Assembly (NCBI GenBank): GCA_900696515.1 | Contig: CAADGK010000070.1 | Coordinates: 1-35,387, forward strand | From: an uncultured Nitrosospira sp. | GTDB lineage: Bacteria > Nitrospirota > Nitrospiria > Nitrospirales > Nitrospiraceae | Direction: 5' to 3' | Length of the DNA: 35,387 bases | Shown: positions 1-35,387 of the stretch, piece by piece | How positions within the stretch are numbered: position 1 is the first letter of the stretch | Layout: every line of letters starts with the position of its first letter | Made by a program: the position numbers and the translations under genes | Notes under the pieces: model-generated | Databases searched by the model: none | Told to the model about the DNA's origin: nothing | Seen by the model: the letters and a program-made list of their open reading frames with translations, nothing else

Positions 1-287
1 GTGGTGATGGCCAACGCCACGATTTGCCTGGTTTGAGCGTCAAGGGCTTCAAGACCGACCTCGTCCCTGAAGAGTTCCCAAGTCGCCTCGAGACAGGCTG
101 GCTTTCTCTCCAGCCCGGCAAACAAGTCGGGCACGAACGTAGTTCCCAATGTCTCGGTAATCTCTCTCAAGACCGTCTGTGCGGTCAGGTAGCGCGAGCG
201 TTCAGCATTGTATTGGGCGCGCTCAGCGTGTTCGGTCGTTCTGTCCTGTGCCGTAGCCTGCGTCACATGAAGAGGTGTATCGATCAT
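1..287 (-). CDS. AhpD/carboxymuconolactone decarboxylase-like protein (5' part only)
   Basis: An open frame reads leftward from an ATG at 285-287 and leaves the window, so only about 95 N-terminal residues are visible. The helical stretch FAGLERKPACLEATWELFRD followed by LDAQTRQIVALAIT matches the N-terminal half of the AhpD-like alkylhydroperoxidase / carboxymuconolactone decarboxylase fold (pattern LxxRPxxLxAxxxLxxxxG..LDxxxRELVALAVS). The catalytic CxxC/His region would lie beyond the window edge, so peroxidase chemistry cannot be confirmed. The start lies 10 nt after the stop of the thioredoxin-fold gene at 298-552, and GAAGGG precedes it, which implies one operon. The neighbour could supply reducing equivalents (inference). 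Confidence 0.75.
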   Translation of the reverse strand, partial: MIDTPLHVTQATAQDRTTEHAERAQYNAERSRYLTAQTVLREITETLGTTFVPDLFAGLERKPACLEATWELFRDEVGLEALDAQTRQIVALAIT

Positions 288-297
288 GGTTGACCCT

Positions 298-552
298 TCA
301 CTGGTCTCGCTGGTTTGAGTCGGTTACCTTTCGGAGCAACCACTCTTTGCTCGGCATACCTGTCGCCACGGTCTGGCCATTGATGAGCACAACTGGCAAA
401 ACTGAAAAGCCTAGTCTTTCAATATCTTGGTCTGTGAGCGGATGAACTGTCACGGTCCAGCTTGGATACGCTGCCTCAACGTCTTTCGCGAGTAACCGTA
501 TCGATTGCCGTGACAGACAACTGTCGTGAAAGTAGAAGTCGACTTGCCGCAT
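298..552 (-). CDS. Small thioredoxin/glutaredoxin-fold protein
   Basis: This is an 84-residue protein. The N-terminal beta strand (VDFYFHDSC) places a single cysteine, C12, where thioredoxin-fold proteins carry the CxxC; the second position is Ser (CLSRQ), so it is a monothiol type. The segment GFSVLPVVLINGQTVATG contains the cis-proline loop, and it ends with a helix (KEWLLRKV), all typical of glutaredoxin-like or thioredoxin-like small proteins. It is upstream of, and in the same operon as, the AhpD-like gene (10-nt gap). A likely role is a thiol electron donor or thiol-disulfide exchange partner. No clear Shine-Dalgarno precedes the ATG at 552. Confidence 0.7.
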   Translation of the reverse strand: MRQVDFYFHDSCLSRQSIRLLAKDVEAAYPSWTVTVHPLTDQDIERLGFSVLPVVLINGQTVATGMPSKEWLLRKVTDSNQRDQ

Positions 553-874
553 GAGGGCAGGATAGGCCTGTCAGGTTAATGGAATCTGTAAGCTGGATCA
601 CAAGGCAGAAACAGCTGCTCAGATTAGAAGGTGGGGATATCCCGTGCCGTTGAAACTCGAAGAGAGGGGGGGCGGTGAGTGACCATTCACTGGTCACACG
701 AGCCTACCAGACAGGCGAAACGGGCGACGACGACAAGGAAGGGCGAGACGAGCCTATCCTACGACTGGTCAGTTTGCTTCACGAGAATCCGACGCATCTA
801 GATGCTAACCCTATGTGTTCCCGGCGTGTTCTCTTGAGAGCAAAATAGGCCCCAATTCCTCTCAATTGGACTGA
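553..874. other. Intergenic region, no intact gene seen
   Basis: About 320 nt lie between the divergent thioredoxin-like gene and the phosphodiesterase remnant. I see no convincing ORF, tRNA or terminator. The right end may contain decayed upstream coding sequence of the glycerophosphodiesterase remnant (the frame before the TGA at 872-874), but similarity is too weak to call. Confidence 0.5.
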
Positions 875-1351
875 GCTCAACTGAACCAGGAAAACAGCAA
901 AGCGCTGTTGCTGGAGCGGTATTGTGATGCTCTGACAAGGGTTTGCGTGACGGTCTCAGAGAGGATTAGTGGACCTGTCATCTATGCCTCATTCTTCCAG
1001 GATGAGTTGCTCACAGTTCGTCGTGAAGAGCCCATGGCACAGACTATGGCCTTGATTGAAGCAGTGCCCGTCAATCAAACGGCTTGCGCGACTGACGCGC
1101 AAGCCACCCATGTCGGTGTAGCATTCGAAATGCTCGCAGCATCATTTCTCAAGACCCTTCACGACTACTCGCTCCGGGTCTTTGTCTACACCGTCAATAA
1201 ACTAGCCGACATCCAGATGGTTACGACTATGGGTGTAGACGGCATCATTTCGGACTATCTGGAGCGGTTGCTGCAAGCCCTGCCCGGGAGGGTGAGAAGG
1301 TATATCGAGCTACAGAGAAGGACTCGTGTCACGTCGCATTCAGATGGATGA
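875..1351 (+). pseudogene. Glycerophosphodiester phosphodiesterase remnant (C-terminal part)
   Basis: The frame is open from just after a TGA at 872-874 to 1351; the only early start is a TTG at 908 with no ribosome-binding site. The C-terminal part FVYTVNKLADIQMVTTMGVD-GIISDYLERL is the diagnostic end of the GDPD TIM barrel (W/YTVN..D...L...GVDGIxxDxP). An upstream VIYASFFQDELLTVRREEP matches the mid-barrel strand of the family. The N-terminal HRG motif, the first catalytic histidine and the metal-binding E..D of intact GDPD (about 240 residues) are missing, so this is a truncated, probably dead copy. A reading as a short functional protein is unlikely. Confidence 0.6.
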
Positions 1352-1401
1352 CTCAGCCTGAGTTGTGGAGTCTGATCCGACCCCGCTGTCCGATGAGCAG
1401 A

Positions 1402-1764
1402 TCAGTGGGCCAGCTCATACCGGACGGCACGCAGCAGTTCCTCCACTCCAAACGGCTTACGAAACATCTGTCGCGCGCCTAACAGGCTGGCCGTCTTCTT
1501 CATATAGTCCGTACCAAATACTCCCGAAATGGCAATGACCTTAGTGTCCAAGAACTCTCGTGTGAGTGCCAGGATTGTATCGGGTCCATTCAACTCCGGC
1601 ATCACAATATCCACGATGACCAAATCGGCTGGCCTTTGGCGGTACAACCTGAGGCCCTCATGCCCGTTGGATGCCTCCACCACCGCGTAGCCGGCAGCTT
1701 GAAGCGCGGTGGAGAGTAAGGTGCGAATAGATGCGTCATCATCCATTACCAATATCGTGGCCAT
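1402..1764 (-). CDS. Stand-alone response regulator receiver (CheY-like)
   Basis: The 120-residue protein is a single receiver domain with no output domain. Acidic triad residues D8, D9 and D10 begin the fold, the phospho-acceptor is D52 (IVDIVMP), the signalling Ser is S80 (AISG) and the conserved lysine is K103 (RKPF). It probably acts as a phosphorelay intermediate or by protein-protein contact. It lies on the same strand as a second receiver (1955-2338), about 190 nt downstream of it, and the two share similar layout, suggesting duplication. No cognate kinase is adjacent. Confidence 0.92.
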   Translation of the reverse strand: MATILVMDDDASIRTLLSTALQAAGYAVVEASNGHEGLRLYRQRPADLVIVDIVMPELNGPDTILALTREFLDTKVIAISGVFGTDYMKKTASLLGARQMFRKPFGVEELLRAVRYELAH

Positions 1765-1954
1765 ATCACTCCGTTGAATACGGATCGCCTCGGGCGATGA
1801 ACCTGTTGGAGTCTACTTGAAATCGTACGACTTGCAATGAAAGTCGACATAGCTTGAAGGAGACATGCCGCGAACCAACGGCTTCCCACGCTCAAGAGGG
1901 AAGCCTAAACGGTGCCCTTCCCGGCTGAAGGGTAAGAGGCTTCCACCGCGTGTA

Positions 1955-2338
1955 TTACGTGTATGAATTGAGCTGCGGTTGTCCTAGCTCCCCCTGGATG
2001 GCTTGGAGCAGGGCAGTGAAATCCAGGGGCTTCTGGAAGGTCAGCCGGGCCCCACAGCATACGGCCTTCTGCAACTCATCGGGGTGCATCCCACTCATAG
2101 CCATGATCTTCACGTCTGCATAGGTGTGGGTCAATGCAACGATCACCTCCCACCCGTTCATCTCCGGCATTTCTAGATCCGTGAGCACGAGATCCGTCGG
2201 ATGCACCCGGAACTGTTCGATCCCAAGTCGTCCATTGGCCGCCTCCCATACCTGATAGCCGGCATCCTCCAGCACCTGGACGAGCAACCGACGCACAGAT
2301 GCCTGATCCTCGATGATTAGGATCGTGGCCACACGCAT
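1955..2338 (-). CDS. Stand-alone response regulator receiver (CheY-like)
   Basis: This 127-residue receiver domain starts at the ATG at 2336-2338 (MRVATILIIEDQ). A longer in-frame extension of 32 residues upstream has non-globular sequence and was not used; AAAGGA lies about 13 nt before the chosen start. Acidic residues E10 and D11, phospho-acceptor D54 (LTDLEMP), the MAMSG motif and the FQKPLD lysine are all intact. No DNA-binding or enzymatic output domain follows, only a short tail. It is preceded on the same strand, 49 nt away, by the zinc-ribbon gene at 2388-2633, so the two may be co-transcribed. Confidence 0.9.
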   Translation of the reverse strand: MRVATILIIEDQASVRRLLVQVLEDAGYQVWEAANGRLGIEQFRVHPTDLVLTDLEMPEMNGWEVIVALTHTYADVKIMAMSGMHPDELQKAVCCGARLTFQKPLDFTALLQAIQGELGQPQLNSYT

Positions 2339-2387
2339 GACCGCACCGCTTTCCTTTACCATGTTCCACCCACGATCACCCATGACC

Positions 2388-2633
2388 TTACGCGGCAAGC
2401 GATTCGATGGACTCGGATTCCCACGCCAACTCAACGAGCTCCGGGTCCGTCACAGCCGCAGATGTAACCAGGTTCGGCTTGGCCTGTTGTTGACGGTGCT
2501 GCTGGATAAGCGCATCATCACGATGGCCACAATTGAAACAGCGCCAGCTGCGGTTCCACATGTCGCCATAGCTGCCTTCCATATCGATCATGTGCTCTTC
2601 CAGCATCAATCCCTCACAGCGTATACAGGTCAT
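2388..2633 (-). CDS. Small zinc-ribbon protein
   Basis: This is an 81-residue protein. Two CxxC knuckles (C3-C6 in MTCIRCEG and C32-C35 in RCFNCGH) enclose about 25 residues, which is the layout of a zinc ribbon. The remaining 40 residues are polar and probably disordered. The start at 2631-2633 was preferred to a much longer in-frame extension because GGAGGG sits directly upstream and the zinc knuckle begins at residue 3. Such proteins are commonly found near signalling genes; a role as a regulatory or adaptor protein is inference only. The receiver at 1955-2338 lies 49 nt downstream. Confidence 0.75.
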   Translation of the reverse strand: MTCIRCEGLMLEEHMIDMEGSYGDMWNRSWRCFNCGHRDDALIQQHRQQQAKPNLVTSAAVTDPELVELAWESESIESLAA

Positions 2634-3321
2634 GGCTGCCCTCCGTTGGTGTGTGCCGTGTCGCTCAATCAACCGTACCAGGTACGAGGATCCGCGATAG
2701 ATCTGAACGAGGTACGTCGAAAGAGGGGGGCGACGGATGTGGCCCGGCGATCTGAATGGGCCGGTTGTTAGATCGGTATTTGAGTTGCAGCGGAAACGGA
2801 CCACATGGGCTATGGTCCCCAACCCCTCACCGGATGGTGAAGGGCCTTGAAAAAAGCGCATCTGCATTAAGCATAAATTCAGGCTTGTCCCTCATTGTCC
2901 GGTGCGTGTGCGATCCGGATTGTGAGTGTGAGGTGCTCAGTTTCATGAGAATCTGTGGTGGATCTCAGATGAGGAACAGACTTCGTCAGTCGCTCGTGAG
3001 GATCAAGAGTCAACACGACGACGCATTCCCATACGAATCTGCACGGCTCACATTTCACGCGATACTGATGATTCAATGGCTCATCCCGCATCTCGCCTAT
3101 ACACACCCTCCGTCTACCAGGTGTGTAAGGTGAATGAGGCCCTCTGCCGGCTTAGTTCTTGATGAAATTCACCGAGCGGTATGGGTACACAGCGAGCAGA
3201 GCTCGGAACCACTATGAAGAGTTGGAATCTTCAATTCGAGGTAGGTGGAACGATTCAGGTATGCTGGGGAAGAAATGCATCCGTTCTGATCTCGGTGCGA
3301 CAAGGTTCTGTGGTGATGCTG
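2634..3321. other. Intergenic region, nothing recognised
   Basis: About 690 nt lie between the zinc-ribbon gene and the PilZ gene. Short open frames exist on both strands, but none has a plausible start with ribosome-binding site, a recognisable motif or amino-acid composition typical of a real protein. I see no tRNA, repeat or terminator. Confidence 0.5.
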
Positions 3322-3888
3322 TTAGGTCGGTGTGCTTGTGAGATCTTGAATGACCAGGTCTAGCCGTTGCCGCTCGGAGTCGGTCATCCGAAAGAAGGCG
3401 AGCCCAAACATCGGTCCGCTGACCCATTGTATGGTTGCTGCCTCAATCATCAATGGCCAGTCCAAGCCTGGCGCATAGATCCGGAGTTCGAGGGTAAGGC
3501 CAGACGTCAGGGAGGCAGCACTTTCCACCCGACATCCACCCGTTGAGAGATCGAGGATTGTCCCTGTTCCGTCCAGTGTCGGAGCCGCACAAAACGTCGT
3601 GCGGAATTGGACTCGAAAGCGTGGGGTGATCCGACGCTCCCGGACTTTCAGGTCCCACACTGCCAGGCCATCGACTCTCCCATCAATGACTCGCTGCCCG
3701 AAGGCGATACCGTAGAAATCTGCCTCGTCCTCGCTGGCGTAAAGACCCTCCGCAGTCAATTCACGACTCTGAATGCCACGAGGATGCTGGATTGAGATGT
3801 AGATACGTAGGCGCCACTTCTGTCTGTGTGGGTCATGTTGTGGAGCAGATTCAATGGTGTACCCTTCATACTCGGCACGTTTCCCCAT
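3322..3888 (-). CDS. PilZ domain protein (putative c-di-GMP receptor)
   Basis: This is a 188-residue protein. The C-terminal half is a PilZ domain: the RxxxR signature lies in RRITPRFRVQFR and the second motif, DLSTGG, matches D/NxSxxG, both required for cyclic di-GMP binding. The N-terminal 85 residues (EYEGYTIESAP..., KWRLRIYISIQ, EADFYGIAFGQRVIDG) form a small alpha/beta region seen as a stand-alone unit in many proteobacterial small proteins. The start at 3886-3888 was chosen over a GTG 20 codons upstream because it fits the domain boundary; GGAGAAAGG lies about 14 nt before it. It probably links c-di-GMP level to surface or exopolysaccharide behaviour. Confidence 0.82.
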   Translation of the reverse strand: MGKRAEYEGYTIESAPQHDPHRQKWRLRIYISIQHPRGIQSRELTAEGLYASEDEADFYGIAFGQRVIDGRVDGLAVWDLKVRERRITPRFRVQFRTTFCAAPTLDGTGTILDLSTGGCRVESAASLTSGLTLELRIYAPGLDWPLMIEAATIQWVSGPMFGLAFFRMTDSERQRLDLVIQDLTSTPT

Positions 3889-4110
3889 TATATTTACTAG
3901 CGCCTTTCTCCAGAGTGAGCTGGTGTTCGATGTGCCGAAGAATACCACATCACGATCACACTGCCATCATCATGTGGGATCTCATCTTCCCAATGCACTT
4001 CCGTTGCTGAATGATCCTCTGGATGATGGCAAAGCTGGAATCGTTGAAAAGGTCCTTGCGATCGAAACCAACCTCTCGGTCGACAACCTACTCACTTGCC
4101 TCGGTTTATC

Positions 4111-4452
4111 CTACGTGCCTATCACCGGCGCGTCGCTTCGACCAGGCGTATAAAATGGGGTCTCGATATTATTGGCCCGATGCCATATATGGCGTATGGC
4201 CAGACGGAGGCGCTCCAGGAGGATCGGCTTCAAAATGAACCCCGCTTGTCTCTGCCGCAACTCTTGCGTCCGGCTCGTCAGCGAGCAGTGCTGCGGCGTC
4301 TCGAAGGTGTAAAGGATGCGAAGGGTAGGCTGCCGACGTAGTATGGTCTGGGGGATCGAGAAGGTGTCTGTAATCAGCGCATCGGGCTCGCGAGGCGTAA
4401 GGCCGGCAGGGCCCTGGCGGAGAACAGGATAGGAGAGAAAAGCCGTAGGTTG
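4111..4452 (-). pseudogene. Receiver-domain remnant
   Basis: The frame is open between an upstream TGA (4453-4455) and a TAG (4111-4113) but has no usable start. It contains PDALITD, then a shortened SIPQTILRRQPTLRILYTF, and then GFILKPILLERLRLAIRHIW. This order reproduces the phospho-Asp strand, the helix 3-strand 4 segment and the conserved K-P loop plus helix 5 of a response-regulator receiver, but the N-terminal acidic pocket is absent and the middle is shortened. I read it as a degraded receiver; the similarity is partial, so a chance resemblance cannot be excluded. Confidence 0.4.
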
Positions 4453-4529
4453 TCACTAATGCAGAAGTCTGGGATTAGTGGTTGGCTGTACACAGAGGTA
4501 ATCTCAATGGAAACACGTAGAAATTCGAA

Positions 4530-5225
4530 TCAGTCAGCAATTTGAAGTTTCAGATCATCGAAATAGGTCACCGCATCAGACTTCGTCCACAGCCCGATTC
4601 GCCCTTTTCTAAACGTTTCGTCACACAGATTAAATACGGGGCGCTCATCGAAGGAGACTTGAATGTTGCAACCCTCCATACGCACCCGGAGTTGGTGCCA
4701 GTGGCGCACATCAATGATGTGATCGAAATTCTGGATCATGTGCCGGACCCCTTTCACGACTCGATAGATTCGGATGTTTTGTTCTAGCGGGTTGGCTCGT
4801 GCAAGATAGTAGTTGCGGTCGTCTGTTGCCCGCCAAATGAGGCCGCCTCCCATATCGGCCTTGCCATCAATGGGCAGCAGCTTCACTCTGAGATCGACAT
4901 TTTCTGACTCTGTGCCTTGCACCAGCACCAGTTTGTAGGCGTGTTCCGCCCCCTTCCCCTGGAGCTGAGCCAAGACATAGGGTGGACTGGTGGCCTTGTC
5001 CGTCGCAGTGACTTGCCAGTCCCCGGCTGGTCGCCCATCGAACAGGGTCCCGATTTGAAAACCGTGGGGGACTTTTCCCCGCAGGTCCTGATCAAAATTC
5101 CAGAGCTGTACCTCCGCGGCGGTCGCGGACCGATGGCTAGGCATAAGTGCCAGTGCACTGCCACACCATAGCCAAATGGATAAAGCTGTTATCAATGCAT
5201 TGTGTTTGGAGACCTTCAACGCCAT
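4530..5225 (-). CDS. Exported concanavalin A-like (LamG/DUF1080-type) protein
   Basis: This is a 231-residue protein. A signal peptide covers roughly residues 1-37 (hydrophobic ALITALSIWLWCGSALAL, then SATAAE). The mature part has the beta-sandwich pattern of the LamG/3-keto-disaccharide-hydrolase-like fold: GGGLIWRATDDRNYYLARAN, then a W-H-x-L-R-V strand, then GRIGLWTKSDAVTYFDDL. Catalytic residues for sugar hydrolysis cannot be assigned, so binding rather than catalysis is possible. The start is the ATG at 5223-5225, preceded by GGGAAGAAG. It is the last of three minus-strand genes for exported proteins (with 5304-5961 and 6068-6841) that may share a transcript from the sigma-54 promoter near 7070. 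Confidence 0.75.
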   Translation of the reverse strand: MALKVSKHNALITALSIWLWCGSALALMPSHRSATAAEVQLWNFDQDLRGKVPHGFQIGTLFDGRPAGDWQVTATDKATSPPYVLAQLQGKGAEHAYKLVLVQGTESENVDLRVKLLPIDGKADMGGGLIWRATDDRNYYLARANPLEQNIRIYRVVKGVRHMIQNFDHIIDVRHWHQLRVRMEGCNIQVSFDERPVFNLCDETFRKGRIGLWTKSDAVTYFDDLKLQIAD

Positions 5226-5303
5226 GTGACTTCTTCCCAACAAAGATGAGCGAAAGTCTCATACGGGTGAAAGTTTGCTGTATTCTTCTCTTTGGATCGC
5301 ATT

Positions 5304-5961
5304 TCAGAGATCGATTTCCATTCCGGCTGGTTCAGTTTCCCCACCCGGCAGCGTTCGCTTCACCGGATAGTGGACCTCATGGGTCTTGGGATCATGCGAG
5401 CGTTCCATGACCATAAAATGCGCATCGTAGTCCTTGTAAAGGACTTGGTCATTCTTTCACATCGAGGCGGTCCCCCACCCAGCCAGGTGGAGCCAGGTTT
5501 TCGGATAGAGTGGATCGCCATTGTTTGAATCCCCATGTTCATAAATTCTGGTCGCAATCCCCCCACCCTGATACGGAGCTCTTCGGGGCAAACCGATCAA
5601 AGACGATTCGATGCTGCTGAGAGCCCTCAACGAACTCAGCTATCACCCGTCCCGTGCTGGTACCTTCATTCACCTCGATGTCGATCGTCCCTTTCACTGA
5701 ATTCAGGTGTTTGCCCGCATAGTCTAGATGATCCCAGGGCGTCGGATCGTTCATGCTGCCGATGAGGAACGCGTGATCACCCTTGAGACGAAATGTGCTG
5801 CTATAAAATGGTTGCTCAGCGGCTTTGAAAATTCTGGTACCTTCAGCTCCCTTGGGTGTCCCAAACTTGCCTTCTTCGGAACCCGATGTCTTTACATGAC
5901 TTCCGAAAATCAATGCAGCGATCAGCAGAATGTATCAAGCCTTGAATGGTCGTCGGGTCAT
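5304..5961 (-). pseudogene. Broken exported protein of unknown function (two premature TGA codons and a frameshift)
   Basis: An ATG at 5959-5961 with GAGGAAG about 10 nt upstream starts MTRRPFKA, then TGA (5935-5937), then YILLIAALIFG, which together make a signal peptide. The frame continues through FKAAEQPFYSSTFRLKGDH and VIAEFVEGSQQHRIVFDRF. At a run of six Gs (5559-5564 on the plus strand as Cs) the sense shifts by one base and continues as IATRIYEHGDSNNGDPLYPK and TWLHLAGWGTASM. It meets a second TGA (5457-5459) and resumes with KNDQVLYKDYDAHFMVMERS up to the stop at 5304. The reconstructed protein is about 217 residues. I do not recognise the family. One extra G in the homopolymer would explain the shift, and both TGA codons could be former TGG codons. 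Confidence 0.8.
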
Positions 5962-6067
5962 GTGATGTGCTTCCTCGTTGCTCGATCAGCTACTGGGAGT
6001 CGGATGACGAGATACTGCGCACAATTACAACATCGTAACAGCCGTCCGATCATGGCTCTCTATCTCC

Positions 6068-6841
6068 TCATTTTGCTTCAAAGGACAGATCCAGTGACAC
6101 TGTCTCGTTCGGTTTCACGGTGATCTTCTGCACCTGCGTTCCTACAATCGGATGCCACGCCTTGATCTGGTACGTGCCGGCAGGGAGGTCGGCTAGGGCA
6201 AACGAGCCATTACTGTCCGTTACGGCATAGTAAGGATTGTCGATCGCATACCCCCAATTCTGCATGTACGGATGCATGCCGCACTGCATGGTGAACACTT
6301 TTCGCCCTTTCACCAACTGAACGATATCAGTCGTCCCGCTCGAGTTCAGTGCAGGGCGATGGAGGACGATATCGACTCCTGCAAGGTCGTAGGCATACCC
6401 CTGAATGTCATGGGCCACCGGATCTCGATTGACCACGGTAACTCGACGCTTGTCGCTGACCACGGTCACGAATGGCAAAAACTGGCACATCGTTGCTTCG
6501 ACTTCAGCATCGGTGAAGGTAAACGGCTTGCCTTTTTGAATGTCCTCAATAACGATCACCACATCTTTAAGGCCGCCCTCCTGACTAACAGTAACTTCTT
6601 TCAGAAGGCGATGTCCGTTTCCATCTGACAGCTCCCCACAAAATGCACGGTCTGGGTAGCGGTGCAGTTTGAATTCTTTTGGCTCCGGTACCGAGCCCTT
6701 GAACGTGACCTTCCCCCGCACGATCGCGCCATCAGTCACGGTTCCGGACTCATAGGCCTCGGCGTTTTCCAACCACCCAAGGCTCAGCAGAGCTGATACA
6801 CAGATCATCATCCACAGTCCTGTCCATGTCGCTGTTTTCAT
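6068..6841 (-). CDS. Exported cupredoxin-like protein with C-terminal carboxypeptidase-regulatory-like domain
   Basis: This is a 257-residue protein. The signal peptide is residues 1-29 (ending ENAEA). A beta-rich domain follows, with VNRDPVAHDIQGY (H144) and MQCGMHPYM (C187, H190, M193). The spacing His...C-x2-H-x2-M is that of type-1 copper sites in cupredoxins. The last 60 residues (AVTDSNGSFALADLPAGTYQIKAWHPIVG) are a carboxypeptidase-regulatory-like beta-sandwich. A role as a periplasmic copper or electron-transfer protein is inferred; copper binding is not proven. It has a strong ribosome-binding site (GGAGGGGAG). A sigma-54 promoter on the same strand (7063-7076) with an upstream dyad (7173-7187) precedes it, leaving a leader of about 210 nt. 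Confidence 0.82.
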   Translation of the reverse strand: MKTATWTGLWMMICVSALLSLGWLENAEAYESGTVTDGAIVRGKVTFKGSVPEPKEFKLHRYPDRAFCGELSDGNGHRLLKEVTVSQEGGLKDVVIVIEDIQKGKPFTFTDAEVEATMCQFLPFVTVVSDKRRVTVVNRDPVAHDIQGYAYDLAGVDIVLHRPALNSSGTTDIVQLVKGRKVFTMQCGMHPYMQNWGYAIDNPYYAVTDSNGSFALADLPAGTYQIKAWHPIVGTQVQKITVKPNETVSLDLSFEAK

Positions 6842-7062
6842 ACTCCCCTCCGATTTTATAATTGCTGTCGCACAGTTACCGCCGGATCGGCTCTATCCGA
6901 ATGACTGATCAGCCTGAGCGGAAACCGCTGGATTTTGGGTACTCACCAAACAAGTGTCGGGGTGGACTGTCATCCCAAGGCCTTAGAGCAATCGCAACGG
7001 CTGCACCGATTACCTAAACGACCGATGGTGAGGTGATCCTCCTGCCTTACAAAATTTCAGAA

Positions 7063-7076
7063 GCAACTCGTATGCC
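7063..7076 (-). promoter_or_regulatory. Sigma-54 (-24/-12) promoter, leftward
   Basis: On the minus strand the element reads AGGCATACGAGTTGCTT, with GG (7075-7076) and GC (7063-7064) separated by exactly 10 nt, as sigma-54 RNA polymerase requires. It agrees with the consensus TGGCAC-N5-TTGCW at GGCA and TTGCT. Its 17-base core differs at one position from the element at 13984-13997. Transcription would start near 7051 and run into the cupredoxin-like gene (start 6841). Confidence 0.75.
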
Positions 7077-7172
7077 TGATGAAGCTGACACGACATCTAC
7101 TGATTTTTTCAATGCCTTAGTATAGAACTGTGACAGGAGGAGAACATGCAAGACTCCAAGTAGATGAGAAAC

Positions 7173-7187
7173 ATGCAAACTTTGCAC
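7173..7187 (-). promoter_or_regulatory. Upstream activator dyad for the leftward sigma-54 promoter
   Basis: Read on the minus strand this is GTGCAAAGTTTGCAT; its inner 13 bases (7174-7186) form a perfect odd palindrome. It lies 96 nt upstream of the -24 GG of the promoter at 7063-7076. A near-identical dyad (13874-13888) sits 95 nt upstream of the second sigma-54 promoter. Position and symmetry fit a binding site for an NtrC-family activator, most simply the one encoded at 15797-17155 (inference). Confidence 0.65.
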
Positions 7188-7425
7188 GGTGATGGTCGAG
7201 GTTTCGTCCCGGGTGATAGTGAAGTCCGGCATCACCACTTGCAACAGGATGAATGCTGCGGCAGATACTTCCCGGGGGCGCCGTACGACAACGTGTGGTG
7301 CGTCACAAAAAAACAACGGAATCGAGAGAACATGAACCTGCTGATGAATCATCACCCACACACACGAAGGAGATGTGTCGGGCAGTCCTGACAAGAGCAA
7401 AACCTGACTCACCGAGGACCGAGGC

Positions 7426-10107
7426 ATGAGGGACGAGCATCGAATAGCTCGATCAGAAGGCGATTCTGATCCACAGGAAACGGGCGAATGGTTGGACTCG
7501 CTCGAGTACGTACTCGAGCGACACGGCGTCGAGCGGGCCACCTATTTGTTCGAACGACTCCGCGACCGGTTGGGCGAACGTGGCGCCCAGGTCGCCCAAT
7601 CGGTCAACACTCCGTACATCAACACGATTCCAGCCTCTCAGCAGCCGCCCTACCCAGGTAACCTCGAACTAGAACGCCGAATCCGCAGCCTAGTCCGCTG
7701 GAATGCCATGGCGATGGTCGTCAAGGCCAACCAGCAGCGTCCTGGCATCGGCGGACATATTTCGACCTTTGCCTCAGCCGCCACCCTCTATGAAGTCGCG
7801 TTACACCATTTTTTACGGGGCAAAGCAGGACCCCAGGGCGGCGACCATGTCTACTTCCAGGGCCACGCTGCGCCAGGGATCTATGCGCGTAGCTTCGTCG
7901 AGGGACGCCTCCACGAGGAAGCGCTCTACCACTTCCGTGCCGAACTCGACCCCAAGGGGGGCGGCTTGTCCTCCTATCCACACCCTTGGTTACTCCCTGA
8001 CTACTGGGAGTTTCCGACCGTCTCGATGGGCTTGGGGCCGATCCTGTCGATTTACCAAGCACGCTTCAACCGTTACCTACACGATCGAAGTCTTAAAGAC
8101 ACGAGTCAACAACGAGTCTGGGCGTTCGTCGGCGACGGTGAAACCGACGAACCGGAAAGTCTCGGCGCCCTCTCACTCGCCTCACGGGAACGGCTCGACA
8201 ATCTCATCTGGGTCGTCAATTGTAATCTACAACGCCTCGATGGTCCTGTACGCGGCAACGGCAAAATCATTCAGGAGTTGGAAGCAATCTTCCTCGGCGC
8301 TGGCTGGCGCGTCATCAAGGTAATCTGGGGCAGCGATTGGGACCCGCTGCTCGCGAAGGATGAAGAAGGCCTCCTGGTCAAGCGGATGGGCGAAGTGGTG
8401 GATGGTTGGTATCAAAAGTATGTGGTAGAAGGCGGCGCCTTCGCGCGGGAGCATTTCTTCGGTGCCGATCCGCGGCTGCTCAAACTAGTGGAACACTATT
8501 CCGACGAACAGATCCACAAAATGCTACGAGGCGGGCATGATCCGCGAAAACTCTACGCTGCCTACAAAGCCGCCGTGGAACACAACGGACAACCCACCGT
8601 GATCCTGGCAAAAACGATCAAGGGCTACGGTCTTGGCGAAGCCGGCGAAGGACGCAACATCACCCATCAACAGAAGAAAATGAACGAACAGGAGTTACGG
8701 GAATTTCGCACGAGATTCAGCGTGCCGGTGCCGGACTCGGAGCTGACGTCGACCCCGTTCTACAGACCGCCAGCCGACAGCCCCGAGGCTGCATACCTCG
8801 CCGAACGCATTAAGGCGATGGGCGGTCCCATTCCGGAGCGGCGCATCAACGTCGAATCGCTCAAGACGCCGGCGCTCGACCAGTTTAAGGAGTTTCTCGA
8901 AGGATCGGGAGAGCGTTTGGTTTCTACCACCATGGGGTTTGCCCGAATGCTAAGCCGCCTGCTCGGCATGAAGGATTTTGGGAAATATCTCGTCCCGATC
9001 ATTCCCGACGAAGCGCGCACATTCGGCCTTGAGGCACTCTTCCGGCAATACGGCATCTACTCGCACGTCGGCCAGCTGTATGAGCCGGTGGACAAAAACT
9101 CGCTGTTGTACTATTTCGAAGCCAAAAACGGGCAAATTCTTGAAGAAGGCATTACGGAAGCAGGTGCCATGTCTTCGTACATCGCGGGTGGGACCGCTTA
9201 CGCGACACACGGAATCAACATGATTCCGTTCTATATCCTCTACTCGATGTTCGGGTTTCAACGGATCGGCGACTTGCTCTGGGCGGCCTGCGACATGCGC
9301 ACTCGGGGGTTCGTACTAGGCGCCACTGCCGGACGCACGACATTGGAGGGGGAAGGCTTACAGCACCAGGACGGGCAGAGTCATCTACTCGCCAGTGCCT
9401 ACCCAACGATTGCGGCCTACGATCCGGCCTTCATGTTTGAGCTGGCGGTCATTCTTCAAGACGGACTCAAGAGGATGTACCAGGATCAACAGGGCCTTTC
9501 CTATTACATCACTCTGTACAACGAATCCTACCAGATGCCGGTGATGCCGCCGAATGCGGAAGAAGGCATCCGCGAGGGTCTGTATCGCTTGAGAGTCGCA
9601 CCGGATCGTGCCAAGCACCGTGCACATCTCCTCGCAAGCGGTCCGCTGGTGAATGAAGCCCTACGTGCGCAGAGCCTCCTGCTCGGCTACGGAGTAGCCG
9701 CCGATGTGTGGAGCGTGACGAGCTATAAGCAGCTGCGAATGAGCACACTCGAGACCGAGCGGTGGAATCTGCTGCACCCAGAAGACGTACCCCGCATAAG
9801 CTACCTGCAACGGATCGTTGAGCGGTTCGATGGCCCTTGCGTGGCTGTCAGCGACTACGTGCGCTTGGTCCCCCAGCAGATCGCGCCCTGGATTCCCGGT
9901 GGCCTCCTCACCCTGGGAACGGATGGGTTTGGCAGGAGCGATACCCGTCAGGCGTTGCGGCGCTTCTTCGAAGTCGACGCAGAGCATTTGGTCGTGGCGA
10001 CACTCTACGCCCTATTTCGTCGGGGAGCCGTGTCGGCACACCTGATCACGCAGGCTGCACGGGATCTCGAGGTTTCGACCGATGGAGAGGCTCCTTGGCT
10101 CCGGTAA
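7426..10107 (+). CDS. aceE: Pyruvate dehydrogenase E1 component, homodimeric type
   Basis: This is an 893-residue protein, the usual length for the single-chain (alpha2) E1 enzyme. It decarboxylates pyruvate with thiamine diphosphate and transfers the acetyl group to the lipoyl arm of E2. The thiamine-binding motif GDGE begins at G236 and the downstream Asn lies near 267 (VVNCNLQRLDGP). Other conserved blocks are GHISTFASAATLYEV, HVYFQGHAAPGIYARSF and, in the C-terminal half, LEGEGLQHQDGQSHL and YYITLYNESY. The ATG start follows GAGGACCGAGG. It is the first gene of a four-gene operon with E2 (40-nt gap), E3 and a lipoate ligase. Confidence 0.98.
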   Translation: MRDEHRIARSEGDSDPQETGEWLDSLEYVLERHGVERATYLFERLRDRLGERGAQVAQSVNTPYINTIPASQQPPYPGNLELERRIRSLVRWNAMAMVVKANQQRPGIGGHISTFASAATLYEVALHHFLRGKAGPQGGDHVYFQGHAAPGIYARSFVEGRLHEEALYHFRAELDPKGGGLSSYPHPWLLPDYWEFPTVSMGLGPILSIYQARFNRYLHDRSLKDTSQQRVWAFVGDGETDEPESLGALSLASRERLDNLIWVVNCNLQRLDGPVRGNGKIIQELEAIFLGAGWRVIKVIWGSDWDPLLAKDEEGLLVKRMGEVVDGWYQKYVVEGGAFAREHFFGADPRLLKLVEHYSDEQIHKMLRGGHDPRKLYAAYKAAVEHNGQPTVILAKTIKGYGLGEAGEGRNITHQQKKMNEQELREFRTRFSVPVPDSELTSTPFYRPPADSPEAAYLAERIKAMGGPIPERRINVESLKTPALDQFKEFLEGSGERLVSTTMGFARMLSRLLGMKDFGKYLVPIIPDEARTFGLEALFRQYGIYSHVGQLYEPVDKNSLLYYFEAKNGQILEEGITEAGAMSSYIAGGTAYATHGINMIPFYILYSMFGFQRIGDLLWAACDMRTRGFVLGATAGRTTLEGEGLQHQDGQSHLLASAYPTIAAYDPAFMFELAVILQDGLKRMYQDQQGLSYYITLYNESYQMPVMPPNAEEGIREGLYRLRVAPDRAKHRAHLLASGPLVNEALRAQSLLLGYGVAADVWSVTSYKQLRMSTLETERWNLLHPEDVPRISYLQRIVERFDGPCVAVSDYVRLVPQQIAPWIPGGLLTLGTDGFGRSDTRQALRRFFEVDAEHLVVATLYALFRRGAVSAHLITQAARDLEVSTDGEAPWLR

Positions 10108-10147
10108 GCAAGGCTGACGCACTAAGAACGATTGGTAGGGATATGAC

Positions 10148-11440
10148 ATGAAAGTCGAGCTCCCATTTCTTGCGGAGGGTATCGAAGGCGGGGATGTCGT
10201 TCAGTTGTTGGTGCACGAGGGGGATCAAGTACGCGAGGGACAATCGCTGATTGAACTTGAAACCGAAAAGGCCACCGTGCCGGTGCCGGCGCCCGTCGAA
10301 GGTACTGTCGTCCGTCTCCTCATTCAGCAAGGAGATCACGTGAAGGTCGGGCAGACGATCATTGAACTACAGGAATCTGAGGATAAAGCAAGAAAGGCGC
10401 AGACATCGGTTCCAGAGGAGTCGGCTGCCGTGAAACCGAATGCCGAGGCACAACGGGATCACCCGCAGGCCAGGCCGACTAGTCCAATACCGACACCTGA
10501 GCGACCGGTCGTGGATCAGAAACCTGCCGTGGTCAGTCGACCGCCAGCGGGTCCAGCTATCCCAGCCCCGCCATCAGTTCGCCGGCTCGCGCGGGAACTG
10601 GGCGTAGATCTTTCACAGGTCAACGGATCGGAAGCCGGTGGGCGAATCACGGCTGAAGACGTGAAAACCTTCGTGCGGGAACGGACCACGCGCGGCACCA
10701 AGCTGGGGATAGGGGGGAATATCTTTTCCACGCCCTATGGGTCTGAACGGCGAGAGCCACTTTCCTCAACCCGTCGGAAAATCGCGGCGAACATGATACA
10801 AGCCTGGACAACCATCCCACACGTCCATCAATTCCAGGATGCTGATATCACCGATCTCATGGCCCTGCATAAACGGTATGCCCCGGAATTTAAGAAGAAA
10901 GGCGCCACGCTGACGTTGAGCAGTCTCTTTCTGAAAGCTGTCGTCCATGCGCTGAAACTGTACCCGCAGCTGAATGCTACTCTCGATCTCACCAACGGCG
11001 AGGTGATCTACAAGGACTACTACAACATCGGCGTGGCGGTGGACACACCAGCTGGCTTAATTGTGCCGGTTGTTCAGCAAGTGGACCAGAAAGATCTTCT
11101 CCAAATTTCGCTTGAGCTGGCCGACCTTGCCGAACGAACCCGCAAGCGAGAGGTTAAGCTCGAGGAGCTACGCGGCGCAACGTTCACGCTCAGCAACATG
11201 GGAGGAATCAGCGCTGGTCCGTTCCTGCCGATCATTAATCCTCCGCAAGTCGGCATTCTTGGTGTCGGAAAGGCACGGATAACGCCGGTGTATCGGGACG
11301 GACAATTTGTGCCACGGCGAGTATTACAATTGTGCGTCGCCTATGATCACCGTCTGATAGACGGAGCGATCGGGGCACGCTTTACCAACGAGATCGTCAA
11401 AGTATTGGAAGATTTTCAGGGCATGTTTCTGGGGCTCTGA
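10148..11440 (+). CDS. aceF: Dihydrolipoamide acetyltransferase (pyruvate dehydrogenase E2)
   Basis: This 430-residue protein has a single N-terminal lipoyl domain (residues 1-76) with the lipoylated lysine at K41 in ELETEKATVPVP. A Pro/Ala-rich linker follows, then a peripheral-subunit-binding domain at about 143-177 (VRRLARELGVDLSQVNG, GGRITAEDV), and the acyltransferase core with the catalytic HRLIDG motif (H401, D405). A single lipoyl domain is fewer than the three of E. coli E2. It receives acetyl groups from E1 and passes them to CoA. It lies between E1 and E3 in the operon. Confidence 0.97.
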   Translation: MKVELPFLAEGIEGGDVVQLLVHEGDQVREGQSLIELETEKATVPVPAPVEGTVVRLLIQQGDHVKVGQTIIELQESEDKARKAQTSVPEESAAVKPNAEAQRDHPQARPTSPIPTPERPVVDQKPAVVSRPPAGPAIPAPPSVRRLARELGVDLSQVNGSEAGGRITAEDVKTFVRERTTRGTKLGIGGNIFSTPYGSERREPLSSTRRKIAANMIQAWTTIPHVHQFQDADITDLMALHKRYAPEFKKKGATLTLSSLFLKAVVHALKLYPQLNATLDLTNGEVIYKDYYNIGVAVDTPAGLIVPVVQQVDQKDLLQISLELADLAERTRKREVKLEELRGATFTLSNMGGISAGPFLPIINPPQVGILGVGKARITPVYRDGQFVPRRVLQLCVAYDHRLIDGAIGARFTNEIVKVLEDFQGMFLGL

Positions 11441-11513
11441 ACGGGACGTGGTAGGGGGGGGATCTCGTGAAGCGTCCGCAGTCAACGAGATACGAGACCT
11501 GCAGGAGGGGGGT

Positions 11514-12929
11514 ATGGCTGAATTGCGTTATGACGTCGCGGTGATCGGCGCCGGTCCCGGCGGCTATGCAGCTGCGTTCCAGGCTGCTGATCTTGGATTA
11601 CGCACAGCCCTGATCGATGAGGATTCACAACTGGGCGGAACATGCCTGTTACGTGGCTGTATTCCCTCGAAAGCCTTGCTTCATGCGACTCGCTTGCTCA
11701 CCGACGCAGAAGAGGCGGCAGTCTGGGGCATTCATTTCGGTAAACCTCGCGTGGACCTGGAGGCATTTCGTGACCGCGTGAGTGCGATCATCGGCAAACT
11801 CACGAACGGTGTGCGAACGCTGGCCGGCAGCCGAAAAGTCGAGGTGATCCAGGCACGAGCTTGGTTCAAGGATGCGACAACCCTACAACTCTCTGGAGCC
11901 AATACGCCGTCCGAACTTTCGTTTGGGCACGCAATCATCGCCACCGGCTCAACACCCGTGATACCAGACTCGCTGAGGCTCCGCGATCCACGAGTGATGG
12001 ATTCGACGGGCGCGCTCCGATTGCCAGACATCCCCCCCCGGCTTCTGGTCGTCGGCGGTGGATATATCGGTCTCGAGTTAGGCACAGTCTATCAGGCCCT
12101 CGGATCCGAAGTGACCGTGGTTGAGGCGTTACCACGCCTGCTGAACAACGTCGATGCAGATCTTCTGCGACCGCTGCATCAGCGTCTACTACGCCAGTTT
12201 AAGGCCATCACGCTAAACACCACCGTAGCAAAACTGGACGCGCAAGAGGACGGTCTGGTTGCAACCTTGACAGCGTCCCCAAAGACCAGTACCGAGACCT
12301 TCGATCGCGTACTCGTTGCTGTGGGACGCAGACCCAGTACCAATCAGCTTGGACTAGAACACACAGCGATCACGCTCACACCGCGAGGCTTCATCCAAGT
12401 CGATCGGCAGATGCGCACGACCGAACCGACCATCTTTGCGATCGGTGACGTGGTCGGCGAACCGATGCTTGCCCACAAGGCGACACATGAAGGGTTGGTC
12501 GCCGCTCGAGTTATTGCCGGGAAACAGACAACCTTCGATGCCGCGGCAATCCCCGCCGTTGTCTTCACTGACCCCGAAATCGCTTGGTGCGGATTGACCG
12601 AAGACGCAGCCAGGGTCTCAGGACAAGCCGTGAAAGTCGTGCGGTTTCCCTGGGCTGCCTCGGGACGCGCGACGACGTTAGGCCGGACCGAAGGCGTGAC
12701 CAAGCTCATACTGGATCCTGAATCCGGTCGCGTACTAGGCATGGGGCTTTGCGGCATCGGTGCGGGTGAGTTGATCGCCGAAGGGGTCCTCGCCGTCGAG
12801 ATGGGTGCAGTCGCAGAAGACCTCGCGACCTCGATTCATCCTCATCCGACGGTGAGCGAAACGGTTATGGAAGCGGCTGAATCGTTTTATGGTTCGCCAA
12901 CGCATCTCTTCATCCCCAAGCGGTCATGA
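11514..12929 (+). CDS. lpdA: Dihydrolipoyl dehydrogenase (E3)
   Basis: This 471-residue flavoprotein reoxidises dihydrolipoyl-E2 and reduces NAD+. The FAD-binding GAGPGG motif is at residues 12-17 and the redox-active disulfide is C44-C49 (GGTCLLRGCIPSKALL). The NAD-binding VGGGYIGLELG and a second FAD motif (IFAIGDVVGEPMLAHKA) follow. The catalytic His-Glu pair from the partner subunit is H444/E449 (HPHPTVSE). The start at 11514 was chosen over an upstream in-frame GTG (11448) because GGAGGGGGG lies directly before it and the FAD motif then sits at the usual place. The gap after E2 is 73 nt. Confidence 0.97.
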   Translation: MAELRYDVAVIGAGPGGYAAAFQAADLGLRTALIDEDSQLGGTCLLRGCIPSKALLHATRLLTDAEEAAVWGIHFGKPRVDLEAFRDRVSAIIGKLTNGVRTLAGSRKVEVIQARAWFKDATTLQLSGANTPSELSFGHAIIATGSTPVIPDSLRLRDPRVMDSTGALRLPDIPPRLLVVGGGYIGLELGTVYQALGSEVTVVEALPRLLNNVDADLLRPLHQRLLRQFKAITLNTTVAKLDAQEDGLVATLTASPKTSTETFDRVLVAVGRRPSTNQLGLEHTAITLTPRGFIQVDRQMRTTEPTIFAIGDVVGEPMLAHKATHEGLVAARVIAGKQTTFDAAAIPAVVFTDPEIAWCGLTEDAARVSGQAVKVVRFPWAASGRATTLGRTEGVTKLILDPESGRVLGMGLCGIGAGELIAEGVLAVEMGAVAEDLATSIHPHPTVSETVMEAAESFYGSPTHLFIPKRS

Positions 12930-12930
12930 C

Positions 12931-13650
12931 GTGTCTACGCTTCGTTTGCTCGATCTGACCCTTCCATTTCCTGTCGAGAATCTAGCTCTTGATGAAGCGT
13001 TACTGGAGGAACTTGAGGAACGGGGTGGAGATCCTGTGCTTCGGTTTTGGGAAAGCGACCGTCACTTCGTCGTATTAGGCCGCGCCTCTCGCGTAGCCGA
13101 TGATGTCGACCTCGTTACCTGCCAAGAAGACGGGCTGTCGATCCTTCGACGCGCAAGCGGCGGAGGAACTGTCCTACAGGGGCCGGGTTGCCTCTCGTAT
13201 GCCTTTGTGCTGCCGATCGGGTGGCATCCAGACCTCGTGAATATTCGAACCACCAATCGCTTTATTCTGGAACGAATAGCGACCGCGCTTCGCCGATGGG
13301 AACCAGCCACGACCCTCCGTGGGATCAGCGACATCGCTATCGACGATATGAAGATTTCCGGCAACGCGCAACGACGAACCGGGAAAGTGGTACTCTTTCA
13401 CGGAACGATTCTGCATTGCATGGGAACTGCTCTCATCTCACGATATCTCAAACACCCTACGCGACAACCGGACTACCGCTCAAACCGACCTCACGGCACG
13501 TTCGTGCGGACAATCGACGCTCCACCCCAAGCGATCAAACACGTCATCGCCGACACATGGAACGCGGAGCCGACACACGCTGAATGGCCAAGAGAACGCA
13601 TGCCCCGAATGATCGCAGCCATCCTCGCACGAAGCCGGGACGAATCCTGA
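12931..13650 (+). CDS. Lipoate-protein ligase A family protein
   Basis: This is a protein of about 239 residues in the biotin/lipoate protein ligase fold. Diagnostic motifs are the RRASGGGTVLQGPGCLSYAF loop, which binds lipoyl-AMP, and the lysine-containing DDMKISGNAQRR, followed by VLFHGTILH. It attaches lipoate or octanoate to the E2 lysine, which explains its position as the last gene of the pyruvate dehydrogenase operon. It starts at a GTG one base after the E3 stop, implying translational coupling; an ATG at 12889 inside E3 is an alternative. It could act as LplA (lipoate), as a LipM-type octanoyltransferase or as an amidotransferase; the sequence alone does not decide. Confidence 0.88.
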   Translation: MSTLRLLDLTLPFPVENLALDEALLEELEERGGDPVLRFWESDRHFVVLGRASRVADDVDLVTCQEDGLSILRRASGGGTVLQGPGCLSYAFVLPIGWHPDLVNIRTTNRFILERIATALRRWEPATTLRGISDIAIDDMKISGNAQRRTGKVVLFHGTILHCMGTALISRYLKHPTRQPDYRSNRPHGTFVRTIDAPPQAIKHVIADTWNAEPTHAEWPRERMPRMIAAILARSRDES

Positions 13651-13873
13651 GAGAGGGAGGACCCACCTGCCGCTATGGTCGAGACCGGAATGCTGGGTGG
13701 TCTTCGCCTGGTGCTGGCTTGAAGTGGGAAGCACGAGTGAGAGAAAAAAGTCAACGAGAGGAGATCAGCTGAACCGCAATGATTGCATGATCCTCGTTTC
13801 CAGTGATCCTACCTAATGATGCCAGCATTTCACAACCGTTCTCGAAGATTCGAACTCAAGCACGAACAGCTCA

Positions 13874-13888
13874 GTGCAAACCTTGCAC
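13874..13888 (+). promoter_or_regulatory. Upstream activator dyad for the rightward sigma-54 promoter
   Basis: GTGCAAACCTTGCAC has perfect 6-bp arms (GTGCAA/TTGCAC) around a 3-bp spacer. It is centred about 128 nt before the predicted start of transcription, the usual place for an NtrC-family enhancer site. It ends 95 nt before the -24 GG. The dyad at 7173-7187 matches it at 12 of 15 positions when read in promoter orientation (13 of 15 on the other strand). Confidence 0.65.
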
Positions 13889-13983
13889 ATTGTCCGGCGG
13901 AGTAGGCGCTCGCCATCTGAATCCTTGAATCTAGCCGCAAGCATGTTCCGATAAATCACTGAAAGCTCACTTTATACCAACGA

Positions 13984-13997
13984 GGCATACGAATTGC
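13984..13997 (+). promoter_or_regulatory. Sigma-54 (-24/-12) promoter, rightward
   Basis: AGGCATACGAATTGCTT has GG (13984-13985) and GC (13996-13997) separated by exactly 10 nt, with GGCA and TTGCT matching the sigma-54 consensus. It would start transcription near 14009, about 100 nt before the small CxxC gene (14108). The operon it heads encodes a sigma-54 activator, which suggests autoregulation. Confidence 0.75.
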
Positions 13998-14107
13998 TTT
14001 GGATTGTTGCAGGCAATGAAATCGTCGGGACCTTGGTTGCAACTAACAACGCATGATCCCCGCGATACATCGATCCATGTTTGAGGTGAATATCGGAGGT
14101 ACTCCAC

Positions 14108-14296
14108 ATGAACGTTTCGTCGAGTCAATTCACCGAATCCCAGTCAAGGGCATTAAAATATTGCGACCGATGCGCCCGCCGTGCTGCCGCACTTTTTTAT
14201 GACGATCTCACGTTGAAAGAGCTTTGTCAGGAGTGCTGCGCCCAGTTGAATTGGAAGCGCATAATCGCTTCCAGTCCGGCGCAACTGAAGATGTGA
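14108..14296 (+). CDS. Small double-CxxC (zinc-ribbon-like) protein
   Basis: This is a 62-residue protein. C19-C22 (YCDRC) and C40-C43 (LCQECC) form two CxxC pairs 17 residues apart, consistent with a zinc-binding knuckle. A strong GGAGGT lies 7 nt before the ATG. It sits directly downstream of the sigma-54 promoter at 13984-13997 and about 110 nt before the histidine kinase gene, so it is the first gene of the signalling operon. I do not recognise a named family; a role as a small accessory or metal-sensing protein for the kinase is only suggested by position. Confidence 0.75.
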   Translation: MNVSSSQFTESQSRALKYCDRCARRAAALFYDDLTLKELCQECCAQLNWKRIIASSPAQLKM

Positions 14297-14405
14297 GCGA
14301 ATGCCCATACCCCTTCTCACCGCACCCCGTCTCGCAGGTAGAACGTCGACTGTATCGCGGGTAGTTCGCGTGATAGCATAGGGGCGTAGCCTTTCAACTT
14401 CCGCC

Positions 14406-15800
14406 ATGTTTAGGCCTATTCCAAAAGCCACGCTGTTTCGACGCATTCCATACCGTCTCATTACCTCTGTCGTACTCATTCTCGCGTTGGTCGTGACCGT
14501 CATCCTCCTCATGAGCTTGGAGCGAGACAAGCTCCTCCTCCAAGGATTCACGCAAAATCAGGCGGTCCCCACGGAGTTGTTTCAGGCGCTCTGGCGATCT
14601 CGGCATGACCTGATCGGGATTACTCTTCTTGTGTTCTTAGTCAGCGCCATCGGAATGGCGGCGCTCATCACCTTTCTGCATTACGACAATACGAGACGGA
14701 CTCTTGAAGAAGTCAAAGGTCTCGCGAGAAATATTCTTGAGAGTATCCCGACGGGCGTACTCACCATTAATCGCGACGGCCAAGTCACAGCCGTCAACCC
14801 CTCTGCCGTGGCGACATTGAAACGGTCGGCGGAAGAATTGCTCGGTCACTCCTATGAACAAATGTTTCTCCAAGGAGATACGATTCGTCTTGTACTCGAT
14901 GGAGCACTGCATAACAACCATCATGTGGATCATCATGATATGCCGTATCGCGCCGGTGACGAGACTCGTACGATACGCCTTGCAACTGCTGACCTGACAG
15001 GAGATGAGGGGAGACCGGTCGGCATCATTATGCTACTGAAAGATGTCACGGCGCTGCTAGCCTTGGAACGGCGGGTACTCGTAGCGGAAAAACTCTCCGC
15101 CCTCCATACCTTGTCCGCCGGCGTCGCCCATGAATTACGAAATCCGCTGAGCGCAATGGATTTGAATCTGCATCTTCTCGATGAAACATTGAAGGAACGA
15201 GGTGAGCTGGAACAGGACGTGGCGCACTATCTTCAGGTCGTGAATGCCGAATGTCGACGCCTCTCCGTGATTTTGGATAACTTCATGAGGTTCGCGCGTC
15301 CCACCTCGGTGGGTCTCCATGAAATGGACTTGGGAAGAGTCATCGCACATCTCATGGCACTCATGCAGTTTGAGGCACAGGAACGAAAGATCAAACTGGA
15401 GGATCGGATTGATGAAGAATTACCCCCGGTGTTTGGGGATGAGACACAGATTAGCCAGGTCCTCGTCAATGTCCTGGTGAATGCGTTTCAGGCCATGCCC
15501 GATGGCGGGCGGTGTTCGATCATCACACAGGTACAGCGAAATGCCGATGTGTGTTGGGTAGAGGTCGTTGTGTCCGACACGGGGATCGGAATCAAGCAAG
15601 AAGACTTGTTACATCTATTTGAGCCGTTCCATACCACGAAGACTAGCGGAACAGGCCTCGGTCTGGCTATTGCCTACCGCATTATGCAGGACCACGGGGG
15701 AACCATTCGTGTCTCCAGTGTACTTGGAAGTGGGACGACCGTGGTTGTGCAGCTTCCCGTGGCTGCCGACTCCCTTCAAAAGCTTGGGGTAGGGGCATGA
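14406..15800 (+). CDS. Membrane PAS-containing sensor histidine kinase (NtrB/AtoS/ZraS-like)
   Basis: This is a 464-residue protein. Two membrane segments (about 18-37 and 70-91) flank a very short periplasmic loop of roughly 30 residues. A PAS domain lies at about 107-220 (ILESIPTGVLTINRDGQVTA). The HisKA phospho-acceptor is H242 (GVAHELRNPLSAM), and the ATPase part has the N box (VNVLVNAFQAMP), G1 (DTGIGI) and G2 (GTGLGLAIAYRIM). The small external loop suggests the signal is read by the PAS domain or within the membrane. It overlaps the activator gene by 4 nt. No Shine-Dalgarno is obvious before the ATG. Confidence 0.93.
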   Translation: MFRPIPKATLFRRIPYRLITSVVLILALVVTVILLMSLERDKLLLQGFTQNQAVPTELFQALWRSRHDLIGITLLVFLVSAIGMAALITFLHYDNTRRTLEEVKGLARNILESIPTGVLTINRDGQVTAVNPSAVATLKRSAEELLGHSYEQMFLQGDTIRLVLDGALHNNHHVDHHDMPYRAGDETRTIRLATADLTGDEGRPVGIIMLLKDVTALLALERRVLVAEKLSALHTLSAGVAHELRNPLSAMDLNLHLLDETLKERGELEQDVAHYLQVVNAECRRLSVILDNFMRFARPTSVGLHEMDLGRVIAHLMALMQFEAQERKIKLEDRIDEELPPVFGDETQISQVLVNVLVNAFQAMPDGGRCSIITQVQRNADVCWVEVVVSDTGIGIKQEDLLHLFEPFHTTKTSGTGLGLAIAYRIMQDHGGTIRVSSVLGSGTTVVVQLPVAADSLQKLGVGA

Positions 15801-17155
15801 CGAATGCCGCACAAATCCTCATTGTTGACGACGAGCTGAACATTCGCAACGCGCTGGTGACTCTCCTTGCAAGGAAAGGCTATCGAGCCCTAAGCGTGGC
15901 GACGGCGGATGAAGCGTTGGATGTGTTTGAAACAACTGCAGTGGATTTAATAATTACTGACTTGCGGATGCCGGGAATCGGGGGGATGGAATTTCTGCGG
16001 AGGCTGCGCACACAATGGCCCAGCACAGAAGTGGTCGTCATGACGGCCTATGGATCCATCGAAACTGCAGTGGAAGCGATGCGGGCTGGAGCCTACGATT
16101 ATCTCACCAAGCCCATCGATCGCGAGCGGTTCCTCATCGTGATGGAGAAGGCGCTCGAGCGACACCGTCTTGCCAGCGAAAACCAGCAGCTCCGGGATCG
16201 ACTTGAAACGAGAACACGGTTCGAACGAATGGTCGGTGATAGCGAACCGATGCAACAGGTGTATCATCTTGTGGAGATGGTAGCGGGAAGCGACGTGACC
16301 GTATTGCTCACGGGTGAAAGTGGAACCGGGAAGGAGCTCGTCGCACGTGCCATCCACGATAAAAGCCATCGGGCCGACGGACCGTTTATTACCCTCAACT
16401 GCGGCGCATTGCCTGAAGCTCTGTTTGAAAGTGAGTTGTTCGGCTATGAAAAAGGCGCCTTCACCGGCGCGTTGTCCACCAAAGCCGGTCGGTTTGAATT
16501 GGCGCACGGCGGAACGCTGTTATTGGACGAAATCGGTGAGCTCTCCTTGAAATCCCAAGTCGACTTTCTTCGTGTTTTAGAGACCAAGGAATTCCGTCGT
16601 CTGGGTGGAACAAAGGTTGTGACTGTGGATGCTCGCATCATTGCCGCCACCAACCGAAACCTGGCGGAGGCCGTCAAGCAAGGGACTTTCCGCGAGGATC
16701 TTTTTTATCGACTGAATGTGGTCCCGATTCACTTGCCGCCGCTGCGCGAACGGGGAGAAGACATTCCCCTCCTCGTTGAGACCTTCCTGCCTGAATTTTG
16801 CACGCAGCATCAACGAGCGCTGAAGCACATCTCTCGAGAAGCGATGCGCCTGTTACGGCTATATGCCTGGCCGGGAAATATTCGACAGCTCCGTAACCTG
16901 CTCGAACGGCTGGTCGTCACCGTGCGGGACCCCACGATTCTCTCGGAGCATTTGCCGGAGGAGATTCAGGTCAGTCGGGAAGACCTCAGGACCATAGTCG
17001 TCAGTCTCGGGAAATCCTTGAAGGAAGTTGAAAAGGAAGTCATCCGCCGCACCCTCATGGAAATGACTAACCACCGTGAGAAAGCTGCCAGCCTACTCGG
17101 TATCAGCCTGCGGTCTCTCCAGTATAAGATTAAAGAATATGGGATTCGTGAGTAA
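15797..17155 (+). CDS. Sigma-54-dependent response regulator (NtrC family)
   Basis: This is a 452-residue protein with three domains. The receiver (1-120) has phospho-acceptor D55 (IITDLRMPG). The AAA+ domain has Walker A GESGTGKE (from about 173) and an intact GAFTGA loop (220-225) that contacts sigma-54, plus LLLDEIGEL as Walker B. The C-terminus is a Fis-type helix-turn-helix (REKAASLLGISLRSLQYKI). It is the cognate partner of the kinase, with overlapping ATGA start and stop. It is the best candidate to bind the GTGCAA dyads at 7173-7187 and 13874-13888 and to activate the two sigma-54 promoters. Confidence 0.97.
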   Translation: MTNAAQILIVDDELNIRNALVTLLARKGYRALSVATADEALDVFETTAVDLIITDLRMPGIGGMEFLRRLRTQWPSTEVVVMTAYGSIETAVEAMRAGAYDYLTKPIDRERFLIVMEKALERHRLASENQQLRDRLETRTRFERMVGDSEPMQQVYHLVEMVAGSDVTVLLTGESGTGKELVARAIHDKSHRADGPFITLNCGALPEALFESELFGYEKGAFTGALSTKAGRFELAHGGTLLLDEIGELSLKSQVDFLRVLETKEFRRLGGTKVVTVDARIIAATNRNLAEAVKQGTFREDLFYRLNVVPIHLPPLRERGEDIPLLVETFLPEFCTQHQRALKHISREAMRLLRLYAWPGNIRQLRNLLERLVVTVRDPTILSEHLPEEIQVSREDLRTIVVSLGKSLKEVEKEVIRRTLMEMTNHREKAASLLGISLRSLQYKIKEYGIRE

Positions 17156-17515
17156 GGTCCTCCAAACCACTCACCTAACTGCACAAGACTAAGCCCCTCT
17201 CGTCGCATCTCCACCTCAACCTGCAATTCCTGCACGTATGCGATTGATTCCATAAAGACGTAACTGTTTGATCCATAAAGAAACCTCTGAGATTGAGCTA
17301 TCGGTCAAAGGATGCCGGCGTGCAGATTTTGCAGATAGCCAACTTCCTTATCTCCTGGTCGTAAGCCCCGTGTCGCACTCGCCCGGAGGTTTCCGTTGTA
17401 AGCGCACAATAAATCGATGGCTTTGTCCAATCACCTCTTGCGGCATCCAGTATGCAGAGAGTCCTTTCCAGGAACTGGACCCAAGCAATTGGAAGGGATA
17501 CAAGCGGAAGAGAAC
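17156..17515. other. Intergenic region, nothing recognised
   Basis: About 360 nt lie between the activator gene and the lipoprotein gene. I found no correctly spaced sigma-54 promoter with good consensus, no dyad of the GTGCAA type and no clear terminator. Confidence 0.5.
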
Positions 17516-18151
17516 ATGACCGTTCCGTCACAGCTCACAGGGGCTGAGGTTCTCCTCGTCCTCCTTTTGATGAATGCCTGCGCGCAACCGCCTGCCTTTC
17601 AACTTGAGGCAGCCCAAAAGGCGGTCGACGAGGCCAAACTTGCGGGGGCAGAGATCTATGCGAAGGACGACTTTATGAAATTAGAGCAGGAGTTCGCTCT
17701 GGCCAAGGATGAGTTGGCTAAGCAAGAGACGGTCTTCTCCATTTTCAGATTGTACGACGACGTGGACGAAATGCTGAGCACGGTCGTTGAGTATGGGGGG
17801 CGCGTGGCAGCCAAGGCATCGAAAAACAAGGAAGTGGCCAAAACGGCAGCGCTTGCGATGGAACAAGACGCTTTGTGGGCCGTGGTATCTGCCAAGAGAC
17901 TGACGACCAGTACCCTGAGGAGGACGGAACGAGATGCGCAAGAAGTGATCAAGCAGCAGCTCACAGCATTAGAGGCGGGTGTCGCTGAGGTACATGGGCT
18001 TATCGAGAACGGTGACTATCTTACGGCGGAGATGCACGCCAAGACATTGAAGGAGAACGGGGTTGCGGTTTCCGGAGCGCTATCGAAAAGGCTAGAGGGC
18101 GAAAGTCCAGGGCCCATGTATAACGACTACAGGGACTTATTGAGAAACTAG
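17516..18151 (+). CDS. Lipoprotein with helical DUF4398-like repeat region
   Basis: This is a 211-residue protein. A lipoprotein signal ends in the lipobox-like LMNAC (cysteine about residue 21). The mature part is almost entirely amphipathic helix, rich in Ala, Glu and Lys (FQLEAAQKAVDEAKLAGAEI, FALAKDELAKQE), as in the DUF4398 family of periplasmic helical proteins. The start at 17516 was chosen over longer upstream options because GGAAGAG lies just before it and the signal peptide then begins at the N-terminus. A structural role at the outer membrane or in contact with peptidoglycan is likely; no enzyme motif is present. Confidence 0.75.
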   Translation: MTVPSQLTGAEVLLVLLLMNACAQPPAFQLEAAQKAVDEAKLAGAEIYAKDDFMKLEQEFALAKDELAKQETVFSIFRLYDDVDEMLSTVVEYGGRVAAKASKNKEVAKTAALAMEQDALWAVVSAKRLTTSTLRRTERDAQEVIKQQLTALEAGVAEVHGLIENGDYLTAEMHAKTLKENGVAVSGALSKRLEGESPGPMYNDYRDLLRN

Positions 18152-18234
18152 GTGCAGAAGCGGTGTGTGTCATGGGGAGGGTGGTCGAGTTCATGGAGGC
18201 GAATTCTTGACCGGCCTCCGGAATCGTCATCGGA

Positions 18235-18483
18235 ATGTTGTCACTTCGGGAGCAACAGGTCGCATTGTTGAAGGTGATTGAGTACCTGGCAGCCATTGTG
18301 TTTGTGGTCGGAGCCCTAGTCTGGGGCTGGTATCTGACACTTTTATTTTGGCTCATCCTTGTCGTGCTTCCATATAGCCTGTTGCGTGTCATACAAAACG
18401 GAGAACATGAGAATGAGCTGTCTAGTCGTCTTGGCCAGCACCTTCCGGAACAGAAAGCACGATCGCAAGAACGGACCTTTTGA
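18235..18483 (+). CDS. Small two-segment membrane protein
   Basis: This is an 82-residue protein. Residues about 16-50 are strongly hydrophobic with a short turn (YLAAIVFVVGALVWGWYLTL, then LFWLILVVLPYSLL), giving two membrane segments or one hairpin. The N- and C-termini are polar, and the tail is charged. It starts at an ATG 83 nt after the lipoprotein; the ribosome-binding site is weak. I do not recognise a family and infer only that it is an inner-membrane protein. Confidence 0.5.
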   Translation: MLSLREQQVALLKVIEYLAAIVFVVGALVWGWYLTLLFWLILVVLPYSLLRVIQNGEHENELSSRLGQHLPEQKARSQERTF

Positions 18484-18633
18484 CGGTAGCGTCGGGCATG
18501 AAAGTCATAACCCTGTCGATCCAAGCGACTGCAGTAATTCAATCGTGCACCTGATCGGCACGCCAATGCGAGTGAATCCACTATCGGTAGGGTGCTGAGA
18601 AGATCGATCTGAATTAGTGAGGAGAACAATATC

Positions 18634-18915
18634 GTGAGTGTGGGATCAACAGGAGAATCCGTACGACCTTCCCCATTGCCGAAGGAAGACTGGCTTGTCC
18701 GACTCGCACGGCTTCAAGCACTGCTGACGGCCTGTCCCAGCGATCTTCTTTCGAGATGCGAGCTGGCCGCACTTCTCGAAACGATGGACATGTACGAGGA
18801 AGCCTTGATCCACTGGAAAGTCGTCATCGATCTCGATGCGAACCATCTCAACGCGCGGGAGGGCGTCGTTCGCTGCCATCAGAAGACAGGTCTTTATCCC
18901 CGATCTGCAGGATGA
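18634..18915 (+). CDS. Short TPR-like helical protein
   Basis: This is a 93-residue protein starting at GTG with GAGGAG about 12 nt upstream. Residues about 40-82 read as a tetratricopeptide-type helix pair (LLSRCELAALLETMDMYEEA, then LIHWKVVIDLDANHLNAREG). One full repeat plus flanking helices is typical of small TPR adaptor proteins. It ends 10 nt before the next candidate gene (18926). A protein-protein interaction role is inferred from the fold only. Confidence 0.6.
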   Translation: MSVGSTGESVRPSPLPKEDWLVRLARLQALLTACPSDLLSRCELAALLETMDMYEEALIHWKVVIDLDANHLNAREGVVRCHQKTGLYPRSAG

Positions 18916-18925
18916 AGCAGTGCGC

Positions 18926-19177
18926 ATGATGGTCTGGGGTCGTCTCGAACACATTGCTGGAAAGCTTACTGAGCGGGGGTGGGTTCAAATTCGAACGGTC
19001 GTACCAAGAGATGGGGCCATCCTCAGGCACATCATTATCGGTAACCAGACACGCATCTTGAGGGGAATCGAACCGGCCTCCCTTGCTAATCTTCGAGAAG
19101 GAGAGATAGTAGGAAGCACCTTTCTCGCGGCACGCGCAGGCGTTGTGACGGCCGACACGTGTCCGAATTTGCTATGA
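18926..19177 (+). CDS. Small beta-barrel-like hypothetical protein
   Basis: This is an 83-residue candidate in the frame next to the TPR-like gene. The sequence VQIRTVVPRDGAILRHIIIG followed by TRILRGIEPASLANLREGEI and ARAGVVTADT resembles the small beta-barrel proteins in which a ...L.DL..G..V.V... strand pair follows a 'T.I.RG..PASL' segment (DUF5666-like). It starts at an ATG 10 nt after the TPR stop; AGGATGA lies about 11 nt upstream. It may be translationally coupled to that gene. Similarity is from pattern only, and the gene could be a chance frame. Confidence 0.42.
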   Translation: MMVWGRLEHIAGKLTERGWVQIRTVVPRDGAILRHIIIGNQTRILRGIEPASLANLREGEIVGSTFLAARAGVVTADTCPNLL

Positions 19178-19468
19178 ACAAATTGAAAACTTCATCCTCA
19201 GCGTGGCCACAATCGAGCTCTCAGGGCTCCATGCAACAATCCCATGCTGATCTTGGATCAGGCAATTGTTGCTCAGATCAACCGTGCAGGCCGGAGGTCA
19301 TCGACAGTGGACAGACGAACACGAGGTATTGCGAGCAGATCGCCCTCGCACTAGTCATCTCAGTAGGACACCCATGGCTGTAAAGTGCACAGCATCGCTT
19401 AAGTATGTGAAGAAGAGCTCGGTGCGTGGCAAAAGAAAGCAGAATGAACCGTGGAGGGCATGTTGAAC

Positions 19469-19747
19469 ATGTCAGGCGATGCGGACATCGTCGTGGTGCA
19501 CCATCCGAAGGGAGCCGTGGCACTGGTCTGGGTTGACCTCTCCGTTGGAGCTGTCGTGACAACTCATGCTGGATTGCGAAATACATTGCGTCGTGGACTG
19601 CGAGGCTGGGCTGGCCAGATTGTGCAGACACGAGATGGACACATCTTTCTCTCGGCGGTGTACGATCATTTTTTTCTCAAAGGATATCGTGTCCATTGGT
19701 TCAGCGCTCCAGGGGTGATCGGCACACACCCTTCCTATCGGGTGTAG
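19469..19747 (+). CDS. Conserved-looking small hypothetical protein
   Basis: This is a 92-residue protein. Sequence such as IVVVHHPKGAVALVWVDLSV, TTHAGLRNTLRRGLRGWAGQ and GHIFLSAVYDHFFLKGYRVH has a regular alternation of strands and helices and looks like a genuine globular alpha/beta protein. GGAGGG at 19453-19458 lies 10 nt before the chosen ATG; in-frame GTG (19451) and ATG (19460) starts also exist. I do not recognise a function. Confidence 0.6.
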   Translation: MSGDADIVVVHHPKGAVALVWVDLSVGAVVTTHAGLRNTLRRGLRGWAGQIVQTRDGHIFLSAVYDHFFLKGYRVHWFSAPGVIGTHPSYRV

Positions 19748-19880
19748 AGCACAAGCGAGCTTGGGGCAAAGCGCTACAACAGACTTCCTAATATCGGCAG
19801 AAGAGTTGAGCGACAGTTGCGAATGGATGCCAACCATCACCACTACATTCGTGTTTACTAAAATACTCAGGAGGCTGATC

Positions 19881-19988
19881 GTGGAAAACAATGAAACGCG
19901 GGCATGGCAGGCTTGGAAAATGACGTGCGGGACAGTGCTGGTCATCGCGCTGGTGTTGACCGTCATGCATCTCGTGGTGGGGGGATGA
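19881..19988 (+). CDS. 35-residue single-pass membrane peptide
   Basis: A GTG start at 19881 follows AGGAGG with a 6-nt gap, an ideal ribosome-binding site. The peptide has a polar N-terminus (ENNETRAWQAWKMTC), then one hydrophobic segment (GTVLVIALVLTVMHLVVGG) and stops at TGA. A much longer in-frame open frame begins at 19761 but has no such site and no plausible protein sequence. It lies about 150 nt upstream of the Ehr-like operon and may be an accessory membrane peptide of it (inference). Confidence 0.65.
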   Translation: MENNETRAWQAWKMTCGTVLVIALVLTVMHLVVGG

Positions 19989-20135
19989 GATACGAGATTG
20001 TGGCCCTGTGACCTCTGGAATGGGCAAGCAGAAGGAGGGATCATCTTTGTGTCTTATCAAATTGTTGCGGGTGCCGGTATCCTCCAAATAAACCCTGCGG
20101 GAATGTGACTCGGACCCGAGGCCTCAAGTGATCGT

Positions 20136-22163
20136 ATGCTGAATCTGTTGTGGCTTCTTCTCGGCGGGTATGGGGTCGGAATACTGCTTCCGCTCTGTCT
20201 GCCAGGACGGCCAGGGTTGCAACAGCTCACAAGCAATGTTGCCGCCATCGTGGGAACCAGCACAGGTGTCATCCTTGGGCTTCTGGGTCTCACGTCGTCG
20301 GAGCCCGTCACGGGATCGCTCGCCTCCACCATTCCTCTGCTCACCTTCACCGTTCGGCTTGATCCACTCGCGGCATTCTTCGTCCTCACGATCTCCCTCG
20401 TGGGTCTTGCTGCCTCGATTTATGCCATTGGATACCTGCAGCATTTCGAAGAGCGCGCATCGACCGACACGCTCGGAGCGCTCTTTAACGCATTTCTCCT
20501 CTCTATGACGTTCGTTGTCCTGGCGGATAACGCGTTCTTCTTTCTGCTCGCTTGGGAACTCATGTCGCTACTATCCTATTTCCTCGTGGTGACTGAGCAC
20601 GAGAAGGCGGAAGTGCGGTACGCGGGATTGTTCTACTTGATCATGACGCACATCGGAACTGCGTTTATTGTCGTGGCGTTCTTGATCTTCTTCCAGGGTA
20701 CCTGGTCGTTCTCCTTTGAAGCGTTTCGGCATCCAGCACAACCCCTACCGGAAGGCATGAAAACTCTCGTATTTCTCATGGCCTTACTCGGGTTCGGCAC
20801 GAAGGCCGGCATCATACCACTCCATGTGTGGTTGCCCTATGCGCATCCCGTGGCCCCGTCGCATGTCTCAGCCGTGATGTCTGGCGTCATGATCAAAACT
20901 GCGATCTATGGCTTGATCCGCGTGTATTTCGACTTCTTCGGTGGGCAGTTTCCCTGGTGGTGGGGGTTCACCGTACTACTCCTGGGGACCACATCCGCGT
21001 TACTTGGGGTGATGTACGCCTTGATGGAACATGATCTCAAAAGACTCCTTGCGTTTCACAGCGTGGAGAACATTGGAATTATCCTGATGGGCCTTGGGGC
21101 TGGCATGATCTTTCAGGCCTACGGATTGAGAGAACTGGCCGCGCTTGGACTGCTGGCTGGACTCTACCATACGATCAATCACGCCCTATTCAAGGCCCTC
21201 CTATTCTTAGGGGCCGGCTCACTGCTCTATGCGACACATACGCGCAATATGGAAGAGTACGGCGGCTTGCTGCGACGCATGCCGTGGACGGGGATCTTTT
21301 TTTTGATCGGAGCCGTGTCAATTTCTGCGTTGCCCCCTACCAATGGATTCGTGAGTGAGTGGCTGGTGTTCCAAACACTTTTTCTCAGTTTTCAGATTCC
21401 AACCGTATTTCTCAAACTGATGCTACCGATCGCAGCAGCGATCTTGGCTCTCACCGGCGTGCTGGCCTTGACCTGCTTCGCAAAAGCCTTCGGGATTTCG
21501 TTTCTCGCACAGCCACGAAGTACGCATGCCCGTCAGGCTGAGGAGGTTCCGGTTTCGATGCGCACGGGCATGGGTATCTTGGCCGCCCTTTGTGTAGCGC
21601 TGGGCGTTGCCCCAATGGTGGTCGTGCCGTTATTGGATCAAATTGTCGCTCCCCTAGCAGGAATCTCGATCGCGAGCAAGGTCTTGGCAATCGATGGATG
21701 GGCGCTAGCCCCGGTAAATGTCGAATTCTCAAGCCTGTCCACCCCGGTCCTTGCGTTGCTGCTTGTTGCGTCGGCGATATTGGGATTGGGACTCGCCGTC
21801 GTGCTCGGTGGTCGTCTCACAACACGCCGTTCAAAATCTTGGGGCTGTGGGATCACTCTCACACCCCGGATGGAATACACCGCAACTGGTTTCGTCCAGC
21901 CGATCAAACGAGTGTTCAGTACGATTTATCAGCCGACGGTGAAACTCGAAACGGAGTTTCTCGCCGAATCACGATACTTCTCCAAACGGCGACACTTTGA
22001 ATTTCACATTGAACCGATCTTTGAGAAGTATCTCTATGATCCCTTGGTGGCATTCTTTGGGACGCTGGCCGACCGCCTGAAAGTCATTCAGGCCGGTAGC
22101 CTACACCTCTACCTAACCTATATGTTCGTCACACTGATCGCCTTACTGCTGCTCGCGGTGTAA
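20136..22163 (+). CDS. hyfB: HyfB/NuoL-like antiporter-type membrane subunit (Ehr complex)
   Basis: This is a 675-residue polytopic protein of the complex I NuoL/M/N and Mrp antiporter superfamily, closest in layout to HyfB of hydrogenase-4. The conserved transmembrane glutamate (E141 in LLAWELMSLL) and the proton-pathway lysine (K223 in GFGTKAGIIPLHVWLP) are present, with LPYAHPVAPSHVSAVMSGVM and LAFHSVENIGIILMGLGAG. The C-terminal 100 residues extend as in HyfB. It should translocate protons or sodium when coupled to the hydrophilic subunits. It is the first gene of the operon; the next start is 3 nt after its stop. Confidence 0.93.
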   Translation: MLNLLWLLLGGYGVGILLPLCLPGRPGLQQLTSNVAAIVGTSTGVILGLLGLTSSEPVTGSLASTIPLLTFTVRLDPLAAFFVLTISLVGLAASIYAIGYLQHFEERASTDTLGALFNAFLLSMTFVVLADNAFFFLLAWELMSLLSYFLVVTEHEKAEVRYAGLFYLIMTHIGTAFIVVAFLIFFQGTWSFSFEAFRHPAQPLPEGMKTLVFLMALLGFGTKAGIIPLHVWLPYAHPVAPSHVSAVMSGVMIKTAIYGLIRVYFDFFGGQFPWWWGFTVLLLGTTSALLGVMYALMEHDLKRLLAFHSVENIGIILMGLGAGMIFQAYGLRELAALGLLAGLYHTINHALFKALLFLGAGSLLYATHTRNMEEYGGLLRRMPWTGIFFLIGAVSISALPPTNGFVSEWLVFQTLFLSFQIPTVFLKLMLPIAAAILALTGVLALTCFAKAFGISFLAQPRSTHARQAEEVPVSMRTGMGILAALCVALGVAPMVVVPLLDQIVAPLAGISIASKVLAIDGWALAPVNVEFSSLSTPVLALLLVASAILGLGLAVVLGGRLTTRRSKSWGCGITLTPRMEYTATGFVQPIKRVFSTIYQPTVKLETEFLAESRYFSKRRHFEFHIEPIFEKYLYDPLVAFFGTLADRLKVIQAGSLHLYLTYMFVTLIALLLLAV

Positions 22164-22166
22164 CCG

Positions 22167-23117
22167 ATGCTCCATACGATCGCTCTCATCGTGACCCAAA
22201 CCGCCGTCTTACTCGCGTTTTCCCCGTTTCTTATCGGTCTGATTCGAAAAGTCAAAGCCCGGTTGCAATTGCGACGAGGTGCGAGCGTCCTTCAGCCATA
22301 CGCTGACTTGGCCAAGCTGTTCCACAAGCAGCCGGTGATCTCAACCACCACCTCCTGGATCTTTACGGCGACACCATACATCGTATTTGCCTCTATTTTG
22401 ACTGCGGGTCTACTGGTCCCCACATTCATCTCGCAGATACCCATGAATTTTGCTGGAAACATCATTGCGCTGGTCTACCTCTTGGCCCTGGGCACGTTCT
22501 TCTTGATTCTTGCGGGACTCGATGCTGGATCAGCCTTTGGGGGGATGGGAAGCAGTCGAGAGGCGATAGTCGCGTCACTGACCGAGCCAGCCATGATGCT
22601 CGCGATCTTTGCAATTGCCCTCACCAATGGGTCAACGAATGTGAGCACCATTGTTCATAAGACGGCGTTACTGGAAGGCATTATTACGGACCCGTCACCG
22701 CATTTGATGGCACTGGCCGCCCTCTTTATCGTGGCGCTCGCGGAGACAGGGCGGGTACCAGTCGACAATCCGGCCACGCATCTGGAACTGACCATGATTC
22801 ATGAAGCCATGGTCCTTGAATACTCAGGGCGCTATCTTGCCTTACTCGAATGGGCGGCCGGTCTGAAACTCGCGGTGTTCCTTTCTTTGATCGTCAATGT
22901 CTTCGCGCCGTGGGGCATCGCGACAACAGTTACCCCAACTGCGATTGGAATCGGGCTCCTAGTATACGTAGTGAAGACAGCAGCTCTCGCGGTGTTGATC
23001 GGAGTCATCGAATGTATGTTCGCCAAATTGCGGTTGTTCCGGGTCACGGATCTGTTGGGCGTGGCGTTCATCCTCGCTCTACTCGGGTTGCTGTTCTTTT
23101 ATATTCTTCGGAGTTGA
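22167..23117 (+). CDS. hyfC: HyfC/NuoH-like membrane anchor subunit (Ehr complex)
   Basis: This is a 316-residue membrane protein with about eight hydrophobic segments, of the NuoH/HycD/HyfC family. The cytoplasmic loop AETGRVPVDNPATHLELTMI followed by HEAMVLEYSGRY (from residue 191) carries the glutamates that in complex I line the quinone cavity and start the proton path. LFHKQPVISTTTSWIF near the N-terminus is also family-typical. It anchors the iron-sulfur small subunit (26954-27463) to the membrane arm. The next gene starts 4 nt after its stop. Confidence 0.93.
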   Translation: MLHTIALIVTQTAVLLAFSPFLIGLIRKVKARLQLRRGASVLQPYADLAKLFHKQPVISTTTSWIFTATPYIVFASILTAGLLVPTFISQIPMNFAGNIIALVYLLALGTFFLILAGLDAGSAFGGMGSSREAIVASLTEPAMMLAIFAIALTNGSTNVSTIVHKTALLEGIITDPSPHLMALAALFIVALAETGRVPVDNPATHLELTMIHEAMVLEYSGRYLALLEWAAGLKLAVFLSLIVNVFAPWGIATTVTPTAIGIGLLVYVVKTAALAVLIGVIECMFAKLRLFRVTDLLGVAFILALLGLLFFYILRS

Positions 23118-23121
23118 TCGG

Positions 23122-23787
23122 ATGCAGGGGCTTTCGTCCGTTGGATCACAACTGGTCGACTTGTGCTCAGCCTTGCTCTTATTGACCTGTTTCGCGATCG
23201 TGGCACAACGGCGGCTCTCGGCCTGCGTTGACCTGTTCGCACTGCAGTCATCCTTTCTCGTCGTCACTGCAGCGCTGGTCGCTTATCTGACCGGGAACCC
23301 GCACATTTATATCGCGGCGGGGCTGACTGGTATCATCAAAGTACTCATCATTCCTCGAGTCCTCAAGAAAGTCATTGATCATCTCAACGTCAAACGGGAA
23401 CTGGTGATGCACGTAAACGTGCCAACCGGACTATTGATTTGCGGCGGTCTAGTCATGTTGGCCTTTTTCATCGCGCAGCCAATCCTTCCTCTAGGATCCC
23501 TCCTTACGCGAGATTCTTTAGCAATCGCTCTTGCGATCGTACTTATTGGATTGTTTACCATGATCGCAAGGCAAAAGGCGGTCTCCCAACTGGTGGGCTT
23601 TCTCGTCCTGGAAAACGGACTGTTTCTGGGCGCGACCGCCGCGACCTATGGCATGCCGTTGGTCGTCGAACTCGGTGTGTTCTTTGATGTGCTCATCGCC
23701 ACATTGATTGCAGGAATCTATACGAATCGCTTGCAGGATGCATTCGACAGTGTGGATACAGACCGACTCACCGTTTTGAAAGAATAG
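23122..23787 (+). CDS. hyfE: HyfE-like membrane subunit (Ehr complex)
   Basis: This is a 221-residue membrane protein with about six to seven transmembrane segments. Its C-terminal half (IARQKAVSQLVGFLVLENGL, then FLGATAATYGMPLVVELGVF) matches the NuoK-like core of HyfE, including the membrane glutamates (LENG and VELG). In hydrogenase-4 this subunit sits between HyfC and the antiporter-like subunits. It lies 4 nt after HyfC and 11 nt before HyfF, consistent with one transcript. Confidence 0.9.
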   Translation: MQGLSSVGSQLVDLCSALLLLTCFAIVAQRRLSACVDLFALQSSFLVVTAALVAYLTGNPHIYIAAGLTGIIKVLIIPRVLKKVIDHLNVKRELVMHVNVPTGLLICGGLVMLAFFIAQPILPLGSLLTRDSLAIALAIVLIGLFTMIARQKAVSQLVGFLVLENGLFLGATAATYGMPLVVELGVFFDVLIATLIAGIYTNRLQDAFDSVDTDRLTVLKE

Positions 23788-23798
23788 CCGAGGTTGTC

Positions 23799-25337
23799 GT
23801 GACAATCGCAGTCGTGGTTTTATTAATTGCCCCGCTGCTCGCAGGAGGGCTGAGTCTGGTCGTCCACCGCTCTGCATGGCTCCACGGGATTAATCTCACG
23901 AGTATAGGCGCTCTTGTCACCGCAGAAACCGTGCTCACCCACATGGTGTTGAGCGATGGTCCCGTCCTGGCTTTGGGCGAGTTGGTCTATCTCGACGCGT
24001 TGTCGACCTTTATTTTGTTCATTATTGGTGTGGTGGGACTGGCGTGTTCCTTCTATATGCGTTCGTACATGGACGAGCAAGTCGCCCGCGGCGTCATTGC
24101 GCCGTCACAACTGAACCAGTTCTTTTTTCTTTTCCACATGTTTCTGCTTGCTATGGTGATCGCGACCATTGCCAACAGTGTTGGGATCCAGTGGGTGGCG
24201 ATTGAAGCGACGACGCTCGCAACCACCTTCCTCATTGCTTTTTGGAAGCGACGAGAGTCGCTGGAGGCTGGGTGGAAGTACCTTATTCTGTGTTCGGTCG
24301 GCATTTCACTTGCCTTGTTTGGCGTCGTGCTGCTGTATTACTCGTCACTCCATGTGCTGAGCGATGCCAGTCAAGGATTGAACGTGACGGCGCTCCTGCC
24401 TGTGGCTGACCGGCTCAATCCCCAAGTTCTTAAGTTGGCGTTCATCTTCATCCTGGTGGGATATGGCACCAAGGTGGGCCTCGTCCCGATGCATAGTTGG
24501 CTGCCGGATGCCTACACCGAGGCTCCGGCCCCGGTAGTCGCCATGCTCGCTGGTGTCCTCGAAGTGGTGGCGGCCTATGCCATCCTGAGGGTGAGAGTTA
24601 TTGTTGATCACGCCGTTCCGTTTGCCTTCGCTGGTGAGTTGTTGACATTGCTTGGCTTTGCCTCATTGGTGACGGCAGCGTTCTTCATCCTTATCCAGCA
24701 CAACTATAAGCGGCTGTTTGCCTATTCCAGCATCGAACACATGGGGGTCGCCATGATCGGGTTTGGGATTGGGGGACCGCTGGGAACCTTCGGCGGCCTG
24801 TTTCATCTCATGAATCATGCATTGGCGAAGTCGATGGCCTTTTTTGCAGCGGGCAACATTCACCGTCGCTTTCACACCGTGGAAATCGAGCATGTCCAGG
24901 GACTGGCGATGGCGCAGCCTTGGACAGCTACGGCCCTGCTGATCTCGGGGTTAGCCTTGTCGGCGCTTCCCCCATTTGCGGCATTTCCCAGCGAAGTTCA
25001 GATCCTCACGGCCTTGGCCTCGCAAGGGGTTCCAGGGATGGAGTTTGCTGGGACCTCTGGCATGGTCACCGTGGCCTTATCGGACCAATTCAGTCGGGTT
25101 GCACTCGCTTCAGTGTTTTTGATCGCTGCGGTTCTTTCGTTCGGCGGACTGCTGTATCGCATAACCGGAATGGTATGGGGAACACCGTCTGAGGGCATCG
25201 TCCGGGGAGAACGCTGGACACTAGGTCATCTGCCGATCATTCTGCTTACTATAGCACTTATTGGATTCAGCATGTTTCTGCCCCAGCCTATAAAGAAACT
25301 CTTGGAACAAGCAACCAGCATTCTGGTGATTCAATAG
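23799..25337 (+). CDS. hyfF: HyfF/NuoN-like antiporter-type membrane subunit (Ehr complex)
   Basis: This is a 512-residue polytopic antiporter-like protein starting at GTG. The conserved glutamate is E136 (QWVAIEATTL) and the lysine is K225 (GYGTKVGLVPMHSWLPDAYT). EAPAPVVAMLAGVLEVVAAY and FAYSSIEHMGVAMIGFG are family blocks of HyfF. With HyfB this gives the complex two potential ion-pumping subunits. It has an 11-nt gap after HyfE and a 6-nt gap before HyfG. Confidence 0.93.
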   Translation: MTIAVVVLLIAPLLAGGLSLVVHRSAWLHGINLTSIGALVTAETVLTHMVLSDGPVLALGELVYLDALSTFILFIIGVVGLACSFYMRSYMDEQVARGVIAPSQLNQFFFLFHMFLLAMVIATIANSVGIQWVAIEATTLATTFLIAFWKRRESLEAGWKYLILCSVGISLALFGVVLLYYSSLHVLSDASQGLNVTALLPVADRLNPQVLKLAFIFILVGYGTKVGLVPMHSWLPDAYTEAPAPVVAMLAGVLEVVAAYAILRVRVIVDHAVPFAFAGELLTLLGFASLVTAAFFILIQHNYKRLFAYSSIEHMGVAMIGFGIGGPLGTFGGLFHLMNHALAKSMAFFAAGNIHRRFHTVEIEHVQGLAMAQPWTATALLISGLALSALPPFAAFPSEVQILTALASQGVPGMEFAGTSGMVTVALSDQFSRVALASVFLIAAVLSFGGLLYRITGMVWGTPSEGIVRGERWTLGHLPIILLTIALIGFSMFLPQPIKKLLEQATSILVIQ

Positions 25338-25343
25338 GAGAGG

Positions 25344-26942
25344 ATGAGCATGTCAGAAACCATGTTCTGTGACGATCTCCTCACTGCGGCGTTCCCAGGC
25401 ATTCTGAAGCATGACCCGATTTGTGCAAAGTCTTCACATTTCACGGTTCCCAAGGACCGTCTGCCGGCCATCAGCCACTATATTCATACGCAACCAAGCT
25501 TGCGCGGTCGGCTGACGCTCTTATGGGCCTGTGATGATCGCCCTGTTCGTGACAGCTACGGGCTGTACTACTTGTTTACCTTGGAGGCCTCTCACCACTG
25601 GGTGGTGCTGTCCACTGAATTAGCTGGCCACGATCGGCTGTTTCCCTCTATTACCCCGCACATTCATGCTGCTCAGTGGTATGAGCGCGAGATCCGCGAT
25701 ATGTTTGGGTTGATTCCTCAAGGCCATCCGGATCTTCGTCGTTTGGTTCGACACGAGCATTGGCCGAAGGGAACCCATCCGTTACAGAAGGACTTTTCGT
25801 GGAACCACGTCTTGGAACGGCAACAAGGTGAATACCGTTTTCACCATATTGATGGCGAGGGGGTCTTTGAAGTTCCGGTCGGTCCGATTCATGCCGGCAT
25901 CATCGAGGCGGGACATTTTCGGTTTTCCGTGGCTGGTGAGCCGATCATGCAACTGGAACTGCGGCACTTTTGGAAACATCGTGGCGTTGAAAAATTGTTT
26001 GAGCAACTCACGCTGACCGACGCGGTGCTGCTGGCAGAACGTGTGTCTGGGGACACCACGGTGGGGCACAGTCTCGCCTATTGCCAGGCGGTAGAAGCGC
26101 TCCTGCACCTTGAAGTACCTCGGCGAGCCAATTACCTCCGTTCCCTCTTTTTAGAACTCGAACGACTGTACAATCACCTTGGCGACATTGGTGCCATGTG
26201 CAATGACACGGCCTATGCCCTCGCTCATGCTCATTGTGGTCGGATGAAGGAGCGGATCATGCAACTCAATGACCGGCTGGTTGGTTCACGCTACCTGCGA
26301 GGCGTGATGCAGGTCGGGGGAGTCAGTTGGGATATCGATCGCAGCCAATTCACCACTATCGTTGAAGAGCTCAACGGCATTCAGAAGGATTTCTCCGAAG
26401 TGGGCGCCATCATCTTTGCCAATGCCTCACTCACAGATCGGCTGGAGACCACCGGGGTTTTGACGGAACGGATTGCCTTGGATCACGGCGTGACGGGAGT
26501 GGTTGGACGGGCATCGGGGATAGATCAGGACGTCCGACGGGATCGCCCCTTTGCGGCGTATGATGAACTACCCGTGAACGTTCCGCTCTATCGCTACGGT
26601 GACGTGCGGGCAAGATTGCGTGTCCGGGGCGATGAAATCCATGAGTCCATTCGGCTCATTCGCGAAGTACGCGATAAAATTCCGAACGGTCCAATCGCCA
26701 GTCAACCCTGTTCCCTACCAAAGCCTGGCGGATGGACACTGGCAGCGGTTGAAGGGTGGCGGGGCGAGATTTTGTATATGGTGATGGCAGGGGAAGACGG
26801 CCGGATTCATCGATGCAAGGTCCGAGACCCATCCTTTGTGAATTGGCCTGCGATTCAATGGGCGGTGCTGGGCAACATTATCCCGGACTTTCCGCTCATC
26901 AACAAGAGCTTCAACCTCTCATACGCTGGGAACGATCTATAG
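25344..26942 (+). CDS. hyfG: HyfG-like NuoC-NuoD fusion, lacking Ni-ligating cysteines (Ehr complex)
   Basis: This is a 532-residue fusion of a NuoC-like N-terminal domain (about 1-150; ERE-IRDMFGLIPQGHPDLRR is diagnostic) and a [NiFe]-hydrogenase/NuoD-like large subunit. Where hydrogenases carry the first CxxC (ERICGxC), this protein has AERVSGDTTVGH (S235, T238). Where they carry DPCxxC it has RDPSFVNW (S497, N500). All four nickel ligands are therefore replaced, and the protein cannot form a [NiFe] site. The rest of the fold is intact (FANASLTDRLETTGVLT, PDFPLINKSFNLSYAGNDL). This defines the cluster as Ehr type rather than hydrogenase. No hydrogenase-maturation genes are in the window. 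Confidence 0.93.
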   Translation: MSMSETMFCDDLLTAAFPGILKHDPICAKSSHFTVPKDRLPAISHYIHTQPSLRGRLTLLWACDDRPVRDSYGLYYLFTLEASHHWVVLSTELAGHDRLFPSITPHIHAAQWYEREIRDMFGLIPQGHPDLRRLVRHEHWPKGTHPLQKDFSWNHVLERQQGEYRFHHIDGEGVFEVPVGPIHAGIIEAGHFRFSVAGEPIMQLELRHFWKHRGVEKLFEQLTLTDAVLLAERVSGDTTVGHSLAYCQAVEALLHLEVPRRANYLRSLFLELERLYNHLGDIGAMCNDTAYALAHAHCGRMKERIMQLNDRLVGSRYLRGVMQVGGVSWDIDRSQFTTIVEELNGIQKDFSEVGAIIFANASLTDRLETTGVLTERIALDHGVTGVVGRASGIDQDVRRDRPFAAYDELPVNVPLYRYGDVRARLRVRGDEIHESIRLIREVRDKIPNGPIASQPCSLPKPGGWTLAAVEGWRGEILYMVMAGEDGRIHRCKVRDPSFVNWPAIQWAVLGNIIPDFPLINKSFNLSYAGNDL

Positions 26943-26953
26943 GGAGGCCGAAC

Positions 26954-27463
26954 ATGTTCCGCATCATCAAAAAAAGCCTGAGGATCGGAGTCGTGACGGG
27001 TCGTTATCAGAAAGCGGAAAAACCTGAACTGCCGGTTACGCCTGAGGCTCAGGACAAAGCTAGCCCCTTCAAACGATCGCTCGCGATCCGTGAAGTGGAT
27101 ACCGGATCCTGCAACGCCTGTGAAATGGAAATGAGCGCACTCTTGAACCCTGTGTACGATGCTGACCGATTCGGCATACACATCGCTGCATCGCCACGCC
27201 ATGCGGATGCCTTGGTGGTAACGGGGCCGGTCACCGTCAACATGGAGCGAGCGTTGAAAGACGTGTACAGGCAAACACCTGATCCGAAGATCGTCATTGC
27301 GCTTGGTGACTGCGCAATCAACTGTGGCATATTCAAAGGCAGTTATGCCGTGACAGGACCAGTAGAACGGCACATCCCTGTTGATGTCCGAATCCCAGGT
27401 TGCCCGCCGCGTCCGGCAGAAATTCTTGCGGCTCTGTCAGAGTTGCGTAAGCCAAAGGGATGA
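26954..27463 (+). CDS. hyfI: HyfI/NuoB-like iron-sulfur subunit (Ehr complex)
   Basis: This is a 169-residue soluble subunit. Cysteines C53, C56 (TGSCNACEMEM), C120 (ALGDCAINCG) and C150 (PGCPPRP) match the four ligands of the proximal [4Fe-4S] cluster (N2 in complex I). It therefore keeps an electron-transfer centre although its partner HyfG has lost the nickel site. The start at 26954 follows AGGGAGG; a longer upstream frame overlapping HyfG was rejected. It is the last gene of the hyfBCEFGI-like operon, with an 11-nt gap after HyfG. No HyfA/HyfH ferredoxin-like subunit is present. Confidence 0.94.
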   Translation: MFRIIKKSLRIGVVTGRYQKAEKPELPVTPEAQDKASPFKRSLAIREVDTGSCNACEMEMSALLNPVYDADRFGIHIAASPRHADALVVTGPVTVNMERALKDVYRQTPDPKIVIALGDCAINCGIFKGSYAVTGPVERHIPVDVRIPGCPPRPAEILAALSELRKPKG

Positions 27464-27694
27464 AGCCTATCAGCAGGGAGCCTATGACACAGTCGACGAG
27501 GTTATGGAGGAAGACTGTCAGGCAAGAGCCTCAGAGCAACGAGAGCGTCTGGACGAAGGTTCGTGCAAATTGTCTTCTCTGCAGGCGAAAGCCCCCCTCT
27601 CCTGCTACATTATCAGACGGCAAGGACATGCGGTGTTTGATGCTAAGGATGATCGGCCCCTCTCGTATTTCACGCACATCTTGGATGAGATGGT

Positions 27695-29008
27695 ATGTCT
27701 AGCAGCAAACCCCGCGTGTTGATTCTTGGTGGCGGCTTCGGCGGGATGTATGCTGCGTTGGAATTCGAACGTGCACTGGCGCATGGCGCCAAGCTGGATG
27801 TCATCCTCGTCAATCACGACAACTTTTTCCTCTTCACTCCAATGCTACACGAAGTCGCCGCGAGCGACCTCGATATTACCAATATCGTCAGCCCGATCCG
27901 CAAGCTGCTGCGGAGGGTGACATTCTTTCATGGCGAGATCGAAACCATCGATCTCGCACATCAACGGGTGGGAGTCTCGCACGGGCATGAGAACCATTGC
28001 CATGCACTGCCGTACGACCACCTCATATTGGCTCTCGGGTCCACCACGAACTTCTTCGATATCCCTGGCTTAGCTGATCGGGCCTTCACCATGAAATCAT
28101 TGAGCGACGCAATTGTGCTGCGTAACCATCTCATCGCAAATCTTGAGGAGGCCGACTTTGAGTGTGGCACCTCGCAGCGCACGGGTTTACTGAATTTCGT
28201 CGTGGCGGGCGGCGGCTTCGCCGGGGTTGAAACCATTGCAGCCATGAATGACTTTTTGCGGGAGGCAGTAGAGTTTTTCCCGCATCTTCGGGAAGACATG
28301 CTGCGAATCATCCTGGTCAGTTCTGGTCGGGATATCTTGCCTGAACTGGGGGAAAAGCTCGGCACCTATGCGCAGCACAAACTCGCTGAACAGAAGGTGG
28401 AAATTCGCTCAAACTGCAAGGTCACCGCTGTGAAAGATCAGGACGTTACACTGAGTGATGGGACGACGATTACCACGAATACGCTAGTGTGGACCGCCGG
28501 CATCAGCCCGCATGCCCTGTTGAACACTCTCCCATTTGAAAAGATTAAAGGCCGCGTCCTGGTCAACGAGTACCTGGAGGTTCCCGGATGGCCGGGCGTC
28601 TGGGCTTTGGGCGACTGTGCGATGGTGCCGGATCGCAAGACCGGTGAGTTTCACCCTCCGACCGCGCAACACGCGCTGCGTGAAGGGAAGATTGCGGCTC
28701 AGAATATCCTCGCCACCGTGCGCCGGGGGTGGAAGAAGCCGTTTGTCTACTCTACGATCGGACTCCTGGCTCCGATTGGGAAGCGCACCGGTGTCGCGAA
28801 CATTCTCGGCGTGAACTTTTCAGGCTTCATTGCCTGGTGGCTGTGGCGCACGATCTACCTGATGAAACTGCCCCGATTCGAGAAGAAAATTCTGGTGGCT
28901 TTGGACTGGACGCTGGATGTGCTCTTCTCTAAGGATCTGGTCCACTTCCGCACGACGCGTTCGCCAACGTCACCACCCGGCGAAGTAAATTTGAAGAAAC
29001 CGGCCTAA
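27695..29008 (+). CDS. Type II NADH dehydrogenase-like flavoprotein
   Basis: This is a 437-residue protein of the NDH-2 family, which oxidises NADH and reduces quinone without pumping ions. The N-terminal FAD motif is LILGGGFGGMYAALEFE and the NAD-binding motif is VVAGGGFAGVETIAAM, followed by WTAGISPHALLNTL and WALGDCAMVPD. The C-terminal stretch (FIAWWLWRTIYLMKLP, then FEKKILVALDWTLD) is the amphipathic membrane-binding end typical of NDH-2. It lies 231 nt after the Ehr operon on the same strand and could be its redox partner or an alternative NADH entry point. Substrate preference (NADH, NADPH or sulfide as in SQR) is not proven, but no SQR-type cysteines were seen. Confidence 0.88.
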   Translation: MSSSKPRVLILGGGFGGMYAALEFERALAHGAKLDVILVNHDNFFLFTPMLHEVAASDLDITNIVSPIRKLLRRVTFFHGEIETIDLAHQRVGVSHGHENHCHALPYDHLILALGSTTNFFDIPGLADRAFTMKSLSDAIVLRNHLIANLEEADFECGTSQRTGLLNFVVAGGGFAGVETIAAMNDFLREAVEFFPHLREDMLRIILVSSGRDILPELGEKLGTYAQHKLAEQKVEIRSNCKVTAVKDQDVTLSDGTTITTNTLVWTAGISPHALLNTLPFEKIKGRVLVNEYLEVPGWPGVWALGDCAMVPDRKTGEFHPPTAQHALREGKIAAQNILATVRRGWKKPFVYSTIGLLAPIGKRTGVANILGVNFSGFIAWWLWRTIYLMKLPRFEKKILVALDWTLDVLFSKDLVHFRTTRSPTSPPGEVNLKKPA

Positions 29009-29105
29009 ACCCTGCACCACTCATTCAGGTTGAACTGTCGTGGTAAAGTTTCTGCGAGCCTTGAGGTAACTCGCTCAACGCCTTTGCAGGCCGGTTTGGG
29101 GTTAC

Positions 29106-29501
29106 TCAGACCGCGTAGGGTGTATGTGTCGGCGGGAGATCACGGGGTGTTTGTTGCATGTCACCTGCAGTGCTCTTCGCTCGCTCGTGCTGTGCCATGA
29201 ACTCTGTCAATCGAGTGTGGGCACTGTCATCGATGTGTGTGATCTCCCATCCCGTGTGACGACCTTCAGACCACCGGACAATGGCGGAATCAATGAAGAC
29301 GGGATGACAACCGTTCATATCACGCAGGGTCATCAAGACGCTCTTTCCGAGACCGATCGGTATCGGCCGATCCACTGTCCCGCGCCAGCCTGTTACCGAA
29401 ATATCCCAGATAATTCCATTGATTGCTGCGCCATCGGTAAAGCAGACAAATTGACACTGAACAGGAGACCGTAACGCCTTGCGAACTGAGTAGGTTTTCA
29501 T
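29106..29501 (-). CDS. PilZ domain protein
   Basis: This is a 131-residue protein. RKALRSPVQCQF carries an RxxxR motif (R7, R11) and IIWDISVTGWRG carries DxSxxG, the two c-di-GMP-binding elements of PilZ. The middle (FIDSAIVRWSEGRHTGWEIT) completes the barrel, and the tail is polar. AGGAGG precedes the ATG by only about 3 nt. It is convergent with the NADH dehydrogenase gene. Binding of c-di-GMP is inferred from the motifs. Confidence 0.75.
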   Translation of the reverse strand: MKTYSVRKALRSPVQCQFVCFTDGAAINGIIWDISVTGWRGTVDRPIPIGLGKSVLMTLRDMNGCHPVFIDSAIVRWSEGRHTGWEITHIDDSAHTRLTEFMAQHERAKSTAGDMQQTPRDLPPTHTPYAV

Positions 29502-30514
29502 CAGCCTCCTCGTGGCTCATGCGGTTGGACTCAGATTGTCGTCTCCTCACGAGTCTAATTGAACCGAGCTGATCTGCCATGCCCCGTAAGGAGGGTAGGG
29601 GAGCACCATGGGAAGGGGAGGACAACGAGCCGTCTCAGTGATCGCCAGCCATGCTGAGGATAACAAGATCGAACCGCTTTCCATGGATTCCGCCGATTCA
29701 GGGCCGAGAACATGACGGCGAGCGGCATGAACGGCGAGTTCGTCGTGCAGGGCACCTTGATACCCGCACGTCAGCATCAGAGAGAGGAAGAAATGCCAGG
29801 CGCGGTTGGCGCAACGCAGAAGGTGATGAGGGAGGTTCACATGACTGGGGAGCGATGGGGGTCGTGACGAGCCCAAGCAGCTCGCGTTACGTGGTCCTCC
29901 TCATGGCACGAGCCCTCCTGACGCCCTATTCGGATCGCTTAGGCAATCTTTGGTCTGTTCGCCAGCGTACTGGCAATCAGATCGCTGGATAATTAGCGCA
30001 GCTTGATCTCCAACTCTTCGAAGGACTCCCCGTGCACCTGGTGGTCAGGATGGTCCTGGAGATAGCCGCACCACTTGCCATGATCTTAGGAACACAGAAA
30101 TTTCGTCATGTGGCGGAGTATACCGGTAACCCACCGATGCACACAGCATATTGTCAATTTACACCGAAGAGCCCCCTGATCGAACGTCATGAGCGATGGC
30201 CCCTATCGCCTAGAGAATCACCCACGCACCGATCATGATTGTAAATATGGCCAAAGCGCTGCAGAAGTAATCTATCCAGTTCAGTGTCCTCCACTGCCTA
30301 CACTGTTTTAGTAAGTCAGGCCTTTCTGTAGAGGCTCATCCCTACATGCCAATACATGGCAGATTAATTATCGCTCATTCAGAACAAGCATCTTGACAGG
30401 CGCTCTGCATCCGCGTACTAGTTCACACAACAAACAACTAAGGTCAATATATTAGTATAACTACATACAGTATTGCGCATGCCGACATCGGACATGTGTC
30501 GTGCAAGGACTCGC
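29502..30514. other. About 1 kb without a recognisable gene at the edge of the conjugation cluster
   Basis: No ORF here has a convincing start, motif or composition. The part from about 30240 to 30480 is visibly richer in A and T than the flanks and holds the candidate trb promoter and a short dyad (TGCCA, 5 nt, TGGCA at 30347-30361). I found no tRNA gene and no obvious attachment-site repeat that would define an element end. Confidence 0.5.
30393..30421 (+). promoter_or_regulatory. Candidate sigma-70 promoter of the trb operon
   Basis: TTGACA (30393-30398) is a perfect -35; 17 nt later TACTAG (30416-30421) is a weak -10 (3 of 6). It is in the A/T-rich segment 94 nt before the trbB start. 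An alternative -10 (TATAAC around 30456) lacks a good -35. Confidence 0.4.
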
Positions 30515-31489
30515 ATGGATGATGGACCCTCGACGAAAGAACGCGCTCGCCGGATGATTGAGCGGGATATGGGGCCATTGTTACTCGAAACCCTCCATGA
30601 TGCACGCACCGTGGAAGTCATGCTGAACGCGGATGGGCGGCTCTGGTGTGAACGGCTCGGGCAGGGGATGGCGTGTATTGGGACGTTTCCCGCCGCCCGT
30701 GCGGAAGCCATCATCAAAACCGTGGCAGGGTTTCATCGCAAGGAAATTACGCGGCAATCTCCGTATCTCGACGGGGAATTTCCTCTCGACGGCTCCCGGT
30801 TTGCCGCACAGATCCCGCCGATTGTTCCCGCTCCGACGTTCGCCATTCGCAAACGGGCGCTCGCGGTCTTTCGATTTGAGCAGTATGTGGAGCAGGGAAT
30901 CATGACGGCGCGGCAACGAGACGTGCTGCTCACCGCCATCATCACCCGGCGCAATATTCTGGTCGTGGGCGGGACGGGGTCGGGCAAGACGACGCTCGTG
31001 AATGCCCTGATCGATACCATGATGGACACCTTTCCCCATCTGCGCGTGTTTATCTTCGAAGACACCGCCGAAATCCAATGCCGTGCCGATAACTGCGTGC
31101 AATACCACACCACCGTGGATGTCACGATGGCGAAGCTCTTGAAGATCTCCATGCGCATGCGGCCCGACACGATCTTAGTCGGAGAAGTCCGAGGGCCGGA
31201 AGCCTTGGATCTGCTGATGGCGTGGAACAGCGGACATGAAGGGGGCATTGCGACCTTGCATGCGAACCATGCCAGAGCCGGACTTTCGAAGCTGGCGCTC
31301 TATATCAGCATGAACCAAGACTATCCCAAACCGATCGAACCCCTGATCGCCGAAGCCGTGCAGGTCGTGGTGCACATCACACGCTGTGCAGACGGTCGTC
31401 GCGTCGAGGACATTCTCGAAGTCCAGGGCTATGAGCAGGGACAGTACATCACCAGGTCACTGATTGAACCGAAGGAGCACGATCAATGA
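30515..31489 (+). CDS. trbB: Conjugal transfer ATPase TrbB (VirB11 family)
   Basis: This is a hexameric secretion ATPase of about 324 residues. Walker A is [10 protein letters not shown] (about residue 152), the Asp box is [13 protein letters not shown], Walker B is [17 protein letters not shown] and the His box is [14 protein letters not shown]. It energises pilus assembly and substrate transfer at the inner membrane. The ATG at 30515 was chosen over upstream TTG/ATG options because AAGGA lies 5 nt before it. Its stop overlaps the start of trbC. It begins the trbBCDEF order found in IncP plasmids such as RP4. Confidence 0.95.
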
Positions 31490-31887
31490 GCACTGTATCG
31501 CACTGGAAACAATACCTGTGGTGCGTCGGCGTCCTGCTGATGCTGTGTGTCATCACCATGCCGCAGGAGGCCCACGCGGCGGGGACGGCTGGGGGCGGTC
31601 TCCCCTACGAATCCGCGTTGACCCGGTTGCGGGCGTCGATCACCGGCCCCGTCGCCTTTACCTTGTCATTAATCGGGATTGTGGGCGCTGCCGGGGTATT
31701 GATCTTCGGCGGCGAACTGACGGGTTTTTTGCGCATGATGGTCTTTTTGGTGTTACTGATCGCCATCCTTGTGGGCGCCCAAAACGTGCTGACGACGCTC
31801 TTCGCCGCAGGAGCCGAGATCGCATGGAGCGGGAAGGGGAAGGCGCTGGCGGCATCGGCTCATCCTGAACTGATGAGGCGGAGCTGA
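31486..31887 (+). CDS. trbC: Conjugal pilin TrbC (VirB2 family)
   Basis: This is a 133-residue protein. The signal peptide is about residues 1-31 (ending EAHA), followed by two hydrophobic segments ([37 protein letters not shown]) joined by a short loop, the layout of the TrbC/VirB2 pilin. In RP4, TrbC is processed and cyclised; whether that occurs here is not visible. It overlaps trbB by 4 nt and is 2 nt from trbD. Confidence 0.9.
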
Positions 31888-31889
31888 CC

Positions 31890-32201
31890 ATGGCGCTCCG
31901 CAAGATCCCAATTCGTCGCGTCATGCATCGAGACAATCTATTTCTGGGCGGGGACCGCGAACTGGTGCTGTTCTGTGGCGCGGTCGCGTTTGCGCTGGTC
32001 TTCACCGCGCAAGAGCTGCGAGCCGGGATCATCGGCGTGAGTCTGTGGTTTGTGATGCTCTACATCCTGCGACTCATGGCCAAAGCCGATCCGAAGTTGC
32101 GGTACGTCTATCTGCGTCAGTTGATCTACAAACCGTACTATCCCGCCCGCAGTACCCCCTGGCGGGTGAACAGCACGAGGCAGGGGAATCAGTACACATG
32201 A
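31890..32201 (+). CDS. trbD: Conjugal transfer protein TrbD (VirB3 family)
   Basis: This is a 103-residue inner-membrane protein. The N-terminus IPIRRVMHRDNLFLGGDREL is the classic start of TrbD, followed by one or two membrane segments (VLFCGAVAFALVFTAQEL, GIIGVSLWFVMLYILRLM) and a basic tail. GGCGGAG precedes the ATG. TrbD/VirB3 works with the TrbE ATPase. Its stop overlaps the trbE start (ATGA). Confidence 0.92.
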   Translation: MALRKIPIRRVMHRDNLFLGGDRELVLFCGAVAFALVFTAQELRAGIIGVSLWFVMLYILRLMAKADPKLRYVYLRQLIYKPYYPARSTPWRVNSTRQGNQYT

Positions 32202-34804
32202 TGGTGACGCTGACCGTCCTGATTGCCGGGTTAGGTCTCATCCTCCTGTTCATGCTGATCCAACGTGTCCGGGAAGCAGACGCACACGTGACGTTGAAGA
32301 AGCATCGCTCCCAGGATGCGGGCCTGTCGGATCTCTTGATCTACGCGGCCATGGTGGAGGACGGCGTGATCGTCGGGAAAAACGGCTCGCTCATGGCGGC
32401 CTGGATCTACAGCGGAGACGATCAGGCCAGCAGTACGGAACCTCAGCGCGAAGCGGTGTCGTTTCGGATCAATCAAGCCTTGAGTCCCTTGGGCAACGGA
32501 TGGATGGTGCATGTGGATGCGGTGCGGCGGCGGGCAGCGGGGTATGCCGCGCCCGGCCTCTCCCATTTTCCCGATCCACTGACGGCCGCGCTGGACGAAG
32601 AACGGCGGCGGCTCTTTGAAGGATTAGGAGCCATGTACGACGGCTATTTTGTCGTGACCCTCACGTATGTGCCGCCGTTGGTGGCGCAACGCAAGTTCGT
32701 GGAGCTGATGTTCGACGATGACCAGGCGGAAGTCAGCGCCCAGGACCGCACGAACGGATTGGTGGAGCAATTCACCCGGGACTGTTCGTCGTTTGAATCG
32801 CGGTTGTCGTCGGTCTTTCGCCTCCAACGCCTCCGCGGACACTCCCTCATCCTCGAAGATGGCTCGACCGTCACCCATGATGAATTCCTGCGGTGGGTGC
32901 AACGCTGCGTGACCGGTCTGAATCAGCCGGTCCTCTTGCCCTCCCATCCGATGTATCTCGATGCCGTGATCGGCGGACAAGAATTGTGGACAGGCATCAT
33001 TCCAAAAATCGGCCGCCAGTACATGCAGGTCGTGGCGATCGAAGGCTTTCCGTTGGAGAGCACGCCAGGGATTCTGACGGCGCTCGGGGAGTTGCCCATC
33101 GAGTACCGCTGGTCGTCCCGCTTTATTTTCATGGATCAGCACGAAGCCGTCCGAGAGCTGACGCGCTATCGGCGGAAATGGAAGCAGAAAGTCAGAGGAT
33201 TTCTCGATCAAATCACGAACTCGCAGACCGGTCCACTAGATCAGGATGCGATGGCGATGGTCGCCGATGCGGAGGCCGCCATCGGGGAAGTGAATAGTGG
33301 ATTGATCGGGATGGGGTACTACACGAGTGTCGTGGTCCTCATGGATGAAGACCGGGGTAAAGTAGAACGGTCGGCACGGTACATCGAAAAGGTGCTGCAT
33401 CAATTAGGATTTGCCGCACGGATCGAAACGCTCAATACGATGGACGCCTTCTTGGGCAGCTTGCCGGGCCATGGTGTCGAAAATGTCCGGCGTCCGCCGT
33501 TGAACACCATGAACCTGGCGGATCTCCTGCCGACCAGTACGATCTGGACCGGCGGCGCCACCGCGCCCTGTCCCCTGTATCCGCCGAACGCTCCGCCCCT
33601 GATGCAGTGCGTGACGCATGGGGCCACCCCGTTCCGTCTCAATCTCCATGTCCGCGATGTCGGCCATACCTTGATGCTCGGACCGACCGGCTCAGGCAAA
33701 TCGACGCATCTGGGGATGCTTGCCGCACAACTGCGCCGGTACGAGGGCATGTCCGTCTTTGTCTTCGATAAGGGTCTGTCGATGTATCCCTTGGCGGCGG
33801 CGATTCGAGCCCACACGAAGGGGCAGAGCGGATTGCACTTCACCGTGGCGGGAGATTCCCACGAGTTGGCCTTTTGCCCCCTGCAATTTTTGGAGACCAA
33901 AGGGGATCGGGCCTGGGCGTTAGAGTGGATCGAGACCATGCTCGCCCTGAACGGCGTGAAGACCACACCGATCCAGCGGAACGCCATTGCGGAAACGGTC
34001 ATGGCGCTGCACGCCAATGCGTTGAGTCATGGCCACACCAGCGGATTGAACCAGCCGCCGGCCTCGCTCTCCGATTTCGTGAACATGGTGCAAGACGAAG
34101 AGATTCGCGAAGCCCTGAAGCAATACACCGTGAGCGGGGCCTTGGGTCATCTCCTCGATGCCGAACGGGACGGGCTCGCCCTCGCGGATTTCACCGTGTT
34201 TGAAATTGAGGAGTTGATGGGACTCGGGGACAAATATGCGCTTCCCACCATCTTGTATCTCTTTCACCGGATCGAACGGAGCTTGCGGGGCCAGCCCAGC
34301 GCCATCATCGTGGATGAAGCCTGGTTGATGCTGGGGCATCCGGTGATCCGCGAAAAGATCCGGGAATGGCTGAAAGTCCTGCGCAAGGCGAACTGCCTCG
34401 TGGTGCTGGCGACGCAGAGCCTCACGGACGCAGCCAATTCAGGCATTTTGGATGTGATCGTGGAATCCACGGCGACCAAGATCTTTTTGCCCAACGTCTT
34501 CGCCCGCGATGAGGACACCTCGGCGCTGTATCGCCGGATGGGGTTGAACTCGCGGCAAATTGAGATCTTGGCCACGGCCATTCCGAAGCGCCAGTATTAC
34601 TACAGTTCAGAATATGGCCATCGGCTCTACGACCTCGCATTAGGACCCTTGGCCCTCGCCTTCGTCGGCGCATCGGATAAAGAGTCCATCGCGGAGATCC
34701 GCGCGCTGATAGAAAAGCACGGGGAGGCCTGGACGGACGAATGGCTCGCGAGCCGGGGACTCACGCTGCGTGATTACGGAGCCTATGAAGAGGTAACCGC
34801 ATGA
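32198..34804 (+). CDS. trbE: Conjugal transfer ATPase TrbE (VirB4 family)
   Basis: This is an 868-residue protein. An N-terminal membrane segment (VLIAGLGLILLFMLIQ) is followed by the CagE/TrbE/VirB domain and the P-loop ATPase. Walker A is GPTGSGKSTHLG (from about residue 495) and Walker B is AIIVDEAWLML (about 702-708), followed by NCLVVLATQSLTDAANSGIL. It is the main ATPase of the type IV secretion machine. The start at 32198 gives the overlap with trbD and the membrane segment at the N-terminus; a longer upstream frame was rejected. Confidence 0.97.
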   Translation: MMVTLTVLIAGLGLILLFMLIQRVREADAHVTLKKHRSQDAGLSDLLIYAAMVEDGVIVGKNGSLMAAWIYSGDDQASSTEPQREAVSFRINQALSPLGNGWMVHVDAVRRRAAGYAAPGLSHFPDPLTAALDEERRRLFEGLGAMYDGYFVVTLTYVPPLVAQRKFVELMFDDDQAEVSAQDRTNGLVEQFTRDCSSFESRLSSVFRLQRLRGHSLILEDGSTVTHDEFLRWVQRCVTGLNQPVLLPSHPMYLDAVIGGQELWTGIIPKIGRQYMQVVAIEGFPLESTPGILTALGELPIEYRWSSRFIFMDQHEAVRELTRYRRKWKQKVRGFLDQITNSQTGPLDQDAMAMVADAEAAIGEVNSGLIGMGYYTSVVVLMDEDRGKVERSARYIEKVLHQLGFAARIETLNTMDAFLGSLPGHGVENVRRPPLNTMNLADLLPTSTIWTGGATAPCPLYPPNAPPLMQCVTHGATPFRLNLHVRDVGHTLMLGPTGSGKSTHLGMLAAQLRRYEGMSVFVFDKGLSMYPLAAAIRAHTKGQSGLHFTVAGDSHELAFCPLQFLETKGDRAWALEWIETMLALNGVKTTPIQRNAIAETVMALHANALSHGHTSGLNQPPASLSDFVNMVQDEEIREALKQYTVSGALGHLLDAERDGLALADFTVFEIEELMGLGDKYALPTILYLFHRIERSLRGQPSAIIVDEAWLMLGHPVIREKIREWLKVLRKANCLVVLATQSLTDAANSGILDVIVESTATKIFLPNVFARDEDTSALYRRMGLNSRQIEILATAIPKRQYYYSSEYGHRLYDLALGPLALAFVGASDKESIAEIRALIEKHGEAWTDEWLASRGLTLRDYGAYEEVTA

Positions 34805-35387
34805 GCAACTTGGTCGAAGCCTGGAAGGACGTGAAGTACCTATTGGGAGGGGAGAAAGCATCTCAGAACGAACGGCAGTCCCAGTCCCCGGTGGAGGGTG
34901 GACGGCGAACCGGAGAGAGCACGAATCCCTATCTCTCGGCGCGGCGGACCTGGAACGATCTGATGAAGGCGCAAGTCGCGACTCGTCGATCCTGGGAAAT
35001 GATCGCGATCCTCTGTCTGCTCATCGCTCTGGCCTCGGTGGGCGGGATCGCCTATGTCGGGAGCCAATCCAAGTTCATTCCCTTTCTCTACCACGTCGAT
35101 CCGCACGGCCATGCCACGGCGATTGGGCCGGTCGAGACGACAAGCCCGGCCGATTCGCGCGTGCTGGCCGCCACCATTGGCGAGTTCATCGCCAATGCGC
35201 GGCTGGTAACGGTCGATGCCGCCCTCCAGCGCAAAGCGGTCTATCAGGTCTATGCGATGTTGAGCGAACAGGATCCGGCGACAGGCAAGATGAACCAATG
35301 GATGAACGGGACCGAGGACTCGAACCCATTTACGAGAGCGGAGAAGGAAACGGTCACGGTGGACATTTCCACGGTCCTGCCGCAAAC
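34801..35387 (+). CDS. trbF: Conjugal transfer protein TrbF (VirB8 family), 3' end cut by the window
   Basis: The frame runs from the ATG at 34801 (overlapping the trbE stop) to the window end, giving about 195 residues. After a polar N-terminus (NPYLSARRTWNDLMKAQVAT) there is one membrane segment (MIAILCLLIALASVGGIAYV, about 67-87). The periplasmic part (FIPFLYHVDPHGHATAIGPV, VLAATIGEFIANARLVTVDA) is the VirB8/TrbF fold. The order trbE-trbF without trbJ/trbL between them is that of RP4-type clusters, not the Tn4371 arrangement. Confidence 0.93.
   Translation, partial: MSNLVEAWKDVKYLLGGEKASQNERQSQSPVEGGRRTGESTNPYLSARRTWNDLMKAQVATRRSWEMIAILCLLIALASVGGIAYVGSQSKFIPFLYHVDPHGHATAIGPVETTSPADSRVLAATIGEFIANARLVTVDAALQRKAVYQVYAMLSEQDPATGKMNQWMNGTEDSNPFTRAEKETVTVDISTVLPQ

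Follow-up and report, generated by a model that had tools for sequence, protein, structure and literature searches.

A putative autoregulated sigma-54 two-component operon in Nitrospirales and its likely link to an Ehr-type membrane complex

What switches on the operon encoding a sensor histidine kinase and an NtrC-type response regulator in the window, by which we mean the whole 35,387-nt stretch of contig CAADGK010000070.1 analysed here, and which other genes answer to the same activator? The initial annotation had claimed a GG-N10-GC type -24/-12 element with a GTGCAA-type dyad upstream, centred near -128. Both are present, and a third block lies between them. The 4.59-Mb genome to which the window belongs has Nitrospira genomes as its nearest named relatives.

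13874-13888, + strand: P1 enhancer dyad GTGCAAACCTTGCAC (GTGCAA, ACC, TTGCAC), predicted activator site, spacing fixed in relatives
13946-13957, + strand: P1 mid-loop block, best 12-column block at a fixed distance from the -24/-12 element, tentatively assigned as candidate IHF/HU bend site
13983-13997, + strand: P1 -24/-12 element AGGCATACGAATTGC, conserved, predicted start near 14009

The two 6-bp arms of the dyad are perfectly inverted copies of each other, 3 nt apart, and AGGCATACGAATTGC has one mismatch to TGGCAYRNNNNTTGC, the -24/-12 element being defined as GG-N10-GC near the consensus TGGCACG-N4-TTGC. A gap of 94 nt separates the two; counting the last C as -12 puts the predicted start near 14009, with a 99-nt leader ahead of the first gene, and centres the dyad near -128. 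The predicted activator site lies in the range of about 80-200 bp upstream and on a preferred helical face, as at sigma-54 promoters, and the genome carries rpoN, with one RpoN gene. Dyad matches with at most two mismatches number 5 in the window versus 1.8 expected by chance, which is near chance and only mildly unusual, and -24/-12 sites with at most two mismatches are not above chance (29 found, 33 expected). As a spaced pair the two elements are far beyond chance: the window has two strict pairs with a gap of 94-96 nt, whereas 2000 windows simulated with a first-order Markov model have none. No sigma-70-like promoter and no terminator were found in 13650-14420, nor any Rfam family in 6000-18700. 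P1 very probably drives expression of its own two-component regulator.

The presumed transcription unit behind P1 opens with the 62-residue double-CxxC protein that had been named as its first gene, an ORF that we confirm, followed by the kinase and the activator.

14108-14296, + strand: CxA, 62 aa, C-x2-C-x17-C-x2-C, without Pfam or NCBIfam match
14406-15800, + strand: membrane sensor histidine kinase, PAS, HisKA with H242, and HATPase
15797-17155, + strand: NtrC-type response regulator, receiver with D55, AAA+ with GAFTGA, and Fis-type HTH

The intact GAFTGA loop previously reported for the activator is found at residue 220, together with Walker A and the receiver D55. Receiver aspartate, Walker A, GAFTGA, Fis-type HTH and partner kinase are all the features expected of an NtrC-type two-component activator, and GAFTGA is kept in 16 of 17 aligned regulator orthologs. 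At least one small CxxC protein is found in 40 of the 79 loci examined, with all four CxA cysteines invariant in the 25 sequences chosen for alignment; at L139 and L175, which have P1, the stretch from there to the kinase yielded no CxxC gene. In relatives, the P1 operon frequently carries genes for two proteins of this type, CxB, likewise small and with CxxC-x17-CxxC, and then CxA (L180:7711-8103, L142, L158, L163 and others); the window strain has CxA without CxB. An ABC transporter follows CxB-CxA in N. defluvii L180, an NDH-2 gene lies inside the P1 operon of L136, and other genes stand ahead of the kinase in other relatives. A structure prediction for CxA (mean pLDDT 61) was too weak to use. 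The kinase gene of L057 is split by an apparent frameshift, which may be a metagenome-bin assembly error.

The autoregulated architecture proposed for this operon is supported, by inference only, and its description was incomplete, leaving out the cognate kinase and two further copies of the promoter.

7187-7173, - strand: P2 enhancer dyad GTGCAAAGTTTGCAT
7103-7114, - strand: P2 mid-loop block
7077-7063, - strand: P2 -24/-12 element AGGCATACGAGTTGC, gap 95 nt, predicted start near 7051
6068-6841, - strand: secreted-type protein gene downstream of P2, with CarboxypepD_reg domain and CxxHxxM motif
17320-17334, + strand: P3 enhancer dyad, diverged, GTGCAGATTTTGCAG, behind the regulator gene
17441-17455, + strand: P3 -24/-12 element CGGCATCCAGTATGC, gap 106 nt, predicted start near 17467

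The CxxHxxM motif of the secreted-type protein is suspected to be a copper-type site, and the protein, in which a conserved CGxHxYM motif is seen, may be a copper protein or take part in electron transfer. In other strains (L049:3129-3926, L062:6396-7220), a distantly related protein with about 40 percent identity is encoded close to the hyf genes. A structure model of the secreted protein (mean pLDDT 56) was too weak to use; a fold search with it returned nothing at E < 0.001, and the amicyanins among its weak matches were not counted as support. The corresponding genes of L053 and L125 are split by apparent frameshifts that may be metagenome-bin assembly errors. The PDH genes (7426-13650) were also weighed as targets and are not claimed, as no pair in the window scan points toward them.

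P3 is diverged in the window, with one mismatch in the dyad core and ATGC in place of TTGC at -12. The genes behind it lead into a hyf-like operon.

17519-18151, + strand: putative lipoprotein, for which the start at 17519 is probably to be preferred to that at 17417, because P3 lies between them
18235-18483, + strand: 82-aa ORF that some relatives also have in the P3-hyfB interval
18634-18915, + strand: P93, in many relatives the conserved gene that comes first after P3
19451-19747, + strand: P98, conserved ORF ahead of hyfB
20136-27463, + strand: hyf-like operon with hyfB (20136), hyfC-like gene (22167), 221-aa protein (23122), hyfF-like gene (23799), large subunit without CxxC motifs (25344) and small-subunit-like ORF (26756 frame)
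27695-29008, + strand: NDH-2-type FAD oxidoreductase, similar to the protein inside the L136 P1 operon

The hyfB product exceeds the cut-off of NCBIfam PRK06521, hydrogenase-4 subunit B (757 versus 667 bits). The closest solved relative of the large subunit (532 aa) is formate hydrogenlyase subunit 5; it has no CxxC, whereas a group 4 [NiFe] hydrogenase is defined by two nickel-binding CxxC motifs, and we therefore assign the operon to an Ehr-type complex. In the window, P3 and hyfB are about 2.7 kb apart, with the lipoprotein gene and three small conserved ORFs between them and no strong terminator-like site on the way (1 found, 2.4 expected by chance); we infer readthrough from P3 into hyfB. 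Of the 31 loci with at least 6 kb of sequence past the regulator gene, 23 have hyfB downstream of it in the same orientation. In L174, P93 follows the regulator at 347 nt and hyfB at 665 nt, and such close succession of P3, P93 and hyfB in some relatives supports P3 as the hyf promoter. The lipoprotein genes of L046 and L047 are split by apparent frameshifts, possibly metagenome-bin assembly errors. Behind the Ehr and NDH-2 genes, 30473-35387 encodes a T2SSE/VirB11-like ATPase, a TrbC/VirB2 pilin and a CagE/TrbE/VirB4-like protein, type IV secretion or conjugation genes suggesting the border of a mobile element. A further pair, CTGCAAATAATGCAG, with a gap of 104-105 nt, is seen in some relatives (L141:7261, L143:13756, L144:14932, L145:15250, L149:13629, L178:13493, L179:3012), where it precedes the lipoprotein, P93 or P98 gene, and is a possible fourth target promoter. 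The regulator ortholog at L121:10285-11637, beside which a P3-type pair is present, has GAFTSA for GAFTGA in the sigma-54 contact loop and could be a weakened or altered activator.

Does P3 answer to the same activator as P1? P3-type pairs differ from the others in dyad flanks, in spacing (104-107) and in the -12 sequence, which would agree with a regulator that governs P1 and P2 only, with another activator acting at P3-type pairs and the hyf-like operon lying outside the regulon; in accordance with this, the hyf large subunit is present and the kinase absent in 36 genomes. We nevertheless consider this unlikely, given that P3 has the same dyad core and helical phase, directly behind the regulator gene, and that kinase and hyf genes co-occur. 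With an order-wide kinase call at E 1e-130, the kinase is found in 76 of 235 Nitrospirales genomes; 61 genomes have both kinase and hyf large subunit, 15 the kinase only, 36 the subunit only and 123 neither (p 3e-17, a value too small because related genomes are not independent). Kinase and large subunit share a contig in 39 of the 61 genomes, 0.6-16 kb apart. The Ehr operon is likely among the targets of the regulator.

The check that the initial annotation had called for, conservation of the dyad and of the GG/GC spacing, was carried through the order, and both are kept beside the orthologous kinase gene. The strict pair occurs at 47 places in 42 of 235 Nitrospirales genomes (reversed control 1), and 39 of the 47 lie within 8 kb of that gene, even where kinase identity is down to 48-49 percent (G055, G221, G225). 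Of the other eight places, three (G166 C9, G176 C25, G177 C199) fall on short contigs, about 7 kb long, that include the operon's CxxC genes, and five are elsewhere (G096, G050, G204, G039, G221 C123). Motif and kinase are found together in 37 genomes, the motif only in 5, the kinase only in 39 and neither in 154 (Fisher p 1e-16, again too small for related genomes). Within the genus, 17 of 79 genomes have the strict pair, at 20 places (reversed control 0), and 16 of these 17 carry the kinase, which at E 1e-100 is present in 38 of the 79. The strict pair is absent from 39 of the 76 kinase genomes, some of which, such as N. moscoviensis L170, show a P3-type pair only. Two looser patterns were dropped: an early one matched 38 of 59 genomes, with many coding-like matches and a well-populated reversed control, and was replaced by the strict pattern; the other, mis-specified with a fixed central T, matched 11 of 79 genomes of the genus, of which one (G078) had its match at the kinase locus.

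The genome has 22 Sigma54_activat domains, that is, 21 activators besides the regulator, whose own site is predicted, and one of these could bind the dyad, in which case the operon would have a sigma-54 promoter controlled from elsewhere. This is quite improbable, given that pairs across the order lie so largely near the kinase gene, that the strict pair occurs in the window's genome at this locus only (a looser pattern matches at just one more place in the 4.59 Mb, outside the window), and that 5 of the 42 motif genomes are without a kinase match, one of them (G177) with its pair on a short contig bearing the operon's CxxC genes. There is next to no probability that the likeness of the dyad and GG/GC element to sigma-54 signals is accidental and that transcription of the operon starts from an ordinary promoter: each element alone is little or no commoner in the window than expected, but conservation across genera extends to the pair, to its spacing and to its location, and no sigma-70-like site was found in 13650-14420.

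The spacing of the pairs bears on how such a promoter would work. Strict-pair gaps near the kinase are 84 (n=2), 94-97 (n=29), 105-106 (n=7) and 109 nt (n=1), and dyad-promoter gaps cluster at 84, 94-97 and 105-107 nt, approximately one helical turn apart. Under looser rules applied to 58 loci, namely the window and the named loci, some of them short fragments and some near-duplicates, 74 pairs fall in 8 preferred gap values versus 68 over 132 other values. At least one pair at a preferred gap is present at 49 of the 58 (reversed control 1, triplet shuffles 0-1); under these rules none was found at L147, L164, L165, L171, L172, L176, L177, L182 and L185, several of which are short. Gap steps of about 11 nt would fit a looping constraint. 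When 36 spacers are reduced to 21 that are below 65 percent similarity, though still partly related, and these are aligned on the -24/-12 element, a 12-column block 37-26 nt before it holds 6.7 bits of information, versus a maximum of 2.7 bits in 1000 circular shifts. A block of different sequence occupies about this position in P3-type promoters. The IHF site consensus is WATCARNNNNTTR, against which the AAATCCA-like core of the block was set by eye only; among the IHF genes of the genome, IHF-alpha is over its cut-off and a beta-like gene just under. That the block is an IHF site is a guess.

We put at roughly 80 percent the probability that the kinase-regulator operon is autoregulated at P1 and that the same activator acts at P2 and P3, with the Ehr operon among its targets, a reading for which the sequences show the elements, their spacing, their conservation and their linkage. 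The membrane kinase would sense a signal, for which redox or respiratory state is a guess, and phosphorylate the regulator, which would bind the TGCAA-N3-TTGCA dyad near -128. The DNA would loop, aided by a bend at the mid-loop block, perhaps via IHF, and the AAA+ ring of the regulator would open RNA polymerase-sigma-54 at the -24/-12 element. With the same activator acting at P2, ahead of the secreted protein gene, and at P3, ahead of the genes leading into the hyf-like Ehr operon, the system would amplify its own regulator and switch on a membrane energy-conversion module. More tentatively, and with a rather low probability, one may picture a sigma-54 two-component switch that amplifies itself, occurs throughout the order and serves the Ehr complex of nitrifying Nitrospirales alone, in which enhancer spacing drifts only by whole helical turns (84, 95, 106 nt) and one or two cotranscribed small CxxC proteins exert feedback, by way of zinc or redox state, on kinase or regulator.

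Is such a regulon of wider relevance? The Ehr complex is widespread in Nitrospira, and if the regulon is right, the kinase signal tells when the complex is wanted and the promoters are a direct read-out, so that the Ehr complex could become testable. Likewise, enhancer spacings one helical turn apart offer a natural series for studies of DNA looping at sigma-54 promoters.

The Nitrospira Ehr complexes described in the available parts of PMC10284858 and PMC12542776 have the same hyf-like operon and a large subunit without CxxC; those parts describe the enzyme genes, call their function unknown or unsettled and give no regulator. As far as their accessible text goes, Nitrospira papers that mention sigma-54 deal with nxr regulators (PMC6606698, PMC7522533) and flagellar FleQ (PMC5767232), and PMC5596200 lists FhlA for all the Nitrospira genomes that it covers and names it as likely activator of the hyf-like genes. 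The regulator scores below the NCBIfam cut-off for FhlA, the formate hydrogenlyase transcriptional activator (303 versus 830 bits), and for the NtrC equivalog of nitrogen regulation, TIGR01818 (442 versus 558.6 bits). The E. coli formate hydrogenlyase and hydrogenase-4 system resembles the present one in the linkage of a sigma-54 activator to hyf-type genes, but the complex here, unlike those of E. coli, is without Ni ligands. FhlA is not known to have a receiver or a cognate kinase. A literature search among open-access papers returned no description of the kinase-regulator pair, its promoters or regulon. ZraS-ZraR and AtoS-AtoC likewise combine a kinase with an NtrC-type regulator, and their targets differ from those proposed here; the locus falls below the NCBIfam cut-offs for the AtoC and AtoS equivalogs (492 versus 714 and 299 versus 646 bits) and for ZraR and ZraS (393 versus 760 and 186 versus 479 bits). 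ZraR activates its own operon and the neighbouring gene of a periplasmic protein from divergent sigma-54 promoters. The Clostridiales sigma-54 regulons that PMC6615313 derived from comparative genomics are alike in having an activator gene beside its targets, an upstream activator site and a conserved -24/-12 element, with most activators serving one target operon and the rest two to six; they differ in phylum, in activators and in upstream sites that are mostly 100-250 bp away, and the string TGCA is absent from the main text of that paper. Sigma-54 regulons of such build are well known, and the one at this locus appears to be an undescribed member among them.

Follow-up and report, generated by a model that had tools for sequence, protein, structure and literature searches.

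A hydrogenase-4-like Ehr complex that has lost its nickel ligands in a comammox Nitrospira, and its nickel-retaining relatives

Complex I is a relative of the group-4 [NiFe] hydrogenases that lacks their nickel ligands, and the Mbs and Mbx complexes of Thermococcales are derived from the same group and have a substrate other than H2. The Ehr complexes, whose name (Ech-hydrogenase-related) reportedly goes back to Coppi in 2005 and Marreiros in 2013, are widespread and are placed between the hydrogenases and complex I.

In Nitrospira, the genes hyfBCEFGI were described in 2017 (PMC5596200), both CxxC motifs were reported to be missing from hyfG in 2020 (PMC7305129), and the complex was named Ehr in comammox in 2023 (PMC10284858). 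A later account, in which roughly half of the Nitrospirales genomes had the complex, leaves its function unassigned (PMC12342949, 2025). The Ehr of Nitrospira without nickel ligands is, on these accounts, already known, and the gene cluster that we analysed belongs to the expected biology of the genus. It lies in a 35,387-nt stretch of DNA (contig CAADGK010000070.1), here called the window. To what the Ehr sections of the published Nitrospirales accounts contain, we add corrected ligand positions, a comparison with a sister group that bears on the number of clusters, and a small open reading frame.

The hyf operon and its former nickel site

The genes hyfB-C-E-F-G-I form an intact operon (20136-27463, + strand) in which all six frames are intact, and Pfam and NCBIfam placed their products with the subunits of group-4 hydrogenases and complex I. 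HyfB (20136..22163, +) is an antiporter-like subunit of the NuoL/HycC type with E141, K223, K254 and K353 present; it matched NCBIfam hydrogenase 4 subunit B with 757 bits, above the cut-off, and its top PDB match was HycC. HyfC (22167..23117, +) is a NuoH/HycD-type membrane subunit that keeps the conserved acidic residues (Pfam NADHdh, 1.3e-46; top PDB match HycD), so antiporter-like and NuoH-like subunits are encoded in the same operon. The small membrane subunit HyfE (23122..23787, +) and the second antiporter-like subunit HyfF (23799..25337, +; E136, K225 and K344 present) matched the NCBIfam hydrogenase 4 membrane subunit (5.3e-29) and hydrogenase 4 subunit F (1.5e-122), both below the family cut-offs. 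The gene hyfG (25344..26942, +) encodes the large subunit EhrL, a fused 30-kDa/49-kDa protein of 532 aa with 0/4 of the Ni-binding cysteines, and hyfI (26954..27463, +), with GGGAGG just 5' of its ATG start, encodes the small subunit EhrS, 169 aa long, with one [4Fe-4S] site and no ferredoxin domain. No HyfA- or HyfH-like gene was found beside the operon. The sequence-only reading of this DNA had described a complete membrane arm of HyfB, HyfC, HyfE and HyfF with an electron-transfer arm and without HyfA/HyfH, and this was borne out: four full membrane-arm genes and one electron-transfer subunit are present.

When HyfG was aligned with HycE and HyfG of E. coli, the first CxxC motif (E. coli RVCGICGFAHS) corresponded to RVSGDTTVGHS (former L1 motif; 26040..26072, +), which has S235 and T238 in the place of the cysteines, as claimed earlier. 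The second CxxC lies at the C-terminus, where SFNLSYAGNDL (former L2 motif; 26907..26939, +) aligns with GSLDPCYSCTDR of HycE and SFELCYSCLDR of Bacillota enzymes, and the residues in the ligand positions are S526 and G529. S497 and N500 (RDPSFVNWP), which had been assigned to this motif, come about 29 residues too early and are the wrong residues. The claim that there is no nickel site stands despite this misnumbering, since all four cysteines are replaced; of the earlier observation as a whole, the L1 motif, the HyfI cysteines and the operon were confirmed, and only the L2 residue numbers had to be given up. To judge conservation of the ligand sites, 80 loci were compared, all of them in named public genomes. 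The Nitrospirales homologues covering the sites had S at position 235 (one T), T at position 238 (one S), and S526 and G529 with no exceptions. The replacements exceed chance, as is seen from their recurrence in Nitrospirales and from purifying selection.

HyfG contains eight cysteines in total. The sole one near either motif, C247, was rejected as an alternative nickel ligand because the nickel-retaining Bacillota enzymes have C247 beside their four ligands. In an AlphaFold model of HyfG the closest fold was that of HycE (7z0s_E, TM 0.81), which ranked above complex I; the pocket geometry of the model was unusable owing to low confidence at residues 165-213 and 498-532, which include part of the pocket.

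In phylogenetic trees, all ligand-less large subunits formed a single group, with the Bacillota enzymes as its sister (support 97/94 and 97/95), and E. coli Hyf/Hyc, Ech and NuoD fell outside this joint group. The clade of the window is shared by N. moscoviensis (L094) and N. defluvii (L097), which places it with the known Nitrospirales Ehr. HyfG, a homologue of the group-4 [NiFe] large subunits and of the 49-kDa subunit of complex I, thus falls among ligand-less relatives and not within hydrogenases with alternative nickel ligands, in agreement with the Ehr type assigned to it earlier. We have practically no doubt that hyfB-C-E-F-G-I encodes an Ehr (energy-converting-hydrogenase-related) complex, which descends from a group-4 [NiFe] hydrogenase and has lost the nickel site, as has an entire clade of its relatives. 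The ligand-less clade was still found when the ligand regions were removed, with support down to 83/82, a drop that leaves a single loss of the nickel ligands likely from the tree, not proven. Other Nitrospirota have related ligand-less forms of the SGDT or SGTS type, at times as two operons in tandem, and distant Nitrospirota enzymes (L180 and L181, 35-36% identity) keep the four cysteines (CCCC). At the tandem loci L178 and L179 both Ehr operons are complete or almost so, one being of the SGTS/SGTD type and the other of the SGDT type.

The vacated site might bind menaquinone, in which case the complex would be a quinone-reactive pump working as a ferredoxin:quinone oxidoreductase or in the reverse direction. 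The architecture is the same as that of the complex I quinone module, and complex I is itself a relative of group-4 hydrogenases without the ligands. Such a role was also put forward for FDH-Ehr in a passage of PMC6349859. However, the two residues with which the 49-kDa subunit binds quinone, a His and a Tyr, are missing, their positions being taken by I187 and G236 in HyfG; the beta1-beta2 loop reads GPIHAGIIEPGHFR also in those Bacillota enzymes that have nickel ligands and so would need no quinone, and Ehr is present in only about half of the genus. This main rival to a different, non-quinone substrate is therefore possible but doubtful, and the quinone coupling proposed earlier is weakened as far as complex-I-type chemistry is concerned.

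Iron-sulfur site, membrane arm and selection

In HyfI, residues C53, C56, C120 and C150 align with the proximal-cluster cysteines of the Mbh and FHL small subunits and were kept in all aligned Nitrospirales rows but one gapped row; the ligands, previously said to be intact, are present and aligned. A fifth cysteine, C124 (27323-27325), is found four residues past ligand C120. It occurs in 67/67 aligned Nitrospirales HyfI sequences (plus one gapped row), and the other relatives compared have Gly or Ser there.

The small subunits of the Bacillota sister group carry two [4Fe-4S] motifs in a domain at their N-terminus. The start of the Nitrospirales HyfI, MFRIIKKSLRIGVVTGRY, matches MLRLFHKSLKTGTVTTDY of the Bacillota proteins, after which the ferredoxin domain is missing; as a consequence, one [4Fe-4S] cluster is predicted to be left in the Nitrospirales Ehr. 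Caballeronia and L187/L189 retain the domain, L185 and Mycobacterium branderi have it in a degenerate form, and elsewhere it is missing; this scattered presence implies repeated loss. The Ehr-like small subunit on the M. branderi plasmid (L147, 10309-11103) has in addition lost all four cluster cysteines, and the nickel ligands of its large subunit are lost as well.

The charged residues of the proton path are present in the membrane arm. TM5 Glu, TM7 Lys and TM12 Lys of both antiporter-like subunits (E141/K223/K353 in HyfB, E136/K225/K344 in HyfF) were invariant (61/61), and seven acidic residues of HyfC were kept in 53/53. In TM8, Nitrospirales HyfF has a Glu (E255) in 55 of the 61 sequences, at a position where Bacillota, other Ehr and E. 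coli have Leu.

The dN/dS values of the six window genes were mostly 0.04-0.17, which points to purifying selection on all six; very few substitutions lie behind the one outlier (0.53, hyfI compared with L035). It is hardly credible that such an operon is a decaying, non-functional remnant. Its known catalytic site is lost, its distribution is patchy, and relaxed selection was suggested for the ehr genes of Geobacter in the part of PMC13194489 concerned with them, but six intact frames under this constraint, invariant replacement residues and a wide spread in Nitrospirota all speak against decay. HyfG and HyfI are, moreover, as constrained as the membrane genes, which would be unexpected for a passive scaffold. 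This argues against a redox-silent ion transporter in which the antiporter-like arm alone matters, for pH or ion homeostasis, and the hydrogenase module is structural. The loss of the nickel site and the ferredoxin domain, the conserved membrane residues and the M. branderi protein without even cluster cysteines would fit such a transporter, but Nitrospirales as a whole have kept the four cluster cysteines, and we consider it improbable.

Our preferred reading, which we hold to be reasonably probable, is that the Nitrospirales Ehr is an ion pump driven by a redox reaction, in which one cluster, a soluble carrier of single electrons and a substrate other than H2 take part. A carrier of the ferredoxin or flavodoxin type is assumed to dock on HyfI. 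Electrons would then move between the carrier, the single [4Fe-4S] cluster of HyfI and a small non-H2 substrate, which might sit in the vacated HyfG pocket at the HyfI/HyfC interface, and the complex, like FHL and complex I, would use the redox step to power ion movement via HyfC, HyfF and HyfB. That ion translocation is coupled to a redox reaction seems to us about equally probable; the donor, acceptor, ion and direction are what we infer from the comparison, and the choice of any particular substrate would be unlikely to be right. In N. moscoviensis, H2 did not raise Ehr expression in the data given in PMC12342949.

Distribution, neighbouring genes and a small ORF before hyfB

At the threshold used, the Ehr complex was found in 26/59 genomes of the genus, and there was no match in 33/59 (16 of the 36 good ones). 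One further genome, G004, also carries hyfB-E and part of hyfF, the rest being cut off by the contig end, so that 26/59 is a lower bound. The complex is probably an optional, condition-specific module. That about half of the genus lacks it disfavours the supply of low-potential electrons as its general role, for which 2M complex I is a published candidate in the relevant part of PMC8407350, and the earlier suggestion of a general reverse-electron source is weakened. What stands of the earlier interpretation is the Ehr type, the membrane arm, the lack of a hydrogenase site and a substrate left unassigned; the quinone and the general low-potential role have lost ground.

Besides amoA and HypD, a further [NiFe] hydrogenase was found in the genome of the window. 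The host had been called nitrite-oxidiser-like; with amoA it is a complete ammonia oxidiser (comammox Nitrospira) and not a nitrite oxidiser only, and with HypD and the other enzyme it can mature a different hydrogenase. Ehr is independent of hydrogenase maturation, as 6/26 Ehr-positive genomes had no HypD match. In tests on the 59 genomes, which ignore relatedness and genome incompleteness, Ehr was not associated with HypD (p 0.17), AmoA (p 0.18) or canonical FDH (p 0.31; above the family cut-off in 6/26 Ehr-positive and 4/33 Ehr-negative genomes), and Ni-type CODH was found in 0/59. FDH, CODH, HypD and AMO were rejected as Ehr partners for want of association.

These counts also bear on the reading as a formate hydrogenlyase or CO-oxidising hydrogenase complex, as annotated in some genome papers (PMC5596200). 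The NCBIfam hydrogenase-4 matches agree with it, as do the FhlA-like regulators and the CODH neighbour described in a section of that paper, but HyfG has no nickel ligands, neither a formate dehydrogenase nor Fe-S linker subunits accompany it, and no conserved FDH or CODH gene was seen among the Ehr neighbours. We regard this annotation as very improbable and, barring H2 activity of the complex, an H2-forming formate hydrogenlyase as refuted.

Two conserved upstream neighbours are possible regulators, a PAS-domain histidine kinase (14406..15800, +; 16 loci) and an NtrC-type sigma-54 response regulator (15797..17155, +; 18 loci). A cluster for pyruvate dehydrogenase E1, E2 and E3 and a lipoyl ligase is also found upstream (7426-13650). 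The genes downstream (sensor kinase, lysine-aminomutase-like, dCTP-deaminase-like) look unrelated to Ehr, and no conserved gene for a cytoplasmic partner was seen among the neighbours. A type II NADH dehydrogenase-like gene (27695-29008) lies beside the operon, and such a gene was near Ehr in 8 loci. The conjugation genes trbB and trbE follow shortly downstream (30473-34804); L035 has them too whereas L036, a close relative, does not, and it is therefore probable that a conjugative element was inserted near the operon in the lineage of the window. Universal stress protein genes were seen near the Ehr-like operons of Paraburkholderia, Rhizobium and Mycobacterium (L141, L143 and L147), a hint at a role in stress or hypoxia.

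Between the regulator genes and hyfB we noticed an unannotated small ORF (19881..19988, +) with a GTG start and a good ribosome-binding site (CAGGAGG) upstream, which would encode 35 aa (VENNETRAWQAWKMTCGTVLVIALVLTVMHLVVGG) with one predicted membrane helix and is separated from hyfB by 147 nt. Its in-frame dN/dS was 0.33, as against pN/pS of 1.07-1.12 in the other two frames, and in the clade closest to the window it is conserved 5' of hyfB. Strong matches were obtained in 18/59 genus genomes; 17 of these are Ehr-positive and the eighteenth is G004, where hyfB comes directly after the ORF. In every case where the contig extends far enough, the ORF is followed by hyfB, and an extra copy was found at a contig end in G034 (C22). 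The predicted membrane peptide may be an unrecognised extra part of Ehr; since it is absent from the Ehr loci of N. moscoviensis and N. defluvii, it would be at most a lineage-specific accessory part. A conserved match to a sigma-54 promoter (TGG-N11-GC-like, about 222 nt before hyfB) was rejected because it sits within the small ORF, the conservation of whose coding sequence explains its own. Sigma-54-type matches across the window were no more numerous than by chance, and a promoter and terminator scan of 17100-20300 gave nothing better than shuffles. The whole combination, a functional single-cluster energy-converting oxidoreductase whose substrate is something other than H2 or quinone, assembled together with the 35-residue peptide, is put forward here as a tentative proposal.

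Comparison with known complexes

With complex I (NuoCD/NuoD), Ehr shares ancestry and the lack of nickel ligands, but it is without the quinone His and Tyr, NuoEFG, NuoI and NuoA. Mbs/Mbx of Thermococcales (6u8y) are more distant from the window in sequence and have another subunit set. Hydrogenase-4 (Hyf) and formate hydrogenlyase (Hyc, 7z0s) of E. coli have homologous subunits and the fold similarity given above, and differ in their nickel ligands, extra Fe-S subunits, a C-terminal extension past L2 and a position outside the clade of Ehr and the Bacillota enzymes. From the Nitrospirales Ehr, as far as it is described in the Ehr sections of PMC12342949, PMC10284858 and PMC7305129, the window differs in nothing essential: the genus and the six genes hyfBCEFGI are the same and both CxxC motifs are missing.

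The nearest relatives with a nickel site are the operons of Bacillota (L132-L134, L136, L138 and L139; Desulfosporosinus, Peptococcaceae). The order hyfBCEFGI is identical to that of the window where a contig holds all six genes, and the large subunit is 43-46% identical, has the same GPIHAGIIEPGHFR loop and likewise ends at the L2 motif; unlike the window, these operons encode the four Ni-binding cysteines and a small subunit with an N-terminal 2x[4Fe-4S] ferredoxin domain. Since this sister group has the same six genes and its nickel site is intact, the change can be tested by comparing the two directly, and finding the Ehr substrate would show how a hydrogenase becomes another ion pump and what use comammox Nitrospira makes of it.
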